Positions 1 to 64,000 of a stretch of DNA of 64,000 nt are shown piece by piece; positions within the stretch are counted from its first letter, which is position 1, and every line of letters starts with the position of its first letter. The stretch is taken from the NCBI RefSeq assembly GCF_014208105.1, contig NZ_JACHMQ010000001.1, positions 7,564,001 to 7,628,000 of the forward strand. The letters are read 5' to 3'. The DNA is from Actinomadura coerulea (GTDB lineage Bacteria; Actinomycetota; Actinomycetes; Streptosporangiales; Streptosporangiaceae). A model generated the notes under the pieces. That model saw nothing but the letters and a program-made list of their open reading frames with translations. It had not been told where the DNA came from and did no database searches. The position numbers and the translations under genes are program-made.

Positions 1-78
1 CGAAGGGAAGCCCATATGCGGGTTCGGCGTACGGGAGAGCCGCGCACCAGGATGCCTCGCGGCGCGCGGAGGGACGGC

Positions 79-903
79 GTGCGCCGGAGCCCCTCCGAGG
101 GCGGGCGGCTGATCTCCGCCCTCCGCCGCACCGGCCCGTACGCGGCCGTCCGCGACGCCGTCTACCGGATGTACGAGCGGCGCGTCGAGGCCGAGCTGCC
201 CACCGACGTCACCCCCCGGCACGTCGGCGTGATCCTGGACGGAAACCGGCGTTGGGCCAGGTCGATGGGGCTGGCCGACGTCAACTCCGGGCACCAGCGC
301 GGCGCCCAGAAGATCTCCGAGCTGCTGCAGTGGAGCGCCGAGGCCGGCGTCGAGCACGTCACGCTCTGGCTGCTGTCGACCGACAACCTCAACCGCCCCG
401 CCGACCAGCTGGAGCCGCTGCTGGCGATCATCGAGAACACCGTCCGCAAGCTCGCCGCCGACGGCTGGCACGTCAAGCCCGTCGGCGCCCTCGACCTGCT
501 GCCCGATAAGACGGCCCGCGTCCTGAAAGATGCCGGAGAGGCCACATCGAGCGCACCCGGCCTGATTGTGAACGTCGCGGTTGGGTATGGAGGTAGGCGT
601 GAGATCGCTGATGCGGTGCGCTCACTGCTCATCGAGCAGGCGAGTCGTGGCACCAGCATCGAGGAACTCGCCGAGATCCTCGACGTGGAGCACATCGCGG
701 AGCATCTCTACACGCGCGGCCAGCCGGATCCGGACCTGGTCATCCGCACCTCGGGAGAGCAGCGGCTCTCCGGCTTCATGCTGTGGCAGAGCGCCCACTC
801 GGAGTTCTACTTCTGCGAAGTCCATTGGCCGGACTTCCGCAAGGTCGACTTCCTGCGGGCCATCCGCTCCTACGCCGCGCGGCATCGGCGCTACGGTACC
901 TGA
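79..903 (+). CDS. Isoprenyl transferase, short-chain cis-prenyltransferase (Z-FPP synthase type)
   Basis: Condenses isopentenyl diphosphate with an allylic diphosphate in cis, feeding polyprenyl-phosphate carrier synthesis for the cell wall. Seen: the family signature with the catalytic Asp (HVGVILDGNRRWA), then LLSTDNL, NVAVGYGGRREIADAV and the C-terminal RTSGEQRLSGFMLWQ block. By family knowledge the sequence looks closer to the mycobacterial short-chain Z-farnesyl diphosphate synthase branch than to the long-chain UppS, so the product may be Z,E-farnesyl diphosphate. The start is uncertain. GTG at 79 has GGAGGG five bases upstream; ATG at 16 is also preceded by a purine run; homology only demands a start before about 150. 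PhoH follows after 78 bp on the same strand. Confidence 0.9.
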   Translation: MRRSPSEGGRLISALRRTGPYAAVRDAVYRMYERRVEAELPTDVTPRHVGVILDGNRRWARSMGLADVNSGHQRGAQKISELLQWSAEAGVEHVTLWLLSTDNLNRPADQLEPLLAIIENTVRKLAADGWHVKPVGALDLLPDKTARVLKDAGEATSSAPGLIVNVAVGYGGRREIADAVRSLLIEQASRGTSIEELAEILDVEHIAEHLYTRGQPDPDLVIRTSGEQRLSGFMLWQSAHSEFYFCEVHWPDFRKVDFLRAIRSYAARHRRYGT

Positions 904-981
904 CCGTCCCCTGCGGACCACCGCCCCTGCGCGGGCGGACCTGCGCGCCACCGGCAGTTCCCCCATATCCAGGGAGATCGA

Positions 982-2394
982 GTGGCCACAACCTCCGCGC
1001 GCCGTCCCGGCACGTCCGGGAACCCTTCCGGGACTCCTGTTCCGGAGACCTCTGGAGACCTCGGGGGCGCCGCTCCCGGCAGGGAACCGGACCGGCGCAC
1101 GTACGTCCTGGACACCAGCGTCCTGCTCGCCGATCCGGGGGCGATGACCCGGTTCGCGGAGCACGAGGTCGTACTCCCCATCGTCGTCATCTCCGAACTG
1201 GAGGCCAAGCGGCACCACCCCGAGCTCGGCTACTTCGCCCGGCAGGCCCTGCGCACGCTGGACGACCTGCGCCTGCGGCACGGACGGCTGGACGAGGCCG
1301 TCTCGGTCGAGGGGCCGCTCGGCGACCAGGGCGGAACGCTCCGCGTCGAGCTGAACCACGCCGACCCGAGCGTCCTGCCGGACGGGTTCCGGCTCGGCGA
1401 CAACGACACCCGGATCCTGTCGGTGGCCGCGTGGCTGGCCCGCGAGGGACGCGACGTCGTGCTGGTCTCCAAGGACCTGCCGATGCGGGTGAAGGCGTCC
1501 GCGGTGGGGCTCGCCGCCGAGGAGTACCGCGCGGAGCTGGCCGTCGTGGAGTCCGGCTGGACCGGGATGCGCGAGCTGGAGGTCACCGCCGGGGCCGTCG
1601 AGGAGCTGTACGAGTCGGGGAGCGCCGACCTGGAGGAGGCGCGGGACCTGCCCTGCCACACGGGGCTGCGGCTGCTGTCCGAGCGCGGCTCGGCCCTCGG
1701 CCGCGTCCAGCCGGACAAGTCGGTGCGGCTGGTGCGCGGCGACCGCGAGGTGTTCGGGCTGCGCGGCCGGTCCGCGGAGCAGCGGATCGCGCTGGACCTG
1801 CTGATGGACGAGGAGGTCGGCATCGTCTCGCTCGGCGGGCGGGCCGGCACCGGCAAGTCGGCGCTCGCCCTCTGCGCGGGGCTGGAGGCCGTGCTGGAGC
1901 GGCGGCGGCACCGCAAGGTCGTGGTGTTCCGCCCCCTGTACGCGGTCGGCGGCCAGGAGCTCGGGTACCTGCCGGGCTCGGAGGGCGAGAAGATGTCGCC
2001 GTGGGCGCAGGCGGTCTACGACACCCTCTCGGCGGTGACGACGCCGGAGGTCGTGGACGAGGTGGTGGACCGTGACATGTTGGAGGTCCTGCCGCTCACC
2101 CACATCCGGGGCCGGTCGCTGCACGACGCGTTCGTGATCGTGGACGAGGCGCAGTCGCTGGAGCGCGGCGTGCTGCTCACCGTCCTGTCGCGGATCGGCG
2201 CCGGGTCGAGGGTCGTGCTGACCCACGACGTGGCGCAGCGCGACAACCTTCGCGTCGGCAGGCACGACGGCGTCGCGGCCGTGGTGGAGCGGCTGAAGGG
2301 CCACCCGCTCTTCGCGCACGTGACGCTGACCAGGTCGGAGCGCTCGCCGATCGCGGCGCTCGTGACCGACATGCTCGGCGACGTCGGGGTCTGA
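982..2394 (+). CDS. PhoH family protein with N-terminal PIN domain (PhoH2 type)
   Basis: Fusion of a PIN-type ribonuclease domain (about residues 35-165; [10 protein letters not shown] holds the first acidic residue, with later acidic residues in ISELEAK and DNDTRILS) and a PhoH P-loop ATPase domain (about 250-470). Walker A is [10 protein letters not shown] near residue 288, Walker B is FVIVDEAQ, and a helicase-like arginine follows in [10 protein letters not shown]-PhoH proteins are reported as RNA helicase/ribonucleases; the exact substrate here is unknown. The GTG start at 982 follows AGGGAGATCGA. Length (470) is normal for the family. It is probably co-transcribed with the prenyltransferase and ends at a strong hairpin. 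Confidence 0.93.
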
Positions 2395-2405
2395 CCCGGC
2401 CGAGA

Positions 2406-2443
2406 GAGGACCCCGGCGGACCGTGACGGCCGCCGGGGTCCTC
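2406..2443 (+). terminator. Intrinsic terminator after phoH
   Basis: Perfect 14-bp stem (GAGGACCCCGGCGG with its complement at 2430-2443) around a 10-base loop, followed by a short mixed CT stretch. It ends the prenyltransferase-phoH transcript. Confidence 0.75.
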
Positions 2444-2830
2444 CTGTCTCAGAACGCCGTCGATGTTCCTACGCAGGGTGATCGTTAAACCCCGTAGGGT
2501 AGGAATGTGGCGAAGGTCACATTAGTGCTGGCGTGGGGGGAGAACCGCAGGTCCGTCCGCGTTTTGGGTGCCTGCCGGGCTGGGTTGACAACCGTCCTAT
2601 CAGCCGCATTCGTCTCGTTTTGGTTGCGAAGCAGCCCTCGGCCTGGGGCATTGTGTCTCCCCGTAAGCACCCCCAGAGCGGTTGCCGGCCCGCGGCGCGC
2701 CCCCTGCGCGCGCGACGGGCGGGACGCCGTCCCGGGTCCGAGGCCGCCGGAGCACCGGCGGCAGTCCCGGACCGGGGTGGAAACAGTTCGTGCGCGTGTC
2801 CATGCGCGTGCGACCGTCGGAAGGACCGCC
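2444..2830 (+). other. Long leader/intergenic region before the transglycosylase
   Basis: About 390 bp without a convincing gene. An open frame in phase with the transglycosylase runs back to a GTG at 2507, and TAGGGT at 2495-2500 sits six bases before it, so 2507 could be a transcription start (or a leaderless translation start). A TTGACA lies at 2585-2590 without a good partner. Base content is lower in GC at 2470-2650 than in the flanking genes. I looked for a ydaO riboswitch core here and did not find one. Confidence 0.4.
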
Positions 2831-3838
2831 TTGTTCGGAGACCGTCCCGGGTCCCCTAGGCGAGACGATCGACAGAGCTCCGACCCCCGGCAGCCGCTGA
2901 CCGGCGCGGCCCCCGCCCCGGCGCAGACGCCCGACCCCTCCGCGGAGGGGCCCGAGGCGCCGCACGAGGACGACGTGCGCGTCGCCGGCACCGGCCCCCG
3001 CGCGGGCGTCCCCGCGGGTGACACGCTCGGCCTCCAGCCCGTCCAGGAGCCGCTCCGCACCGGCGTGTCCGCCGGCGGCCCCGGCGACGAGATCTCCTCC
3101 GGCAGGGGCGGACCCCGACGCGCCGGCCGCAAGAGCGGCTCCGGCGGCCGCGCGAGCGGGCCCGGCCCGCGCAAGGAGGGCTCCGGCGGGCGCAACGGCG
3201 TGCGGATCGCGGTGGTCGCCGCGGGCGCCGCCGTCCTGCTCGGCGGCGGCGCGGTCGCCGCCTTCGCGCTGACCGGCGGCTCCGGCGACGAGGCCCCCCA
3301 GACCGTCAGGCCCACCCGGCAGCTCGCCGACGCCGCCGTGCCGAAGATCGACCCGAAGGTCCTGGAGCAGCAGCGCAAGAAGCTGGCGCTCGACCGGGCC
3401 TCCCGCGCGACGCGCCAGGACGGGGGCAAGAAGGGCCCCTCCCTGCTCCCCAAGGGCAAGCCGATCCCGACCAAGACGCCGGAGAAGAAGAAGACCGGCG
3501 GCGGCGGCGTCCCGACGGGCGACCCGGTCCCCGCGGGCGAGGCGCAGGCGATCGCCAAGCGGCTGATGCCGAGCTACGGCTTCAGCGGCAGCGGCCAGTT
3601 CGGCTGCCTGGTCAACCTGTGGAACAAGGAGAGCCACTGGAACGTCCACGCGTCCAACCCCTCCTCGGGCGCGTACGGCATTCCGCAGGCCCTCCCCGGC
3701 TCCAAGATGGGCAGCGCCGGGTCCGACTGGCAGAACAACGCCACCACCCAGATCAAGTGGGGGCTCGGCTACATCAAGAACCGCTACGGCACGCCGTGCG
3801 GCGCGTGGTCGCACTCGCAGTCCGTCGGCTGGTACTGA
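2831..3838 (+). CDS. Membrane-anchored transglycosylase SLT-domain protein
   Basis: Cell-wall hydrolase-like protein. Seen: a Pro/Gly/Arg-rich cytoplasmic N-terminus, one membrane segment (VAAGAAVLLGGGAVAAFAL, about residues 128-150), a charged linker, and a C-terminal domain of about 100 residues with LVNLWNKESHWN (candidate catalytic Glu), SSGAYGIPQALPGSKM and WGLGYIKNRYG. These match the lysozyme-like SLT proteins common in actinomycetes. I place the start at TTG 2831 because GGAAGGA stands five bases upstream and the frame before it reads as low-complexity Arg/Pro. An annotation tool may extend it to GTG 2507 (443 residues). It is a single-gene unit, convergent with fumC. Confidence 0.8.
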   Translation: MFGDRPGSPRRDDRQSSDPRQPLTGAAPAPAQTPDPSAEGPEAPHEDDVRVAGTGPRAGVPAGDTLGLQPVQEPLRTGVSAGGPGDEISSGRGGPRRAGRKSGSGGRASGPGPRKEGSGGRNGVRIAVVAAGAAVLLGGGAVAAFALTGGSGDEAPQTVRPTRQLADAAVPKIDPKVLEQQRKKLALDRASRATRQDGGKKGPSLLPKGKPIPTKTPEKKKTGGGGVPTGDPVPAGEAQAIAKRLMPSYGFSGSGQFGCLVNLWNKESHWNVHASNPSSGAYGIPQALPGSKMGSAGSDWQNNATTQIKWGLGYIKNRYGTPCGAWSHSQSVGWY

Positions 3839-3847
3839 TCCGGCCCG

Positions 3848-3885
3848 GCGCGTCCCGGACGCCGTGCGCGGCGCCTGGGACGCGC
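3848..3885. terminator. Bidirectional hairpin between transglycosylase and fumC
   Basis: A 9-bp inverted repeat, GCGCGTCCC (3848-3856) against GGGACGCGC (3877-3885), lies in the gap between two convergent genes. No clear T-run. Confidence 0.5.
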
Positions 3886-3902
3886 GACGGGCGCCGCCCG
3901 CC

Positions 3903-5306
3903 TCAGCGGCGGGCCGCCCCGGTCATCCGCAGCACGTCCAGCGCCTCGTCCAGCTGCTCGACGGTCAGCCTCCCCGCCTCGACGTGGCCGCGCTCCAGCA
4001 CGACCTCGCGGATCGTCCGGCGCTCCCGCAGCGCCTGCTTGGCGACCTTCGCGGCCTCCTCGTACCCGAGGTAGCGGTTCAGCGGCGTCACGATCGACGG
4101 TGAGGACTCGGCGTACTCGCGCATCCGCTCCTCGTCGGCCTCGACGCCGTCCACGCAGCGGTCGGCCAGCAGCCGGGACGCGTTCGCCAGCAGGGTGATC
4201 GACTCCAGCACGTTGCGGGCCAGCATCGGCAGCATCACGTTCAGCTCGAAGCTGCCGGAGGCGCCGCCGAACGCGACCGCCGCGTCGTTGCCGATGACCT
4301 GCGCGGCGACCTGCGCCACCGCCTCGGGGATCACCGGGTTCACCTTCCCGGGCATGATCGACGAACCCGGCTGCAGGTCGGGCAGCCGGATCTCGGCGAG
4401 CCCGGCGCGCGGCCCCGACCCCATCCAGCGCAGATCGTTGGCGATCTTGGTGAGGCTCACCGCGACCGTGCGCAGCGCGCCGCTGGCCTCCACGAGGCCG
4501 TCCCGCGCGCCCTGCGCCTCGAAGTGGTCGCGGGCCTCGGTGAGCGGCAGCCCGGTGACCCGCGCGATCTCGGCGATGACGCGGGCGGCGAAGCCCTCGG
4601 GGGTGTTGATGCCGGTGCCGACGGCCGTCCCCCCGAGGGGGAGCTCCGCCAGCCGCGGCAGGACGGCCTCCAGCCGCTCCACGCCGTGCCCCACCTGAGC
4701 GGCGTACCCGCCGAACTCCTGCCCGAGCGTCACCGGCGTCGCGTCCATCAGGTGGGTGCGGCCGGACTTGACGACGGTCGCGAACTCCCCGGCCTTGCGG
4801 GCGAGCGCCGCCTCCAGATGCCGCAGCGCGGGGATCAGCTCGTTCACGACGGCCCCCGTGGCCGCGATGTGGATGGACGACGGGAACACGTCGTTGGACG
4901 ACTGGGAGGCGTTCACGTGGTCGTTGGGGTGGACGGGGCGGCCGAGCCGCTCCTGCGCCAGCGTCGCCACGACCTCATTGGCGTTCATGTTGGACGACGT
5001 CCCCGACCCGGTCTGGAACACGTCGATCGGGAACTGGTCGTCCCACCGCCCGCCGGCGACCTCGCGGGCGGCCTCGGCGACGGCGCCGGCGATGTCCTCG
5101 TCGAGGACCCCCAGCTCGGCGTTGACGACCGCCGCGGCGGCCTTGATCTGGCCGAGCGCGGCGATGTGCGCGGCCTCCAGCGTCCGTCCCGAGATCGGGA
5201 AGTTCTCCACCGCGCGCTGCGTCTGGGCCCGCCACTTGGCCGCGGCCGGCACCCGGACCTCGCCCATCGAGTCGTGCTCGACCCGGAACTCCTGCTCGCT
5301 GCTCAT
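3903..5306 (-). CDS. fumC: Class II fumarate hydratase
   Basis: Iron-independent TCA-cycle enzyme interconverting fumarate and malate; a cytosolic homotetramer in this family. Seen: [14 protein letters not shown] and [14 protein letters not shown] early, the [17 protein letters not shown] block in the middle, and the fumarase/aspartase signature [11 protein letters not shown] containing the mobile-loop Ser. Length is 467, as usual. I chose ATG 5306 because GGGAGG lies a few bases upstream; the open frame extends 21 codons further without support. It follows the Ser/Thr kinase gene on the same strand after 85 bp, which hold a weak 6-bp hairpin (5366-5383). The window also encodes a class I fumarase 1.5 kb away. 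Confidence 0.95.
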
Positions 5307-5391
5307 GGAACGCCTCCCACTCGACTTCGGCGGCCGCCGTCGTCCATGGCAGCCCGGTCGGTGGATCACGCATTCCCGCGTGAGGCGCGGA

Positions 5392-6654
5392 TCACTCCTT
5401 GTTCAGCGTGTAGTTCTGCCGCTCGCCCGGCTTGCCCGGCGGCTTCTGGAGCCCGTTCACCCAGACGTCGCACGCGGACGCGTCGTAGACGACCGCGTTG
5501 ATGCGCGGCTGGTCGTACCGGCGCGCCTCGCCCATGGTCAGCGTCTCGTCGCTGAGCACGGTCATCGCGGCCCCCGGGACCGAGACGAAGATCTTGCAGG
5601 AGTCGGTGCGGGCCCGGACGACCAGCGTGCTGGTGGCGGCGCCGGGCGGCGCGGCGGCCCGGGTGGTGCGCGCCGGAGTGGACGCGCCGGCGGTGGGGGA
5701 GGGGCCGGGACTCTCCCGCATCATCCCGACGATGAGGGCGGTCGCGCCGATCCCGCAGGAGGCGACGGTCGCGCCGATGAGCCCGATCACGACCATCACC
5801 CGGTAGCGGGGGGTCGGGGCGCGGCGTCCCGAGCGCGGGCCCGCCATGGCCCGTTCGAGCCGGTCGACCGCGCGGGCGTGGCTGAGCCGCCGGGTCGGGT
5901 TCTTCTCCAGCAGCCCGGTGATGACGGGCGCGAGCGCGCCGGCGTTCTGCGGGGCGGGGGTCGACTCGTTGGCCAGCGCCGACAGCGTCGCCATGACGTT
6001 CTCGCGCTCGAACGGCGGGCGGCCCTCCAGCGCCGCGTACAGCGTCGCGCCGAGCGACCACAGGTCGGACCGCGGGGTGGCCTTCTCCCCGGCGGCGACC
6101 TCGGGAGCCACGTACGCGGGCGACCCCATGAAGTGGCCGGTCTTGGTGAGGCTCGCCGAACCCGAGGAGAACGCGAGCCCGAAGTCGGTGAGGACGACGC
6201 GGTCGCCGTCCAGCAGCACGTTGCTCGGCTTCAGGTCGCGGTGCACGATCCCGGCCTTGTGCGCGGTGTTGAGGGCGTCCAGGAGGGCGCGGCCGATGTG
6301 CGCGACGCGCTCGGGCGGCAGCGGGCCCGAGCGCTCGATGAGCTGCTCGAGGCTGGGCGCCTCGATCATCTCCATCACGATCCAGGGGCGGCCCTGCTCG
6401 ATGACCACGTCGTAGACCTCGACGATGGAGTGCGTGCGCAGCTGCGCGGGCGCGCGCGCCTCCCGGAGGGTACGGCGGTAGAAGAGCACCCGGTCGTCCT
6501 CGGCGAGGTTGTCGGGGAGCCGCAGTTCCTTGATGGCGACAGCGCGGTCGAGGAGCTCGTCGTGCCCCCTCCACACGGTGCCGTTGGCGCCCTGACCTAT
6601 CTCCGAGACCAGCCGGTAGCGCGTCGCTAGCACGAGGCGCTCTGACTGTGACAT
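5392..6654 (-). CDS. Membrane-anchored Ser/Thr protein kinase (PknB-like, no PASTA)
   Basis: Hanks-type kinase, residues about 13-275, with all core motifs: glycine loop [15 protein letters not shown] lysine, HRDLKPSNV catalytic loop, DFG magnesium loop and GSPAYVAPE activation-segment end. A single membrane helix follows (about 285-310), then a short Thr/Ala/Pro linker and an external domain of about 85 residues with two cysteines (TDSCKIF and ASACDVW) that could form a disulfide. No PASTA repeats, so the external ligand is not predictable. The ATG start sits seven bases after TATCTT, indicating a leaderless message. Its gene lies between the two fumarase genes. Confidence 0.93.
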
Positions 6655-6661
6655 GGCGGAA

Positions 6662-6667
6662 AAGATA
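6662..6667 (-). promoter_or_regulatory. -10 element of leaderless kinase gene
   Basis: TATCTT (read on the minus strand) ends seven bases before the kinase ATG. That spacing puts the transcription start at or next to the start codon, and no Shine-Dalgarno is present. Confidence 0.5.
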
Positions 6668-6731
6668 CCGGAGTAGCCAGCCGGTCATCGGGGAGACTTC
6701 ATCACTAACGCGAATTTTGGCCCAATACTGT

Positions 6732-6807
6732 GACCTCCCGCGGGGAAACCGCCGGGGACCGCCTCCCGGCGGCCCCGGGCGGGGGCCGCCGGCGGCCGCG
6801 GGAGGTC
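6732..6807 (-). terminator. Terminator of the class I fumarase gene
   Basis: 12-bp outer stem, GACCTCCCGCGG (6732-6743) against its complement (6796-6807), enclosing further GC-rich inverted repeats. The right arm overlaps the fumarase stop codon. Confidence 0.6.
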
Positions 6808-8446
6808 AGCGCCTGCCGATGCTCAGGACGGGCCCGGTGGTGTCGGCGAAGAAGTCCTCGCCCTTGTCGTCCACGACGATGAAGGCCGGGAAGTCCTCGA
6901 CCTCGATCTTCCAGACGGCCTCCATGCCGAGCTCCGGGTACTCCAGGACCTCGACCTTCTTGATGCAGTCCTGCGCGAGGCGCGCCGCCGGGCCGCCGAT
7001 CGAGCCGAGGTAGAAGCCGCCGTGCTCCTCGCAGGCGTCGGTGACCTGCTTGGACCGGTTGCCCTTGGCCAGCATGACCAGGGAGCCGCCCGCGGCCTGG
7101 AACTGCTCGACGTAGGAGTCCATCCGGCCGGCCGTGGTCGGGCCGAACGAGCCCGACGCGTAGCCCTCGGGCGTCTTCGCCGGGCCCGCGTAGTAGACGG
7201 CGTGGTCGCGCAGGTACCGCGGCATCGGCTCGCCCGCGTCCAGCCGCTCCTTGATCTTGGCGTGCGCGATGTCGCGCGCCACGACGAGCGGGCCCGTCAG
7301 CGACAGCCGCGTCCTGACCGGGTACCGGGTCAGCTCGGCGCGGATCTCGTCCATCGGGCGGTTCAGGTCGATCGCGACGACGTCGTCGTCCAGGTGCTCG
7401 TCGGTGGTGTCGGGCAGGTACTGGGCGGGGTCGGTCTCCAGCCGCTCCAGGAACACGCCCTCCGCGGTGATCTTGGCGAGGGCCTGCCGGTCGGCGCTGC
7501 ACGAGACGGCGATCGCGACCGGGCAGGACGCGCCGTGCCGCGGCAGCCGGATCACCCGCACGTCGTGGCAGAAGTACTTGCCGCCGAACTGCGCCCCGAT
7601 CCCGAGCTTCTGCGTCAGCTCGAACACCTGGAGCTCCAGCTCCAGGTCGCGGAACCCGTGCCCGAGGGGCGAGCCCTCGGTGGGCATCGCGTCCAGGTAG
7701 TGGGCCGAGGCGTACTTGGCGGTCTTCAGCGCGTACTCGGCGGACGTGCCGCCCACGACGATCGCCAGGTGGTACGGCGGGCACGCGGCCGTGCCCAGCG
7801 AGCGGATCTTCTCCTCGAGGAAGGACATCATCCGCTTGGGGTTCAGGACGGCCTTGGTCTCCTGGTAGAGGTACGACTTGTTGGCGCTGCCGCCGCCCTT
7901 GGCCATGAACAGGAACTTGTAGGCGTCGCCGGGCGCCGCGTACAGCTCGATCTGCGCGGGCAGGTTCGAGCCGGTGTTCTTCTCGTCCCACATCGTCACC
8001 GGCGCCATCTGCGAGTAGCGCAGGTTCAGCTTCGTGTAGGCGTCGTACACCCCGCGCGAGATGTGCCTCTCGTCGTCGCCGTCGGTCAGGACGTGCTGGC
8101 CGCGCTTGCCCATGACGATCGCGGTGCCCGTGTCCTGGCACATCGGCAGGACGCCGCCGGACGCGATGCCCGCGTTCTTCAGCAGGTCCAGCGCGACGAA
8201 CCGGTCGTTCGGGGACGCCTCGGGGTCGTCCAGGATCCGGCGGAGCTGCGCGAGGTGCGCCGGACGCAGCAGGTGGGCGATGTCGCGCATGGCGGTCTCG
8301 GTGAGCAGCCGCAGGGCCTCCGGCTCGACCTGCAGGAACGTTCGCCCGTTCGCTTCGAACGTCGAGACCCCGTCGGAGGTCAGGAGCCGGTAGTCGGTCT
8401 CGTCCGGGCCGAGCGGAAGCAGGTCGGTGTAGGAGAACTCAGGCAT
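6806..8446 (-). CDS. Class I fumarate hydratase (iron-sulfur)
   Basis: 4Fe-4S fumarase of the single-chain FumA/FumB type: an N-terminal alpha region (fumerase family; [18 protein letters not shown] holds a likely cluster Cys) and a C-terminal beta region (fumerase_[18 protein letters not shown]). Other cysteines that could ligate the cluster are in GTAACPPYH and KYFCHDVR. Length is 546 from ATG 8446, normal for this class. The start is coupled to the upstream EamA gene by TGAGATG, so both are likely one transcript. Having both an oxygen-labile class I and a stable class II enzyme close together is notable. Confidence 0.93.
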
Positions 8447-8447
8447 C

Positions 8448-9389
8448 TCAGGCAGATCCTCGCGCGATTCCGATGGGGGCCGCCTCACAGGTTACGGGCT
8501 CGGCGGGCGCGGGCTCACGGGGGGCGACCCGGGCGCGCAGGCCCACCACGACGCCCGCGGCGACCAGGGCCGCGCCCGCCAGATCGGCCGGTTCGGGCCG
8601 GTCGATGCCGAGCGCGACGGTCGTCACCACCGCGCTGATCGGGATCAGGCCCGCGCACAGCCCGGCGCGGTCGGCCCCGAGCCGCCCGATGGCGTCGTAC
8701 CAGAGCAGGAACGCGATCGTGGTGACGATGATCGACAGGTAGGTGAAGCCGGCCAGCTCGCCGGCCGTCGGGACGCGCAGCAGCGCCGTCCCGTCCGCGA
8801 CGAGGCCGGCCGCCAGCAGCATCGGGACGGCCAGCGCGGCGGAGTAGGCCGAGACCCGCAGGGGCCCGAGGCGCGGCAGCAGCGGCACGGCCAGCAGCGA
8901 GAAGCCCACCTCCCCGGCGAGGGCGCCGAGCGAGAGCAGCAGCCCGCGGGCGCTGCCGCTGCCGAGGCCGTTCGCGAGCGCCGCCCCCGCCGCCACCACG
9001 CAGGCCGCCGCGATGATCGCCGGGGCGGGGCGCCGGCCGTCCAGCAGCGGCCCGACGACCGCGAGCACGATCGGGACCGTCGCGATCACCGTGCCGATGG
9101 TGGCCGGGCTCGTGTCCCGGGTGGCCAGCACGATGCAGACGTTGAACGCGACCAGCCCCGTCCCCGCGAGCGCCGTCAGCAGCAGCCAGTCCCGCGCCGA
9201 GGGGCGGCGCGCGGGCCCTCCGGCGAGGCGCGCCACGGCCAGCAGGACCAGCGCGGCCGCGGCGTACCGGACCGCCTGGCCGCCGAAGACGGGATAGCCG
9301 GAGATGGTCGCCGAGACGGCGGTCAGCGTGCCGACGAGGGACATCGCGGCCGCGGCCCCCGCCATGCCGCGCCTTTGGGAGGTGTTCAT
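8448..9389 (-). CDS. EamA/DMT family transporter
   Basis: Integral membrane exporter of the drug/metabolite superfamily with two five-helix EamA repeats; 313 residues. Hydrophobic segments cover nearly the whole chain, for example [29 protein letters not shown] and [18 protein letters not shown], the last with the typical [17 protein letters not shown] turn. Substrate unknown; relatives export amino acids and other metabolites. It is divergent from a MocR regulator, the usual pairing for a regulator and its target exporter. Start ATG 9389 is preceded by GGG-rich purines; the longer open frame would enter the regulator's operator. Confidence 0.88.
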
Positions 9390-9410
9390 GGACTGAACGC
9401 TAGGGCGCGG

Positions 9411-9466
9411 TTGGTCCAGCGGACAGAGCCAATCAAACCCCTTGAACGCGGACCAATACGCTGTCC
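9411..9466. promoter_or_regulatory. Putative MocR operator/divergent promoter region
   Basis: Between eamA and the MocR gene lie TTGGTCC (9411-9417) and its inverse GGACCAA (9450-9456), and also GGACAG (9421-9426) and its inverse CTGTCC (9461-9466). The arrangement of two interleaved inverted pairs ending right at the GTG of the regulator suggests an autoregulated site that also controls eamA. Confidence 0.5.
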
Positions 9467-10921
9467 GTGACGTCCACACCGCCCCTTGACGCTGAGAGTC
9501 ATGTGACCGACCTTCATCTTTCTCTCGACCGGTCCGCCGGGCGGCTGGCCGCGCAGATCGCCGCGGGCTTCCGCGCGGCGGTGCGCTCCGGCCGGCTGAC
9601 CGCCGGGACCCGGCTGCCGTCGAGCCGTGATCTGGCCCGTGACCTGGACGTCTCCCGCGGTGTCGTCGTCACCGCCTACGAGCAGCTCACCGCCGAGGGC
9701 TTCCTGATCGCCCGGCGCGGCGACGGCACCCGCATCGCGCCGCTGGCCCGCCCCGACGAGGGGGCCGGCCCGCCTCCCCGGCCGCCGGCGCGGCCGGCCG
9801 AGCCCCGGGCGGAACCGGCGGTCCTGTACGACCTGTCGCCGGGGCAGCCCGACCTTTCGGCGTTCCCCCGCGAGCGCTGGATCGCCGCCGCCCGCGCCGC
9901 GCTGCGCACCCTGCCGCACGACGCGCTCGCCTACCCCGACCCGGCCGGCGTCCCGGACCTGCGGGCCGAGCTCGCCTCCTACCTCGGGCGGGTCCGCGCC
10001 GCGCACGCCGACCCCGGCCGGATCGCGATCATGAACGGGGTGGCGCAGGGCCTGTCGGGCCTGCTCGGCCAGCTGCGCGCCGACGGCCACACCGCGCTCG
10101 CCGTCGAGGACCCCACCAGCGTCCGGCAGCTGCCGATGCTGGCCGCCGCCGGGGTCCGCACCGTCCGCGTCCCCGTGGACGAGGAGGGCCTGGACGTCGC
10201 GGCGCTCGCCCGCACCCAGGCCCGCGCCGTGCTCGTCACTCCCGCGCACCAGTACCCGACCGGCGTCGTGCTGTCCCCGGCGCGGCGCGCCGCGCTGATC
10301 GCCTGGGCGCGGGACGCGGACGGCGTGATCCTGGAGGACGACTACGACGCCGAGTTCCGCTACGACCGCGACCCGGTCGGCTGCCTCCAGGGCGTCGACC
10401 CCGACCGGGTCGTCCTCCTCGGGTCGGTCAGCAAGTCGCTAGCCCCCGCCCTTCGCCTCGGCTGGGCCCTCGCGCCGCCGTTCCTCGCCGAGGGCCTGCG
10501 GGAGCACCGCACCCACACCGACCTCGGCGCGCCCGTCCTGGAGCAGTACGCGCTGACGGAGTTCCTGCGCGGCGGGGGCTACGACCGGCACCTGCGCACC
10601 ATGCGGAGGCGGTACCGGGCCCGGCGGGACGCCCTCGCCGGCGCGCTCGCCGAGAACCTGCCCGGCGCCAGGGTTCACGGCGTCTCAGCGGGCATCCACC
10701 TCTATGTGGAACTGCCGGGCGGGTGCGACGAGGACGAGGTCGTGGAGCGCGCCGCGCGGGCCGGGGTGTCGGTCGCGGGCGCCCGCGCCATGTGGTCGCC
10801 GCGCCGCGCCGAGGACGCGCCCCCCGCGCTCGTCCTGGGCTACGCGGCTCTCCCCGAGCCGCGCCTGGTCAAAGCCGCGCAACTGCTGGGTCAAGCGGTT
10901 GCTCACGGTGGTGGAGGGTAA
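9467..10921 (+). CDS. MocR-family PLP-dependent transcriptional regulator
   Basis: N-terminal GntR winged helix (about residues 20-90; TRLPSSRDLARDLDVSRG recognition region, then YEQLTAEGFLIARRG wing) fused to a fold-type I aminotransferase domain (about 120-480). Seen in the latter: NGVAQGL, TPAHQYPTG, LEDDYDAEFRYD and the PLP-lysine segment GSVSKSLAPALRLGW. MocR proteins bind pyridoxal phosphate and control neighbouring genes; here the divergent EamA exporter is the obvious target. The start may be GTG 9467, which directly abuts the operator repeat, or GTG 9503. Length 484 is typical. Confidence 0.9.
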   Translation: MTSTPPLDAESHVTDLHLSLDRSAGRLAAQIAAGFRAAVRSGRLTAGTRLPSSRDLARDLDVSRGVVVTAYEQLTAEGFLIARRGDGTRIAPLARPDEGAGPPPRPPARPAEPRAEPAVLYDLSPGQPDLSAFPRERWIAAARAALRTLPHDALAYPDPAGVPDLRAELASYLGRVRAAHADPGRIAIMNGVAQGLSGLLGQLRADGHTALAVEDPTSVRQLPMLAAAGVRTVRVPVDEEGLDVAALARTQARAVLVTPAHQYPTGVVLSPARRAALIAWARDADGVILEDDYDAEFRYDRDPVGCLQGVDPDRVVLLGSVSKSLAPALRLGWALAPPFLAEGLREHRTHTDLGAPVLEQYALTEFLRGGGYDRHLRTMRRRYRARRDALAGALAENLPGARVHGVSAGIHLYVELPGGCDEDEVVERAARAGVSVAGARAMWSPRRAEDAPPALVLGYAALPEPRLVKAAQLLGQAVAHGGGG

Positions 10922-10950
10922 GAACAGCATCCCCGGTGTAGGAGGTATGC

Positions 10951-11184
10951 ATGAGTCTGGAAGAGGCCGCGCGGCAGTTGAAGATGGCCGGCCACGACGC
11001 GCAGGTGGCCTTCGACTGTGTCGGTCTGGGCGACCTCGAACGGGCGCAGGAGCACGCCTTGACGCTCCGGGCCGCGGCCGACGCCGCCGAAGTGGCGCTC
11101 AGCCAAGCCCTGAAGGACATGTCTCCCGAAGAGGCCCAGACGGAAGGCGAGCGCGCGGTCACGGCTCTGGCCGAAGACGCGTGA
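10951..11184 (+). CDS. Small acidic helical protein of unknown function
   Basis: 77 residues starting at ATG 10951, with AGGAGG at a good distance (ribosome site GGAGG then seven bases). It is rich in Ala, Glu and Leu, is predicted to be almost all helix, and has no membrane segment. It ends with TALAEDA. It is downstream of the MocR gene with a 29-bp gap, so it is possibly in the same transcript. I do not recognise the family. A strong terminator follows directly. Confidence 0.75.
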   Translation: MSLEEAARQLKMAGHDAQVAFDCVGLGDLERAQEHALTLRAAADAAEVALSQALKDMSPEEAQTEGERAVTALAEDA

Positions 11185-11187
11185 GCA

Positions 11188-11221
11188 GTGTCTTCCCAGG
11201 GGCTGCCCCCTGGGAAGACAC
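11188..11221. terminator. Bidirectional terminator, perfect 15-bp stem
   Basis: GTGTCTTCCCAGGGG (11188-11202) pairs fully with 11207-11221 across a four-base loop, between a plus-strand small gene and a minus-strand MFS gene. Confidence 0.85.
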
Positions 11222-11227
11222 ACCCCT

Positions 11228-12457
11228 TCAGGCCATCGGGCGTTCCATGGCGGGGGCGTCGGGACGGGCGCCCTCGACCGGGTTCGGGGCGAAGCCCTTC
11301 GCGGTGGCGAAGACGACCAGGATCAGGGCCGTCGGGACGATGAAGGCGATGCGCAGGCCGTGGTCGGCGCTGAGCGGGGCGATGGCGCCGACCACGGCGG
11401 CGCCGAGGACGAAGCCGACATAGTTGAAGATGTTGACCCGGGCGACGGCGACGCCGAGGCCGGTCGGGTCGACGCGTCCGGCGGCGGAGAAGGACACCGG
11501 GGCGATCACGCTCAGGCCGAGTCCGGCGAGCGCGAACGCGGCGATCGCGACGGCCGCGTTGGGCGCGGCGACCACGCCCGCCATGCCGAGGACGCCGACC
11601 AGGCCGCCGATCCGCACCACCCTGACGGCGCCCGAGCGGCGGACGGCGAGGTCGGCGACGGCGCGGCTGACGACCATGGTGACCTGGTAGGCGACGTAGC
11701 CGAGCGGGGCGACCCAGTCGCTCGCCGACAGTTCGTCGTCGAGGTACTTGGCGCCGTAGCTGGAGATCGCCGAGTCGGCCAGGTAGGCGACGGCCATCGC
11801 GGCGCCCACGACAAGGATCGGGCGCCACGGGACGCTGCGCCCGGCCGCCTTCAGCTCCGCGGCGGTGGGGCCGTCCCCCTCCTCGGCGCGCCGGTAGAGG
11901 CGGCCGCCGGTGGCGAGCGAGGCGGCGACGCCGACGGCGGCGGCGAGGGCGAAGCCGGTGAACAGCGACAGGTCGAGCCTGTTGGCGAGGGACGCCCACA
12001 GTCCGCCGAGGATCCCCGCGACGCTCCACACCGCGTAGAACCCGGTGATCAGGCTGATTCCGTACCGGCGCTCGACGGCGATCGCCTGGGCGTTCATCGA
12101 GGCGTCCACCGCGCCGACGAACAGGCCGAAGGCGGCGACGGTCACGTAGAGGGCGAGGTCGTTGTCGGCGGTGAGGCCGATGAGGGCGATCGTGACGGCG
12201 ACGGCGGGCTGGGAGACGCGCAGCACCGGGGCGCTGCCGAACCGCTGGAACAGCGCGCCGGACGCGACGCTCCCCACGCCCGCGACCAGCGGCACCATGA
12301 GCAGCACCAGCGACAGGGTGGCGTCGCTGAGGTGGTGCGACTCCTGCATCTTCGGTACCTGCGTGACCAGCGAGGCGAAGCAGAGCCCCTGGACGGCGAA
12401 CGCCGTGTACGCGGCGAACCTGGCCCGGCGGTCCCGGGCGGTGGTGCCCTCGCTCAT
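11228..12457 (-). CDS. MFS transporter
   Basis: About 409 residues and roughly 12 hydrophobic helices from YTAFAVQGLCFASLV near the N-terminus to IVPTALILVVFATAKGF near the C-terminus. Resembles the sugar/drug efflux-like MFS proteins of actinomycetes (FucP/YbjJ-like); substrate unknown. Start ATG 12457 is preceded by GAGAGG; the longer open frame adds 30 residues with no support. Transcribed alone, with its 3' end at the shared terminator. Confidence 0.85.
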   Translation of the reverse strand: MSEGTTARDRRARFAAYTAFAVQGLCFASLVTQVPKMQESHHLSDATLSLVLLMVPLVAGVGSVASGALFQRFGSAPVLRVSQPAVAVTIALIGLTADNDLALYVTVAAFGLFVGAVDASMNAQAIAVERRYGISLITGFYAVWSVAGILGGLWASLANRLDLSLFTGFALAAAVGVAASLATGGRLYRRAEEGDGPTAAELKAAGRSVPWRPILVVGAAMAVAYLADSAISSYGAKYLDDELSASDWVAPLGYVAYQVTMVVSRAVADLAVRRSGAVRVVRIGGLVGVLGMAGVVAAPNAAVAIAAFALAGLGLSVIAPVSFSAAGRVDPTGLGVAVARVNIFNYVGFVLGAAVVGAIAPLSADHGLRIAFIVPTALILVVFATAKGFAPNPVEGARPDAPAMERPMA

Positions 12458-12560
12458 GCGCCCCGACCTCTCTGGCTGCGCACCCGTAGAAGACGCAATG
12501 TGAAGAAGATTCGCGTCAGCGTAGGGACAGGGGACGCCCCAGGTCAATGGGCGGGGAGCG

Positions 12561-13373
12561 TCAGCCGATGAGGCGCCTGCGCATGCCCCGGACGGCGATG
12601 ATCCACATCAGCGCGGCGAACAGCACCAGCGCGCCGAGGTGGCCGAGGTCGGCGAGCGGGTGCAGGCCGAACACCGCGTCCCTGACCAGCTGCACGCAGT
12701 GGTACAGCGGGTTGAGGTGGGACACCTTCTGCGCCCAGCCGGGCAGCGCGTCGATGGGGAAGAACGTCCCGGCGATCAGGAACAGCGGCGTCACCACGCC
12801 GGTGATCACGTAGTCGAACGAGTTGATCGACGGCACCACCGACGACGTCCACATGCCGAACAGGCCGAAGCCGAGCGCGGTGAAGAACGTCACGAACGGC
12901 ACCAGCAGCATCCCGGGGGACGGGTCGAGGCCGAAGAACAGCGCCACGACGAGCGGGGTGCACGAGTACACCGCCGACTTGGCCGCGATCCACAGCGCCT
13001 CGCCCGTCACCAGCTCGTGCACGTCCACGGGGGCGGCGAGCATCGCGTCGTAGGTGTGCTGGAACACGCGCCTGATGTAGCCGTTGAACATCCCCGGGAA
13101 CACCGAGGTGAACAGCGCCGCGGTCCCGACGACGCCGGTCGCGACGAAGTCCAGGTACCGGTAGTCGCCGATCACCGCGACCATCGAGCCGAACCCGTAG
13201 CCGAAGGCGAGCAGGAAGAACGTCGGCTCCACCATCGACGCGAACGACTGCGACTTCCAGTACCGCTTGTAGAGGGCCAGCTCGTGGCGCCAGATGCCGC
13301 GGACCGGGGCCGTCTCGAACCGGCGCAGGCGCGGCGCCCGCTCCGCCCGCGCCGCTTCCGCCTGGGCGGTCAT
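12561..13373 (-). CDS. ABC-2 type transporter permease (DrrB-like)
   Basis: 270 residues with six hydrophobic segments (for example FFLLAFGYGFGSMVAV, LFFGLDPSPGMLLVPFVTFFTALGF and IAGTFFPIDALPGWA) typical of ABC-2 permeases that export lipids, drugs or polyketides. Start ATG overlaps the stop of the ATPase gene (ATGA at 13370-13373), so the two are translated together as a two-gene exporter. The start here (13373) is much shorter than the maximal open frame because of that coupling. Confidence 0.9.
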   Translation of the reverse strand: MTAQAEAARAERAPRLRRFETAPVRGIWRHELALYKRYWKSQSFASMVEPTFFLLAFGYGFGSMVAVIGDYRYLDFVATGVVGTAALFTSVFPGMFNGYIRRVFQHTYDAMLAAPVDVHELVTGEALWIAAKSAVYSCTPLVVALFFGLDPSPGMLLVPFVTFFTALGFGLFGMWTSSVVPSINSFDYVITGVVTPLFLIAGTFFPIDALPGWAQKVSHLNPLYHCVQLVRDAVFGLHPLADLGHLGALVLFAALMWIIAVRGMRRRLIG

Positions 13374-14323
13374 TCCACACGCTCCCCGGTCAGCACCACG
13401 AACACGTCCTCGAGGTTGGCGGCCCGGCGGACGCCGTCCGGGCCGAGCTCGTCCTCCACGGAGGGCGCGATGGTCTCGGCCTTCAGCACCGACACCGAGG
13501 GCCCGGTGCGGCGCGTCGGCAGCCCGGCCGCCCGCGCCACCCGCTCCACCTCCGCCAGCCGGTCCGGCGGCCCGTAGTGCTCGACGACCCGCTCGCCCGC
13601 GTACTCGGCGACCAGCGCCGACGGCGTGCCCCGCGCGATGACCCTGCCGTGCGACATCAGCGCGCACTCGTCGGCGAGGCGCTCGGCCTCCTCGATGTAG
13701 TGCGTCGACATCAGCACGGTCGTGCCGCCGGCGCGCAGCCCGTCGATCAGGCCCCACAGCTCGGCCCGCACCTGCGGGTCGAGGCCCACGGTCGGCTCGT
13801 CCAGCAGGACGAGCGCGGGCCGGTGCACCAGGCCGCGGGCGATCAGCAGCCGCCGCCGCATGCCGCCGGACAGGTCGTCCACCTTGGTCAGCTGCCGCCC
13901 GGTGAGGTGCGCGATCGCCAGCGCGTCGTCCACCGCCTCGCGCCGCGCCTTGCGAGGCACCCGGTACAGGTGCGCGAACACCTCCAGGTTCTCGCGCGCG
14001 GTCAGCTCCTCGTCGAGGTTGTCCTGCTGGGGGACGACGCCCATCGCCGCCCGCGCGCGCTTGGACTCCCGGGGCACGTCGAAGCCGAGCACCCGGATCG
14101 TTCCCTCGTCGGCGATCACCTGCGCGGTCAGCATCTTCATCGTGGTCGACTTGCCGGCGCCATTCGGGCCCAGCAGCCCCAGGCAGACGCCGGAGGGGAC
14201 GTCCAGGTCGAGCCCGTCCACGGCGGTGAAGCCGCCGAACCGCTTCACGACGCCGCGGAGGCTGATCGCCGCCGTGCCGGTGCCCTCGCGGGCGGGCGCG
14301 ATCTGGGCACGCTGCAAGGTCAT
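13370..14323 (-). CDS. ABC exporter ATP-binding protein (DrrA/NodI-like)
   Basis: Nucleotide-binding subunit for the downstream permease. Motifs: Walker A LLGPNGAGKSTT (about residue 50), Q-loop GVVPQQDNL, signature LSGGMRRRL, Walker B LVLLDEPTVGLD and H-loop STHYIEEAERLAD. The C-terminal 90 residues are the DrrA-type extension. 317 residues from ATG 14323. The start codon is seven bases after TAGTGT, so the mRNA looks leaderless. No adjacent biosynthetic genes; substrate unknown. Confidence 0.92.
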   Translation of the reverse strand: MTLQRAQIAPAREGTGTAAISLRGVVKRFGGFTAVDGLDLDVPSGVCLGLLGPNGAGKSTTMKMLTAQVIADEGTIRVLGFDVPRESKRARAAMGVVPQQDNLDEELTARENLEVFAHLYRVPRKARREAVDDALAIAHLTGRQLTKVDDLSGGMRRRLLIARGLVHRPALVLLDEPTVGLDPQVRAELWGLIDGLRAGGTTVLMSTHYIEEAERLADECALMSHGRVIARGTPSALVAEYAGERVVEHYGPPDRLAEVERVARAAGLPTRRTGPSVSVLKAETIAPSVEDELGPDGVRRAANLEDVFVVLTGERVE

Positions 14324-14330
14324 ACCTCTC

Positions 14331-14399
14331 ACACTAGGTAAGCGAGGGACGAATCCCCACCCGTTTTCCCGCGGGGCCGTCCCCACCGGGGGATACCCT
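14331..14399. promoter_or_regulatory. Divergent leaderless promoters (ABC exporter / DUF1707)
   Basis: Two -10-like hexamers face outward: TAGTGT on the minus strand (14331-14336), seven bases from ATG 14323, and TACCCT on the plus strand (14394-14399), seven bases from GTG 14407. Neither gene has a clear Shine-Dalgarno. No good -35 was seen for either. Confidence 0.5.
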
Positions 14400-14406
14400 C
14401 TTCCCT

Positions 14407-15018
14407 GTGGACGTCCCCCATCGCCCGGCGGCCGAGAAGGTCACCAACGTGCGCGACCTGCGCGCGTCCGACGCCGACCGTGAACGCGTCGCCGCCGTCC
14501 TGGGCGAGGCCCTCGCGGACGGGCGGCTCACCATCGAGGAGCACTCCGAGCGCACCTCCCGCGTCTACGCCGCCCGTACCCTGGGCGAGCTGACCGGGCT
14601 CACCGGCGACCTCAGCCCCGAGGAGGCGCAGCCCATCCTCGTGGACGACCGCCCCGTCTCGGTGTTCTTCGGCCGCACCCGGCGGGACGGGCGCTGGGTC
14701 GTCCCGGTGAAGCTCCCGCTCCTCGCCCTGTTCGGGACGGTCGAGCTCGACCTGCGCGAGGCCGTCCTGCAGCGCCGCCACATCGTGCTCGACTCGCTGG
14801 TGCTCGGCGGCCGCATCCGGCTGCTGGTCCCCGAGGGCGTCCGCGTGGACGTCACGGGGCGCACCATCCTCAGCACCCGCGACCTGCGGGCCCGCCCCGC
14901 GGCCGAGGGCCCCACCATCGAGGTGGGAGGCACGCTGATCTTCGGTTCGGTGCGGGCGCGGGCCCCGAAGCCCTCGCTGCGCAGCCGCGTCCGCAACCGC
15001 CTCGGCCGCGGCCGGTAG
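14407..15018 (+). CDS. DUF1707 / LiaF-like envelope protein
   Basis: 203 residues. N-terminal DUF1707 domain (about 17-70; NVRDLRASDADRERVA, then ALADGRLTIEEHSERT) followed by a beta-rich LiaF/cell-wall-antibiotic-response-like C-terminal domain (about 90-185). No signal peptide and at most one hydrophobic patch (LPLLALFGTVELDL). DUF1707 proteins are widespread in actinomycetes and have no defined reaction. It starts with GTG, apparently leaderless. Confidence 0.85.
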   Translation: MDVPHRPAAEKVTNVRDLRASDADRERVAAVLGEALADGRLTIEEHSERTSRVYAARTLGELTGLTGDLSPEEAQPILVDDRPVSVFFGRTRRDGRWVVPVKLPLLALFGTVELDLREAVLQRRHIVLDSLVLGGRIRLLVPEGVRVDVTGRTILSTRDLRARPAAEGPTIEVGGTLIFGSVRARAPKPSLRSRVRNRLGRGR

Positions 15019-15023
15019 CGCCG

Positions 15024-16058
15024 CTACACCGCCGTGTCGAAGTTGATCGCGCTGTAGGCGCGCAGCTTGCTCAGCTGGTGCTCGCTGGAGATCGTCCGGA
15101 TGGTGCCGCTGCGCGACCGCATGACGAGCGAGTGCGTGACCGCCGTCCCCTTGCTGTAGCGGACGCCGTCGACCAGCTCGCCGTCGGTGATGCCGGTCGC
15201 CGCGAAGAACACGTCGTCGGAGGTCACCAGGTCGTCGGTGGTGAGCACCCGGCCCGGCTCGTGGCCCGCGTCGGCCGCCCTCTGCCGCTCCTCGTCGTCC
15301 TGCGGCCACAACCGGCCCTGGATCACCCCGCCGAGCGCCTTGATCGCGCACGCGGCGATGATGCCCTCCGGGGTGCCGCCGATGCCGAGCAGCAGGTCCA
15401 CGCCGGTCCCCGGCCGGGACGCCATGATCGCGCCGGCCACGTCGCCGTCCAGGATGAACTTGATCCGCGCCCCGGCCTCCCGGACCTCCTTGACGATGCC
15501 CTCGTGCCGCGGCCGGTCCAGGATGCAGACCGTCACGTCGTGCGTCGAGGAGCCCTTGGCGCGGGCGATCGCGCGGATGTTGTCGGCGATCGGGCGCTCG
15601 ATGTCGACGACGTCCGCCGCCTCCGGGCCGGTCACCAGCTTCTCCATGTAGAACACCGCCGACGGGTCGAACATCGACCCGCGCGGCGCCACCGACAGCA
15701 CCGCGATCGCGTTGTTCATGCCGAGCGCGGTCAGCCGGGTGCCGTCCACCGGGTCCACGGCGACGTCGCACTCGGCGCCGGAGCCGTCCCCGACCTCCTC
15801 GCCGTTGTACAGCATCGGCGCGTTGTCCTTCTCGCCCTCGCCGATCACGACGACGCCCCGCATGGACACCGTGTTGATCAGCTGGCGCATCGCGTTCACG
15901 GCGGCCCCGTCGGCGCCGTTCTTGTCCCCCCGGCCGACCCAGCGCGCCGCGGCCATGGCGGCGGCCTCGGTCACCCGGACCAGCTCCATCGCGAGGTTGC
16001 GGTCCGGAGCCGACGGCTCGGTGGTGAGGGGGGAGGAAACGGTGGTCTCTTCGGACAT
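15024..16058 (-). CDS. glpX: Fructose-1,6-bisphosphatase class II
   Basis: Gluconeogenic phosphatase converting fructose 1,6-bisphosphate to fructose 6-phosphate. Seen: [14 protein letters not shown] and the metal site [14 protein letters not shown], later [10 protein letters not shown] and [12 protein letters not shown], and a full-length C-terminus; 344 residues from ATG 16058. In actinomycetes this GlpX type is commonly the main FBPase. It is divergent from a TetR gene and convergent with DUF1707 (five-base gap). DUF4245 and xseAB nearby form a conserved actinomycete neighbourhood. Confidence 0.95.
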
Positions 16059-16250
16059 GGCGGGGCAGCCCCTTCGGTCGGTGGTGCCTCGGATTCTCCG
16101 TGGACCGGATGTCAGGCCACAAATTGGACCAGACCAGCCGGGCCGCGGCCTTCCGGGCACGGGGTCGAACAGGTGTCCTGACGCGGGTGGAACGGGCACG
16201 GGAAACCACCGCGGCTCGGACAAGGGATCGTTTCCCCCTGGGAGAGGGCG

Positions 16251-16256
16251 TAATCT
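16251..16256 (+). promoter_or_regulatory. -10 element of leaderless TetR gene
   Basis: TAATCT ends eight bases before ATG 16265 with no ribosome site in between. Confidence 0.45.
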
Positions 16257-16264
16257 CAGGCGTC

Positions 16265-16930
16265 ATGAGCAGCGACATCGACGTCCCGTCCGGCGGGGTG
16301 AGTCACAACGGGGGCGCGCGGCCCGCGGACGGCCCCGCGCGGACCTCCGACCGCGGGGCCGCCACCCGCGGCGCCCTGCTGGCCGCGGCCAGGGACGTCT
16401 TCTGCGAGTCCGGCTTCGCCCAGGCCGCGGTGACCGACATCGTCGCCAAGGCCGGCGCCAGCGTGGGCAGCCTCTACCACCACTTCAACGGCAAGGCCGA
16501 CCTGTACCTGACGCTGTTCGAGGACTTCCAGGGACGCCAGCAGGAGCGCACCCGTGAGGCGATCAGCGCCGTCCGGGAGGCCGGCGAGAAGGACCCGATG
16601 CGGCAGTTCATCGCCGGCGCGGGCGCCTATCTCAACGGCTGCCTGGACGAGCGGGACGTCGCCCGGCTGTTCATCTCCGGCGACGGGCCCCCCGGGTTCG
16701 ACCGGGTCATGCGCCAGCGCCTGAACAAGTGGGCCCGCCGCAACGCCGCCCTGTTCCACACCGCCGACGGCGGCGTCGACGAGGCCCTGGTCACGGTGCT
16801 GACGGGCGCGATGGCGGGCGCTGTGTCGGAGATCTCGCTGCTGGACGACGAGGACGCCGCCCGCAGGCTCGCCGACAGGACCATGGCCATCGTCGGCACG
16901 ATCCGGAACCCCGGTACGGAGCAGCGCTGA
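16265..16930 (+). CDS. TetR/AcrR family transcriptional regulator
   Basis: 221 residues. A Gly/Pro/Ala-rich leader, then the helix-turn-helix at about 35-80 (AARDVFCESGFAQAAVTDIV, GASVGSLYHHFNGKADLY) and a helical ligand domain. Repressor of unknown target. It is divergent from glpX (206-bp gap), which is a plausible target, and is followed by the DUF4245 gene after 20 bp, possibly as one transcript. Confidence 0.9.
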   Translation: MSSDIDVPSGGVSHNGGARPADGPARTSDRGAATRGALLAAARDVFCESGFAQAAVTDIVAKAGASVGSLYHHFNGKADLYLTLFEDFQGRQQERTREAISAVREAGEKDPMRQFIAGAGAYLNGCLDERDVARLFISGDGPPGFDRVMRQRLNKWARRNAALFHTADGGVDEALVTVLTGAMAGAVSEISLLDDEDAARRLADRTMAIVGTIRNPGTEQR

Positions 16931-16950
16931 GGGTGGGGGATCCTGGAGGG

Positions 16951-17685
16951 GTGACCGACAAGACCCCATCCTCCGTCCCGGACGCCCCGCAGGCGGGGCC
17001 CGCGCCGGACGCGCCCGCCGACCGGCCCGAGGCGTCCGCCGCGAGCGGCCGGCCCGAGGCGGACGCGACCGCGGGACGGCCCGTGGTCCAGGTGAGCCCC
17101 GGCGTCTACAAGCGGCTGACCACGGGACTCGGCGGCTTCACCATGGCGATGGGCGCCTGCCTGCTGCTCGTGCTGGCGATCTACGTCGTCACGCCGGGCA
17201 GCGACAAGGAGGTCCTGCCGACCGTCGACTACAGCTCGCAGCTGTGGGCGATGCGCAACGACGCGCCCTACACCGTCCACGCGCCCGAGGGGCTGCCCGC
17301 CACTTGGCGGCCCAACAGCTCGCGGGTGCACGGCCTCGACGCCGACGGCAAGGACCCCGTCGCCTGGCACCTGGGGTTCGTGACCCCCGCCGGCGAGTAC
17401 GCGGCGCTGGAGCAGAGCAACGAGAAGGCCTCGCAGTACGTTCCGCGCATGGCCAACAGCAGCCAGCCCGTCGGGACGCAGCAGGTGAACGGCGCCACCT
17501 GGACCAAGTACCACCGCAAGGACAAGAAGGCCAACTCCCTCGCCCGGACCCTTCCGGACGGGGTCAGCCTCGTGGTCACCGGCACAGCGTCCTACGCGGA
17601 GCTGGCCGTCCTGGCCGGGTCGCTCAAGGAGCAGGCGAAGAACGGGGGACCGACCCCCACGGCGACGGCCACGCCGGCCTCCTGA
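16951..17685 (+). CDS. DUF4245 membrane-anchored protein
   Basis: 244 residues: disordered Pro/Ala/Asp-rich N-terminus, one membrane helix (GGFTMAMGACLLLVLAIYVV, about 60-80), then an external domain (about 90-230) containing VHAPEGLPATWRPNSSRVH and NGATWTKYHR that marks DUF4245. Function unknown; the family regularly sits next to xseAB and glpX in actinomycetes. GTG start at 16951, with GGAGG immediately upstream. Convergent with xseB. Confidence 0.85.
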   Translation: MTDKTPSSVPDAPQAGPAPDAPADRPEASAASGRPEADATAGRPVVQVSPGVYKRLTTGLGGFTMAMGACLLLVLAIYVVTPGSDKEVLPTVDYSSQLWAMRNDAPYTVHAPEGLPATWRPNSSRVHGLDADGKDPVAWHLGFVTPAGEYAALEQSNEKASQYVPRMANSSQPVGTQQVNGATWTKYHRKDKKANSLARTLPDGVSLVVTGTASYAELAVLAGSLKEQAKNGGPTPTATATPAS

Positions 17686-17701
17686 GCCTCGGCACGGCCC
17701 T

Positions 17702-17938
17702 TCAGAACGGGGCGGCCGCGTCGCCGCCGTCCGGCCGGTCGAGCGCCGCGGCCAGCCGGGCGCGGGCGCCCTCCAGCCACTCCTCGCAGACGGCGGCGAG
17801 CCTCTCGCCCCGCTCCCACAGGCCGAGCGACTCCTCCAGCGTCAGGCCGCCCGCCTCCAGCCGCTTCACGACCTCGGCCAGCTCGTCCCGCGCCTGCTCG
17901 TACGACGGCTTCTCGGCCGTCCCGTTCTCCTCAGCCAC
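17702..17938 (-). CDS. xseB: Exodeoxyribonuclease VII small subunit
   Basis: 78 residues with the family pattern [19 protein letters not shown], then [13 protein letters not shown]. The small subunit assembles in several copies on XseA to form the single-strand-specific exonuclease. It lies 50 bp downstream of xseA on the same strand. Confidence 0.95.
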
Positions 17939-17988
17939 CGGCCCACCCTCTCATCCCCGGGGGGACCGCCGTCCCCCAGGTCGGCACG

Positions 17989-19197
17989 TCATTCCCGGTC
18001 GGTCACGCTCACGCCGAGGCGCCCGTCGGCGAGCCGCACGTGCAGGCGCTCGCCGTCCTTGACCGACGACGCCTCCCGCACCACCGACGCGTCCTCCCGC
18101 TGGACGATCGCGTACCCGCGCTCCAGCGTCGCGGCGGGGGAGAGGGCGAGCAGCCGGGCGCGGGTGTGCCCGAGCTCGTCCCCGGCCCGGTCCAGCGCCG
18201 CGGACAGGCACCGCCGCGCCCGGTCGCGCATCGCCGCGACCTGCTCGGACTGCCGCTCGATCTCCCGTACCGGGTCGGCCAGCGCGGGCCGCGAGCGCAC
18301 CGACCGCAGCCACGCCAGCTCCCGCTCCACCGCGCCGGACAGGCACCGCCGCCCGCGGTCGCGCAGCTGCCGGACGAGCTGGAGCTGCTCCCGCACGTCC
18401 GGCACGGCCTTCTTCGCGGCGTCGGTCGGGGTGGAGGCGCGGACGTCGGCGACCAGGTCGAGCAGCGGGCTGTCCTGCTCGTGCCCGATCGCGCTGACGA
18501 CCGGCGTGCGGGCGGCGTGGACCGCGCGGACGAGGGCCTCGTCGGAGAACGGCAGCAGGTCCTCCATCGCGCCGCCGCCCCGCGCGATGATGATCACATC
18601 GATCTCGGGGTCGGCGTCCAGCGCGCGCAGCGCCTCCATCACCTCGCCGACCGCGTAGGAGCCCTGCACCGCGGTGTTCTCCACCCGGAACGCCACCGCG
18701 GGCCACCGCCGCCGCGCGTTCTCCAGGACGTCGTGCTCGGCGTCGGAGTCGCGCCCGCAGATCAGCCCGATCCGGCCGGGCAGGAAGGGCAGCGGGCGCT
18801 TGCGCTCGGGCCGGAACAGCCCCTCGGAGGCCAGCACCCGCTTGAGCCGCTCCAGCCGGGCCAGCAGCTCGCCGACGCCGACCGGCCGGATCTCCAGCAC
18901 GCTGAGCGAGAACGTCCCGCGGTTGATCCAGAAGTCGGGCTTGGCGTGCACGACGACGCGGGCCCCGTCGGTGACCGCGGGCCCGGCGGCCTCGAACACG
19001 GCGCGCGGGCCGACGACCCGCACCGACATGTTCGCCACCGGATCGCGGAGCGTCATGTAGACCGTGCCGCCGCGGGCGTTGAGGTCGGTGATCTGCCCCT
19101 CCACCCAGATGCGGCCGAGCCTGCCGATCCACCCGCTCACCGCCTGCAGGACGGTGCGCACCGGAACCGGGGATTCGGCCGTGGTCTCCATCGCCAT
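17989..19197 (-). CDS. xseA: Exodeoxyribonuclease VII large subunit
   Basis: Catalytic subunit of exonuclease VII, which degrades single-stranded DNA from either end. Seen: N-terminal OB fold ([11 protein letters not shown]-type segment [19 protein letters not shown] split over residues 28-48), central nuclease domain with [34 protein letters not shown] and [20 protein letters not shown], and a C-terminal helical stalk. 402 residues. The first ATG (19197) stands six bases after TAGGCT and is probably leaderless; a second ATG follows two codons later. Confidence 0.95.
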
Positions 19198-19203
19198 GCA
19201 GGC

Positions 19204-19209
19204 AGCCTA
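19204..19209 (-). promoter_or_regulatory. -10 element of leaderless xseA
   Basis: TAGGCT on the minus strand, six bases before ATG 19197. Confidence 0.4.
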
Positions 19210-19306
19210 CGGCGCGGGACCGACCCGCCGACCCGCACGCCGCCGGCCCCGGCAGAATCCGTGTGACCGAAGAGACATGGCGCCGGGCCACAAACCTTAG
19301 TTCAGC

Positions 19307-19327
19307 TTACTTAGACTGGCTAAGTAA
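19307..19327. promoter_or_regulatory. MarR-type operator palindrome
   Basis: Perfect 8-bp arms TTACTTAG and CTAAGTAA separated by ACTGG, ending 15 bp before the MarR start codon. A further CTTAG just upstream (19296-19300) could be a second half-site. Size and position fit an autoregulatory operator over the promoter of the marR-MFS pair. Confidence 0.8.
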
Positions 19328-19342
19328 TTCCGAGGAGACACC

Positions 19343-19768
19343 GTGACCGCATCCGAACGCGAGCTCGCCGAGCAGCTCAACCGGCGCCTGCGCCACGTGG
19401 TGCTGATGCTGCGGCAGGTCAGCGCCGACCAGCCGATCACCAGCCAGCAGCTGTCCGTGCTCGGCTCCCTGGAGCACGGGCCGCGGCGGATGACCGAGCT
19501 GGCCGCCGAGCACGGCGTCCGGCTGCCGACCATGACGGCGCAGATCAACCGGCTCGAACGCGACGGGCTCGTCGCGCGCGGCCGGAGCGGCGCCGACGCC
19601 CGCGTCGTCACCGCCGGGCTCACCGGGCCGGGACGCGAGCGGCTGGCCGCCGGGCGCGAGCGCCGGATCGGCTTCCTCGCCGAGCGGTTCGCGGAGCTGA
19701 CGGACGGGGAGCGCGCGGCGGTCGCCGCGGCGCTGCCCGCCCTCGACAAGCTCTTCGGCGCACCCTGA
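19343..19768 (+). CDS. MarR family transcriptional regulator
   Basis: 141 residues. Winged helix at about 30-105: QQLSVLGSLEHGPRRMTELA, MTAQINRLERDGLVARG and the wing DARVVTAGLT. Start GTG 19343 after GAGGAGA. The next gene, an MFS pump 20 bp downstream, is the likely regulated partner, with the upstream palindrome as operator. Confidence 0.92.
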   Translation: MTASERELAEQLNRRLRHVVLMLRQVSADQPITSQQLSVLGSLEHGPRRMTELAAEHGVRLPTMTAQINRLERDGLVARGRSGADARVVTAGLTGPGRERLAAGRERRIGFLAERFAELTDGERAAVAAALPALDKLFGAP

Positions 19769-19788
19769 ACCAGCACACGGAGGTACCC

Positions 19789-21183
19789 ATGCACGCGAAG
19801 CCCGCGGCGACCCCGAAGGGCGGCGGCATCCTCAGGCAGCCGACGTCGGTGTGGGCGACCGCCTTCGCCGCGGTCGTCGCCTTCATGGGCATCGGCCTCG
19901 TCGATCCGATCCTGCCCGCGATCGCGAAGAACCTGGACGCCTCGCCGAGCCAGGTGTCCCTGCTGTTCACCAGCTACTTCCTGATCACCGCGGTGGCGAT
20001 GCTCGTCACCGGGTGGGTGTCCAGCCGGATCGGCGGAAAGAGGACGCTGCTGATCGGCCTCGCGCTCGTCGTGGCGTTCGCCGCCCTCGCCGGGACGTCC
20101 GGGACCGTCGGGCAGCTCATCGGCTTCCGCGCCGGCTGGGGCCTCGGCAACGCCCTGTTCGTCGCGACGGCGCTCGCGGTGATCGTTGGCTCGGCCTCCG
20201 GCGGAGCCGGAGGCGATCCGGGGGGTGTGGGGGGTCGTCCCCCCTCGAAGGGCAAGGGCGGAGCCGGAGGCGATCCGGGGGGTGTGGGGGGTCGTCCCCC
20301 CTCGAAGGGCAAGGGCGGAGCCGGAGGCGATCCGGGGGGTGTGGGGGGTCGTCCCCCCTCGAAGGGCAAGCACGGAGCCGAGTCGGCGATCATCCTGTAC
20401 GAGGCGGCGCTCGGCATCGGCATCTCGCTCGGCCCGCTCGCCGGGGCCCTGCTCGGCGACATGAACTGGCGGTTCCCCTTCTTCGGCACCGCCGCGCTCA
20501 TGGCGGTCGGCTTCCTCCTGATCACCACGCTGCTCAGGCCCACGCCGAAGCCCGCCGAGAAGACCCGCCTGAGCGCGCCCATCCGGGCCCTGGCGCACGG
20601 CGGCCTGTCCACCACCGCGTTCACCGCGCTGTTCTACAACTACGCGTTCTTCACCGTCCTGGCCTTCACCCCGTTCGTCCTCGGGATGAGCGCGCACGGC
20701 ATCGGCCTGGTGTTCTTCGGGTGGGGCGTGATGGTCGCGCTGGCGTCGGTGTTCGGCGCCCCCGTGCTGCAGCGGCGCGTCGGGACCGTGCGGGTCATGT
20801 ACCTGGCGCTGGCGCTGCTGATCGTGTTCCAGCTCGGGCTCGCGTTCCTCGGGCACGGCGGGATCGTCGCCTGCACCGTCCTGTCCGGCATCCCGATCGG
20901 GCTGAACAACACCGCGTTCACCGAGGCCGCCATGGAGGTCTCCGACAGCCCGCGGCCCGTCGCGTCCGCCGGGTACAACTTCGTCCGGTGGATGGGCGGC
21001 GCCCTCGCCCCGTACATCGCGACGAAGCTCGCGGAGGAGGTCGACGCGAGCCTGCCCTACCTGGTCGGCGCGGCCTGCTGCGCCGTCGCGATCGGCATCC
21101 TCGTGGTGCGTCGCCGCCACCTGGCGCCGCTGGAGCGGGTCGACATCGACCCCGCCTTCCAGGACGCCCCCGCGGTGGCCTGA
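19789..21183 (+). CDS. MFS drug-efflux-like transporter with an inserted tandem repeat
   Basis: 464 residues, DHA1-like. Starts after GGAGGTACCC. First helices AFAAVVAFMGIGLVDPILPA and LLFTSYFLITAVAMLVTGW (motif A region SSRIGGKRTLL), later helices to CCAVAIGILVVRRRH. The segment after VATALAVIVG should continue with a short loop and then IILYEAALGIGISLGP. Instead 57 extra residues (three identical 19-residue Gly/Pro/Lys units) lie in that loop, between helices 4 and 5. The frame stays open and everything else is intact, so the pump may still fold; whether it is active is unknown. Confidence 0.9.
   Translation: MHAKPAATPKGGGILRQPTSVWATAFAAVVAFMGIGLVDPILPAIAKNLDASPSQVSLLFTSYFLITAVAMLVTGWVSSRIGGKRTLLIGLALVVAFAALAGTSGTVGQLIGFRAGWGLGNALFVATALAVIVGSASGGAGGDPGGVGGRPPSKGKGGAGGDPGGVGGRPPSKGKGGAGGDPGGVGGRPPSKGKHGAESAIILYEAALGIGISLGPLAGALLGDMNWRFPFFGTAALMAVGFLLITTLLRPTPKPAEKTRLSAPIRALAHGGLSTTAFTALFYNYAFFTVLAFTPFVLGMSAHGIGLVFFGWGVMVALASVFGAPVLQRRVGTVRVMYLALALLIVFQLGLAFLGHGGIVACTVLSGIPIGLNNTAFTEAAMEVSDSPRPVASAGYNFVRWMGGALAPYIATKLAEEVDASLPYLVGAACCAVAIGILVVRRRHLAPLERVDIDPAFQDAPAVA
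20200..20370 (+). repeat. Three exact 57-bp tandem repeats inside the MFS gene
   Basis: Units 20200-20256, 20257-20313 and 20314-20370 are identical. Each encodes GGAGGDPGGVGGRPPSKGK and contains a GGGGGG-TCGT-CCCCCC hairpin. The base before the first copy and the start after the last (GGAGCCGAG versus GGAGCCGGAG) suggest slippage from a single copy of a dispersed GC-rich palindromic element. Confidence 0.95.
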
Positions 21184-21192
21184 CCCCCGGCA

Positions 21193-21230
21193 CGGAAGAA
21201 GCCCCCGGGCGCTCCCGGGGGCTTCTTCCG
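21193..21230. terminator. Bidirectional terminator after the MFS gene
   Basis: 17-bp perfect stem, CGGAAGAAGCCCCCGGG (21193-21209) against 21214-21230, with a CGCT-like four-base loop; it serves the MFS gene and the convergent gene at 21260. Confidence 0.88.
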
Positions 21231-21259
21231 TCCTGCCGTACCGCTCGGTCGACGGCCGC

Positions 21260-22210
21260 TCAGTCGAGGCCGTTGAGCTTGGCGATGCGGCGCTCGTACA
21301 TGCGGATGACGTCCTCTCGACCGGCGTGCTTGCGCTCGTACTCGCGCAGGAGCTTCACCTGGTCGGCGGACAGGCCGCGGAGCCGCGCCCGCAACTGCGG
21401 CAGCGTGGCGCTGTCGTAGTCGGGCACCGGCAGATCCGCGGCGATGTGCGCGGCCTCCGCCTGCGCGGCGGGTTTGGCCTCCGGCTTCGGCTCGAAGGCG
21501 GCCTCGTCGGCCTTCTTCCCGGCCTTCGTCTCCGGGGCCTTCTCCGCCGGGGCCTTGCTCTCCGCAGCCGGTGCCGCCTTGGGCTCGGCCGCCTTGGGCT
21601 TGGCCTCGGCCGGCTTGGGCTTGGGCTTGGCGGGCGCGGGTTCGGCGGCCTTCGGGCTCGGGGCGGGCGCGGCCTGCGGCGCGGGCTCCGGCTTCGGCTC
21701 GGACGGCACCGGCTTCGGCGCGGGCTCGGCGACCGGAGCGGCCCCGTTCTCCGCCTTGGCGTGGTGCCTGCCCAGCGCGCCCGGCCTGGCGGGCTTCGGC
21801 GGCGGTCCCGGACGGGCGTGCTTCGGCTTGTGGTCCGGCCCGGCGCCGGGCTTGCCGACCGAGATCTCCCCGGTGGCCGACGACCGCGCGGCGGCCGTCC
21901 TGGTGCGGCGCGCGGGCTCGGGCTCGGGCGCGGGCTCGGCCTCGGGCTCCTCACCGCGGACGCGCTCGGCGACCAGCCCGACGACCTTCCCGGCCGTGTG
22001 CTGGACGTCGTCGCGCAGCCGCAGGGCCACCGGCTTCACACCGCCGCCTTCGGTGATCTCCTTGTAGTCCCTGGTCATCCGGTCGCTGAGCAGCAGTGCA
22101 CGGCCGACGCCGAACATGGCCAGCCGGACGGCGTGCAGCGGGAGATCCCGGACCTGCTCGCCCACCGTTTCGCGGACCTGCTCAGTGAGGCGGCGCGGCG
22201 ATTTCCTCAT
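21260..22210 (-). CDS. Probable lipid-droplet-associated-type protein, Pro/Ala/Lys-rich
   Basis: 316 residues from ATG 22210 (AGGAAGAGGAA upstream); the open frame allows 329. N-terminal 75 residues contain a hydrophobic/amphipathic stretch (LPLHAVRLAMFGVGRALLLS). The middle (about 95-260) is a low-complexity Pro/Ala/Lys/Glu region with many PKP and EPA motifs. The last 55 residues form a distinct helical domain (PVPDYDSATLPQLRARL, then RMYERRIAKL). That end resembles proteins called lipid-droplet-associated in actinomycetes, but the assignment rests on memory of a sequence pattern, not a search. It is divergent from ispH. Confidence 0.6.
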   Translation of the reverse strand: MRKSPRRLTEQVRETVGEQVRDLPLHAVRLAMFGVGRALLLSDRMTRDYKEITEGGGVKPVALRLRDDVQHTAGKVVGLVAERVRGEEPEAEPAPEPEPARRTRTAAARSSATGEISVGKPGAGPDHKPKHARPGPPPKPARPGALGRHHAKAENGAAPVAEPAPKPVPSEPKPEPAPQAAPAPSPKAAEPAPAKPKPKPAEAKPKAAEPKAAPAAESKAPAEKAPETKAGKKADEAAFEPKPEAKPAAQAEAAHIAADLPVPDYDSATLPQLRARLRGLSADQVKLLREYERKHAGREDVIRMYERRIAKLNGLD

Positions 22211-22337
22211 CGGACGTTCCTCTTCCTGCCTCGTCTCCGTCCCCCTCACTCTGCCCCATCGGTGCGACCCTGGTCACGCGGGGTGAATGGAATTCTGGCA
22301 AAGCGTGCCGTGGAGTCCGTCACAGCCGGGCTCCTCG

Positions 22338-22343
22338 TACGAT
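22338..22343 (+). promoter_or_regulatory. -10 element of leaderless ispH
   Basis: TACGAT, six bases before ATG 22350. Confidence 0.5.
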
Positions 22344-22349
22344 GGACCC

Positions 22350-23312
22350 ATGACCTCCACCCAGCGCCGTGTCCTGCTCGCCAAGCCGCGTGGTTACTGC
22401 GCGGGCGTCGACCGGGCCGTCCAAGCGGTCGAGATCGCCCTGGAGAAGTACGGGGCCCCGATCTACGTCCGCAAGCAGATCGTCCACAACGTGCACGTCG
22501 TGAAGACGCTGGAGGAGCGTGGCGCGATCTTCGTGGACGAGACCGAGGAGGTCCCCGAGGGCTCCATCGTGGTGTTCTCCGCCCACGGCGTGGCGCCCGT
22601 CGTCCACGAGGAGGCGAGGGGCCTGTCCCTGCGCACCATCGACGCGACGTGCCCGCTGGTGACCAAGGTCCACAAGGAGGCCGTCCGGTTCGCCGCCGAC
22701 GACTACGACATCCTGCTGATCGGCCACGAGGGCCACGAGGAGGTCATCGGCACCACCGGCGAGGCCCCCGACCACATCCACCTCGTGGACGGCCCCGACG
22801 ACGTCGCCAACGTGACCGTCCGCGACCCCGAGAAGGTGGCGTGGCTGTCGCAGACCACGCTGTCGGTCGACGAGACCGTCGCCACCGTCGAGAAGCTCCG
22901 CGAGCGGTTCCCCAACCTGATGGACCCCCCGTCCGACGACATCTGCTACGCCACCCAGAACCGGCAGGTCGCGGTGAAGGAGATGGCGGCGGAGGCGCAG
23001 CTCGTCATCGTCGTGGGGTCGACCAACTCCTCCAACTCCGTCCGCCTGGTCGAGGTCGCCAAGGAGCACGGCGCCGACGCCTCCTACCTCGTCGACTACG
23101 CCGAGCAGATCGACCCGGCCTGGCTGGAGGGCGTCGCCACGGTGGGCGTCACGAGCGGCGCGTCCGTCCCGGACGAGCTGGTCCAGGAGGTCCTCGCCTG
23201 GCTCGCCGAGCGCGGCTACGGCGAGGCCGAGGAGATCGAGTCCGTCGAGGAGAGGATGCGCTTCTCCCTGCCGAAGGAGCTCCGCAAGGACCTGCGCATC
23301 ACGCCCGTCTAG
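22350..23312 (+). CDS. ispH: 4-hydroxy-3-methylbut-2-enyl diphosphate reductase
   Basis: Last step of the MEP isoprenoid pathway, giving IPP and DMAPP with a 4Fe-4S enzyme; it supplies the substrates of the prenyltransferase at the window start. Seen: the three conserved Cys regions ([35 protein letters not shown]), plus [24 protein letters not shown] and GSTNSSNS. 320 residues. The first methionine in the homologous region is the one close to TACGAT, so translation is probably leaderless; the longer open frame upstream is not needed. Its stop shares CTAG with the convergent gene. Confidence 0.96.
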
Positions 23313-23923
23313 TCCGCCGCCCCGGAGGGCGGCCGGTCGCTGCGGGCGTGGCGGCCCTCCTTGGGCGTGCCGGGGGACTCGTCCCACCGGACGGGGTTCT
23401 CGTTCTCGTCCTTCTCGAAGAGGCGGACCCCGACCAGCTTGTCGCGCAGTTCCCGGGCGTTCGTCAGGACGCCGCGCGCCAGGCAGATCACGACCACGAG
23501 CAGCGTGCCGAAGAACAGCCACGGCGCGGTGGCCGCGAGCGCGGTGAAGACGCCCACCGTGACGCCGCGCAGCAGCGAGCCGTCGCCGAGCGTGGTGACG
23601 AACACGACCGTGAGCGTGGCGGCGAGGAACACCAGCGGCGGGCTGACGACGAGCGTGAGCAGGTCGGCGGGACGGGTCGCGAACGCGGCGAGCGCGCAGC
23701 CGATCGCGAACCCGGCGCCGGCGAGCAGCGGCACGCCGAACCAGCGCGACAGCAGCCCGCACAGCACCCCGGCGGCGAACATGACCACGATGCCGCCGCG
23801 CCCGGTGAGCGTGATCGGGCCGGCCGACTCCGAGCGGGGCGGACCGCCGCGCCGGCGCCGCGCCGGGCCCTCCGGGGACGCCGAGGAACCGCCCGGCGCG
23901 TCGCGTACCGTCGATGAACTCAT
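23309..23923 (-). CDS. DUF6542-type membrane protein
   Basis: 204 residues: Arg/Pro/Gly-rich cytoplasmic start, then about four to five hydrophobic segments ([55 protein letters not shown] and [20 protein letters not shown]), with a charged C-terminal tail. Function unknown; the family is found near ispH and xseA in actinomycetes. ATG 23923 overlaps the RmuC stop (ATGA), with GAGGTGG upstream, so it is coupled to rmuC. Confidence 0.8.
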
Positions 23924-25305
23924 CGCCACCTCTTCCCCGTGGGAGGCGGACCTCCCACACGCCCCGGCCCGCTCCGCTCCCGGACGTCGCGCGGATCGCC
24001 CTGCTCGGGGACGCGCCCGCCGAGACCCGCCGCTCCCGCGGCGGGACCGGACCGGGAGCGGTCCCGATCAGGCAGATGGTCCTCGTCGTCGAGAAGTTCG
24101 TCGTATGCGGTCAGTTCGGCCGCGGACAGAGCGCGGGGGCTCTCCTCGACAGGATGGGGGCTTTCCAGGCCGTCGTCCACTACTCCGAGTTCGTTCAGCT
24201 TGCGTGCACTGACCAGAACGCGTGTCTCCAGGGACCCGACCGTCCGGTTGTAGGTCTTGACGGCGCCGGTCAGCGCGCGGCCGAGTTCGTCGACGTGCTG
24301 CCCCATCGTGCCCAGCCGCTCGTACAGCTCCTTGCCCAGTTCGAAGACCGCGCGGGCGTTGCGCGAGAGGGCGGCCTGCTGCCACGCGTAGGACGCCGTC
24401 CGCAGCATCGTGATGAGGGTGGTCGGCGTGGCGATGTGCACGCGCCGCCTCATCGCGTACTCCAGCAGGCCGGGGTCGCGGTCGAGGGCGGGCGCCAGGA
24501 ACGCCTCGCCCGGGATGAACAGCACGACGAACTCCGGCGCCGGGCTGAACGCCTGCCAGTACGACTTGGCCGACAGGCGGTCGACATGGTCGCGCAGGTG
24601 CCGCGCGTGGGCGTCCAGCCGCACCGGGTCGCCGCTCTCCGCCGCCTGGAGGTAGGCCGCCAGCGAGACCTTGGAGTCGACCACGATGCTCTTGCCCCCG
24701 GCCAGCCGCACCACCATATCGGGACGGACCGTGCCGTCGGCCGTGACCGAGCTCGCCTGCTCGTCGAAGTCGCAATGGTGCGCCATGCCCGCCAGCTCCA
24801 CGACGCGGCGGAGCTGGAGCTCGCCCCAGCGCCCCCTGGCCTCGGGGCGCTGCAGCGCCCGCACGAGCGACTGCGTCTCACGCCGGAGCTGGTCGGAGCT
24901 CTGCCGGACGAAGTCGACCTGCTTGGCCAGCATGGCGTGTGATTCGCGGCGGCCCGTCTCCACCTCGCGGAGCTGCTCCTCCACCTTGGCGAGCGTCTCC
25001 TTGAGCGGCGCGACCAGGTGCTCGACGGCCTGCTGCCGCCGCTGCAGGTCTCCCGCCGCCTCGGCCCCGGCCGCCTTCAGGCGGGCGTCGGCCAGCTCCA
25101 GGAAGCGCTGGTTGCTGGCGTCGAGGGCCTTGGCCGACAGGTTCTCGAAGTGCTCGGCCATCCGGCCCTCGGCGTAGGCGAGCTTCTCCTCGGCCGCGCG
25201 TGCCCGCGCGATCAGCGCCCCCTGCCTGCCCGTCGCGAGCGCGTACCCGGCGACGGCGCCGAAGACGGCGCCGACGAGGAGTCCGGCGAACAGCGCGAGG
25301 TCCAT
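23920..25305 (-). CDS. rmuC: DNA recombination protein RmuC
   Basis: 461 residues. N-terminal membrane anchor (LALFAGLLVGAVFGAVAGYAL), a coiled-coil region (about 35-155), then the RmuC nuclease-like domain with GRWGELQLRRVVELAGM, DMVVRLAGGKSIVVDSKVSL and PGEAFLAPAL. RmuC limits DNA inversions at short repeats and is linked to restriction-endonuclease-like folds. The charged C-terminal 60 residues are low complexity. Start ATG 25305 is chosen because homology begins there; the frame is open for 496 more codons by chance. Confidence 0.93.
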   Translation of the reverse strand: MDLALFAGLLVGAVFGAVAGYALATGRQGALIARARAAEEKLAYAEGRMAEHFENLSAKALDASNQRFLELADARLKAAGAEAAGDLQRRQQAVEHLVAPLKETLAKVEEQLREVETGRRESHAMLAKQVDFVRQSSDQLRRETQSLVRALQRPEARGRWGELQLRRVVELAGMAHHCDFDEQASSVTADGTVRPDMVVRLAGGKSIVVDSKVSLAAYLQAAESGDPVRLDAHARHLRDHVDRLSAKSYWQAFSPAPEFVVLFIPGEAFLAPALDRDPGLLEYAMRRRVHIATPTTLITMLRTASYAWQQAALSRNARAVFELGKELYERLGTMGQHVDELGRALTGAVKTYNRTVGSLETRVLVSARKLNELGVVDDGLESPHPVEESPRALSAAELTAYDELLDDEDHLPDRDRSRSGPAAGAAGLGGRVPEQGDPRDVRERSGPGRVGGPPPTGKRWR

Positions 25306-25444
25306 CCGCTCATCGTGACAGCGCGTCCGCGATCGGCGACCGCGACGCGCCGGGAGGCCCCGCGTCACCGGACATTTGGCCCAGTGTTCACCGGAGGGAG
25401 GCCGCACGGAGGTTCCGGGCAGCCCGAGGGGTCCGCGGGCGCCA

Positions 25445-25450
25445 TAAGCT
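25445..25450 (+). promoter_or_regulatory. -10 element of leaderless ychF
   Basis: TAAGCT, eight bases before GTG 25459; no ribosome site. Confidence 0.45.
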
Positions 25451-25458
25451 TGACGGCC

Positions 25459-26550
<1,092 letters not shown>

Positions 26551-26938
26551 CGGGCGCCCGGCCGCCGTGACCTGTGTGATTTTGGCGACAGCGGAGGGCC
26601 GCGCGGCCGGCGCGCCCGATGGACCGGGTGTTTTAGTGCATGGTGTCGTATTTTCGCCATTATGTCGGCTGTTATTTCGGACCGGATCGCCGGGCGCCGT
26701 CGCCATCCCGTGACCAAGTGACTTCGAAGGCGTCACGCTTGTCCCTCGACGGGGCTTGCGCGCCGTTCGGAGCCCTGGATAGGGGAACATCACCGTTTGG
26801 CAATCTTCCCCGTTCCTGCTGAGGTGGATTGCATTATCCGCAACCGCGTGCCGGGGCTGTGTTTCGCTGGGATGCGCTGGAACAATTGACGCCCGTGGTT
26901 ACCCTGGGCCCGAGGTGGGTTCGGAAAAGCCACCGGAC
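26551..26938 (+). other. Intergenic region before secretion locus 1
   Basis: About 390 bp with no gene seen. The stretch 26625-26690 is clearly richer in A and T than the surroundings. TTGACG occurs at 26885-26890 and TACCCT at 26900-26905, but they do not form a normally spaced promoter. No tRNA, attachment-site repeat or integrase remnant was found that would mark a mobile-element boundary. Confidence 0.4.
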
Positions 26939-28009
26939 ATGACCAGGCAACAGGACCGCGCCGACCGGGGGCGAGGCGCGAGCGGAGGCAGGATGGCTCG
27001 CAGGTCGGCCGTGGGACGCGGCCGTGACACCGCCGTAGTCGAGGAGACCGCGGCGCCCGGCCGGGCGCTCGCGTCGTCCGCCGACCCGTGGGACCTGCCC
27101 GAGCGCGGCCGCGGACGACCGGGCGGCGGCTCGCGCGGCGGCGGCCGCTGGGGCGGATCCGGCGGGCGCTGGTGGGTCTGGGTCGGCCGCGCCGTGCTGT
27201 GGGCCCTGATCATCGTGATCCTCGTCAACGGCGTCCGCGCCCCGTTCGAGCGCTTCACCTCCGACGACACGCCGAGCGGCGGCGCCACCGCGTCCAAGAC
27301 CCCGAAGAACGCGGGCTTCCCCACCAGCGCCGCGGGCGCGTTCGCCCTCCAGTTCGCCAACGTCTACCTCAACTTCGACCAGAAGACCGCGCCCGCCCGC
27401 GAAGCGCAGCTTCGGTCCTTCCTGCCCGACGGCGCCGACGCCCAGTACGGCTGGAACGGCGTCGGCAAGATGCAGGTGCAGTCCGTCCAGGTCGCGGGCG
27501 TCGACGCCCGCGACGCCAGCAACGCCACCGTGACGCTCCTGGCCCGCACCACCGACCGCTGGCTCCGCCTGACCGTCCCGGTGTACGCCGACCGGAGCGG
27601 CTCGCTGGTCGTCTCGGCCCGTCCCGCCCTGCTTCCCCCTCCGGCCAAGGCGCAGCTGCCCCAGGACGGAATCCAGGACCGCGACACCTCCCTCGAAACC
27701 GAGCTCCAGCCCTTCCTCGGCACCTTCTTCCAGGAGTACGCGAACGGCAACCAGGCGGCACTGTCCCGCTTCTCCAACGGGACGACCATCGCGGGCCTGG
27801 CCAAGACCGTGGTCTTCGTCCAGGTCAAGGAGGTCGTCGCGCCGAAGGGCCCCGAGGGCTCGCGCACCGTCACCGCGACCGTGGTGTGGCAGCCCGCCGG
27901 GGGCGGCGGCGGTGAGCTCGAACAGAGCTACCAGCTCGCGATGGTGAAGAAGGGGACGACCTGGCTCGTCCAGGACATCCGTGGTACCACGCAACCGGAC
28001 GCATCATGA
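26939..28009 (+). CDS. TcpC-like conjugal transfer protein (VirB8 fold)
   Basis: About 356 residues. A disordered Arg/Gly-rich cytoplasmic start, one membrane helix (VGRAVLWALIIVILVNGV), then an external region with two similar alpha/beta units (about 120-215 and 245-350; FALQFANVYLNFD and LGTFFQEYANGNQAALS are equivalent positions). That layout is the TcpC family, the VirB8-like bitopic scaffold of Gram-positive conjugation machines. First gene of secretion locus 1. Start is uncertain among GTG 26915, ATG 26939 and ATG 26993; the last has GGAGG close by. Confidence 0.8.
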   Translation: MTRQQDRADRGRGASGGRMARRSAVGRGRDTAVVEETAAPGRALASSADPWDLPERGRGRPGGGSRGGGRWGGSGGRWWVWVGRAVLWALIIVILVNGVRAPFERFTSDDTPSGGATASKTPKNAGFPTSAAGAFALQFANVYLNFDQKTAPAREAQLRSFLPDGADAQYGWNGVGKMQVQSVQVAGVDARDASNATVTLLARTTDRWLRLTVPVYADRSGSLVVSARPALLPPPAKAQLPQDGIQDRDTSLETELQPFLGTFFQEYANGNQAALSRFSNGTTIAGLAKTVVFVQVKEVVAPKGPEGSRTVTATVVWQPAGGGGGELEQSYQLAMVKKGTTWLVQDIRGTTQPDAS

Positions 28010-28080
28010 GAGGCCGCGAAGTGATCACCACGATCGGAGGGGTCCTCCACGTACCGGACATCATCGAGACCACGGCCTAG
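28006..28080 (+). CDS. 24-residue mini-ORF coupled to the TcpC-like gene
   Basis: ATG at 28006 overlaps the TcpC-like stop (ATGA) and reads MRGREVITTIGGVLHVPDII followed by four residues to a TAG at 28078-28080. It is mildly hydrophobic in the middle and has no signal. The junction is the same kind seen at four other places in this operon, which favours real translation; the short length is against. It is separated by 89 bp from the TcpE-like gene. I do not recognise it. Confidence 0.45.
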   Translation: MRGREVITTIGGVLHVPDIIETTA

Positions 28081-28169
28081 GCGACCGCCAAGGCCCTAGG
28101 CGTGGACGCCGGACCTCGGGCGGAGGTCGGCAGGCGGCACGGTGCTCGCGCAGTTAGGGGAGTAGGGGC

Positions 28170-30986
28170 GTGGATCTACCCACGTACACGAACATCTGGC
28201 GCATCGAGAAGCGGCTCTACAAGCTGTACGACCTGCGGCTCCCGATGCCGCTGCCGCTGGTCCAGATCGGCGTCTTCCTCGGTGTGTTCGTGCCGTGGAT
28301 CGTGCTGCTCCGGGTCGTCGGGATCCCCTTCGCGTCCCCCTGGCACGTGCTCTACATCGTCCCGCCGGGCGTGCTCACCTGGCTGGCGACCCGCCCCGTC
28401 ATCGAGGGCAAGCGGCTCACCGAACTGCTGCTCTCGCAGGGCCGCTACCTCGCCGAACCCCGCACCTGGTGCCGCCTCACCCCCATCCAGGAGCCCGGCG
28501 AGGTCGTCATCGTGGCCCGCGTCTGGCGGCGCGCGGGCAGCCCCGCTCCGGCCGCCGCGATGGAACGTGCCGCGATCAAGACCCGCCGCCGCGCCCGTGG
28601 GCGCGCCGCCGAGCCGGAACCCGCCGCGGCCCCCGCCGCGACCCCGGTCCTGGTCCCGCGCCCCTCGGCCGCCGCCGCACCCCCCTCACTGGTCGAGTAC
28701 GCGGCCCAGCGCGAGCCCGCCCCCGCCGCCGCCCCGCTCCCCGCCGCCCCCGAGCCCGCCGTCCCCTCGCCCGCGGTCCCCCCGCCCGCCGCGCCCGAAC
28801 CCCTCGTCCCGCCCAGGGCATGGCGCCGCAGCACCCGCGACATCTCGCACGAGGACGACGTCCTGGCCCTGCCCGCCGGCGCCGAGCAGCCCCCGGCGAC
28901 GCCGCGGCTGGAGGTCCCCCCGCCGGCCGCGCCCCCCGGATCCGGCAAGCGCGCCCTGGCCTCCGGCGTCCGGCGCCCTGGCGAGCAGGCCGAGTTCTGG
29001 CAGGCCGTCCCGGCCGGCGACACCCGCCCCGACACCCCCCAGCAGCCCCGCCCCGACGTCCGAAGGGCCGCCGAGGAGATCGCGGGCGCCCCCGAGCCGT
29101 CCCGGCGCGAGGACGAGCAGGCCCCCGCGCCGCCGGGCGTCCGGTGGACGCGCCCCGCCGAACCGGGCGACGGCGTCACGCGGCAGCCGCCCGCCGAACC
29201 CGAGCAGGTCCATGCCGCCGACGGCGAGCGCGTGCGCGTGCGGCCGGCGTTCAACGGAGAGCCCGGCGACAGGAAGGTCGCCGGCACGCGCACCCCGCAG
29301 CAGGCGGCCCCCGCCCCCCAGACCCCCGCGGCCACCCGCCCCGACATCCCCATGGTCCCCGGCGCCTTCGGCGCCGAGAGCCTCCCCTCCGCCCAGCCCC
29401 CGCGACAGCACGCAGCGCTTCCCCCCGCACCGGCCCAGCCGGACACCGCGCCTCCTGAGCGACCCGCCGCGGAGCCGGCGCGGCCCCCCGCGCCTCCGAG
29501 GCATCCGGCCGAGGCCGAGCAGGACGCCCCCCGTCAGGAGCGGCCTTCCTCGCGGCCGGAGCGGCCCGCGATGCCTCCGGCGCGTCCCGCCGCGCAGCCG
29601 GAGCGGCCCCCGATGCCGCCCGAGCTGCGTCCCGGGTGGACGGTGCAGCGGCCCCCCGCGCAGCCGGAGCGGGAGGCGGCACGGCCCGAAACGCCCGCCG
29701 CGTCCGCGGAGCAGGCGCCCGCGCCGCCCGCGCCGCGCCCCGCGCCGCCCCAGCAGGTGCCGCCGGTGCGTCCCGCCGCGCCGTCCGCGCCGCCCGAGCC
29801 GCCCGAGCAGCCCGAGCAGCCCGGGGTCCTGCGGGAGCCGCCAAGGCCCTGGTCGAAGGGACTGTCCAAGCCGCAGCGTCCGGACGTTCCCGAGCCGGTG
29901 GCGCCGCCCGTCCATGACCTGCCGCCCGCCGAGCCCCCGCGCCAGGTGGAGCCTCCGCGTCCGGCGGAGCCGCGTCCGGTGGAGGGGGAGGCGCCGCCGC
30001 GGGAGGTGCGGTCGCAGCCCGCCTCGCCCGTCCGGCCGCGGCCGCTTCCGCCGCCCCCGTCGCCCCCGCCGTCCGGCCCGGCGATCACCCCGCCGGATCC
30101 CGAGCACGAGGTGACGTCCGGTGGGCTTCGGCGGCTCATCCACGCGGTCGGCGGCGGGCACGGCGAGGTCGACGCCGACTACCAGCAGCGGATCCAGCAG
30201 CCGTTCCACGGGACGCGGCACGTCGTCGTGCTCGGCTGCACCGGCGGCGCCGGGCAGACCGTCACGGCGTTGATGCTGGGGCACACGTTCGCGCAGCACA
30301 ACGGCGAGCCGGTCGTGGCGATCGACGTCAACCCCGGGCCGGGCGCGCTCGCGCGGCGCACCCGCAGCGACACCAACGAGACGCTGACCGGCCTCATCAC
30401 GCGCGCCGACCAGGTCTCCAGCCTCACCGCGATGCGCCGGTACACCTCGCAGGCCAAGTCGGGCCTCGACGTCATCGCGGCGGGCAAGAACCCGCTGCAG
30501 GCGCTCGACGACCGCGACTACGCGCTCGCGATCCGCACGATCGACAAGTTCTACTCGGTGACGCTGCTGGACGCGGCCGCCGCCGTGGTGGCGCGCGTCC
30601 TGCCGTACGCCGACCAGATCGTCCTCGTCGCGCCGGCGAGCGCCGACGCGCCCCGCGCCGTCGCGATGACGTTCGAGTGGCTCGACGGCCACGGCTACGA
30701 GGAGCTGCGGTCCCGCGCGGTGACGGTCATCAACGGGGTGAGCCGCCGCAGCATGGACGACGTCGAGCAGGCCGAGGCCGTGGCGCGGGGCCGGTGCCGG
30801 GCGCTGGTGCGCATCCCGTGGGATGATCACCTGAGCATGGACCGCGCGCCGCGCAACGAGCTGAAGTCGTTGCGCACGCCCACGCGGCGTGCCTATCTTG
30901 CCCTCGCCGGCGTCGTGGCCGGCGGCTTCACCGTCATGCCCGAGCGTTACCAGGAGCTTCAGCAGGAGCAGGAGGCCACCCGATGA
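28170..30986 (+). CDS. TcpE-like membrane protein fused to a degenerate MinD/ParA domain
   Basis: 938 residues in three parts. (1) Residues 1-110: TcpE/PrgI-like region with two adjacent hydrophobic helices (PLVQIGVFLGVFVPWIVLL and WHVLYIVPPGVLTWLATRP), a conjugation-pore component. (2) About 110-640: a Pro/Ala/Glu-rich linker of about 530 residues. (3) About 645-938: a MinD/ParA-like domain, VVVLGCTGGAGQTVTAL with AIDVNPGPGALARR and TLLDAAAAVVA. Compared with the KGGxGKT deviant Walker A, both lysines are replaced (T and Q), so ATP hydrolysis is doubtful. GTG start follows a GGGGAG run. In known systems TcpE is a short separate protein; this fusion is unusual. Confidence 0.82.
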   Translation: MDLPTYTNIWRIEKRLYKLYDLRLPMPLPLVQIGVFLGVFVPWIVLLRVVGIPFASPWHVLYIVPPGVLTWLATRPVIEGKRLTELLLSQGRYLAEPRTWCRLTPIQEPGEVVIVARVWRRAGSPAPAAAMERAAIKTRRRARGRAAEPEPAAAPAATPVLVPRPSAAAAPPSLVEYAAQREPAPAAAPLPAAPEPAVPSPAVPPPAAPEPLVPPRAWRRSTRDISHEDDVLALPAGAEQPPATPRLEVPPPAAPPGSGKRALASGVRRPGEQAEFWQAVPAGDTRPDTPQQPRPDVRRAAEEIAGAPEPSRREDEQAPAPPGVRWTRPAEPGDGVTRQPPAEPEQVHAADGERVRVRPAFNGEPGDRKVAGTRTPQQAAPAPQTPAATRPDIPMVPGAFGAESLPSAQPPRQHAALPPAPAQPDTAPPERPAAEPARPPAPPRHPAEAEQDAPRQERPSSRPERPAMPPARPAAQPERPPMPPELRPGWTVQRPPAQPEREAARPETPAASAEQAPAPPAPRPAPPQQVPPVRPAAPSAPPEPPEQPEQPGVLREPPRPWSKGLSKPQRPDVPEPVAPPVHDLPPAEPPRQVEPPRPAEPRPVEGEAPPREVRSQPASPVRPRPLPPPPSPPPSGPAITPPDPEHEVTSGGLRRLIHAVGGGHGEVDADYQQRIQQPFHGTRHVVVLGCTGGAGQTVTALMLGHTFAQHNGEPVVAIDVNPGPGALARRTRSDTNETLTGLITRADQVSSLTAMRRYTSQAKSGLDVIAAGKNPLQALDDRDYALAIRTIDKFYSVTLLDAAAAVVARVLPYADQIVLVAPASADAPRAVAMTFEWLDGHGYEELRSRAVTVINGVSRRSMDDVEQAEAVARGRCRALVRIPWDDHLSMDRAPRNELKSLRTPTRRAYLALAGVVAGGFTVMPERYQELQQEQEATR

Positions 30987-31156
30987 GCGCCCCCCGCGGG
31001 CATCGAGCGGAGACCGAAGTGGACCGGGCATTGCTGGCGGACGCGCCTGACGTTCATGACCGTCCGGATGGCGAACACTCTCCCGGGCAGCCCTGTTCGG
31101 GCGCCCGGCGGTGGAGAGAATCGTTGATCGGAACCGGCGTCGGGAGGGCGGCATGA
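30983..31156 (+). CDS. 57-residue ORF joined to both neighbours by ATGA overlaps
   Basis: ATG 30983-30985 overlaps the stop of the TcpE-MinD gene, and its own TGA 31154-31156 overlaps the ATG of the VirB4-like gene (31153). The product is hydrophilic, rich in Arg, Asp, Gly and Pro, with one Cys (GQPCSGARRWRES) and no membrane segment. Both junctions being four-base overlaps strongly suggests a translated link that couples the flanking genes. The VirB4-like start also has its own GGGAGG, so the frame could alternatively be a chance open frame. Confidence 0.6.
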   Translation: MSAPRGHRAETEVDRALLADAPDVHDRPDGEHSPGQPCSGARRWRESLIGTGVGRAA

Positions 31157-33642
31157 GCAAGTCGAGCCGACTGGCCGTGCGGTACTTCGACGACCGCGTC
31201 CTGCTGACCGACAGCGCCGCGTGGGCGTACTTCCGGCTCCCCACGGTGTCCTACGAGTTCACGACCGGTGAGGAGCGCGAGGCGCTCGCCACCAACATCA
31301 CCATCGCGCTGGCCGGCATCCGCATGCAGGACGCCGAGGTCCACCTGCGGATCGGGCACCGGACGTATCCCGCGGCGGAGTGGGCGCTGGCACTGGACGG
31401 GACGTCCGACGGCGGCCCCGGGTGGCGGGAGTACCTGGAGGAGACCTACGCCCACGTCTGGGCCAAGGACTTCTGGACCAAGGAGGTCTACCTCGGGGTG
31501 CGGCTCGGCCCGCGCGGCATGGGCGCGCAGCTGTCGGGCGGCGTCCTGGCGCAGCTCCTCAGGGTCTACAAGCGCAGCGAGAGCGCCCTCGGCGTGCACG
31601 ACGACGCGGTCGACAAGAAGGAGATCGCGCGCTGGACCGACCAGGCCGACCGGGTCGGCCGCGCGCTCGGGGGGTCCGCCCTGTACGCCAGGCACGCCAC
31701 CTCCACCGAGGTCGCGTGGCTGTTCCAGCACGCGGTGACGGGGGCGCTGGCCGACCCGCCGCCGTCCGCCGTCGCGCGCCGGACGTGGGGCAAGGGCGAG
31801 ATCGAGTCGCTGGTGGAGGGCGCCATCCACAACGGGCGCTCCTACCTGCGGATCGAGCAGCCCAACTTCACCGGGGCGGGCGGAGGCGCCACGGCCGCGT
31901 CGTACGTCGCCTACCTGTCGTTCGCGCGGTTCCCCGACATGATGCCGTTCCCGGACGGCGAGCCCTGGCTCCACTACGCCGACGCGCTGCCGTTCCCCGT
32001 GGAGATCAGCGCGCGGATGAAGCTGATCCCGCCGGCGAAGGCGTCCAAGGACGTCTCGCGCAAGCTCGCGCACGCCCGCGACATGGACCAGCACATCCGG
32101 GAGGCGGGCGCGGAGGCGCCGATCGCGCTCGCGGAGCAGATCGACGCCGCCCGGATGCTGGAGCACGGCATCACCAAGGAGCGGCTGCCGTTCGTCTACG
32201 GGTGGCACCGGCTGATCGTGTCGGCGCCGACCGAGGAACTGCTCGCGCAGCGCGTGGACGCCGTCGTCGAGCACTACCGCGACATCGGCATCGACGTCGT
32301 CAACTCGACCGGCGACCAGTTCTCGCTGTTCCTGGAGTCGCTGCCCGGCGACCAGATCCGGCTGAACGCCTACGCGCAGCGCCAGCCGCTGCGCACCATC
32401 GCGGGCGGCATGCCGGTCGCGACCGTCGACCTCGGCGACCGCTCCGACGACGAGGGCGAGGGCTGGGTCGGCCCCTACATCGGCGAGACGCTCGGCCGGG
32501 CCCGCGCCATCGTGCACTTCGACCCGCTCGTCGCCGCGGCGCGCAACCGCCCGACGGCCGTGGCGATCACCGGGGAGCCCGGCGGCGGCAAGACCACGCT
32601 CGCGCTGCTGCTGATCTACCAGATGGCGCTGCGCGGCGTCACCATCGCCGCGATCGACCCCAAGGGCGACGCCGAGTCGCTCGTGGAGCTGCTCAAGGCG
32701 CGGGGCAGGAGGGCGCGCATCCTGCCGCTCGGCTCGGCGGCGCCCGGCCTGCTCGACCCGTTCTCCTTCGGCGACGACCTCGCCACCAAGAAGATGATGG
32801 CGACCGAGACGCTGCGGCTGCTGCTGCCGCGGATGTCGGAGGAGCGCGAGTCCGCGATGATCCAGGCGGTCGGCGCGGTCGCCAACGCCGAGCGGCCCTC
32901 GCTCGGACGCGTCGTCGACTACCTGGAGGGCGCCGACGACCCGGCGTCCAAGAACCTCGGCGCGGTGCTGCGCTCGATGTCGGAGATGCGGCTCGCGCGG
33001 CTGTGCTTCGACCCGTCCGGCGGCGAGCGCATCGACAGCGCCGGCTGGACGACCGTGTTCACGCTCGGCGGGCTCACCCTGCCGGACGTCACGATCCCGC
33101 GGGAGGACTACTCCTACGAGCAGCGCCTGTCGGTCGCGCTGATGTACCTGGTGTCGCAGTTCGCGCGGCGGCTGATGCACGGCCTCGACCGGCGGCTCCC
33201 GAAGGCCATCTTCCTGGACGAGGCGTGGGCGATCACCTCGACGCCCGAGGGCGCCAAGCTGGTGCCCGAGGTGTCGCGGATGGGGCGCTCCCGCAACACC
33301 GCGCTGATCCTGGTCTCCCAGAACGCGGGGGACCTGCTGAACGAGCAGGTGACGAACTGCCTGTCCTCGGTGTTCTCGTTCCGCTCCACCGAGCGGGTCG
33401 AGGTCGGCAACGTCATGTCCCTTCTCGGGGTCGAGGCGTCCGACGAGCACAAGGCCGTGCTGCGCAACCTCGGCAACGGCGAATGCATCTTCCGTGACCT
33501 CGACGGCCGAGCGGGGCGCATCGGCGTCGACCTGATCTCCGAGGAACTGCAGCGTTGGCTGGACACCAACCCGACCCGGTCCCGTCCGGGCACGTCCGAA
33601 CTCGCCGCCGCGGGGGCCGAGGTCGAGGAGGTCTCCCGATGA
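31153..33642 (+). CDS. VirB4/TcpF-like type IV secretion ATPase (locus 1)
   Basis: 829 residues. N-terminal region (about 1-450) typical of VirB4-like proteins, then the RecA-like motor: Walker A ITGEPGGGKTTLAL near residue 475, Walker B KAIFLDEAW near 685, and the sensor-like LVSQNAGDL. These ATPases power substrate transfer and pilus or pore assembly at the inner membrane. ATG 31153 has GGGAGG five bases upstream. The 3' end overlaps the next gene by ATGA. A second VirB4-like protein is encoded at 57379; the two are clearly different in length and in the Walker A loop (GEPGGGKT versus GDPGSGKT). Confidence 0.92.
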   Translation: MSKSSRLAVRYFDDRVLLTDSAAWAYFRLPTVSYEFTTGEEREALATNITIALAGIRMQDAEVHLRIGHRTYPAAEWALALDGTSDGGPGWREYLEETYAHVWAKDFWTKEVYLGVRLGPRGMGAQLSGGVLAQLLRVYKRSESALGVHDDAVDKKEIARWTDQADRVGRALGGSALYARHATSTEVAWLFQHAVTGALADPPPSAVARRTWGKGEIESLVEGAIHNGRSYLRIEQPNFTGAGGGATAASYVAYLSFARFPDMMPFPDGEPWLHYADALPFPVEISARMKLIPPAKASKDVSRKLAHARDMDQHIREAGAEAPIALAEQIDAARMLEHGITKERLPFVYGWHRLIVSAPTEELLAQRVDAVVEHYRDIGIDVVNSTGDQFSLFLESLPGDQIRLNAYAQRQPLRTIAGGMPVATVDLGDRSDDEGEGWVGPYIGETLGRARAIVHFDPLVAAARNRPTAVAITGEPGGGKTTLALLLIYQMALRGVTIAAIDPKGDAESLVELLKARGRRARILPLGSAAPGLLDPFSFGDDLATKKMMATETLRLLLPRMSEERESAMIQAVGAVANAERPSLGRVVDYLEGADDPASKNLGAVLRSMSEMRLARLCFDPSGGERIDSAGWTTVFTLGGLTLPDVTIPREDYSYEQRLSVALMYLVSQFARRLMHGLDRRLPKAIFLDEAWAITSTPEGAKLVPEVSRMGRSRNTALILVSQNAGDLLNEQVTNCLSSVFSFRSTERVEVGNVMSLLGVEASDEHKAVLRNLGNGECIFRDLDGRAGRIGVDLISEELQRWLDTNPTRSRPGTSELAAAGAEVEEVSR

Positions 33643-36131
33643 TGGGTTCCCGCGAGGGGGCGCGCCTCCAGCGCTCGCCCGGCGAAGGGCTCGACCGCAA
33701 GGCCCTGCGGCGCCCCCGGCGCCCGCGGCGCCGCCATGCGCCGCGCAGCCGCCGCTCGGTGCTGCTGCTGGTCGTCATGGCGCTGTTCATGCTGGGGCCG
33801 CTGTCGCCGGCGTCCGCGTCGGTCCCGCAGCTGCCGAACCCGCTGAACGACGCGTGCAGCCCGGCCGACCACCCCGCGCCCGAGCAGTACGGATCCGGGA
33901 CGGACGGCATGATCAAGCCGCCCGAGTACCCGAACGAGAAGCTGCAGAAGACGCCCGTCGAGAAGCTCACCTACTACGACCGGTACGGCACCGCCGGGCA
34001 GACCTGGTACGCGGTCGACATGGGCTGCTCGGACGCGATGTCGATGATGGGCAACGCGATCGCGAACACCGTGTTCACCCTCGTCCGGACGATCGACCGG
34101 ACGACGATCAGCGTCTACCAGGCGGCCGCGTCGGAGTCGCTGCTGACCTGGCTGAAGGACACCGTCGACGGGGTCATCACCAACATCGGCAAGACGTTCA
34201 ACGCCCGCTACTGGTCGTGGGTGGTCATCCTCGGCGCGATGTGGCTGGCCTGGTGGGGGCTCGTCCGCAGGCGGGCGAGCAAGGTCACCGAGGGCGTGAT
34301 CTGGATGGTCGCCGCGATGGTGGCGCTGACCTGGCTGATCACCCGGCCCGCGGACTTCACCACGCTCGGGACGAAGGTGTCCGAGGCGACCAGCGCCGCG
34401 TTCAGCGCCGCGCTGCCACCGAGCGATACCAAGGGCGGGACGTGCATCCCCGTCCCCGAGGGCAAGCCCGACCCGGCGACGTCGAAGGACATCGACGCGA
34501 CGTCCCGCAACGCCAACGCGCTGTGGGTGGCGCTGGTCTGCAAGCCGTGGCTGCAGGGCGAGTTCGGCACCAGCGACCCCAACGCGAAGATCATCAAGCA
34601 GAACGCCGACAAGCTGCTCTGGTCGCAGGCGGTCGACCTCCCGGAGACCTACGGCACGAACAAGGTCGACCTGGGGAAGAAGTCCGACGCCTACAAGGAC
34701 GTCACGAAGGACATCCACGACAACCATCCCCAGAACTACGCGCTCTTCCAGGGCAAGGACTGGCAGAACCGCCTGGGAGTGTCGCTCATCGCGCTGTTCG
34801 CGGCGCTGGTCGCGGGCCTGCTCATCCTGGTCATCGCGCTCGCGCTGATCGTCGTCAAGATCGCGTTCCTGCTGCTCCTCGTCGCGGGGCCGATCTTCCT
34901 CGGGATCGGCATCCATCCGGGCGTCGGACGCGTCGTCGCCATCCGCTGGCTCGAACTGCTGCTGTCCATGCTGCTGAAACAGGCGGCGCTCATCGGGGTG
35001 CTCTCGCTGCTGCTGTGGGCCTACAGCCTGATCCTCGGGGAGACGCTGCCCTGGGGTCTGCAGGTGGTGCTGATCGCGCTGGTGACGTTCGCGGCGTTCG
35101 TGTACCGCAAGCCGTTCCAGCACCTGTTCGCCTCCGTCGGCTACTCGGCGGTCGGGGCGCGCGGCAAGGGCGAGGCGGAACTCGACAAGTCGATCGCGGC
35201 GGCCCGCAAGAGCACCGAGGCGATGCCGCCGGTCGCCGCCTACCAGATGTTCCGCAAGGCCAAGAACGACCCGGCGATGGCCGCCGCCCTCGCCGGCGGC
35301 GTGACGGGCGGCGTGGTGGCGGGCACGGTGGCCGCGGCCGACCGGTCGGCGCCCGGCGCGGGCGCGGAGCAGTCGCCCGAGGACGCGCCGGTGCTCGCGG
35401 CCAAGCCGCGCGGCGCGGGCGCCGCGGCGGCGCAGGGGCGGTCCAGGCGCGGTGCTCCTCCGCTGAACCTGCCGACCAGGGCGGGCGCGCTCGGCGACCG
35501 CCGCACGGACGGCGCCAGGGCGGCGGCCGCCAAGCCCGGCGGCGTCACCGTCGCGAAGGGCGACGGTGAGGACGCCGGAGGCGGTGGCGGAAGCGGAAGC
35601 GGAAGCGGTAAGGGCACCCTCCGCCCGACGTCCTGGACGGGCCGCGGCGGCACCGGCGGCGGTGTCTCCGGCGGAGGCGGTTCGGGCGGCGGAGGCGGTT
35701 CGGGCGGCAGCGGCGGTTCGGGCGGCGGTTCGGGCGGCGGTTCGGGTGGTTCCGGCGGTTCGGGCGGCTCCGGCGGTGGCGGCGGAGGCTGGTTCGGCGG
35801 AGGCGGCGGACGCTCGTCCGGTTCCGCGGCCCGCGGCCGCGGGCGCTCGGGCGGCGGTTCGGCCGGTTCCGGTGGTTCCGGCGGCGGCGGCTGGTTCGGC
35901 GGCGGCAGCGGCGGCTCGGGCGGCGGTTCCGGCGGCGGTTCCGGGAACGTCCCCCGGCAGCGCGGCCGCAGCGGTGGAGGCGGGGGCGCGAGGCCCTCGC
36001 GTCCCGAGCCCGGCGGGCGGCAGGCGCCCCCGCCGCTGTGGGGCAGGGGCGGCTCCAACGCCAGCCCGCCGATCCCGTTCTGGCTGCGTCCGGTGGACCG
36101 CCGGTCGGGTGAGTCGGACCGGGACGAGTGA
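33639..36131 (+). CDS. TrbL/VirB6-like polytopic channel protein with Gly/Ser-rich tail
   Basis: 830 residues. Signal-like segment at about 43-62 (VLLLVVMALFMLGPLSPASA). Helices at about 190-235 and a cluster at 377-490 (ALVAGLLILVIALALIVVKI, LLLVAGPIFLGIGI, AALIGVLSLLLWAYSLI, GLQVVLIALVTFAAFVYR), the TrbL/VirB6 pattern. Between them lies an external loop with several Cys and many charged residues. Residues about 643-790 are almost only Gly and Ser with WFGGG islands, then RPSRPEPGG. The start is coupled to the VirB4-like gene. It likely forms the inner-membrane pore; the tail may be an interaction surface or a cell-wall-spanning linker. Confidence 0.85.
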   Translation: MMGSREGARLQRSPGEGLDRKALRRPRRPRRRHAPRSRRSVLLLVVMALFMLGPLSPASASVPQLPNPLNDACSPADHPAPEQYGSGTDGMIKPPEYPNEKLQKTPVEKLTYYDRYGTAGQTWYAVDMGCSDAMSMMGNAIANTVFTLVRTIDRTTISVYQAAASESLLTWLKDTVDGVITNIGKTFNARYWSWVVILGAMWLAWWGLVRRRASKVTEGVIWMVAAMVALTWLITRPADFTTLGTKVSEATSAAFSAALPPSDTKGGTCIPVPEGKPDPATSKDIDATSRNANALWVALVCKPWLQGEFGTSDPNAKIIKQNADKLLWSQAVDLPETYGTNKVDLGKKSDAYKDVTKDIHDNHPQNYALFQGKDWQNRLGVSLIALFAALVAGLLILVIALALIVVKIAFLLLLVAGPIFLGIGIHPGVGRVVAIRWLELLLSMLLKQAALIGVLSLLLWAYSLILGETLPWGLQVVLIALVTFAAFVYRKPFQHLFASVGYSAVGARGKGEAELDKSIAAARKSTEAMPPVAAYQMFRKAKNDPAMAAALAGGVTGGVVAGTVAAADRSAPGAGAEQSPEDAPVLAAKPRGAGAAAAQGRSRRGAPPLNLPTRAGALGDRRTDGARAAAAKPGGVTVAKGDGEDAGGGGGSGSGSGKGTLRPTSWTGRGGTGGGVSGGGGSGGGGGSGGSGGSGGGSGGGSGGSGGSGGSGGGGGGWFGGGGGRSSGSAARGRGRSGGGSAGSGGSGGGGWFGGGSGGSGGGSGGGSGNVPRQRGRSGGGGGARPSRPEPGGRQAPPPLWGRGGSNASPPIPFWLRPVDRRSGESDRDE

Positions 36132-36772
36132 TGAACCTGAACGACCGGCGGCGCAAGCTGCTGTTCGCGGGTCTCGTCGTGCTCCTCGCGGCGGTCGGCG
36201 TCTACCTGACGGTGGCCTCGCCTTCGGGCGGGTCCGATGACGAGCCGCGGGCCCGCCCGAGCGCGGCGGCGTCGCAGGGGCCGCAGGCCCCCGCGTCGCC
36301 CCCGCCGGGGATCCAGAGCACCGTCGACCCGAACGACTTCGACGTCTACCGGCTGCTGCCGTTCTCCCGGCAGGAGTTCGCCACGGCGGCCGACCTGGCG
36401 CAGCGGTTCGTGGCCGCCTACGGGACGTACCGCTACGACGAGGCCCCCCAGACCTACGTGGCGCGCTTCGCCGGCCTGACCACCTCCGACCTCGGGCAGC
36501 GGCTCGGCCAGGGCGTGGCGACGCCCGGGATGGTGGAGGAGCGCCGCCGCGAGCAGCTCGTCGCGCAGGGCACGGCGTCCCTCGACCGGGTCCGCGACAT
36601 CGAGAACAACTCGATCATCTTCCTGGTGACCGGCCGGCAGCAGGTCACCAAGGGCGGGCGGACCAGCAGCGACAGCAAGCAGTACGCGGTGACCGTGGCG
36701 AGGGACGGCGGTTCGCTGCGGGTCTACTCGTTCGAGCCGGCGGACGCCGGACAGGCGGGTGACACGGGATGA
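36131..36772 (+). CDS. Bitopic membrane protein of secretion locus 1 (VirB8/TcpC-like size)
   Basis: 213 residues from ATG 36131, which shares its A with the upstream stop (TGATG). A membrane helix at about 11-30 (LLFAGLVVLLAAVGVYLTV), a Pro/Ser-rich linker, and an external alpha/beta domain (about 70-205) with RLLPFSRQEFATAADLAQRFVAA. The size and layout resemble a NTF2-like domain such as in VirB8/TcpC, but I cannot confirm the fold. It is coupled to the hydrolase gene (ATGA at 36769-36772). Role inferred as a scaffold of the same machine. Confidence 0.7.
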   Translation: MNLNDRRRKLLFAGLVVLLAAVGVYLTVASPSGGSDDEPRARPSAAASQGPQAPASPPPGIQSTVDPNDFDVYRLLPFSRQEFATAADLAQRFVAAYGTYRYDEAPQTYVARFAGLTTSDLGQRLGQGVATPGMVEERRREQLVAQGTASLDRVRDIENNSIIFLVTGRQQVTKGGRTSSDSKQYAVTVARDGGSLRVYSFEPADAGQAGDTG

Positions 36773-37827
36773 GTCCGCGAAGGTTGCTGCTCGTCGGCGC
36801 TCTCGGCGTCGCCGCGGTGATGTTCGTGGCGCTGGTCTTCGTGCCGATCCTGTTCGGCGCGAGCCAGTTCCTGTTCGGCGGCGGGATCGGCGGTGGCGGC
36901 GGCTGCGTGAACGTCGCCGGCGCCGGCGCGCAGCCCGCGGCGGCCGCCGACGCGAAGTCCGTCCCCGTCGACTACCTGAAGCTGTACCAGGAGGCGGGCA
37001 GGAAGTACGGCATCCCCTGGAACGTCCTGGCGGGCGTCGGCAAGGTCGAGACCGACCACGGCCGGTCGACGATGCCGGGCGTCTCCAGCGGGGAGAACTA
37101 CGCGGGCGCGGGCGGCCCCATGCAGTTCCTGGACGCGACGTTCAGGGCGTTCGCGGTGGACGGCGACAAGGACGGCAAGAAGGACCGCTACGACCCGGCG
37201 GACGCCATCCCGACGGCCGCCGCCTACCTCAAGCACAACGGCGCCCCGGAGCGCATGCGCACCGCGATCTTCCAGTACAACCACTCGTGGGACTACGTGG
37301 ACCTCGTCCTGGACTGGGCGAAGCGCTACGTCGGCGGCGACTTCAAGCCCGTCCAGGCGAACGGGATCAACTGCGAGGACAACGAGCTGCCCGCCAACGT
37401 CGGCGCCCTCGTCAAGACGATCATCGCGTTCGCGATGGCGCAGCGCGGCAAGCCGTACGTGTTCGGGGCGAACGGCCCGGACGCCTACGACTGCTCCAGC
37501 CTGATCCAGGCCGCCTACCGGCAGGTCGGGCTGAACCTCCCGCGCACGACGTTCGAGCAGTGGCCGTTCGGCGTGAAGATCGCCAAGGGCAAGGAGCAGC
37601 CCGGCGACCTGGTGTTCTTCAACTCCGGCCCCGGGACCTCGGCCGACAACCCCGGCCATGTCGGGATGGTCATCGGCGGCGGCAAGATGATCGTGGCGAG
37701 CTGCTCGGCGTGCGTGCCCGCGATCGGCGTGAAGACCTACAAGAAGCCGAACTGGATCGGGGTGACCCGCCCGCTCGCGCGGCCGGACTTCAAGAAGAAG
37801 GTGTCCGAACTGGCCGCCCGGCAGTAG
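36769..37827 (+). CDS. VirB1-like bifunctional transglycosylase-NlpC/P60 hydrolase
   Basis: 352 residues. Membrane anchor (about 5-30), an SLT/lytic transglycosylase domain at about 65-175 (GIPWNVLAGVGKVETDHG with candidate Glu, GGPMQFLDATFRAF, AIFQYNHSWDYV) and an NlpC/P60 domain at about 220-345 (DAYDCSSLIQAAYRQ nucleophile Cys 242; NPGHVGMVIGGG His). It cuts glycan strands and stem peptides to open the cell wall for a T4SS; such two-headed proteins are typical of Gram-positive T4SS. Final gene in locus 1. A second pair of Cys (ASCSACVP) is an extra feature. Confidence 0.92.
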   Translation: MSPRRLLLVGALGVAAVMFVALVFVPILFGASQFLFGGGIGGGGGCVNVAGAGAQPAAAADAKSVPVDYLKLYQEAGRKYGIPWNVLAGVGKVETDHGRSTMPGVSSGENYAGAGGPMQFLDATFRAFAVDGDKDGKKDRYDPADAIPTAAAYLKHNGAPERMRTAIFQYNHSWDYVDLVLDWAKRYVGGDFKPVQANGINCEDNELPANVGALVKTIIAFAMAQRGKPYVFGANGPDAYDCSSLIQAAYRQVGLNLPRTTFEQWPFGVKIAKGKEQPGDLVFFNSGPGTSADNPGHVGMVIGGGKMIVASCSACVPAIGVKTYKKPNWIGVTRPLARPDFKKKVSELAARQ

Positions 37828-37863
37828 CCGCCCGGTAGTAGCCGCCCGGTGGTAGCCGCCCGG
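37813..37863 (+). repeat. 14-bp tandem repeat across the stop codon of the VirB1-like gene
   Basis: GCCGCCCGG(C/T)(A/G)GTA occurs at 37813, 37827 and 37841, with a partial fourth copy ending at 37863. The first copy includes the last codons and the TAG stop; the later copies are non-coding. Probable slippage expansion. Confidence 0.85.
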
Positions 37864-38031
37864 ATCAGCGGAACCGGCGCCCGCCCACGACGAGCAGGAT
37901 CTCGCGCAGCGCGTCGGCGGCGGCCCGCGCGTCCTCCGGCGGCACCCGGGCCAGGACCTCCTCGTGCGCCGCCCCGGACGGCGGGCCTGAACCGGCGAGA
38001 ATCGTCGGCCGCGCGTGGCATGCTGATCGGC

Positions 38032-38802
38032 GTGGACTCCGAGATAACGATCCGCGTCGCCGACGAGCTGCTGATGTTCCTGCCCGCCACCCGGCGGGAG
38101 TCCCCGGCACGGGTCCCCTACGACGGAACCTCGACGCTGGGGCACCTCGTGGAGTCGCTGGGCGTTCCCCTGCCCGAGGCGGGTCCGATGACCGCCGACG
38201 GCGAGCCCGCCGGGCCCGCCACCCGTCCCCGCGCCGGGGCGGAGGTCCATGTGGCCGCGGTCCCGCGCCCCCAGCCCGTCCCGCTGGACCCGGGCCAGGT
38301 CGCTCCCCGCTTCCTCCTGGACGTCCACCTCGGCACGCTGGCCCGGCGCATGCGCCTGCTCGGCCTCGACACCGCCTACCACAACGACATGGACGACCCG
38401 GCGCTGGTCGTCCAGGCCAACGAGGAGGGCCGCGTCCTGCTCACGCAGGACCGCGGCCTCCTGCGCCGCCGCGCGCTGTGGTTCGGCGCCTACGTCCGCG
38501 GCTCGCGCCCCGACGACCAGCTCCGCGACCTGCTCGACCGCTTCGCGCCCGTCCTGCGCCCGTGGACGCGCTGCACCGCCTGCAACGGCGAGCTCGTCCC
38601 GGTCGACAAGCAGGAGATCGAGCGCGAGCTCCGGTCGGGCACACGCCGCAGCTACGACGTCTACGGCCGCTGCGCGGGATGCGGGCAGGTGTACTGGCGC
38701 GGGGCGCACGGCGACCATCTGGAGGAGATCGTCCGCGACGCGACGCGTCTGGTCGACTCCCTCCGGCAGAACGGAACCGGCCGGGCCGGCGCCGCGGTCT
38801 GA
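38032..38802 (+). CDS. Mut7-C RNase-type protein with N-terminal ubiquitin-like domain
   Basis: 256 residues from GTG 38032 (ATG 38020 is in frame and also possible). N-terminal Mut7-C ubiquitin-like region (about 1-85; ITIRVADELLMFLPA, GAEVHVAAV) and a C-terminal Mut7-C PIN-like region (about 90-250): FLLDVHLGTLARRMRLLG carries the acidic residue, LTQDRGLL another, then a zinc ribbon (WTRCTACNGE with GRCAGCGQVYW). Predicted RNase of the Mut7 group, target unknown. It starts a new transcript after the secretion locus; a NUDIX gene follows. Confidence 0.85.
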   Translation: MDSEITIRVADELLMFLPATRRESPARVPYDGTSTLGHLVESLGVPLPEAGPMTADGEPAGPATRPRAGAEVHVAAVPRPQPVPLDPGQVAPRFLLDVHLGTLARRMRLLGLDTAYHNDMDDPALVVQANEEGRVLLTQDRGLLRRRALWFGAYVRGSRPDDQLRDLLDRFAPVLRPWTRCTACNGELVPVDKQEIERELRSGTRRSYDVYGRCAGCGQVYWRGAHGDHLEEIVRDATRLVDSLRQNGTGRAGAAV

Positions 38803-38839
38803 TCAGGAGAACGGAGAGGAGCTGGTCGCGATCGAACTC

Positions 38840-39217
38840 GTGGTGGTGGGGGCGGCGATCCTCGCGAACGGGCGGCTGCTGGCCGCCCAGCGCGCCGAGC
38901 CGCCGCACATGGCGGGCGGCTGGGAGCTCCCCGGCGGCAAGGTCGACCCCGGAGAGTCGGACGAGGACGCCCTGGTACGCGAGTGCCACGAGGAACTGGC
39001 CGTGAAGGTCCGCCTCGTCCGCCGCGTAGGCGGCGACTGGCGCCTCAGCGAGCGCGCCCTCCTCCGCGTCTGGACGGCCGAACTACTAGAGGGCGAGCCC
39101 CGGCCCCTGGAGCACCTGGAACTCCGCTGGCTGGCCCCCTCCGAGCTCCACACCGTCCCCTGGCTCCCCGGCGACCGCCCGGTAATAGACCTCCTAGCCG
39201 CCCAAGGCCTCACCTAG
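38840..39217 (+). CDS. NUDIX hydrolase (MutT-like)
   Basis: About 125 residues. Hydrolyses nucleoside diphosphates linked to another group, perhaps oxidised nucleotides. Nudix box GGKVDPGESDEDALVRECHE ending EELAV; the usual Gly after EEx is Ala. The start is unclear: three GTG codons in a row at 38840-38848 precede GAAILANGRLLAAQR, while GGAGAGGA lies about 20 bases upstream and better fits a start near 38825. Downstream 39218-39420 holds no gene; it contains two GCGATCGC palindromes and GCGA-rich repeats. Confidence 0.85.
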   Translation: MVVGAAILANGRLLAAQRAEPPHMAGGWELPGGKVDPGESDEDALVRECHEELAVKVRLVRRVGGDWRLSERALLRVWTAELLEGEPRPLEHLELRWLAPSELHTVPWLPGDRPVIDLLAAQGLT

Positions 39218-39420
39218 CTGAGCCTGGCCACAGACGCGCTGACCTCAGCCACCTCCGCGACCCCGCAACGACCTCATGGTTGCGATCGCGTCCGAAGGCA
39301 GGTTCGAGCGAAGCGAGAACCTGATCGCGCAGCGAGCCGCCGGGCGAGACGGAGCGATGCCAGCGATCGCCCAGCTTTTCGACGATGGAGGGCCGCCCAG
39401 GCCCGAAGGAGGAGAGAAAG

Positions 39421-40434
39421 CTAAATCCTGTTCGCGCCGGCGTAGTCGGAGCGGTCGGAGAGTTTGGAGATTTTGACCACGTCGCCGGTCTGGGGGGCGT
39501 GGAGGTACTTGCCGTCTCCCAGGTAGATGCCCATGTGGTGCAGGTTGCTGCCGAAGTACACCAGGTCGCCGGAGCGGAGGGCGCCGCGGGGGATCTTCGT
39601 TCCCATGGCGAACAGGTCGCCGGTGTAGTGGGGGAGGCCGGGCTTGCCGACCTGGGCGTAGGCCCAGACGACGAGGCCGGAGCAGTCGAAGCTGCTCGGT
39701 CCGGCGGCGGCCCAGACGTAGGGGGAGCCGAGCTTGGTGAGGGCCTTGCGGGCCATCTTGGCGGGCAGGCCGGAGCCCTTGACGGTGGCGGTGAGGCCGG
39801 TGCGCGGGTCGCTCGCGTGGGTGGTGGTCAGCTTGTCGAGGCGCTTCATCACCTCGGAGACCTTGGTCTTGGCCGCCTCGCGCGCCTGCTTGGCGTCGTC
39901 CCAGGCCTTCTTGACCTGCGCGGTCTTCGCCTTCGCGGTGCGCTCCGCGGCGTCGGCCTGGTCGATCTGCTTCTTCAGGGCGAGGACGGCGGTGGCCTGG
40001 CTCTGCGCCAGGTAGGCGCGGTCGGACAGGCCCTCGGCGGAGGCGCCGGAGCCGAAGAGGACGTCGGGGCCGCCGGCCATGTAGTTCGCGGCGGCCAGGC
40101 TGCCGAGCTTCTGGCGGGCGGGCTCGGCGAGGGCGCGCAGCCGCTCGGCCTCCTTGGTGGCGTCCCGCTCGGCCTTGCGGGCCTTGGTGAACTCCACGCG
40201 GGCCTTGTTGAACTTCTCCGTGAGGATCTCGGCCTCTTCGTTCAGCGCGTCGAGGCTTTTGCGCAGGCCCTTCTCCGTCGTCGGCGTGGGGCTCGGCGCC
40301 GAGGGCGCGGAGGCCGGCCGGAACGGCTGGGCGGCGTGGGCGAGGTCCGGCGCGGTGGCGCCGAGGCCGATCAGGAGCAGGGTGGCGGTGGCGGTGGGCA
40401 GAACGCGACGCCGCCGGTGGGAATCCGGAGCCAA
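39421..40434 (-). CDS. Secreted NlpC/P60 peptidoglycan endopeptidase (RipA-like)
   Basis: 337 residues. Signal peptide (about 10-35; TATATLLLIGLGATAPDLAHAA), a long coiled-coil domain (about 52-215), and a C-terminal NlpC/P60 domain (about 230-337) with nucleophile Cys 251 in SFDCSGLVVWAY and His in HHMGIYLGDG. It cuts the D-Glu/mDAP bond in cell-wall stem peptides, acting in growth and division. The start is TTG 40434, supported by GGAGAG eight or so bases upstream. A c-di-AMP riboswitch fills its leader, so the enzyme is under c-di-AMP control, as in other actinomycete wall hydrolases. Confidence 0.94.
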   Translation of the reverse strand: MAPDSHRRRRVLPTATATLLLIGLGATAPDLAHAAQPFRPASAPSAPSPTPTTEKGLRKSLDALNEEAEILTEKFNKARVEFTKARKAERDATKEAERLRALAEPARQKLGSLAAANYMAGGPDVLFGSGASAEGLSDRAYLAQSQATAVLALKKQIDQADAAERTAKAKTAQVKKAWDDAKQAREAAKTKVSEVMKRLDKLTTTHASDPRTGLTATVKGSGLPAKMARKALTKLGSPYVWAAAGPSSFDCSGLVVWAYAQVGKPGLPHYTGDLFAMGTKIPRGALRSGDLVYFGSNLHHMGIYLGDGKYLHAPQTGDVVKISKLSDRSDYAGANRI

Positions 40435-40456
40435 GCCGGTGCTCTCCTCTCCTCGT

Positions 40457-40564
40457 ACGCCTACCGGGTTAGCTGACGGGTTTGGGCCAGGAGTCGCCCT
40501 ACGACGAGCGTCGATTCACCCCGAGGGTGGTGGGTCCCCGGTTCTCCCGCGGGAGATTCGGCGT
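40457..40564 (-). promoter_or_regulatory. c-di-AMP riboswitch (ydaO/yuaA type)
   Basis: Read on the minus strand, the leader contains the diagnostic conserved blocks in order: CGAATC, GGGAGAACCGGGGACCC, GGGGTGAATC, GTAGGG, and near the end CCCGTCAGCTAACCCGGTAGGCG split in P1. ACGCC (5') can pair with GGCGT (3') to close P1. It ends about 22 bases before the TTG start of the NlpC/P60 gene. In this class, c-di-AMP binding normally lowers expression. The family and placement match the class known upstream of actinomycete cell-wall hydrolases. Confidence 0.92.
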
Positions 40565-40613
40565 CCCGGCCGCAGTCCCTGGGGGCGGAACTCCAGACGA
40601 CCGGATCTCGGGC

Positions 40614-40643
40614 AGATTACAAAGGATGCGCAAAGTTGGCCAA
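40614..40643 (-). promoter_or_regulatory. Promoter of the riboswitch-NlpC/P60 transcript
   Basis: On the minus strand TTGGCC (40638-40643) and TAATCT (40614-40619) are separated by 18 bp; the predicted start near 40607 lies 40 bases before the riboswitch core. Confidence 0.45.
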
Positions 40644-40702
40644 TCGAGGTCCGTGTGACGAGTGGTACGAACGACTCGGAGTGGGTGGTACGCCCGGCCA
40701 AG

Positions 40703-40708
40703 TAGAAT
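40703..40708 (+). promoter_or_regulatory. -10 element of typA
   Basis: TAGAAT 55 bases before the TypA start; no matching -35. Nothing else in the gap looks coding. Confidence 0.4.
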
Positions 40709-40763
40709 GGGACCGGCCGCACGTCTGCGGCGACTCCCGAACTCTCACGCAAGGCGAACCCGC

Positions 40764-42617
<1,854 letters not shown>

Positions 42618-42629
42618 GCACCGGAACCC

Positions 42630-42677
42630 GAAAGGGGCGGCCCCGCGGTTCTCGGAACCGCGGGGCCGCCCCCTTTC
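42630..42677. terminator. Bidirectional terminator between typA and the FHA gene
   Basis: Long stem GAAAGGGGCGGCCCCGCGGTT (minus its last base, 42630-42650) with its complement at 42656-42677 (one bulged C), with AAA on one side and TTT on the other. Confidence 0.9.
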
Positions 42678-42692
42678 TCATGTACGTGCCGT

Positions 42693-44024
42693 TCAGTTCA
42701 GCTGGACGGTGCCCGTGACGTCGGCGGCCAGGCGGAGCTGGTCGCCGTCGCGGAGCGGGGCGTCCACGCCGCGGGGGAGCCGCTCGCCGTTGACGAACGT
42801 CCCGTTGGTGGAGCCCTCGTCGCGCACCCAGGCCGTCCCGGACGGGTCGAGCCACACCGTCGAGTGGCGCCGCGACACGTTGTCGTACTGCGTGAACGTG
42901 GCCGCCACCGGCGACTGGCCCGCGTCGCGGCCGAGCACCAGGTGCTGGCCGACCGACACCTTGAGCTCGCCCGTGGGGAACTGGACGCGCAGGACGGGCG
43001 TGCCCTTCTGCGGCAGCGGGCGCAGGCACGAGTCGCACTGCGCGGCGCCCGGGTTGGCCAGCACCGCCTCGCAGTACGGGCACATGAACGCCGTGCTGTC
43101 GGGTGCGGGCGACCGCTGCTGGCCCTGGTTGTGCTCGTGCGGCAGCAGCGTCGCCTCGCGGCCGTGCGGCAGTTGCGGCGCCTGGCCTCCGTGCTGCGGC
43201 TGGCCCCCGTGTTGCGGCTGGCCCCCGTGTTGCGGCTGACCGTACTGGGGCTGGCCGTGCTGCGGCTGCCCGTGCTGCGGCTGACCGTACTGGTGGTCGG
43301 CCGGGCCGGGCTGCGGGGCGCCGTACTGCTGGCCCCCCTGCTCCTGCGGGGCTCCGTACTGCTGCTGCGGCTGGTACTGGTCCTGCGGCTGCTGCTGGTA
43401 GGGGTCGGGCGCCGGCTGCTGCGGCTGCGGCGCGCCCCACTGGTCCTGGGGCTGCTGCGGTGCGCCCCACGGGTCCGCGGGGGGCTGCTGCTGCTGCGGC
43501 TGCCCGTACTGCGGCTGGCCGTGCTGGGGCTGGCCCTGCTGCGGCTGGCCGTACTGGGGCTGGCCGTGCTGGCCCTGCCCTTGCTGGTCATGGGACTGCT
43601 GGGGCATGGGCGGGCCCCAGGCGTCCGGCTGCTGCGGCTGCGGCGCGCCCCACTGGTCCTGGGGCTGCTGCGGTGCGCCCCACGGGTCCGCTGGAGGCTG
43701 CTGCTGCTGCGGCTGCCCGTACTGCGGTTGCCCCTGCTGCGGCTGGCCGTGCTGGGGCTGGCCATACTGCGGCTGCCCGTGCTGGCCCTGCCCGTGCTGC
43801 GGCTGGCCGTACTGGTGGTCGGCCGGGCCGGGCTGCGGGGCGCCGTACTGCTGGCCCCCCTGCTGCGGCCCCGGGGGCGGAGGTATCCGCTGCGGTTCGT
43901 ACCCGCCCGGACCCTGCTGGTGAGCGCCGCCTCCGGCGCGCGCCAGGTTCGCCCCGCAGCTCATGCAGAGCAGATCGCCCGGCTGGAACGGTTCGTCGCA
44001 GACCGGACAGTTCAAGGTCGCCAT
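42693..44024 (-). CDS. FHA-domain protein with two zinc ribbons and a Gln/Pro-rich repeat linker
   Basis: 443 residues. N-terminal zinc ribbon (C6-C9 and C20-C23: NCPVCDEP, LCMSCGANL), a roughly 260-residue low-complexity linker of repeated QYGQPQHGQ/PADPWGAPQ units, a second ribbon (CPYCEAVL, CDSCLRPL) and a C-terminal FHA domain (about 345-443; LVLGRDAGQSP, NVSRRHSTVWL, DEGSTNGTFVNGERL). FHA domains bind phosphothreonine, so the Ser/Thr kinase of the same operon is the likely partner. It overlaps the radical-SAM gene by 13 bases. The two zinc ribbons plus FHA make this an adaptor rather than an enzyme. Confidence 0.93.
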   Translation of the reverse strand: MATLNCPVCDEPFQPGDLLCMSCGANLARAGGGAHQQGPGGYEPQRIPPPPGPQQGGQQYGAPQPGPADHQYGQPQHGQGQHGQPQYGQPQHGQPQQGQPQYGQPQQQQPPADPWGAPQQPQDQWGAPQPQQPDAWGPPMPQQSHDQQGQGQHGQPQYGQPQQGQPQHGQPQYGQPQQQQPPADPWGAPQQPQDQWGAPQPQQPAPDPYQQQPQDQYQPQQQYGAPQEQGGQQYGAPQPGPADHQYGQPQHGQPQHGQPQYGQPQHGGQPQHGGQPQHGGQAPQLPHGREATLLPHEHNQGQQRSPAPDSTAFMCPYCEAVLANPGAAQCDSCLRPLPQKGTPVLRVQFPTGELKVSVGQHLVLGRDAGQSPVAATFTQYDNVSRRHSTVWLDPSGTAWVRDEGSTNGTFVNGERLPRGVDAPLRDGDQLRLAADVTGTVQLN

Positions 44025-44761
44025 GACACATCCCCCGAGCGCACCCCGGCGCGGTCGAGCCTCGACGTGAGGTGCTCCATGTCACCTCTTCGCGGGATCC
44101 CGATGTAGTACACCCGCTTTCCCTCCGGCCCTTCGTCCACGGACACCTGTACTCGGGGCCCTCTTCCTTCAGTGTCGCCGACGCCGGCCACTGCCCCGTA
44201 CCGCTCGCGTCCCAGGGGGGACACCGGCACGACACGCTGGTTGGCCGACCCCCTCCAGAGTAGGGAGCCGTCCCCGGGGTGTCGCCCCCCAGGGTTGAGC
44301 CGGTCGACGTACGGCCCCGTGACCACGGCGTCACACATGTCCACGATCTCGCGCGTCACAGCGGCGCGCGAGAGCCGAGAGTAGACATATCCGCTGTAAA
44401 CCAATATGTCCAACGCAATCGTCTCACGGTCGCGGGTCTCCCGCCACGCGCGGATCCCCCGCACCAGGGCCGCCAGCGCGGCCGGCTGCTGGAACGGTTC
44501 GCCGCCCGAGATGGTCACCCCGTCGACCGGTTCGGGAAGGGACGCGAGCCATCCTAGGACCGCCTCGACGGGGATCGCCCGGCCCGGGTCGGCGTCCCAC
44601 GTGTCGCGGGACAGGCAGCCGTTGCAGTGCAGCGTGCAGCCCTGCGTCCAGATCCCCGCCCGCGTCCCGGGGCCGAGTGTGGTCACCGGGTAGTGCGCCT
44701 TGGCGAGCAGGAGCGTCTCGCCGGAGCCGTCTCCGGCCCCGGGGGAGCGGCCCGCGCTCAC
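44012..44761 (-). CDS. Radical SAM / 4Fe-4S single-cluster protein (NrdG-activase-like)
   Basis: 249 residues. Cluster motif IWTQGCTLHCNGC (Cys 42, 46, 49) in CxxxCxxC spacing, preceded by GPGTRAG, then ISGGEPFQQPAALAAL (SAM-binding GGE), and MCDAVVTGPYVD. This is the layout of small activases (NrdG/PFL-activase-like) that make a glycyl radical on a partner or modify a peptide. No NrdD-like target is seen here. It starts at GTG 44761, overlapping the AAA+ gene stop (GTGA), so it is made together with it. The C-terminal 90 residues do not match the common NrdG and may bind another operon protein. Confidence 0.88.
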   Translation of the reverse strand: MSAGRSPGAGDGSGETLLLAKAHYPVTTLGPGTRAGIWTQGCTLHCNGCLSRDTWDADPGRAIPVEAVLGWLASLPEPVDGVTISGGEPFQQPAALAALVRGIRAWRETRDRETIALDILVYSGYVYSRLSRAAVTREIVDMCDAVVTGPYVDRLNPGGRHPGDGSLLWRGSANQRVVPVSPLGRERYGAVAGVGDTEGRGPRVQVSVDEGPEGKRVYYIGIPRRGDMEHLTSRLDRAGVRSGDVSWRP

Positions 44762-46671
44762 TGGAGGTCCAGGTGCACGATGCTGCCCTCGCGCCGGATA
44801 CCCGTCACCGTGACCTTCTCGTCCGGGACGAGCTCCCGGTCGAACAGCGCGCGCGCCAGCGGGTTGACGAAGTGCGACTCCAGCGCCATGCCGATGCCGC
44901 GCCCGCCCTTGGCGAGCTCCTCCGTGCACCACTCGCGGAGCGTCTGCAGCGCGTCCCCCTTCACGGCGAGGACGAGCCGGTGCTCCTCGGTGACCCGCCG
45001 GCAGATGTTCGCGAACTGCAGGTCGAAGATCTTGTGCGCGGCCTCGCCGGAGATGAAGTCGAACACCACGATGTTGTCGCCGAACCGGTTGAGCAGCTCC
45101 GGCCGGTTCAGCACCGTCGTGAAGTGGTCGGCGACGGCGCCCTTGATGCGCTGCTCGACCTGCTCGTAGGACATGTCCGGTGTGATGTTCTGCACACGGT
45201 CGGGGGCCCCGTACCCGGCCCCGGCGCCGGCCGTCAGGTCGCGCCCCGGCACGAACATCCCGAGGTTGGAGGTGAAGATCAGGATCGACTCGGAGAAGTG
45301 CACGGTGTTGCCGCGCCCGTCGGTGAGCCGCCCGTCCTCAAGGATCTGCAGGAACTTGTCCAGGATCCGCGGGTGCGCCTTCTCGATCTCGTCGAAGAGG
45401 ATCACCCGGAACGGGTCCTCCCGGACGGCGTTGGTGAGCTCGCCGCCGGCCTCGTGCCCCACGTACCCGGGCGGCGACCCGATCAGCCGGTCGCCGGAGC
45501 CCTCCCCGGAGAACTCGCTCATGTCGAAGCGCAGGTAGGCCGACTCGTCGCCGAAGACCAGCTCGGTGATCGCCTTGGCCAGCTCCGTCTTGCCGGTGCC
45601 GGTCGGGCCCGCGAAGAACAGCACCCCGCGCGGGCGGCTGCCGGACCTGGTCGCCTGCGCGCCCGACAGCCCGAGCACCGCCCGCTTGAGGATGTCCAGC
45701 GTCTTGGTGACCGCCTGCGGCTGCCCGATCACCCGCTCGGGGACGCGCTTCTCGCCGTCCAGCACCCGGCGCCGCAGGTGCCCGCGGCTCCACGGGTTGT
45801 CGAGCACGCCCAGCTTGTAGGTGCGGACCGCGTCGGGCAGGTCGGCGAGGTCGACGTTGCGCTCCTTCGCCAGCCGGGTCACCTCGATCATCGACTGGAG
45901 GGTCAGCCCGTCGGCCTGCTCGGCGAACGCGTCGCACGCCGCGGCCGCCACCTCGTCCGACCCGACGTCGCTCACCCCGAACGCGCGGGCCAGCAGCCGC
46001 GCGGTCTCCTGCCGGTCGCCGAGATGCGGGCGCGGGATCGTGATCTCGCGGATGTTCTCGTTGTCGGCCGTCAGCCACGGCGGCAGGTCGCCCGGCCGCT
46101 CCACCAGCCAGACGACCGGGTTGTACAGCGGCTTCGGCCGCGCCCCCGTGACCCGGACGGGACGCGCGCTGCGCGACAGCTTCGCGCAGAACCGGAAGAA
46201 GTCGCGCTCGGCCGGCTCCAGGTCCGTCGGGGTCCGGGCGATGCGCGACGCCGAGTCGATCACGAACGCGGCGCGGACGTTCTCCTGCGGACGGGCGACC
46301 GCGGCCAGATGCCGCGTCAGCCCCTCCAGCGACGGCTTCTCGTCCGCCTTGACCTTGCCGAGCAGCGACTCCGCCGCCGACGCCGCCTCGCCCCCGGACG
46401 GCTCGTTCGGGCCGGGGACGATCTGCAACCCGTCGACCGGGTCGTAGACGGCCATGAACGACGCGCCGCTGGAGCGCAGCGTCTCCCACAGCAGGGCCCG
46501 CAGCGGCAGCAGCACCGCCGGGCCCCCGTCCGGCGACGGCGCGAGGAAGCTGTCGTGCAGGTTGCCCGACAGGACGTACTGGGAGTGCACCGAGAGGGTC
46601 GCGTCGAGCTCCCGGATGAACGGCGGCCACCCCTGCAACCGCCCCCCGAGGGTCGGCGAATCAATGCTCAT
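44758..46671 (-). CDS. ClpB-like AAA+ ATPase, with a degenerate first AAA region
   Basis: 637 residues. The C-terminal half (about 310-637) is a full ClpA/B-type AAA+ module: Walker A FAGPTGTGKTELAKAI near 350, pore-loop-like SPPGYVGHEAGGEL, Walker B RVILFDEIEKAHP, sensor SNLGMFVPG, and a D2-small-type C-terminus. The N-terminal half (about 1-300) looks like an AAA-type region without Walker A (AFVIDSASRIART, PVVWLVERPGDLPPWL, then IPRPHLGDRQETARLL). Thus one active ring and one pseudo-domain are expected. It lies between the coiled-coil gene (38 bp upstream) and the radical-SAM gene (overlap). Function unknown; remodelling of an operon partner is likely. Confidence 0.88.
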   Translation of the reverse strand: MSIDSPTLGGRLQGWPPFIRELDATLSVHSQYVLSGNLHDSFLAPSPDGGPAVLLPLRALLWETLRSSGASFMAVYDPVDGLQIVPGPNEPSGGEAASAAESLLGKVKADEKPSLEGLTRHLAAVARPQENVRAAFVIDSASRIARTPTDLEPAERDFFRFCAKLSRSARPVRVTGARPKPLYNPVVWLVERPGDLPPWLTADNENIREITIPRPHLGDRQETARLLARAFGVSDVGSDEVAAAACDAFAEQADGLTLQSMIEVTRLAKERNVDLADLPDAVRTYKLGVLDNPWSRGHLRRRVLDGEKRVPERVIGQPQAVTKTLDILKRAVLGLSGAQATRSGSRPRGVLFFAGPTGTGKTELAKAITELVFGDESAYLRFDMSEFSGEGSGDRLIGSPPGYVGHEAGGELTNAVREDPFRVILFDEIEKAHPRILDKFLQILEDGRLTDGRGNTVHFSESILIFTSNLGMFVPGRDLTAGAGAGYGAPDRVQNITPDMSYEQVEQRIKGAVADHFTTVLNRPELLNRFGDNIVVFDFISGEAAHKIFDLQFANICRRVTEEHRLVLAVKGDALQTLREWCTEELAKGGRGIGMALESHFVNPLARALFDRELVPDEKVTVTGIRREGSIVHLDLQ

Positions 46672-46709
46672 CTAGTCACTCCACTCCGTCCGAGCGCCCC
46701 CCGCACACC

Positions 46710-47837
46710 TCACGTGTGACGCTCGCGGGAGCGTTCGCGTTGGGCGGCACGGCCCCTAGTCTGCCGTGCCTCCGCCGAGACGGGCAGCTCACGCACTCCG
46801 GGCTCCAGCCGCCACGCCACGTCCGAGCGGATCCCCTCGCCGGCCAGGCGCTCGCGCGCCGCCTCGAACGCCTCGCACCACTCCCGTTCCCGCTCGACGT
46901 CCACCCGGCGGTCGTCCTCGCTCTCGGCGGGCCGCTCGCGCACCATCGAGGCGCGCACGTGCGCGGCGTCGTCCACGCGCATCCGCACGCTGTGGTCGGG
47001 CCAGGCGCCCTTCGTCAGCGTCACGGTGCCGTCCTCGGCCGTCAGCGTCTCGAACCCGGCCTGGACCTCGTACCCCATGTCCTCGAACGCGCCCGTGATG
47101 GAGTCGAGGACGTAGCGGCGCTCGGCCTCGGCCTGCTCGGCGGCGTCGCGCTCGGCCGCCCGCCGCCGCTCCTCGTCCCGCCGCTCGCGGGTGCGGCGGT
47201 TGGCGTCCTGGATCCGCAGCCGCACCTCCTGCAGGACGCCCTCCGCGTCGGCCGGCGTCGCGGCCCCGGCCAGCAGCCGCGCCGCCTCCGCGACCTCCCG
47301 CCGCTCCGCCTCCCCGGCGTCGGGCAGCAGCCGCGCCAGGATCTTCTCCAGGTGCTCGCGGACGTCGCCGGTGTGCGGCGGCGGTGGCGCGCCGCCGCCG
47401 GCCTCGGCCGTCAGCCCCTCGGCGGGGACGGCGAAGATCTGCGCGCCGACCTGGGCGGCGAGGTGCTCGGAGAGGCGCCGTTCGGCCTCGTCCAGGACGG
47501 GGTCGGTCGCGGCGCACCAGGCGGTCAGCTCCGCGGCCGACCGCTCGGCGGGGTCGAGCCGGCCGGGCAGCGGCACGTCCGCGCCGATCTTCGCGCGGGT
47601 CTCGGCGAGCGCGGCGATGCGCGCGTTGCGCTCCACCGTCTCGCGCAGCGCCCGCTCGTGCGTGCGGACCTCGGCGAGCGCCGCCGCCCGCGCCTCGGCG
47701 CGCCCGGCGGCGAGCGCGGCCAGCGCCTCCGCGCCGCGCCCGGCCAGGCCCGCGCCGTGCCCGAGCAGGCGGGTCATGCCGAGGCTGAGCACCACCGCCG
47801 CGTCCAGCGCGATGTCCGCGTCGATCCCGCTGCTCAT
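46710..47837 (-). CDS. Coiled-coil protein of unknown function
   Basis: 375 residues, rich in Ala, Glu and Arg with no clear enzyme motif. ATG 47837 overlaps the stop of the kinase gene (ATGA). Residues about 55-230 and 250-320 are heptad-rich coiled coil (RLRIQDANRRTRERRDEERR region), and a small alpha/beta end (YVLDSITGAFEDMGYEV, then VTLTKGAWPDHSVRMRV) may be a folded module. No membrane segment. I do not recognise the family. Position makes it a likely adaptor between the kinase and the AAA+ ring. Confidence 0.8.
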   Translation of the reverse strand: MSSGIDADIALDAAVVLSLGMTRLLGHGAGLAGRGAEALAALAAGRAEARAAALAEVRTHERALRETVERNARIAALAETRAKIGADVPLPGRLDPAERSAAELTAWCAATDPVLDEAERRLSEHLAAQVGAQIFAVPAEGLTAEAGGGAPPPPHTGDVREHLEKILARLLPDAGEAERREVAEAARLLAGAATPADAEGVLQEVRLRIQDANRRTRERRDEERRRAAERDAAEQAEAERRYVLDSITGAFEDMGYEVQAGFETLTAEDGTVTLTKGAWPDHSVRMRVDDAAHVRASMVRERPAESEDDRRVDVEREREWCEAFEAARERLAGEGIRSDVAWRLEPGVRELPVSAEARQTRGRAAQRERSRERHT

Positions 47838-50167
47838 GGGGTCCCTCCGATCGTCCGTGCCTGCCGCCAGTGGTGCAGCCGCACCCCGGCCGCGACGGCG
47901 TGCGCGGCGGGGACGGCGATGAGGACGAGGACCCACAGCAGGCTCGCGACGGACGTCACGGCCGCGAGCAGGAGAAGGAACAGGAGCAGCGGCAGCGTCG
48001 CGGCGGCGAGCACGCACCCGCAGCCGCGCCGTCCGGTTCGCCGCGCGGCGCCCGACATCGTCTGGGACGCCGTCGACAGTCCGCGGCCGCCCGCGCCGAG
48101 GATGCCCGACAGCATCGCCCACGGCCCGTGGGGGAGGTAGTCCGCGCCCTGCGCGCGCGCCGCGACGACCTCGCTGCCGCACTGCACCGCCCAGGCGAGC
48201 ACGGACAGGACGGCCAGAACGCCGAAGGAGACGCCCGAAGAGGAGCTGTGCAGGCCGACCGATGCCGTGCCGTCGTCCTCGCCGCCGCCGAACAGCGACC
48301 CGATGACCCAGCTGCCCAGGAGCCAGAACAGCAGCAGCGGCGACGTCAGCGCGACGGCCTTCGCCATCGCCGGGCCGCGGCCGGCGAGCCGCTGCCGCTC
48401 GCGGTCGGCCCGGTGGGTGCGCAGCGCCTCGTCGCGCTGTTCGGCGGCGTGCCGCTCGCGCGTCAGCGACTCGCTCTCGGCCACGGCCTCGGGTGCGGCG
48501 CGCGCCACGGCGAGCAGCCGCAGCGGATCGTCGCCGGCCCCGTCCACCATCCAGGTGAACCACGGCACCGGTTCGGACACCGGCTCGCGGGCCCGGGCCG
48601 CGCCCTTGGCGATCAGCCGCGCGGTCTCCTCCGGCCGCGCTGCCAGCGCGAGCAGGGCGAGCAGCACGGCGGGCGGCTCCTCCGCGCCGGCCTCGGGCAG
48701 CCGGCCGGCGAGGCCCGGCGGCGAGGCGGCCTGCTCGCGCAGCCAGCGCGCCAGGTCGTTCCACGCCGACACGTGCGCGCGCCACTGGTCGTCGACCCGG
48801 GCCAGCTCCTCGCCGCCCGCGAAGCCGGCGAGCACGGGCAGCAGGCGGTGCTCCCACAGCGCCCGCCCGATGAGGCAGGCGGTGCGGTGGTCGGGATGGC
48901 GCCGGTCGGCGGCCAGGCCCGCCAGCCCGGGCAGGTCGGCGGCGGTGATCCGGCGGCCGAGGTAGTGCGGGGGCATCGCCGGATCCAGCCACCGCACGAG
49001 GTGCAGGAGCTTGACGTCGGACGGCAGCGTCGTCATGAGGTGGCCGTCGACGAGCGCGATGCGGCTGTCGTCGGGTATCTCCGCGAGCCAGTCCCGCAGG
49101 CTCCGCCACGCCTCGCCGGTCTCGCCCCGTCCGAAGAAGTACTGGGCGGCGTGGTCCCAGTTCTCGACGAGCGCGCGCGCCAGCTCGGTCCTGCCGGTGT
49201 AGCGCCGGCCCCTGAACGGCAGCCCGGTGCCCGCCGGGACGCTCTCCTCCGCGACCCGCGGTGAGCCGCCGTCCAGCCACTCCCGTACCTGCTCGCCCGT
49301 CCATCTCGCGCGCGGGTCGCGGGTCAGCAGCCCCTGGCAGAGCAGCCGGAGCCGCGGCTCGGGGACGTCGTCCGCGCTGACCGGCCGCGTCGCGAGATGG
49401 TCGACCACGACCGTCTCGCTCAGCCCCTGGAACGGCGGCCGGCCCGTCGCCAGCTCCCGGACGATCATGCCGAGCGACCACCAGTCGCGGGCCGGCGACA
49501 CCTGGCCGGACAGCGACTCCGGCGCCGCGTAGGCCAGCGTCCGCGACGACGAGGCGAACACCACGCTCTGTTCGAGCACCCGGCTCAGCCCGAAGTCGGC
49601 GATCGCGAGGCGCAGCGGATCCCGGGCCAGCACCAGGACGTTCTCGGGCTTGAGGTCCCGGTGGACGATGCCGGCCCGGTGCAGCGCCCGCAGACCGCCG
49701 GCGAGCTGCGCGGCGATCTCGGCCACCGCCTCCTGCGGGAGCGGCCCCTCGTCCATCAGCGTCCGCAGGTTGCCGTCCGGCGCGTACGCGGCGACCTCGT
49801 AGTCGCGGCCGTCGGCGTGCCCGGTCTCCAGGATGCGCAGGACGTTCGGCGCCTGCAGCGCGGGCAGCTTCGCCCACACCTCCCGGTCGGCGCGGTACCC
49901 GCGGCGGAAGATCTTCACCACGAACTCGGCGCCGTCGTCGTCGCGCACCAGGAGCAGGTCGGACTCGGCGCCCTGCACGGGAAGCTCGGCGACCACGTCG
50001 TACCGCTCGCCGAGGACGGCCGGCAGCCGCATCAGCGGGTCCCCGGGACCGTGCCCCTCCCGCCGGGTCGCCGACGCCGGGCGCGGCCCGGGCACTCCCG
50101 CGTCCCGCCGCGTCGCCCCGGCGTCCCGCCGGGTGTCCCGCGGCGGGGCGCCATCGAACTCGCCCAC
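47834..50167 (-). CDS. Ser/Thr protein kinase with a long middle region and C-terminal membrane helices
   Basis: 777 residues from GTG 50167 (GGGACGG upstream; 11-bp gap from DUF4282). Kinase domain at about 55-300: VVKIF lysine, HRDLKPENVL, DFGLSRV, and GMIVRELATGRPPF; the glycine loop is weak (PVQGAESDLL). A helical middle part (about 310-600) has no named domain. Several hydrophobic segments lie in the C-terminus (ALTSPLLLFWLLGSWVIGSLF, GVLAVLSVLAWAVQCG, LAAATLPLLLFLLLLAAVTS, VLVLIAVPAAHAVAAG). It thus differs from PknB-type kinases, which have one helix and an external sensor. The FHA protein of the operon is the natural reader. Confidence 0.9.
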   Translation of the reverse strand: MGEFDGAPPRDTRRDAGATRRDAGVPGPRPASATRREGHGPGDPLMRLPAVLGERYDVVAELPVQGAESDLLLVRDDDGAEFVVKIFRRGYRADREVWAKLPALQAPNVLRILETGHADGRDYEVAAYAPDGNLRTLMDEGPLPQEAVAEIAAQLAGGLRALHRAGIVHRDLKPENVLVLARDPLRLAIADFGLSRVLEQSVVFASSSRTLAYAAPESLSGQVSPARDWWSLGMIVRELATGRPPFQGLSETVVVDHLATRPVSADDVPEPRLRLLCQGLLTRDPRARWTGEQVREWLDGGSPRVAEESVPAGTGLPFRGRRYTGRTELARALVENWDHAAQYFFGRGETGEAWRSLRDWLAEIPDDSRIALVDGHLMTTLPSDVKLLHLVRWLDPAMPPHYLGRRITAADLPGLAGLAADRRHPDHRTACLIGRALWEHRLLPVLAGFAGGEELARVDDQWRAHVSAWNDLARWLREQAASPPGLAGRLPEAGAEEPPAVLLALLALAARPEETARLIAKGAARAREPVSEPVPWFTWMVDGAGDDPLRLLAVARAAPEAVAESESLTRERHAAEQRDEALRTHRADRERQRLAGRGPAMAKAVALTSPLLLFWLLGSWVIGSLFGGGEDDGTASVGLHSSSSGVSFGVLAVLSVLAWAVQCGSEVVAARAQGADYLPHGPWAMLSGILGAGGRGLSTASQTMSGAARRTGRRGCGCVLAAATLPLLLFLLLLAAVTSVASLLWVLVLIAVPAAHAVAAGVRLHHWRQARTIGGTP

Positions 50168-50178
50168 AGCCGTCCCGT

Positions 50179-50688
50179 CTAGCCCTTGTCCTTGATGGCC
50201 CGAAGATACTCGCTGATCTTGAACTGGTTGACGACGAACTCCATGGCGATCCGGGTCGCGAACACTCCGAAGAGCCACGCGAACGGGGACCCGAGGAGCA
50301 GCATGAGGCCGAGCGCCGCGCTGTCGTCGAGCCACGCCATCCCGTACACCGCCATCAGCAGCGAGAACAGGGTGATCGGGATCAGCGCGAGCACGTAGAG
50401 GATCTTCACCACCCGCGTGGTGATCATGGTGTCGAAGTTGAGGTCGAACAGCGCCCCGAGCAGGTTCCTCTCGCCCGGCGGGCCGGGCGGAGGCGCCCAC
50501 CCCTGCGGCGGGTCCTGGAAGCCCGAGGCAGGGCCGGGCGGGCGCGGGCCGGGGACGGAACCCGGGCCGGGGCCGGGGCCGGGGGGGAAGGGACCGGCAG
50601 GTCCGCCGGGCGGTGGACCGTAGGGCCCGCCAGGCCCGCCGGGCGCCTGCGGACGCGGAGGGTGACCAGGGTCCGGTGGGTTCGTCAT
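50179..50688 (-). CDS. DUF4282 membrane protein
   Basis: 169 residues (170 if GTG 50691 is used, which has GGAG at a good distance). N-terminal 75 residues are Pro/Gly-rich; the rest is DUF4282-like with NLLGALFDLNFDTMITTRV and two hydrophobic segments (ILYVLALIPITLFSLLMAVYG and ALGLMLLLGSPFAWLFGV) and a charged tail (ISEYLRAIKDKG). Function of the family unknown. First gene of the kinase-FHA operon. Confidence 0.88.
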   Translation of the reverse strand: MTNPPDPGHPPRPQAPGGPGGPYGPPPGGPAGPFPPGPGPGPGSVPGPRPPGPASGFQDPPQGWAPPPGPPGERNLLGALFDLNFDTMITTRVVKILYVLALIPITLFSLLMAVYGMAWLDDSAALGLMLLLGSPFAWLFGVFATRIAMEFVVNQFKISEYLRAIKDKG

Positions 50689-50830
50689 CACCGTCGTCTC
50701 CAGTGTGGGGACCGCTACACGGAGACTCTAAAGCCTGGCCCCGTCCATCGCCGGAACCCGCCGCGCGACGATCCCGTATCGCGCGGGGGTCCGGTGCGGA
50801 CGTGCGGGCCGGTGGCTCCAGGATGCTGGC

Positions 50831-50880
50831 ACCACCGGCCCGCGACGGCGCGAGGCACGGCGCGGGACCGCGCCGGTGGT
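50831..50880 (-). terminator. Hairpin at the 3' end of the 383-residue gene
   Basis: ACCACCGGC (50831-50839) pairs with GCCGGTGGT (50872-50880), whose last base is in the stop codon. Extra GC palindromes lie in the loop. The kinase operon starts about 140 bp further; TAGAGT-like sequence upstream of DUF4282 could be its -10. Confidence 0.4.
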
Positions 50881-52031
50881 CAGGCGGCCGGAACGCCCGT
50901 GGCCGGCTGCGCGGAGCGCACCTCGGCCTGGTTGGGTTTGGCCGCCAGGCCCGGGAGGTCGGTGGTCGCGGCGCGCAGCCGGGCGATGCCCTCCGCCCCG
51001 AGGTCGCCCAGCATGATGTCGTAGGCCAGGTCGCGCACCGTGTCCATGCCGACGGCCGAGTGGAGCATCGCGCCGATGGTCTCGGTGAGCACCCGCTCGT
51101 AGGCCTCGAAGTTCACCGCCTCGGCCACCGCCGGGTTCCACTCCAGCTGGTCGCCCGCCGTGACGTGCAGCTGCAGTCCGCCGGTCACCGGGTCCACCTG
51201 GTCCAGGTCGATCTCGGCGGCGACGCGGCCGCGGGCCGCCGGCGTTCCGTCGTCGGTGAACAGCAGCGCCGGAACCGAGAAGGTGACCTGCTCGGCGGGC
51301 TTGCGCGGCCGGACGGCGTTGCCGCGCGGCACCGGCGGGACGTCGACGTGGTCGAGCTGCGACAGCATCCGGAACGTCGCCAGGCCGAGGATGCTGTTGA
51401 TGGCCAGCGCCGTCGCCCGGGTCACCGTCTCCATCTCGCCGGGCTTGCGGGTGAGGTAGCCGCTGAACCCGTAGGCGATGATGCGGTCCCGGACGGGGGA
51501 GCGGAGGAAGATGCGCAGCCGGACCCCCGCGACGGGGAGCTCGAACTCGGTGTCGCCGTCGCCGGCCTCGGACCGGACGAAGCCGCCCTCCGACGGGGTC
51601 AGCTTGCCGGCGAGCGCCAGCGTCCCCTCGTTCCCGGCGCGGGTGAGGCTCAGGACGTAGAGGTCGCCGTCCAGCTCGGTGATCACTTCGTCGCCGAGGA
51701 CGACGGCCAGGGCCCGGGCCGTCTCGTTCAGGCCGGCCAGGGTCCTGCGGGGCATCCGCAGCCGCAGCTGGTTCTGCGCCGTCACCCGCCCGCCGACGGT
51801 GTTCTCGACGTGCTCGACCTCCCGCTCGGCCTGCTTGCCGGTGTAGTTGCGCAGGCTGAACGCCAGGACCTCGTTGTCCGTGCGCACCCCGCAGGTGGCC
51901 TTCAGCGCCTTCTTGGCGCTGAGCGGATACGGGGTGTCCTGGCGGACGTACTTGGTCGCGTCCACGAACACGGGGACGTCGTCGTCGAAGAGGCGCCGGA
52001 CGTAGAATTCTTCCTTGGTTTGCGCTGGCAC
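50880..52031 (-). CDS. Conserved-looking protein of unknown function (locus 2)
   Basis: 383 residues from GTG 52031 with GGAGAAGGG upstream; the frame is open for 92 further codons. Soluble, alpha/beta, no membrane segment and no motif I can name. It has acidic patches (VRRLFDDDVPVFVDA), a basic segment (LRLRMPRRTLAGL) and AVAEAVNFEAYERVLTE. Divergent from a zinc-ribbon protein gene, sharing a 270-bp upstream region, so both may be regulated jointly. Its position next to secretion locus 2 suggests a related role, but nothing in the sequence proves that. Confidence 0.7.
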   Translation of the reverse strand: MPAQTKEEFYVRRLFDDDVPVFVDATKYVRQDTPYPLSAKKALKATCGVRTDNEVLAFSLRNYTGKQAEREVEHVENTVGGRVTAQNQLRLRMPRRTLAGLNETARALAVVLGDEVITELDGDLYVLSLTRAGNEGTLALAGKLTPSEGGFVRSEAGDGDTEFELPVAGVRLRIFLRSPVRDRIIAYGFSGYLTRKPGEMETVTRATALAINSILGLATFRMLSQLDHVDVPPVPRGNAVRPRKPAEQVTFSVPALLFTDDGTPAARGRVAAEIDLDQVDPVTGGLQLHVTAGDQLEWNPAVAEAVNFEAYERVLTETIGAMLHSAVGMDTVRDLAYDIMLGDLGAEGIARLRAATTDLPGLAAKPNQAEVRSAQPATGVPAA

Positions 52032-52217
52032 TGTGCACCCTTCTCCGTGTCCTGCCACCGGCCGCGGACGGCCGGCGGTAACCTCGGCACCCGGCCGATA
52101 CCGGCCAGGTGCGGCACCGGTCGCACCTGCCGGTGTCCACTCTTCAGTGATGACCGTTTCGGGGCAGGTCGGATCGGCAAGTACCAGAGGGCCGGACGGC
52201 GACCGCCGGCGAACCGG

Positions 52218-52269
52218 TTGACAAATAAAGCATGCGGCTCGCCCCGTCGCGTGGACAGTCATGCGTGAC
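52218..52269. promoter_or_regulatory. Divergent upstream region with -35-like and palindromic sites
   Basis: TTGACA (52218-52223) next to an A-rich stretch, and the palindrome GTCA-TGCG-TGAC (52258-52269), lie in the gap between the genes at 52031 and 52302. No convincing -10 was found. Confidence 0.25.
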
Positions 52270-52301
52270 ACACGGGGGCGGCACACTACAAAGGAGACCA
52301 G

Positions 52302-53306
52302 ATGCACCAGTTGACCGATTACGTGCTGGCCGTTCGCACCACCGGTTCACCTCCGGCGATCGAAGGGGTCAAGTCGGTCGACCTTGTTCCGGGCGACGAC
52401 GAGGACGTCATCGCCGCGACCATCGCCGGCCTGCGGGCCAGCGGCCTGACCGCGGCCGACTTCCGATCGCGCGTGATCTATCTCGCGCCCGAGGACCCGA
52501 GCTGCCTCGTGCCGTACGCGGCGCTGTGCGGCTTCGCCGGCCGCCGCGTCGACGCCTACGCCGGCGGCACCGTGCTGGAGTTCTCGCGCCTGGACCCGCA
52601 GGGGGAGGGCTTCCCCGACGCGGGCCGGCCGAACGGGTACCTGGAATGGGGCCAGGTCGGCGGCGAGGAGGGGGTCCTGCCGACCGTGCAGGTCGGCTCC
52701 GGCACCCAGCGGCTCGTGACCCCGGAGGCCGTGACCGTGATCCGGTACGCGGCGCGGCTGCGCATGGTCCCGCCGGACTCGGCCCGGGACGCGCTGGCCA
52801 CGTTCGTGCTCGTCGCGGCGCTGCGGCGGCGGGCCGACGACCGGTTCCCCTACCTGTCCACGGGCGACGAGCCCGCTCCCGTCACCAAGGACGACCCGGC
52901 CCAGGGCATCGACCTGGAGAAGCTGCGGCGCGAGGCGGCCAAGTACCGCCAGGAGCTGCGGGCCGGGCGCCGCGGGGCCGACATGGTGCCGCCCGTCCCC
53001 GTCTCGCCGCACAACAAGCGGATCGCCGAGGCCAAGTCGGTGGACGTCCGGACGGTGCTGACGCGGCTCGGCTCCTCCTCCGACGACGGGAACCTGTGGC
53101 ACTGCCCGCGTCCGAGCAGGCACAGCAACGGCGACCGGAACCCCTCGATGAAGGTCTACGGGGACAACCGCACCAGGTGCCACCGCTGCGACGCCGAGAA
53201 GGTCGGCCCGATCCGGCTGGTCATCGACGTCCTGGGGGTCACTCCGGACGAGGCCGCCAGCTTCATCCTGGACTCCGACCGCGTCGTGGACATGCGTCCA
53301 GCCTGA
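52302..53306 (+). CDS. Protein with C-terminal primase-type zinc ribbon, no primase core
   Basis: 334 residues; AAAGGAGA eight bases upstream of ATG. Residues 1-200 are a soluble unknown domain. Residues about 255-330 resemble the DnaG CHC2 zinc-binding domain: LWHCPRPSRHSNGDRNPSMK then NRTRCHRCDAEKV, giving Cys, His, Cys, Cys and the NPSM element typical of CHC2. No TOPRIM or primase catalytic motif is present. It could bind DNA or RNA as a recruiter in locus 2. The spacing between the first Cys and His is longer than in DnaG. Confidence 0.75.
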   Translation: MHQLTDYVLAVRTTGSPPAIEGVKSVDLVPGDDEDVIAATIAGLRASGLTAADFRSRVIYLAPEDPSCLVPYAALCGFAGRRVDAYAGGTVLEFSRLDPQGEGFPDAGRPNGYLEWGQVGGEEGVLPTVQVGSGTQRLVTPEAVTVIRYAARLRMVPPDSARDALATFVLVAALRRRADDRFPYLSTGDEPAPVTKDDPAQGIDLEKLRREAAKYRQELRAGRRGADMVPPVPVSPHNKRIAEAKSVDVRTVLTRLGSSSDDGNLWHCPRPSRHSNGDRNPSMKVYGDNRTRCHRCDAEKVGPIRLVIDVLGVTPDEAASFILDSDRVVDMRPA

Positions 53307-53346
53307 GCCGTCCCTGGCGGCCGGGGCCGCCGGGCAGGGGGAACCG

Positions 53347-53856
53347 ATGGCCGATTCGCAGGACCGCGCGGACGTGGTGCTGCTGACCGTGGATGGAGAG
53401 CAGGTGGGCCACGTTCACCGCAGTGTCCTCGATCGGGTCGCCGAGATCGCCGGCAGGCTGGGCTGCCGCGACGCCGTCGCGCTGGCCTGCCCGCCGGTCA
53501 CGTTCGACGGCTCCCGCATGCCCCGGCTGCGGCGCGACCTGGAGCAGGTCATCGCCTACGCCGAGGCGGCCCGGCAGACCGGCTGGGTTTTAGGCGATAT
53601 CGCGGTCGCCCCCGGTGACCGGGCGGTTCCGGTGATGGACACCGCGCAGGGCAAGGTCTGGGCCCACCCCGTCCGCGGCTTCGAACTGCACGGGGAGGCC
53701 GGGGTGCGCCGGATCACGGAACTGGCCGAGATGCCGGGGACTCCGCGGCGCACCCCGCTGGCCCATCTCATCGCGCCGCTGGTCGAGGCCGCGGCGCGTG
53801 CGCGGGTGCTGGAGATCGGCGACGGCAAGCACGAGCGCGCCGTGCGCCAGGGCTGA
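53347..53856 (+). CDS. Small soluble protein of unknown function (locus 2)
   Basis: 169 residues, no membrane segment and no known motif; it starts 40 bp after the zinc-ribbon gene with GGGGGAA upstream. Contains VGHVHRSVLDRVAEIAG and HLIAPLVEAAARARVLEIG. Likely co-transcribed with the zinc-ribbon gene and ended by a strong hairpin. I do not recognise it. Confidence 0.7.
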   Translation: MADSQDRADVVLLTVDGEQVGHVHRSVLDRVAEIAGRLGCRDAVALACPPVTFDGSRMPRLRRDLEQVIAYAEAARQTGWVLGDIAVAPGDRAVPVMDTAQGKVWAHPVRGFELHGEAGVRRITELAEMPGTPRRTPLAHLIAPLVEAAARARVLEIGDGKHERAVRQG

Positions 53857-53860
53857 CACG

Positions 53861-53902
53861 CGAGGGGCGCCGCTCGCCGGGAACGGCGGGCGGCGCCCCT
53901 CG
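53861..53902. terminator. Bidirectional terminator of locus 2 left half
   Basis: CGAGGGGCGCCGC-type arm from 53861 pairs almost fully with 53884-53902 around a GGAA loop, between convergent genes. Confidence 0.8.
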
Positions 53903-53925
53903 GCGTTCGCGTTGGAACCGTCCGG

Positions 53926-55533
53926 TCAGCGCTCGACGAGTCGCTCCGGCGCGGCGGACGGCCCCGTGACGGCGAACCGCAGCGCCGCCGGGAACTGCGT
54001 CTCCGGATTGGCGATGAGGGCGCCGACCTGTCCCGCGCCCGCCATCTCCTCGGCGACCGCGCCCGGCCGCACGCCGAGCACGTAGTCGGCCTCCATGGGG
54101 CTCACCGCGGTGACGCACCCCGCGGGCAGCGTCGCGTACGCCCCGAGGAAGACGCGGCTGCCCTCCGGGATCAGCGAGGCCAGCGCGCGCAGGACGATCC
54201 GCGCGGCCGGGCCGGTCACGGTCACGGCCTGCATCTGCGCCAGCGCCTGCCGGATCCGGGCGAGCTGGTCCCCGCTGACGACGCCGCCGGCGACGAGGGC
54301 GTTGGTCTTCGGGACCACGCCGTTCCGCCTGCTGATCACGACGGAGTCGTTCACCTTCGAGACGACGAGGCCCCGCTTCTCCCGGGAGGCCGTGATCGTC
54401 TTCACGGCCCGGCGGGACGCGGCGAGGCTGGGGAACCCCGGGATCTGGTGGATGCCGCGCGCCCCGCAGACGGTCACCTGGGTCCCGTGGACGTGCACCT
54501 CGTCGATCGTCTCGTCGCGCATCAGCTCGCCGAGCAGGTGGGTGCCGTTCAGGACGTGGTAGACCCTGCTGGCCATGGCCGGGTCCCCGCCCGTGTGCCG
54601 GGTGAGGACCTCCAGCCAGAGCTCGGCCACCCGCGGGCGGAGCGTGGTGGCGATCCGCTCCGCGGTGGCCCACGCCGGGTCCGCCGCGGGCGGGGGCGGG
54701 GACGGGGGCGTGGTGCCGTCGGCGAGCTCCTGGGAGCCCTGCGCGGTCTGCGGGCCCTGCCCGTTCTGCGTCTGCTGCCCGTTCTGCGTCGGCTGCGCGT
54801 TCTGTTGGAGCTGCCCGTTGTTCGGAGCCTGCCCGTTCTGCGGGGCTTGCGGAGGCTGGACGGCCTCCGGGGTCTGCGCCGGCTGCTGAGCCTGGGCGGG
54901 GGGCGCGGTCTGGAACGGCTGCCCGGCCGTCCCGAAGGGCGTGCTGCGCGTGAGCCGGTGGTCCTGCGGGGGTGCGGGGGACCACGCCGTACCGTCCGCC
55001 TCAAGGGCGGAGGGGGCCTCGGCGCCCTGCGCCGCCTCGGGCTCCTGGGGAGGCTGCTCCGCCGGCGCGTCCGCGGGCTCCGGGGGCTCCGCGGGCTCCG
55101 GGGGCTCCGCGGGCTCCGCGCGCTCCTGCTTCTGGAGATTGTCGCGCGCCTTCGGCTGCGCGGCGGCCGGGGGCGCCTGAGCACGCGCCCCGCCCGCACC
55201 GGCCGCCGCCTGGTCGGCCGGTGCCGCGGCGGACGGCTTCGCCGTCGCGGACGGCTTCGCCGTCGCGGGGGCGGCGCCGTTGGCGGGGTCGTTGGCGGAG
55301 TCGTCCCAGGCGGAGAACAGGGACGCCCAGTCGTCCTGCGGGCTCTGCTGGTCGGCCCCGGTCTCGGAGCCCGCGGCGGCGCCCGCGTCCGCCGGTGCGG
55401 CCTGGGCGGGGGGGCCGGTCACCAGGAGCTTGTCCTGCGAGGGTTGCTCTTCCGGCCCGTCGTCCTCCTCCTGGCCGACGCCGATGGCCGCCCAGAAGTC
55501 CATTCCGGTGGCGGGCTCATTTTGCGCTGCCAT
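53926..55533 (-). CDS. CpaF/VirB11-like protein lacking the Walker A motif
   Basis: 535 residues, ATG 55533 with AAAGGAAG upstream. The first 280 residues are disordered (Pro/Ala/Glu, then QNGQ repeats). Residues about 290-520 follow the order of a CpaF/TadA secretion ATPase: an N-terminal-like domain (DETIDEVHVHGTQVTVCG, then FPSLAASRRAVKTI), then VTVTGPAARIVLRALASLIP where the family has TGxTGSGKTTLLxALxSxIP. Here the GSGKT is absent. The later acidic and Walker B regions are not clear either. So an ATP-dead relative or a distant fold is proposed; confidence is moderate. Confidence 0.6.
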   Translation of the reverse strand: MAAQNEPATGMDFWAAIGVGQEEDDGPEEQPSQDKLLVTGPPAQAAPADAGAAAGSETGADQQSPQDDWASLFSAWDDSANDPANGAAPATAKPSATAKPSAAAPADQAAAGAGGARAQAPPAAAQPKARDNLQKQERAEPAEPPEPAEPPEPADAPAEQPPQEPEAAQGAEAPSALEADGTAWSPAPPQDHRLTRSTPFGTAGQPFQTAPPAQAQQPAQTPEAVQPPQAPQNGQAPNNGQLQQNAQPTQNGQQTQNGQGPQTAQGSQELADGTTPPSPPPPAADPAWATAERIATTLRPRVAELWLEVLTRHTGGDPAMASRVYHVLNGTHLLGELMRDETIDEVHVHGTQVTVCGARGIHQIPGFPSLAASRRAVKTITASREKRGLVVSKVNDSVVISRRNGVVPKTNALVAGGVVSGDQLARIRQALAQMQAVTVTGPAARIVLRALASLIPEGSRVFLGAYATLPAGCVTAVSPMEADYVLGVRPGAVAEEMAGAGQVGALIANPETQFPAALRFAVTGPSAAPERLVER

Positions 55534-55575
55534 ATGGCCGCTTCCTTTCTCGTGATAGGGCCGGATCGAGGATGA

Positions 55576-57231
55576 TCACTTGGGGTCCATGCCGAGGAGC
55601 CTCTTCAGGAGGCCTCCCCGGCCGCCCGCCGCCTGCGTGGCCATGGACTGGCCGAACACCGGGTCCCCGGTGACGAACTGGAGGATCTCACGGAAGGTCA
55701 CGTCCAGGTCCGGGCCGATCTGCAGCGCGTTCAGCCGGCGGTTGTTGGCGGCCTGCGTCCACTCCAGATCCTCGGGGATCATGCCGACGAACCGCCAGCC
55801 GGGCATCAGGTCCATGACGTCCTCCGGGCTGCAGTCCACGTCGGCGCGGGCCCGGTTGAGGATGAGCGACAGCTTCTCGGGGTCCACACCGCCGCTCCGG
55901 GAGTGGCGCGGCATGGTGATCGCGCTGAGCCAGGCGCGTGCGGCCTCCAGCGTCACCCGGTTGGGCTCGACCGGGACCAGGATCGCGTCCGCCTCGGGCA
56001 GGACCAGGTCGGTGAACGTCATGTGGTAGAGCTCGGCGACGGGCGTGTCGACGAACACGAAGTCGAACGCCTGCCGCAGCACCGCGATGATCCGCCGGTA
56101 CAGCATCGCGTTGATCAGGGCCGGATCGGCCATGGTGATGTCCTGCGGTCCGAGCAGCGTGAACAGGTCGGCGTCCCCGATGTGCGCGAGATGGCTGCGC
56201 ACGTTCTCCGCCCTGAGCGATCCGTTGCTCCGGAGCATGTCGAGGATCGTCGGCGACTCCACGTTCAGGTACCGCGCGACGTCGGCCTGCTGGAAGTTGG
56301 TGTCGACCAGAGCGACCCTCCCGGGCCGGCCGGCCGCGTGCAGATGCCGGGCCGCGTAGACCGACAGGTTCACGGCCGTGGTGGTCTTGCCCACACCGCC
56401 CTTGGCGGAGGCGATGGCGATGACCCGTCCCAGCGCCGGGGCGGGCTCCTCGGCCCTGACCAGTGCGGTCGACGGAGCCTGCTGCGGCCCCGGCCATCCG
56501 TTCGAGACCGGCTGGGCCGGCATCGCGTCGTGGTCGTGCCCCGTCGCGGACTCCAGGGCCGGCTCGTCCCGGTTTCCCGGGACGGGCTGCTGCGCCGCGA
56601 CCCCCTGCTGTCCCTGTGCGGGCGCCGGCCACGGCTGGGAGCCGGGAGCCGGGGCTGAGGGCGCGGGCGGTCGGGCGGCCTGCGGCGGCACGGCACCGGG
56701 CGGCTGCGCGAACGAGGGCGGCTGCGCCGGGCTCTGGTTCCAGCCGCCGGCGGAGGTCTGGCCGGTGGCGGCGGGTTGCGCGGCGGGCGCCGGAGCCGGT
56801 GGCCGCCCGGCGGGTGGTGGGGCGGCAGGTGGCGGGGCGGCCGGTGGCGGGGCGGCCGGCGGGGCCGGGGGCTTGCCGGCGATGCCGAACAGCGCCAGCA
56901 GGTCCGACATCTTGAGCTGCCCGCCGATGACGTGGACGCCCGGTGCGAAGGCGTCGCCGCGTTCCGCGAAGTAGCCGTGCACGAGCACGGTGAACCCGCG
57001 GCCGGCGAGCCCGTTCGCCAGGACGGCCACGCCGGCGCCCGGGAGGTCCTCCACGAATCCCGGGGCGAACATGAAGGCGGCGGGGGAACCGACCCGACCG
57101 CTCTTGGACAGGTCGCGAAGTTCTGCCGCGGAGGCGGCGTCGTACACCGCGGAGAACCGGCCGGTCTCCCGCAAACTCCGGGCGACGCCCGGATCCCCCG
57201 CGACGACGAGGTTCGGCGCAGTTGCCATCAC
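55576..57231 (-). CDS. CpaE/TadZ-like MinD/ParA ATPase
   Basis: 551 residues (GTG 57231 or ATG 57228; GAGGA upstream). Residues 1-115 form a receiver-like domain (APNLVVAGDPGVARSL, VAVLANGLAGRGFTVLVHGY), then a Pro-rich linker to about 250, then a complete MinD/ParA domain: deviant Walker A IASAKGGVGKTTTAVNLS near 272, VALVDTNFQQADVARYL, DFVFVDTPVAE and LVPVEPNRVTLE. TadZ/CpaE proteins localise secretion or pilus machines. It is next to the CpaF-like gene and divergent from the second VirB4-like gene. In contrast to the MinD-like part fused to TcpE in locus 1, both lysines of the P-loop are kept. Confidence 0.88.
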   Translation of the reverse strand: MMATAPNLVVAGDPGVARSLRETGRFSAVYDAASAAELRDLSKSGRVGSPAAFMFAPGFVEDLPGAGVAVLANGLAGRGFTVLVHGYFAERGDAFAPGVHVIGGQLKMSDLLALFGIAGKPPAPPAAPPPAAPPPAAPPPAGRPPAPAPAAQPAATGQTSAGGWNQSPAQPPSFAQPPGAVPPQAARPPAPSAPAPGSQPWPAPAQGQQGVAAQQPVPGNRDEPALESATGHDHDAMPAQPVSNGWPGPQQAPSTALVRAEEPAPALGRVIAIASAKGGVGKTTTAVNLSVYAARHLHAAGRPGRVALVDTNFQQADVARYLNVESPTILDMLRSNGSLRAENVRSHLAHIGDADLFTLLGPQDITMADPALINAMLYRRIIAVLRQAFDFVFVDTPVAELYHMTFTDLVLPEADAILVPVEPNRVTLEAARAWLSAITMPRHSRSGGVDPEKLSLILNRARADVDCSPEDVMDLMPGWRFVGMIPEDLEWTQAANNRRLNALQIGPDLDVTFREILQFVTGDPVFGQSMATQAAGGRGGLLKRLLGMDPK

Positions 57232-57378
57232 TCAGTGTCCTCAGCGCTCTGGTTGTCACCCGGTCGGCGAAGCGGCCGGAATCTCTATTAGCGACTGTGC
57301 GGACAATGATGGATGCCGCCAGCCCCGGATGCCGGACTGTCTCCCTGAGAGCCAACACGACCAGGGAGATGACAGCAC

Positions 57379-59991
57379 ATGGTCAACCTGAGGGCGGCGC
57401 TCGGACGTCTCACCGGGACCAGCCGCGCAGGCCGTTCCGAGGCCGACACCGCCACCATGTGGACCACTCCTTACGCCTGGCGGACCGCCGACGGCGTCTA
57501 CGTCGGCTACAACGGCGAGGTGTGGATCTACCGCACCGTGCGCCTGTCGCCGATGAAGTGGGAGGACCCGGCGGAGCAGCTGTCCATGGCGGCGCCGCTG
57601 TCCCGGCTCCTGGGCGACCTCGGCCGGACGTCGCGGCAGCCGGTGGGCGGTCTGGCGACCCTGTCCAACAACCGCAACATCCACCTGGTCTCGATCACTT
57701 GGGACGACCTCGTCACCCCGCCGAAGGAGAACACCGACGAGCTCCGCGCCTACCAGGCCGAGGCCTTCGGCTTCCTGGCCCCGAAGCGCGTCCTGTTCGT
57801 CGGCGTGCAGCTCCGGTCGTCGCTCATGGACAAGACGTCCCGCGCCGGCAAGGGCTCGCAGGGCGGCATGGGGACGATCAAGGCCTTGACCGACCTGGTC
57901 AAGGACTCCATGGCCGACGACGTCCCCGACCTGTCCGACTATCAGAAGGACATGGAGCACATCGTCTCCATCTTCAAGCGGGCGGACGCGCAGGAGCCGA
58001 CCCGGCAGGAGCTCGACCAGCTGGAGTCCTGGTACAACCTCGGGCGGGGCCCGGACGCGGTGATCGAGGAGATGCCGACCCGGCTCGACGTCACCGGCAT
58101 CGGCGAGCTGGAGATGGCCGCCGTCATGCGGTTCGACCAGCCGATCATGCCGTCCCCCGACGCCCAGTGGGCGCTGGACGTGATCAGCCACCCCGGCGAC
58201 GCCCCGCACGTCATCTCGATCAGGGCCGAGCTCGAACCCGCGAACCTGACGCGGGCGAGGGCCCGCCGGGCGCAGCGCCGGATCATGTCCAACATGGAGG
58301 AGGAGCGCAAGACCCAGGACCTGGAGAAGGTCGAGCTCTCCCAGACCTTCCAGCAGGCCAAGGAGGTCGAGGACTACCTCGCGACCTCCAACCAGCCCAT
58401 GCTGGCCCGGTGCAGCTTCATCATGGCGCGGGAGATGACCGACGCCACCGAGACCTACATGGAGTTCCTGGCCCAGTACTACGGGATCCAGATGAAGGCG
58501 CTGGAGCACCGCCAGATCCAGGCGCTGGAGGAGACCCTGCCCTGCTCCTCCGTCCGGGTGAACCCGTTCTTGCAGGACGTCAACGTGCCGATGGTCTCGC
58601 ACGCCGGGCTCCAGGCGTTCTCCGACCTCGGTGACGACCTCGGCGTCTACGGCGGGCTCATCGACCCGGACGGCACGCCGTTCTTCGTCGACCCCCTCGG
58701 CGCTCCCCGCAAGAACCTGCCGCCGGTCTTCGGGATCTTCGGGGACCCGGGCAGCGGCAAGACCTTCTTCGCCCAGTCCGTCGCCACCCAGTCCGCGCTG
58801 AACGGCCTGCCGGTGATCTTCGTGAACCCGAAGGGCGGCGACTCCCTCTACGGGATGGTGGACTACGTCCAGCGGATGGGGATCCCCGCCGGCCGGGTGT
58901 CGATGTCGGCGCTGGAGGAGTCGCCCGGGGCCTTCGACCCGTTCCGGTACGCGCCGCCGACGATCGCGGCCGAGATCGCGAACGTGCACATCCTGTCCGC
59001 GCTGGACGACTCCCGCGACGGGCTCTCGCTGTCGGAGCGGCTCGCGCTCGGCTCCGGGCTGAAGCGCGGGGCGCTCAACGGCGCGCGCTGCGTCTGGGAC
59101 GCCCTGAAGTACGTTCCCGGCGACGACGCGGAGCGGGTGCGCAGCCTGGTGGAGCAGCAGATGGAGGCGTCGTCGATGTTCTCCCTCGGCATCGCCCTCC
59201 AGCCGCTGCCCCGCCTGGACATGTCGCAGCGGCTCACGCTGGTCGACTTCGACCGCGAGCTCGGCCTGCCGGAGGGCAAGACGCCGAGCGAGTACTCGGT
59301 GTCGGAGCGCATCGCGCTGGCGGCGGTGCGCCTGGTCATCCGCGCCTCGCTGGAGATCCTCATCGCCAACCGCTCGGGCGTGCTGATCGTGGACGAGGCG
59401 TGGACCTTCCTCTCGCAGGCCGAGGGCCTGGCCTCGCTGCAGCGCATCTCGCGTGAGGGCCGGTCGCTGAACATCATGCCGGTGTTCCTCACCCAGCGGA
59501 TCGCGGACGTGGTCACCAAGGACCTGGAGTCCTACCTGAGCCGGGTGCTGGTGCTGAAGCTGAACGAGAAGCGCGAGGCGGAGACGGCGCTGCGGCTGTG
59601 CGGCCTCGACCCGACCTCCGAGCGGCTCTCGCAGATCCGCGAGTTCGGCCCGCTGCCGGCCGAGGACGGCAAGCCCGCGCGCTGGGCGCGCGGCATCTTC
59701 CGCGACCTGTTCGGACGGCACGCCCAGGTCGTCCTCGGCCCCACGCCGCCCGAGGCCGCGCAGGCGTACAGCACGAACCCGGAGGACCGCCGCAAGCGCG
59801 AGGAGGCCCGCAGGGAGCGCGAGGAGGCCGAACGGGCCGAGTACGAGGCGGCCGTCGCCGCAGCCGCGCGGATGAAGGATCCCGGCGCGACCGCGCCGCC
59901 GGGGCAGAACGGCGCGGCCCCGGCCCCGGGGCACGACATCAGCGCCGGCCCGCCGCAGACGGGGGAGGAGAACCCATGGCTCGTCGGCTGA
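57379..59991 (+). CDS. VirB4-like type IV secretion ATPase (locus 2)
   Basis: 870 residues, ATG 57379 with AGGGAGA about ten bases upstream. N-terminal VirB4-type region (about 1-430), motor with Walker A IFGDPGSGKTFFAQS near residue 455, Walker B GVLIVDEAW near 670, and VFLTQRIADVV. A charged helical stretch (RKREEARREREEAERAEYE at about 805-830) and Pro/Gly tail follow. No fusion to other domains. It powers locus 2, with a large VirB6-like protein overlapping by 16 bases next. Confidence 0.9.
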   Translation: MVNLRAALGRLTGTSRAGRSEADTATMWTTPYAWRTADGVYVGYNGEVWIYRTVRLSPMKWEDPAEQLSMAAPLSRLLGDLGRTSRQPVGGLATLSNNRNIHLVSITWDDLVTPPKENTDELRAYQAEAFGFLAPKRVLFVGVQLRSSLMDKTSRAGKGSQGGMGTIKALTDLVKDSMADDVPDLSDYQKDMEHIVSIFKRADAQEPTRQELDQLESWYNLGRGPDAVIEEMPTRLDVTGIGELEMAAVMRFDQPIMPSPDAQWALDVISHPGDAPHVISIRAELEPANLTRARARRAQRRIMSNMEEERKTQDLEKVELSQTFQQAKEVEDYLATSNQPMLARCSFIMAREMTDATETYMEFLAQYYGIQMKALEHRQIQALEETLPCSSVRVNPFLQDVNVPMVSHAGLQAFSDLGDDLGVYGGLIDPDGTPFFVDPLGAPRKNLPPVFGIFGDPGSGKTFFAQSVATQSALNGLPVIFVNPKGGDSLYGMVDYVQRMGIPAGRVSMSALEESPGAFDPFRYAPPTIAAEIANVHILSALDDSRDGLSLSERLALGSGLKRGALNGARCVWDALKYVPGDDAERVRSLVEQQMEASSMFSLGIALQPLPRLDMSQRLTLVDFDRELGLPEGKTPSEYSVSERIALAAVRLVIRASLEILIANRSGVLIVDEAWTFLSQAEGLASLQRISREGRSLNIMPVFLTQRIADVVTKDLESYLSRVLVLKLNEKREAETALRLCGLDPTSERLSQIREFGPLPAEDGKPARWARGIFRDLFGRHAQVVLGPTPPEAAQAYSTNPEDRRKREEARREREEAERAEYEAAVAAAARMKDPGATAPPGQNGAAPAPGHDISAGPPQTGEENPWLVG

Positions 59992-62900
59992 GGCCCGGCA
60001 CGGCCCGCAGCGGCGACCCGCGGAAGCGGAGCCGTTCCGGCCAGGCGGAGCCGGGCGGCGCGAAGGCGGCACCCCCGCGCCCACGCCGCGGACTCCAGCT
60101 GCTGGTGTGGGCACTGGCGCTCACCGTCTTCGGCGGTCTCGCGCTGCTCTCCGGACAGACCGAGGGCTTCGGATCCGGCGGCCGGCCGCCGAACGCCGCC
60201 GCGCCCGCCGCGCCCGCCGCGCCCGCCGCGCGCGTCGCGGCGCCCGCGCCCGCCGCCTCCTCAGCGCCCGCTTCCACCCTGCCCGCCAATTCCACAGTGC
60301 CCGTCTATAACACCGTGCCCGGCGTGTCCTCCGCGCCGGTGGCGCAGACCGGAGCGGGCGTCGGCGGGCGCCTGCTCGCGGCGGCCCCGGACGACCAGCC
60401 CACCTACGACATCAACCGGGACGCCTGCGAGGCCTACAGCGAGGCGAGGGACTTCCTGCCGCTGCACCGGTGGACGTCCTTCGAGCTCTTCGTGGTGGAC
60501 AACGCCCGGATCTTCAAGACCCAGCGGTTCGTCTCGATGATCGCCAGCCTGATGTTCATGGCGGGAGGGCTCTGCTGGCGGATCATCGGCTCGCTGATGG
60601 GATTCGGCTACTCGTTCGACATGATCTGCCGGGCGGCGGATCCGATCAACTCGGTCGTGCGCACCTTCTCGCTGTACGCGGCCTGGTTCCTGATCCCCTC
60701 GTGGATCTTCGTCATGGCGGCGGTGTTCCGGCGCTGGTCCAGCAGCGGCCACCGCCGGGGGCCCGCGGCCGCGATGCGCCTGGTCATGGTGTTCCTGGCG
60801 GCGAACGGGTTGATCTTCTTCATCGGCGACCAGGCCGACAAGCACCAGGACAACCCGACGGCGGCGTACACGACGCCGTGGATGGCCGCGACCGTCCAGG
60901 GCTGGTTCACCACCGCGGCGGACTCGCTCTACAACCTGCAGAAGATAGGCAGGATCAACGACGGCACGGACAACAATCCGGTGTTCTATGACGGCCATCC
61001 GGACGGCGGAGCGGGCGCGGTCACCTGCGCGAAGTTCGACGACAAGCTCAACGACGAGTACATGGCCCGGAACAAGGACACCTCACTCGCCAGTGGAAAA
61101 CAGGCGATGGTGCAGGTGAGCAAGATGTGGGAGATCTCGCTCGTCCGTTCCTGGCAGGCCGCGCAGTTCGGTGAGGGCACGAAGCAGTTCCCCTCGCCTG
61201 CCCACGCGTCCTGCCGCTGGCTCGAGGCCAACGCCGACGTGAGCACCGAGAACAAGCTGGAGGCCTACGACCTGGCGACCGGCCACGGCAAGGGCACCAC
61301 CACGTCGAACTCGGCCCGCGGGTACTTCATCGACCCCGCCGCGGACGAGCAGATGATCATGATCGCCTGGGGTGCCTGCAAGGCCAACGACGACGGGCTC
61401 GGCAGCGCCCACACGATCCCGCAGTGGGACAAGGCCACCGACACCAAGGACAAGGCGAAGGCCTGCGAGAAGCTCTACAGCAACGTCACCTACGAGGACG
61501 ACAAGAGCGGGACGCAGTTCAGCGTCGCCGGTATCGACGTGCTCTGCTTCCTCTGCGACAACGGCACGATGGGCACGTTCTACTTCAACGGTGACGACGA
61601 GCTCAAGGACAAGCTGGGGAACTGCTACGCGAGCGAGCCCGCCTGCCAGGCCGACTGGAACTTCGTCAGCGCCTGGCTGGGCAAGAACCAGGCCCAGCGG
61701 CTCACCCAGGGCCTGCTGTCGATGATCGTCGCCTTCGTCTTCCTGTTCGTCATGGGACCAATGGCGATCGGTATGACAGTGTCCAGTGTGGGTTTGGCAG
61801 GACTTGTCATGATATTGCCATTGACATTGCTGCTCATAGGAGCGGGCCTGCCGCAAGGGATGAGACTGCTCAAACTCACCGGAGCGGCGGCGGCGGGTGA
61901 CGCCCTCTTCACCCTTGCCCTGACGTTCCTGACCATGCTCACCGATACGACGTACCAGGCCATCGAGGCGACCACCAAGGACGGCACGCCGAACTTCTTC
62001 CAGCAGGTCGCGCAGGGCGCGGCCCCCCTGGTGGCGCTGTTCCTGTTCAAGAAGATCAGCAAGATCCTGAGCCTGGGGGACATCTCCTCCACCTCGGGGG
62101 CCACGGGGTTCGCCTCGGCCATCGTGCTGCGGGGCAGCGGTGACCGGAGGCTGTCGCGCAACGCGGGCCAGCAGGTGTCCCAGCGCCTCGGCCGCCTCGG
62201 CGTGGGCAAGATGCGGCTGGCCGCGCTGGACGAGCGGTCGCTGCAGCGGCGCATGCTCAACAACCGCGCGACGAGGGCGGTCGCCGGCGCGGCGAAGAAG
62301 GGGGCGCAGCGAGCCACCCGCCCGATCACCGACTGGGCGAAGGACAAGTACGACGGCGGCCGCGCGAAGCTCCAGAACGGTGTGAACGCCCTGCAGCGCA
62401 AGGCCGCGTCCGGGTCGCCCGCGCAGCGCGCGGCCGCGTACGCCGGGCTGACCGCGGGTCTGGCCGGCCTGACGATGGTGGCGCCGCCGGCGGTGCTGGC
62501 GACGCTGCCGCTGATGGCCTTCACCGGCTCCGCGGCGGCCGGGCGCGGCATCCAGGCCGGCGTCAACGGGATCAGGGGCGTGCGCTCCGGAGCCGGCGGC
62601 GAAGGGACGGGCATGGACGCGATCTCCGCGGCGGGCATGCCCACGGCGAACAGCGCCCGGACGGGCCTGCGGCAGGCCGACGACTGGCATCGCAACATCA
62701 TCCGCGTCAGCGACTCCGAGGAGCAGCGGCGGCTGATGGGCGAACACGCCGAGGAGGGCCTGAACATGCTGCGGGCCCGGCAGTGGGGCCAGGGGCAGCC
62801 CGGCGGGCTCCACCCGGAGTTCACCGGATTCGTCAACGACGAGGAGAAGATGCGGGCGCTCGCCGACGCGGCGAGCGCGATGGGCCTGAACGCCAGCCAG

Positions 62901-64000
62901 CTCCAGGTCAGCAACCAGGGGCTGCTCGCCCCCAACGTCGAGTTCGCGAACGGCCGGCCCCAGGGCATCACCGCCGAGCAGCTGGGCATGATGCCGCACC
63001 TGTTCCTGCCCGCTCGCGACCGGCGGCCCCAGATGACCGCCGACGGGGTTCTGGAGAACCAGGACCAGCAGATCGCCCGGATGACGGCGCAGCTCAGGGA
63101 ACGCGGCTACGTCACCGACGAAGGCGAGATCGTCAACGTCCTGGAGGCCCACGGGTTCGACACGCGCCTTCCCGAGGTGAAGGTGCGGGTGGAGCGCTGG
63201 CTCGACGGGGGCAAGGACGAGGAGCTCTCCCGCATCAGCATCGCTCCCCGCCGGGGAGAGGTCGCCGCCGTGGAGGCCGCCCGGGAGTGGGCCAGCGACG
63301 TCGACATGCCGGCCCCCGACATCCGCCAGCGGCGCGACCTGGACGCGGTGAGCGGCGTGATGACCGCCGCGCGGAGCGAGATCGGAGACTTCAACAGGAT
63401 CCGCATCGAGATGCCGGACGGCACCTTCGCGTCGGCCGGCAACCTCCAGCGCCAGCTCGAAGGGGAGATCCGCTCCATGGTGAGCGTCGCCATGGAGACC
63501 AAGAACCTGCACGACACGATGAACGCGGGAACGATCACCGGGGAGTTCTTCGGAGCGGAGTACGCCCGGCTCACCCAGATGCAGCAGGAGGCCGCCCAGC
63601 AGGTCGACAGGCTGAGCGCCATGTTCCGGGACGCGGTCGACGCGTCCCGTTCGGCGCGCGGCGTCTGCGAACTGCGGGTGCAGATGGCCGATCCGAACAG
63701 CATGATCGACGCCGATGAGCTGACGCGGCTCGCCGACCAGATCACCAAGAGCAACCAGCAGGCGCAGCAGCAGGTGCACCAGGAGATCGACAGGCTGGTC
63801 GGCGCCATCTCCCAGCGGCCGACCGACTCGGGGGCCGCGGCGGGGATCCTCCGCAGCCTCGACGAGTTGCGGGACGTGTTCGACCGGGAGGGCCGCGGTG
63901 AACGCTCGGAGAACCAGGCGGTGATCGACCGGCTGAGCGACCTGGAGCGGTCGCTCCAGGACAGCAGGCGGATGACCCAGGTCGACCCACGGCTGGCGGC
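59976..64000 (+). CDS. Large polytopic VirB6/TrbL-like secretion protein, cut by the window end
   Basis: Open from ATG 59976 (GGGGGAGGAG five bases upstream) to the window end, at least 1,341 codons; the 3' end is missing. Seen in order: signal-like helix (about 33-53), an Ala/Pro linker, three or more helices at about 180-285 (RFVSMIASLMFMAGGLCW, FLIPSWIFVMAAVF, LVMVFLAANGLIFFIG), an external Cys-rich part of about 250 residues (WGACKAND, VLCFLCDNG, NCYASEPAC), a second helix group at about 575-660, then a long charged, partly coiled-coil cytoplasmic tail. It fits a VirB6-type pore protein with extra large domains; the C-terminal function is unknown. Confidence 0.85.
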   Translation, partial: MARRLRPGTARSGDPRKRSRSGQAEPGGAKAAPPRPRRGLQLLVWALALTVFGGLALLSGQTEGFGSGGRPPNAAAPAAPAAPAARVAAPAPAASSAPASTLPANSTVPVYNTVPGVSSAPVAQTGAGVGGRLLAAAPDDQPTYDINRDACEAYSEARDFLPLHRWTSFELFVVDNARIFKTQRFVSMIASLMFMAGGLCWRIIGSLMGFGYSFDMICRAADPINSVVRTFSLYAAWFLIPSWIFVMAAVFRRWSSSGHRRGPAAAMRLVMVFLAANGLIFFIGDQADKHQDNPTAAYTTPWMAATVQGWFTTAADSLYNLQKIGRINDGTDNNPVFYDGHPDGGAGAVTCAKFDDKLNDEYMARNKDTSLASGKQAMVQVSKMWEISLVRSWQAAQFGEGTKQFPSPAHASCRWLEANADVSTENKLEAYDLATGHGKGTTTSNSARGYFIDPAADEQMIMIAWGACKANDDGLGSAHTIPQWDKATDTKDKAKACEKLYSNVTYEDDKSGTQFSVAGIDVLCFLCDNGTMGTFYFNGDDELKDKLGNCYASEPACQADWNFVSAWLGKNQAQRLTQGLLSMIVAFVFLFVMGPMAIGMTVSSVGLAGLVMILPLTLLLIGAGLPQGMRLLKLTGAAAAGDALFTLALTFLTMLTDTTYQAIEATTKDGTPNFFQQVAQGAAPLVALFLFKKISKILSLGDISSTSGATGFASAIVLRGSGDRRLSRNAGQQVSQRLGRLGVGKMRLAALDERSLQRRMLNNRATRAVAGAAKKGAQRATRPITDWAKDKYDGGRAKLQNGVNALQRKAASGSPAQRAAAYAGLTAGLAGLTMVAPPAVLATLPLMAFTGSAAAGRGIQAGVNGIRGVRSGAGGEGTGMDAISAAGMPTANSARTGLRQADDWHRNIIRVSDSEEQRRLMGEHAEEGLNMLRARQWGQGQPGGLHPEFTGFVNDEEKMRALADAASAMGLNASQLQVSNQGLLAPNVEFANGRPQGITAEQLGMMPHLFLPARDRRPQMTADGVLENQDQQIARMTAQLRERGYVTDEGEIVNVLEAHGFDTRLPEVKVRVERWLDGGKDEELSRISIAPRRGEVAAVEAAREWASDVDMPAPDIRQRRDLDAVSGVMTAARSEIGDFNRIRIEMPDGTFASAGNLQRQLEGEIRSMVSVAMETKNLHDTMNAGTITGEFFGAEYARLTQMQQEAAQQVDRLSAMFRDAVDASRSARGVCELRVQMADPNSMIDADELTRLADQITKSNQQAQQQVHQEIDRLVGAISQRPTDSGAAAGILRSLDELRDVFDREGRGERSENQAVIDRLSDLERSLQDSRRMTQVDPRLA

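Follow-up and report, generated by a model that had tools for sequence, protein, structure and literature searches.

The analysed window is a stretch of 64,000 nucleotides from Actinomadura coerulea in which six genes occupy positions 42693-50691, all of them, like the domains and motifs located below, on the minus strand. The preliminary description had presented these genes as one co-directional set with overlaps and short gaps at the junctions; all six open reading frames were recovered at these positions and the junctions were reproduced base for base. The first gene encodes a DUF4282 protein (50179..50691; Pfam PF14110, 2.5e-18), the stop codon of which (50179) is separated by 11 bp from the GTG start (50167) of a Ser/Thr kinase (47834..50167; Pkinase, 3.4e-35). 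The kinase gene shares an ATGA overlap (47837-47834) with that of a 375 aa coiled-coil (CC) protein (46710..47837), which is followed after a gap of 38 bp (stop 46710, ATG 46671) by the gene for a 637 aa AAA+ protein in which profile matches, alignment and a fold search indicate two AAA modules (44758..46671). A GTGA overlap (44761-44758) leads to a radical SAM (rSAM) protein of 249 aa of the PFL-activase/NrdG-like single-cluster type (44012..44761; Fer4_12, 4.2e-26), and a 13 bp overlap (44024-44012) to a 443 aa FHA-zinc-ribbon protein (42693..44024; FHA, 1.7e-13). The intergenic region between the FHA gene and the convergent bipA/typA gene contains an 18-pair hairpin (42634..42672, assigned to neither strand; minus-strand MFE z-score -5.55) with T-rich flanks on both sides, which is probably a terminator shared by the two genes. 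Each operon gene gave dN/dS < 1 in three comparisons. The upstream gene at 50880-52059 and the divergent gene at 52302-53306 were rejected as parts of the operon, as both were present only in the closest relative and matched no family.

The DUF4282 protein (169-170 aa) consists of a Pro/Gly-rich N-terminus followed by the hydrophobic DUF4282 domain. Its gene is present at nearly all loci of the genus and in sister genera sometimes has a second copy placed after the FHA gene; it is missing from distant loci and is a lineage-specific addition, not a core member. The kinase is 777 aa in length from the GTG, or 732 aa from an alternative ATG at 50032, and comprises an N-terminal kinase domain (residues 76-294; 49286..49942) with intact HRDLKPEN and DFG motifs, a conserved middle region and C-terminal segments (47837..48367) whose strong hydrophobicity, read from the sequence, suggests that they probably span a membrane. 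All catalytic residues are present in the kinase of the window, and the catalytic Asp is found in 90 of the 92 homologues that have a residue at this position. It is lost in some helicase-fused kinases (loci L165 and L146), which suggests that phosphorylation is dispensable in some loci. The FHA protein begins with a zinc ribbon (a weak Pfam match), continues through a long linker rich in Gln, Pro, His, Tyr and Gly and a second CxxC pair, and ends with the FHA domain (residues 363-432; 42729..42938), in which the GR, SRRH and NG residues are present. Both domain ends are conserved across relatives and the linker is variable.

The CC protein matched no family in Pfam, NCBIfam or PADLOC, and its homologues adjoin the AAA+ gene in most loci. 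Their common feature is an unnamed C-terminal domain (residues 241-350; 46788..47117; helix, four strands, helix) containing one near-invariant cysteine, Cys321 (codon 46875..46877), which is retained in 61 of 65 homologues. Among 396 genomes of the phylum, this domain was confined to those that also carry the AAA+ gene. The AlphaFold model of the protein has a pLDDT of 80.5, and a fold search with the cysteine domain hit the spermine synthase N-domain (Z 7.4, 2.9 Å, 92 residues) and Crl (Z 6.2, 3.4 Å, 100 residues), both weakly; homology to either is not claimed, since Z < 8 possibly reflects a common arrangement.

The Pfam matches of the AAA+ protein (AAA_2, 5.7e-44; ClpB_D2-small, 1.3e-5) are both confined to its C-terminal half. 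Alignment indicates that the first module (residues 12-290; 45802..46638) has an AAA fold without a Walker A motif and with an invariant Gly36-Asn37 / Asp40 at the expected position of the P-loop, and the fold match of the structural model to ClpC/ClpB spans both modules. The ClpB-D2-like second module (residues 302-637; 44761..45768; profile matches and alignment) is intact, with Walker A (GPTGTGKT; retained in 100 of 100 loci), Walker B, a GYVG pore loop, an arginine finger and a GGRG sensor 2. The protein is thus predicted to be a two-module Clp-type ring in which the first P-loop has been lost and the second is intact. The earlier term 'ClpB-like' fits the second module but not the P-loop-less first, and identity with the ClpB disaggregase was rejected (234.8 bits against a cut-off of 1232; first module without Walker A). 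In a phage search, no record covered 80% of the AAA+ protein.

The cluster-binding motif of the rSAM protein, CTLHCNGC (44615..44638), was read in the sequence and is conserved among loci, the CxxxCxxC cysteines being present in 97 of 97. The protein keeps the activase signature GPGxR / CxxxCxxC / DTW and has an additional conserved stretch, WRGSxNQ. Its nearest solved relative is pyruvate formate-lyase activating enzyme (PFL-AE; 3.3e-16), followed by a second group of PDB relatives, QueE (7.5e-6), the substrate of which is a small molecule. The resemblance expressed by 'NrdG-like' is real, whereas NrdG identity is not supported (88.4 bits against the NCBIfam cut-off of 126.1). The suggested glycyl-radical target is unlikely: the glycyl-radical domain (PF01228) and the NrdD family (PF13597) each gave 0 matches in the genome with positive control searches, although a very divergent glycyl-radical enzyme could escape. 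With no glycyl-radical enzyme found in the genome, the rSAM protein is an orphan. That it is a true glycyl-radical-enzyme activase merely located in the operon is hence highly improbable; its family resemblance to NrdG and PFL-AE would be explained, but the missing partner, the score below the cut-off and the linkage to the AAA+ gene across phyla all speak against it. Alternatively, the rSAM protein may, in the manner of viperin, produce a small molecule instead of modifying a protein, and this molecule, a messenger or modified nucleotide, would serve as signal or effector. This would suit the place of the rSAM gene in the constant core of the module, with no glycyl-radical enzyme found in the genome, and the relationship to QueE; however, the closest solved relative acts on a protein, the activase signature is kept and viperin gave no NCBIfam match, so that we regard this alternative as improbable. 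Inside the operon, the hypothetical substrate that fits best is the cysteine domain of the CC protein. Not all branches can depend on it as a substrate, as Arg replaces the cysteine in loci L102, L103 and L111 despite the presence of the rSAM protein.

AAA+ matches were found in 24 of the 24 first-sampled genomes of the genus, with the neighbouring genes also there in the loci read, and the operon is vertically fixed in the genus, occurring beside bipA in every Actinomadura genome searched. The AAA+, rSAM, CC and kinase genes, usually with the FHA gene, are linked in Actinomycetota, Pseudomonadota, Bacteroidota and Cyanobacteriota, and the same linked set also occurs in Acidobacteriota, Synergistota and Bacillota and on plasmids, the AAA+-rSAM-CC core being present in at least six phyla besides Actinomycetota. 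Among loci selected by the rSAM protein (score threshold 150 or more), 42 of 47 contain the AAA+ gene; of the remaining five, four stop at a contig edge or close to one. Actinoallomurus has a divided operon, with AAA+-rSAM-FHA at one site and DUF4282-kinase-CC beside bipA elsewhere. Gene calls in the high-GC relatives were made with a crude script, and some starts and small genes will be wrong. The proposal that the kinase, FHA and AAA+ proteins form a functional unit is strengthened by their retention together over great distances, even after the operon split. Chance adjacency of unrelated genes that are co-directional by accident might be suspected, since actinobacterial genomes contain many runs of genes on one strand, but it is already contradicted by the linkage across phyla and the retention in trans, and its probability is negligible.

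The preliminary description had held that wide variation of the neighbours among relatives would count against it; the core proved to be constant, whereas the outer genes are swapped (PP2C, CHAT, NACHT, helicase-REase, PIN, RES). Relatives carry a CHAT protease (L107, 8e-32; L114, 7.4e-23), a PP2C phosphatase (PP2C_2, 1.5e-10) accompanying the kinase in several cases, a weak NACHT/NB-ARC match (L100) or a RES pair (3.9e-16). A kinase-DUF4011-helicase-REase occurs in Providencia, Maribacter and Rhizobium, and the helicase-bearing relatives match PADLOC PDC-S37 with up to 501 bits. A PIN protein and an MkoA-like helicase (7e-102) are carried by Moellerella plasmids, a layout also found in Acinetobacter and Leisingera, and some relatives have a vWA-looking lipoprotein with no Pfam match. 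Searched against E. coli, the Moellerella AAA+-rSAM DNA matched nothing over its full length, the only hits being to clp genes. The window operon contains no effector. Four CHAT proteins are encoded elsewhere in the same genome, far from the operon.

We consider it somewhat probable that the six genes encode a membrane-linked, phosphorylation-controlled protein-remodelling complex, representing in Actinomadura a modular conflict system of wide distribution. The operon is best read as the remodelling core of such a system, under phosphorylation control, which part of the Thermomonosporaceae has fixed among its core genes. Against this reading stand the universal presence of the operon in the genus, unlike the patchiness of a typical defence system, the effector-less operon of the window, a locus with rSAM and kinase genes but no AAA+ gene nearby (L137) and the lack of the FHA gene in several Proteobacterial loci. 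A housekeeping function, in which the operon encodes a core regulator of growth, envelope or proteostasis without a conflict role and the effectors of relatives were recruited secondarily, is a possibility to be taken seriously, if a less probable one; the membrane-linked kinase would sense the envelope, with the FHA and AAA+ proteins acting on ordinary host proteins. Presence beside bipA in every genome of the genus searched, purifying selection, the lack of an effector and the membrane association suggested by DUF4282 and the hydrophobic kinase tail favour it. However, the AAA+ tree nests the Actinomadura clade among CHAT, NACHT-like, RES and plasmid-borne nuclease forms, the distribution outside the family is sparse (5/396 phylum genomes) and second, divergent copies occur within the genus (L038, L111, L112 and L115).

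In the conflict-derived complex that we prefer, the constant core would be the AAA+ ring, the single-cluster rSAM protein and the CC adaptor ending in the small cysteine domain. The kinase would phosphorylate a partner, opposed by PP2C in relatives, and the FHA protein would read the phosphothreonine and bring the AAA+ ring to this partner. The dead first module probably docks partners while the live Clp-type second module threads protein, thereby remodelling the complex of CC protein and effector. The rSAM protein most likely performs a radical-dependent modification, irreversible or oxygen-sensitive, with the CC cysteine domain as its best candidate substrate, and this step would prime or fire the complex. 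The output in relatives would be the CHAT protease, the NACHT-like protein or the helicase-nuclease, presumably in defence; the Actinomadura operon, being without an effector, may have been co-opted as a core stress regulator or may target effectors encoded elsewhere. A more specific and rather unlikely version is a radical-gated switch, in which the rSAM protein marks the CC cysteine domain (with a thioether, a carbon-centred radical or similar) and the half-dead Clp ring, recruited via FHA to the phosphorylated partner, reads or removes the mark and so releases the effector.

The combination of AAA+, rSAM, a cysteine-domain adaptor and a phospho-signalling module is broadly distributed, plasmid-carried and unnamed in curated libraries, and the CC cysteine domain offers a specific candidate for the substrate of an orphan rSAM enzyme. 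Should the rSAM protein indeed modify the adaptor, bacterial conflict systems would have radical chemistry among their triggers, alongside phosphorylation and unfolding; if the radical-gated switch is correct, it would represent a new class of immune or stress switch that ties radical reactions to phosphorylation and to the unfolding of proteins, and Actinomadura would have fixed an effector-less form of it as core regulator. The genus-universal form, effector-less in its operon, would permit a direct test of the passage from conflict system to core gene set.

No description of the AAA+-rSAM-CC-kinase-FHA set was found in the open-licence literature, and a paper elsewhere is possible. Assignment to a known PADLOC defence family was rejected: the kinase matches are generic, those of the AAA+ protein fall in the AAA portions of PDC-M37B and DolB, and PADLOC gave no match for the rSAM, CC or FHA proteins. 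In relatives, the defence matches were limited to PDC entries, which denote candidate systems, and to Mokosh-type ones. The rSAM protein shares the single-cluster fold and signature of the PFL-AE/NrdG activases but differs in its score below the family cut-off, its WRGSxNQ stretch and the lack of a detected glycyl-radical partner in the genome. The AAA+ protein resembles ClpB/ClpC in having two AAA modules in a single chain, the second with all motifs, but its first module lacks a P-loop and there is no Clp N-terminal domain. Mokosh combines a kinase with a superfamily-1 helicase (PADLOC MkoA/MkoC). The helicases of relatives match MkoA, as in the Moellerella plasmid, and kinase-helicase fusions occur among them; however, a helicase is found in relatives only and not in the Actinomadura operon, and the PADLOC Mokosh models match neither the AAA+, the rSAM nor the CC protein. 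Defence by a kinase and an opposing phosphatase, a pairing found in several relatives, has a precedent in KKP, a tested, prophage-borne kinase-kinase-phosphatase antiphage module (PMC11341870) that is likewise based on phosphorylation but has no AAA+, rSAM, FHA or CC protein. The FtsH-type MoxR-vWA ternary conflict systems (Kaur et al., 2020; PMC7159879) show effector swapping, are enriched in multicellular bacteria and include an rSAM gene in one subset. In their AAA+ protein the first AAA domain is inactive and the second active, and the same arrangement within one chain is indicated here by alignment, model and fold search. However, the active module here is Clp-type (AAA_2) and not FtsH-type (FtsH_fam, 15 bits against 600), no MoxR or vWA family match was obtained among the operon proteins and scanned neighbours, and PMC7159879 contains no description of the CC cysteine domain. 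Furthermore, the rSAM gene, an occasional effector there, is here a constant core gene, and the kinase and FHA protein belong to the core.

The six genes of the operon, their strand and every junction proved to be exactly as given in the preliminary description when the gene coordinates were rechecked in the sequence (42693-50691, minus strand; window at 7564001-7628000 of an 8.19 Mb genome on a single contig). A hairpin of 18 pairs separates the FHA gene from the convergent bipA/typA. The upstream genes at 50880-52059 (minus strand) and 52302-53306 (plus strand), which matched no Pfam or NCBIfam family, are shared with the closest relative only.

Conserved gene order among actinobacteria, which had been proposed as a check, was observed: in the loci read, both the order and the adjoining bipA are kept through Actinomadura and several sister genera. 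The AAA+ gene was present in all 24 genomes of the genus first sampled and in every genome of the genus listed by the order-wide search, in 89 of 299 genomes across the order and in 5 of 396 across the phylum. When 84,980 species were scanned with an alignment of the radical SAM protein, 80 loci were retrieved, spanning Actinomycetota, Pseudomonadota, Bacteroidota, Cyanobacteriota, Acidobacteriota, Synergistota and Bacillota. Of the 47 loci scoring 150 or more with the profile, 42 also contain the AAA+ gene. Four of the remaining five are truncated by the end of a contig or close to it, and the fifth, L137 from a Zoogloeaceae MAG, is a real exception (radical SAM and kinase genes at 6249-9611, no AAA+ gene upstream, stretch uncut). 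The radical SAM gene is not always adjacent: in a Streptomyces-rich clade it is placed in a divergent cluster together with genes for a membrane coiled-coil protein and a lipoprotein that looks like a vWA protein. Such a cluster occurs in L102 (2843-5492), L101, L103, L111 and L121-L129, with a protein of ∼200 amino acids added in some loci; none of the three proteins had a Pfam match.

The two halves of the operon can be separated. The AAA+, radical SAM and FHA genes stand alone in Actinoallomurus (L108 and L119), and the domain of the coiled-coil protein lies elsewhere in six of the seven Actinoallomurus genomes with this arrangement; in the two such loci read (L216 and L217), DUF4282, kinase and coiled-coil genes adjoin bipA. 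Retention of both halves after the split is a stronger sign of joint function than adjacency.

The radical SAM protein carries a Fer4_12 domain with the cluster motif CTLHCNGC, and CxxxCxxC is kept in 97 of 97 linked loci. Its designation as NrdG-like held as a resemblance, but the score falls below the NrdG cut-off; the closest solved relative is pyruvate formate-lyase activating enzyme (3.3e-16), QueE being much weaker. Searches of the genome for the glycyl-radical domain (PF01228) and for NrdD (PF13597) gave no match, whereas control genomes were positive; by these two families, the protein is an orphan radical enzyme with no recognisable glycyl-radical partner.

The predicted model of the AAA+ protein (mean pLDDT 89) aligned in both modules with ClpC, ClpB and ClpA in a fold search. 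In an alignment with 33 relatives, the first module has no P-loop, with Gly36 and Asp40 invariant and Asn37 nearly so, and the second carries Walker A, Walker B, an aromatic pore loop, an arginine finger and sensor 2. The term ClpB-like thus suits the second module but not the first, and the protein is a half-dead, half-live unfoldase whose second-module motifs suggest protein threading by the ring. The kinase retains the full set of catalytic residues. The FHA protein consists of a zinc ribbon, a repetitive linker and the FHA domain; the linker (42960-43940) is a Gln/Pro/His/Tyr/Gly repeat of ∼270 amino acids that differs among species.

The coiled-coil proteins are divergent (∼20-30% identity) and have in common a C-terminal domain of a helix, four strands and a helix. 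A cysteine in the last helix (Cys321 here) is shared by 61 of the 65 homologues, which come from every phylum sampled, and it is the sole invariant column of a 28-row alignment. The exceptions are Arg in L102, L103 and L111, and the frameshifted L153. Among the 396 phylum genomes, the domain profile matched only three, each AAA+-positive. Because of the near-invariant cysteine and the matches in AAA+-positive genomes only, the coiled-coil protein is probably the leading candidate for what the radical SAM enzyme modifies or binds; the Arg residues count against this in their branch.

In a tree of 74 AAA+ sequences, made by a quick method in which long branches are unsure, the Actinomadura clade is nested in Actinomycetota. 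Its near neighbours there are L100 and L104-L107, and CHAT, NACHT-like or RES genes are present in some of these loci. Every operon gene is under purifying selection, with dN/dS of 0.13-0.26 (AAA+), 0.24-0.31 (radical SAM), 0.28-0.40 (kinase), 0.32-0.46 (coiled-coil) and higher for DUF4282. The Actinomadura operon is therefore a functional, vertically inherited form. It contains no effector gene, which is compatible with loss here as well as with gain elsewhere.

Genes added in relatives encode a CHAT protease (L107, L114 and Streptomyces), PP2C, TPR proteins, a weakly matched NACHT/NB-ARC protein and a RES-domain protein with an unnamed partner of ∼215 amino acids. This RES pair, possibly an NAD-targeting effector pair, lies near the module in L120-L129, L132, L136, L142, L143 and L153, and also in L038, L100, L102, L105, L107, L112 and L115; by our raw count, this holds for 13 of the 20 actinobacterial loci from outside the Thermomonosporaceae. 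Fusion of the kinase to DUF4011, a superfamily-1 helicase and an MTES_1575 REase domain is seen in Providencia, in Maribacter and on a Rhizobium plasmid, and such relatives matched PDC-S37, Hhe and MkoA in PADLOC. Two helicase-fused kinase domains (L165 10637-16870 and L146 9849-16049) lack the catalytic Asp and are probable pseudokinases, so the kinase fold there may be a scaffold only. On plasmids of Moellerella, Acinetobacter and Leisingera, the coiled-coil, AAA+ and radical SAM genes are preceded by genes for a helicase and a PIN-domain protein (Moellerella helicase versus MkoA, 7e-102; PIN_4, 4.6e-22). In an Acinetobacter plasmid annotated with NDM-1, these three genes are followed by one further gene each for an AAA ATPase and a radical SAM protein (L203 12709-14691). 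In Methylocaldum (L140 10028-15631), FHA, coiled-coil, AAA+ and radical SAM genes precede genes that resemble type III CRISPR (Cmr) by N-terminal sequence only.

The proposed mechanism is that the kinase, acting against PP2C where PP2C is present, would phosphorylate the coiled-coil protein or another partner, that FHA would recruit the AAA+ ring, that the ring would remodel an assembly of coiled-coil protein and effector, and that the radical SAM enzyme would modify the coiled-coil protein, thereby priming or firing the assembly. Of this scheme, only the integrity of the catalytic sites and the joint retention of the genes are established, at the level of sequence. A precedent for kinase-phosphatase defence has been tested experimentally (PMC11341870), and a constant core with exchanged effectors on mobile DNA is an established hallmark of conflict systems (PMC7159879). 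The literature searched, with partial coverage, gave no account of this gene set, which may be described elsewhere. Among described systems the FtsH ternary class comes nearest, as it likewise has an inactive-plus-active AAA protein and, optionally, a radical SAM protein; however, its defining features are partners of the MoxR and vWA types and a module of FtsH type, none of which was found in the operon. We rate the operon as a form of modular NTP-dependent conflict system with an unusual core, the set itself being apparently new.

Follow-up and report, generated by a model that had tools for sequence, protein, structure and literature searches.

The window analysed here, a stretch of 64,000 nucleotides from Actinomadura coerulea, runs from position 50880 onward into a syntenic, accessory set of type IV secretion genes of about 30 kb, hereafter the module, which encodes a VirB4, a VirD4-like protein, a putative wall hydrolase and small membrane proteins. 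At the left end of the module lies a conserved protein of about 380 aa (50880..52022, minus strand; start estimated from homologs), for which no counterpart turned up at the syntenic loci in genomes G002, G021 and G006. It is followed on the plus strand by two conserved proteins of 334 aa (52302..53306) and 169 aa (53347..53856), both lacking a Pfam match. The 169-aa protein has homologs, while the 334-aa protein, for which a profile search returned no solved relative either, shows in alignment a conserved C/H/C/C pattern near its C-terminus that presumably resembles a primase-type zinc finger. The next conserved protein (53926..55533, minus strand) also has homologs and is assigned to no family; it gave no Pfam or NCBIfam match, no believable solved relative and no Walker A or B pattern in a motif scan. 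A supposed resemblance of this protein to a P-loop-less CpaF/VirB11-type ATPase was dropped, because no profile or solved structure backs it. Further to the right are a ParA/MinD-type ATPase (55576..57231, minus strand; PF13614, 50.9 bits against a cut-off of 27), with homologs at syntenic loci, and the VirB4-type ATPase (57379..59991, plus strand), which matches PF12846 (AAA_10) with 69.3 bits against a cut-off of 27.5 and carries a Walker A motif, GDPGSGKT, and a Walker B-like motif, VLIVDE.

Further members of the module were compared with family profiles. The VirD4-like protein matches PF12696 (TraG-D_C) at 25.5 bits against a cut-off of 22, as expected of a coupling protein, and stays under the cut-off of PF02534 (T4SS-DNA_transf), with 583 of its 654 residues scanned. 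The wall hydrolase candidate contains NlpC/P60-like and transglycosylase-like stretches, both under cut-off. A protein of 419 aa is VirB8-like by layout only, since none of 12 members checked gave a VirB8/TcpC profile match or a solved relative. In the family of the 113-aa protein, five of 10 members match the VirB2-like pilin family PF18895 (best E 0.01; the window copy reaches 14.9 of 26.6 bits), and DUF1206 matches equally many members with a better E value (0.00092). In the 195-aa family, three of 11 members match the TcpE-type VirB3 profile PF12648 (best E 0.063).

The gene of main interest here begins within the end of virB4. The two genes share 16 nt, from its ATG at 59976 to the VirB4 stop (59991); this ATG is preceded by a ribosome-binding-like GGAGGAG at 59964-59970 and is the same start as in homologs L011 and L012; for homologs L013 and L014 the start was picked by N-terminus match. 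The frame (59976..64000 in the window, plus strand) remains open up to 64073, with the stop 73 bases past the window (contig position 7628073), so the window holds 1341 of the 1365 codons of an intact gene. Four Actinomadura homologs (1356, 1366, 1336 and 1344 aa) and the open frames in three other genera (1379, 1383 and 1387 aa, measured stop to stop) are nearly equal in length, which indicates that this stop is the natural end of the gene. The preliminary description, a very large protein of more than 1,340 codons running off the window, is therefore borne out. Its own caveat, that the frame might be cut short by a stop or frameshift soon after the window, is not realized, the stop found there being the natural one. 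Reduced copies also occur: the frame in genome G008 was read as 1050 aa with part of the tail absent, and the copy in G037 consists of two frames on a 7.7-kb contig.

Hydropathy analysis resolves the protein into several parts, all described here on the plus strand. A basic N-terminus, with 12 K/R and 2 D/E in residues 1-40, precedes an N-terminal anchor or signal segment at residues 43-62 (60102..60161), as judged by hydropathy and charge count, with its hydropathy peak at residues 47-53. The first membrane group (residues 188-285, 60537..60830) includes C200 and C218 and peaks at about 194-201, 236-244 and 271-279, and the second (residues 579-700, 61710..62075) peaks at about 582-623, 640-647 and 691-694. 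These two groups, already proposed from the first inspection of the sequence, flank a predicted outside domain at residues 286-578 (60831..61709) that contains C351, C413, C468, C497, C524, C527, C550 and C557. A further peak at 832-847, which the earlier reading did not mention, belongs to one more hydrophobic segment, situated within the tail (residues 826-855, 62451..62540) and kept in nine of 10 chromosomal sequences, own included. Because of this segment the tail, implicitly taken as cytoplasmic in the earlier reading, may lie on either side of the membrane. Simple hydropathy yields no consistent topology. The long coiled tail suggested earlier is supported for its distal part: heptad-like periodicity is found in residues 1180-1365 (63513..64000 for residues 1180-1341 in the window), where none of 300 shuffles was as high, and is not supported in residues 880-1020 (62 of 300 shuffles) or 1020-1180 (135 of 300). 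AlphaFold2 gave unusable models both for the core (residues 141-760) and for the outside domain, with mean pLDDT of 32.8 and 35.9, respectively.

The protein has 12 cysteines in total, at positions 151, 200, 218, 351, 413, 468, 497, 524, 527, 550, 557 and 1231, and 10 of them fall in predicted outside stretches, in agreement with the about ten external cysteines of the first inspection. When stretches 188-211 (with C200) and 230-285 are left out, 10 cysteines lie in 438 predicted outside residues versus one in 847 elsewhere (Fisher p = 1.5e-4). Seven cysteines are invariant across 11 genomes and an eighth is kept in 10; C218 is invariant in all 11. Among the cysteine columns seven of 11 are invariant, compared with 106 of the 580 remaining ones (Fisher p = 0.0013), so the conservation of cysteine exceeds chance. 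The dN/dS values are 0.16-0.18 for the outside domain versus 0.35-0.69 for the tail, and by this measure the outside domain and the membrane part are under purifying selection, which is strong for the outside domain. That the cysteines of the outside domain form disulfides, as had been proposed, is well supported by their conservation and by their gain or loss in pairs, both of which are comparisons of sequences. The adjoining putative wall hydrolase suggests in addition that the outside domain may touch the wall or a target cell.

Is this protein a VirB6? By hydropathy it is a polytopic membrane protein, and its gene stands next to virB4 among genes for secretion, which is how VirB6 proteins are generally recognized. 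Eight of 11 members, own included, match NF046089 (CD3337/EF1877), a mobilome membrane family that we take to be VirB6-type, at E values up to 1 (best 9.5e-5); the window protein matches it at residues 571-698 and scores 14.4 bits against a cut-off of 120. PF04610, the VirB6/TrbL superfamily, was listed neither for the full-length protein nor, at E values of 1 or less, for any of the 11 members. No Pfam family exceeded its cut-off, profile searches with the protein and its family alignment found no believable solved relative, and a phage collection contained no relative at E 0.01. A profile-profile comparison with the TrbL-type VirB6 of the window's other type IV set, T4SS-1, scored 40.3, against 23.3 and 23.8 for reversed controls; of 25 local shuffles the best reached 43.3, with 21.6 for the second best. 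The reported probability was 20.7% for the real pair versus 34-45% for the printed shuffles. Since one local shuffle scored higher, we regard this match as suggestive at best. To deepen the profile of the T4SS-1 VirB6, its membrane part was searched across the phylum, which added one further genome of 118. The absence of any family match over threshold, together with a profile-profile score not clearly above control, would fit a large membrane protein of some other kind, such as one that remodels the wall or acts at the surface, travelling with the secretion genes. We consider this quite unlikely, because the gene overlaps virB4 and has the same neighbours in the relatives read, no other VirB6 match was found among the module proteins scanned, and eight of 11 members match NF046089. 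The overlap with virB4 in a secretion gene set, the polytopic layout and the weak but repeated NF046089 match support the VirB6-like reading, despite no family threshold being passed.

The module is patchily distributed, being present in five of 40 genus genomes and four of 150 family genomes, own included in both, and it sits inside a 58-kb segment that is missing from two relatives. Neither a relaxase nor an integrase was found among the module proteins scanned, nor an integrase among the scanned neighbours, and as far as its proteins were scanned the module lacks the relaxase expected of an integrative conjugative element. This patchiness, the relaxase and integrase not seen, and the split G037 and shorter G008 copies could be taken as signs that a conjugative element has decayed or been domesticated here, leaving a remnant that persists by chance. 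Such an explanation is very improbable in view of the Walker motifs present in the VirB4 and VirD4-like proteins, the 80-97% identity of VirB4 in all eight module homologs, the purifying selection described above and a core gene order that is kept in other genera.

Phylogenetic analysis of VirB4 places the module on the side of actinobacterial megaplasmids, split from other plasmid types at 100/100. In two trees the module VirB4 is set apart from T4SS-1 and from five or four other plasmid rows at 100/100; these trees include no MPF_FATA reference, are midpoint rooted and drew a long-branch warning from the programme. The best NCBIfam match of the module VirB4 is TcpF, with 60.8 of 1100 bits. 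The megaplasmids, from Arthrobacter, Pseudarthrobacter and Curtobacterium, encode VirB6-like proteins that keep C351, C413, C468 and C497 in three of three, whereas C550 and C557 are missing in three of three. These proteins are annotated as 1043, 994 and 1081 aa, respectively, compared with 1365 aa here, and the Arthrobacter protein is 22% identical to the window protein. Just upstream of the VirB6-like gene are two genes for small membrane proteins whose layout is like that of the 113-aa and 195-aa proteins; only the Arthrobacter counterpart of the 113-aa protein gave a profile match, a weak one (E 0.011). On four of four megaplasmids examined, a profile built from the 419-aa protein picks out the gene immediately upstream of virB4. 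Unlike the module, these systems are plasmid-borne, and a VirD4-like protein was not detected there. The named megaplasmids receive passing mentions only in the parts of the literature consulted.

Comparison with better-known systems places the protein further. Like the VirB6-type proteins of MPF_FA systems, among which we presume TcpH and the NF046089 family to belong, it is a large membrane protein beside virB4, but it differs in its 1365 aa, its Cys-rich predicted outside domain of about 290 residues and the lack of a profile match over cut-off. Plasmids of Paenibacillus, Niallia and two Bacillus likewise carry a large gene after virB4, directly or past one small gene, which by position would be a VirB6. 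T4SS-1 (28170-37827) is also monoderm, with an AAA_10 VirB4, a VirB6 and an NlpC/P60 hydrolase. Unlike the module, however, T4SS-1 gives TcpE and TrbL (PF04610) matches over cut-offs, and its VirB4, which belongs to the core of the genus (40 of 40 genomes), clusters in the tree with those of Firmicute plasmids and of one Nocardiopsis plasmid. Extended VirB6 proteins form a size class of 700-900 residues in the part of the source drawn on here (PMC12857230). Those of Rickettsiales (Anaplasma) are described, in the sections consulted, as very large, with added domains and C-terminal extensions (PMC7648143); they are alike in size and added domains, but the organism is unrelated to Actinomadura.

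Taken together, we consider that this protein is probably a polytopic subunit of the channel in a monoderm type IV secretion system, and one of the extended-VirB6 type. Its membrane groups would form an oligomer seated on the VirB4 motor, and its hydrophilic domain would lie outside, stabilized by as many as five disulfides: those of a core made up of C351, C413, C468 and C497, the probable pairs C151-C218 and C550-C557, and an optional C524-C527. The outside domain would stand on the external face of the membrane and pass substrate to the VirB8-like protein and the wall hydrolase, while the coiled tail may bind partners and the VirD4-like protein may bring the substrate, more likely DNA than protein. 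We count in favour of the channel-subunit reading that Bifidobacterium breve pMP7017, a long-branched row on the module's side of the VirB4 tree, is called conjugative in the portion of the literature consulted (PMC10832533), and that a gene of the 419-aa type lies upstream of megaplasmid virB4.

A possible but fairly doubtful alternative is that conjugation machinery was taken over as a dedicated, non-conjugative system for contact-dependent export of protein or another substrate, with the Cys-rich domain serving as an outward effector platform. Besides the relaxase-less module itself, this would fit the finding that neither PF03432 nor PF08751 relaxases were detected on the four megaplasmids searched, that the VirD4-like protein has four matches at E 1e-6 among 72,556 plasmid records, all from outside the actinobacteria, and that the segment ends show no tRNA and no exact direct repeat longer than 11 bp between the kilobases around them. 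In G008 the module is accompanied by genes for a response regulator, a sigma factor and a NusA-like KH protein. Chromosomal systems, mostly without a relaxase, are also known in Patescibacteria, where, according to the part of the report available to us, they are thought to serve other tasks, have VirB2-like pilins beside VirB4 and carry a VirB4 placed within MPF_FATA (PMC12102498); the module differs in that its VirB4 matches TcpF far under cut-off and its lineage is actinobacterial. However, no effector, immunity or adhesin gene was recognized among the scanned proteins, and when 10 proteins were scanned with PADLOC, the one weak match (E 0.0019 over 34 residues) was not believable. Moreover, a genome-wide search for two relaxase families found no PF08751 but three PF03432 frames, at 5.87, 6.30 and 7.36 Mb, which could act in trans on the module at 7.61-7.64 Mb; the nearest is about 258 kb away. 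More speculatively, and in our opinion unlikely, the module may belong to a distinct relaxase-less monoderm type IV branch common to actinobacterial chromosomes and giant plasmids, with a channel head locked by disulfides on the external face of the membrane, perhaps also a VirB2-like pilin, and a substrate that is not a relaxase-bound single strand, such as double-stranded DNA between hyphae or proteins.

Channel subunits of the extended-VirB6 type are already known, and what we describe here is a candidate variant with a large, conserved, Cys-rich domain predicted to lie outside, whose cysteine pattern can be tested residue by residue. The function of the added domains in extended VirB6 proteins is not yet known, as stated in the part of the source consulted (PMC12857230). 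The module, which is absent from close relatives at the same place, points to an actinobacterial type IV branch on plasmids of 400-571 kb. Such plasmids are called non-mobilizable by standard typing, and this branch therefore bears on how they may move.

The virB6 gene begins with an ATG at 59976, 16 nt inside virB4 (57379-59991) and preceded by GGAGGAG, in a window that covers 7,564,001-7,628,000 of the single contig (C1) of the 8.19-Mb A. coerulea genome. The preliminary description had proposed a protein of more than 1,340 codons whose gene runs past the window, and reading on leads to a stop at 64073, which gives 1365 aa. The frame is intact, with no frameshift or early stop, and homologs from four Actinomadura strains are likewise 1336-1366 aa long, those from three other genera measuring 1379-1387 aa from stop to stop. 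The frame of one genome, G008, is shorter (1050 aa). The homolog in G037 (locus L027) is divided between two frames; its contig is 7.7 kb long and the assembly 88% complete, and the split may reflect either decay or assembly error. Within the A. coerulea genome the virB6 DNA is single-copy, the 12 other matches all being short (30-84 bases) and mostly deriving from the stretch behind the N-terminal anchor. A scan of genome contigs found four named loci, all of them from Actinomadura.

The protein starts with a basic stretch (residues 1-40), followed by the anchor at 43-62. Hydropathy peaks fall within residues 188-285 and 579-700, and between these two membrane groups sits a hydrophilic domain of 293 residues (286-578) with eight cysteines, predicted to lie outside, which bears out the earlier claim of two membrane groups and a cysteine-rich external part. 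In an alignment from 11 genomes C151, C218, C351, C413, C468, C550 and C557 are invariant, while C497 is kept in 10 of the 11, the exception (G064) having a nearby, non-aligned cysteine. C524 and C527 occur together in five genomes, are both lacking in six and are never found singly; this joint presence may go back to one event, because the five carriers are among the most similar sequences. C351, C413, C468 and C497 are also kept in all three alignable VirB6 proteins of actinobacterial megaplasmids (Arthrobacter, Pseudarthrobacter and Curtobacterium), and C550 and C557 are missing from all three. Reading this alignment by eye, we found one cysteine each near C151 and C218, a few residues off, in Arthrobacter and Pseudarthrobacter; Curtobacterium has a cysteine at 151 and another nearby, and lacks one at 218. 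The weak Euzebya match (345 aa, 24.6 bits) could not be aligned over the outside domain and was excluded from this comparison. The pattern is as expected from disulfide pairs outside the membrane and agrees with the external disulfides suggested earlier, although the pairing itself is something that we infer. If C151 and C218 are paired, the hydrophobic stretch between them could not cross the membrane in a simple way, and this would fit the charge pattern, in which the basic N-terminus and the basic residues 252-267 would both be inside. Our topology reading is confined to residues up to 700, all the more as a further hydrophobic segment occurs at residues 826-855. In the comparison with A. 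mexicana (L011), the outside domain had a dN/dS of 0.18, residues 579-720 had 0.23 and the tail had 0.69; against G005 the values were 0.16, 0 and 0.35. The outside domain is thus constrained about as much as the membrane part, and residues 61-187 are unconstrained (0.58 against L011, 1.8 against G005).

The gene belongs to a type IV secretion module that continues beyond the window, and coordinates past 64000 continue the window numbering. Downstream of virB6 the minus strand encodes a 238-aa protein (64374-65090), a 1282-aa hydrolase candidate (65217-69065) with NlpC/P60-like and transglycosylase-like stretches, each below the Pfam cut-off, and a 216-aa protein (69198-69848). Plus-strand genes follow for proteins of 195 aa (69950-70537), 419 aa (70612-71871) and 113 aa (71887-72228; L009:17887-18228), a VirD4-like protein (72251-74215) and a 240-aa protein (74212-74934). 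The 113-aa protein has two hydrophobic segments and a weak similarity to PF18895, a type IV secretion pilin family, seen in 5 of 10 members with scores below the cut-off (best E 0.01); according to PMC12857230, pilins are absent from Gram-positive type IV systems except those of Patescibacteria. The right end of the module (L010:2931-6537), which is kept in G008, comprises a sigma-70 type factor (76931-78103, minus), a NusA-like KH protein (78322-79104, plus), a 251-aa protein (79115-79870, plus) and a response regulator (79827-80537, minus). In G153 the sigma factor (61%) lies near the module but on its other side, and a response regulator shows only 37% identity. Further on, at L010:9961-13161, two adjacent large proteins (538 and 496 aa) have no Pfam match and are each 26-28% similar to one G008 region; they are perhaps a paralogous pair. 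Module order is conserved in G005, in G008, where no homologs of the 238-aa and 113-aa genes turned up, and, to the extent that their loci reach, in A. mexicana and WMMA1423. Core order is also conserved in G153, G089 and G064, which represent other genera, within the stretches fetched. In A. violacea (L014, which is the contig also listed under G009) the module genes are rearranged, and homologs of the proteins at 53347-53856 and 53926-55533 were not detected there. Across the same eight module homologs identity is 80-97% for VirB4 and 41-95% for VirB6; two more VirB6 proteins, from G037 and G064, show 51% and 31%.

In a tree of 24 VirB4 proteins, a 100/100 branch separates two sets: eight rows from this module, five from megaplasmids and that of B. 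breve pMP7017 form one, and five rows of the second system of the window (T4SS-1), four from Firmicute plasmids and one from a Nocardiopsis plasmid form the other. B. breve sits on a very long branch (1.79), and a programme warning about long branches meeting covers the deep split too; without this row (16 rows) the split is still 100/100, and the order among Euzebya, the other megaplasmids and the module loses resolution. The plasmids that carry the related VirB4 are of 400-571 kb and come from Euzebya, Pseudarthrobacter, Arthrobacter, Curtobacterium and Paenarthrobacter (L077, L078, L079, L080 and L094, respectively). The first evidence of a link to them came from tblastn, which matched two Arthrobacter plasmids directly (E 6e-5 and 4e-5). 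Since the profile of the 419-aa protein was built without megaplasmid rows, its finding of a gene directly upstream of virB4 in four of four megaplasmids (E 7e-9 to 1.4e-15) provides independent support for this link. Because the VirB6 profile contained the Arthrobacter row, neither Arthrobacter nor Pseudarthrobacter gives an independent score with it; Curtobacterium scores 60.9 bits. All five megaplasmids are typed non-mobilizable, and neither PF03432 nor PF08751 relaxases were found in the four searched. Among 11 genomes or records, PF03432 occurs in three and PF08751 in one (G064, on a different contig); A. coerulea has three PF03432 frames, at 5.87, 6.30 and 7.36 Mb, and a genome search found no PF08751.

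The VirB6 core, in a loose first look that may miss distant forms, is present in 5 of the 40 genus genomes, in 4 of the 150 from the family (4 of 68 genera) and in 3 of the 396 from the phylum, each count including A. coerulea itself. The other two phylum matches are weak and partial, and a weak hydrolase-profile match adjoins one of them (G568). A segment of 57.9 kb (about 50762-108672; C1:7614762-7672672) is absent at the same place in G021 and G006, whose flanks are about 90 bases and less than 0.8 kb apart, and in G002 the place is taken by about 16.6 kb of different DNA (C1, about 1952892-1969501). As judged from these alignments, the site is a hot spot of insertion or loss. At the ends of the segment neither a tRNA nor an exact direct repeat longer than 11 bp was found. 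Its non-module genes at 96532-106187 also come after the module in G008, which indicates that the segment is more than the module alone. As in A. coerulea, the module of G005 adjoins T4SS-1. That system (28170-37827), which ends 22 kb before the giant VirB6, consists of TcpE, an AAA_10 VirB4, a TrbL-type VirB6 and an NlpC/P60 hydrolase. Its VirB4 (31111-33642) is found in all 40 genus genomes, the best matches outside A. coerulea being 90-98% identical, and T4SS-1 is thus core. A chromosome-sized Nonomuraea record of 11.85 Mb (NZ_LT559118.1), which turned up as a relative of T4SS-1, sits in the plasmid collection. An ordinary c-di-AMP riboswitch (RF00379, 90 bits) at 40442-40573 precedes a minus-strand gene (39421-40434) that looks NlpC/P60-like by eye.

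Extended VirB6 proteins and Gram-positive type IV systems are treated in PMC12857230, and type IV secretion in Patescibacteria is described in PMC12102498. In the open-licence literature, with most subscription journals outside its scope, we found no description of a cysteine-rich VirB6 domain in Gram-positives or of type IV secretion or conjugation in Actinomadura. In the Gram-positive model outlined in PMC11753425, VirB8 and a VirB1 hydrolase form the wall complex, and VirB3, VirB4, VirB6 and the coupling protein form the base. On this model the giant VirB6 would be the channel base, a role that goes beyond its placement beside VirB4, and its outside domain would be in a good position to contact the 419-aa protein, VirB8-like by layout, and the hydrolase. 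DNA is the favoured substrate, as suggested by the megaplasmid kinship and the ATPase set, while the lack of a relaxase among the module proteins scanned calls for caution. Membership of the VirB6 family by profile was not reached, and the disulfides and channel role are predicted ones. The finding of a cysteine-rich, 1365-aa variant of a predicted extended-VirB6-type channel protein is sound, and on present sequence comparisons this protein belongs to a type IV secretion branch common to the module and actinobacterial megaplasmids.
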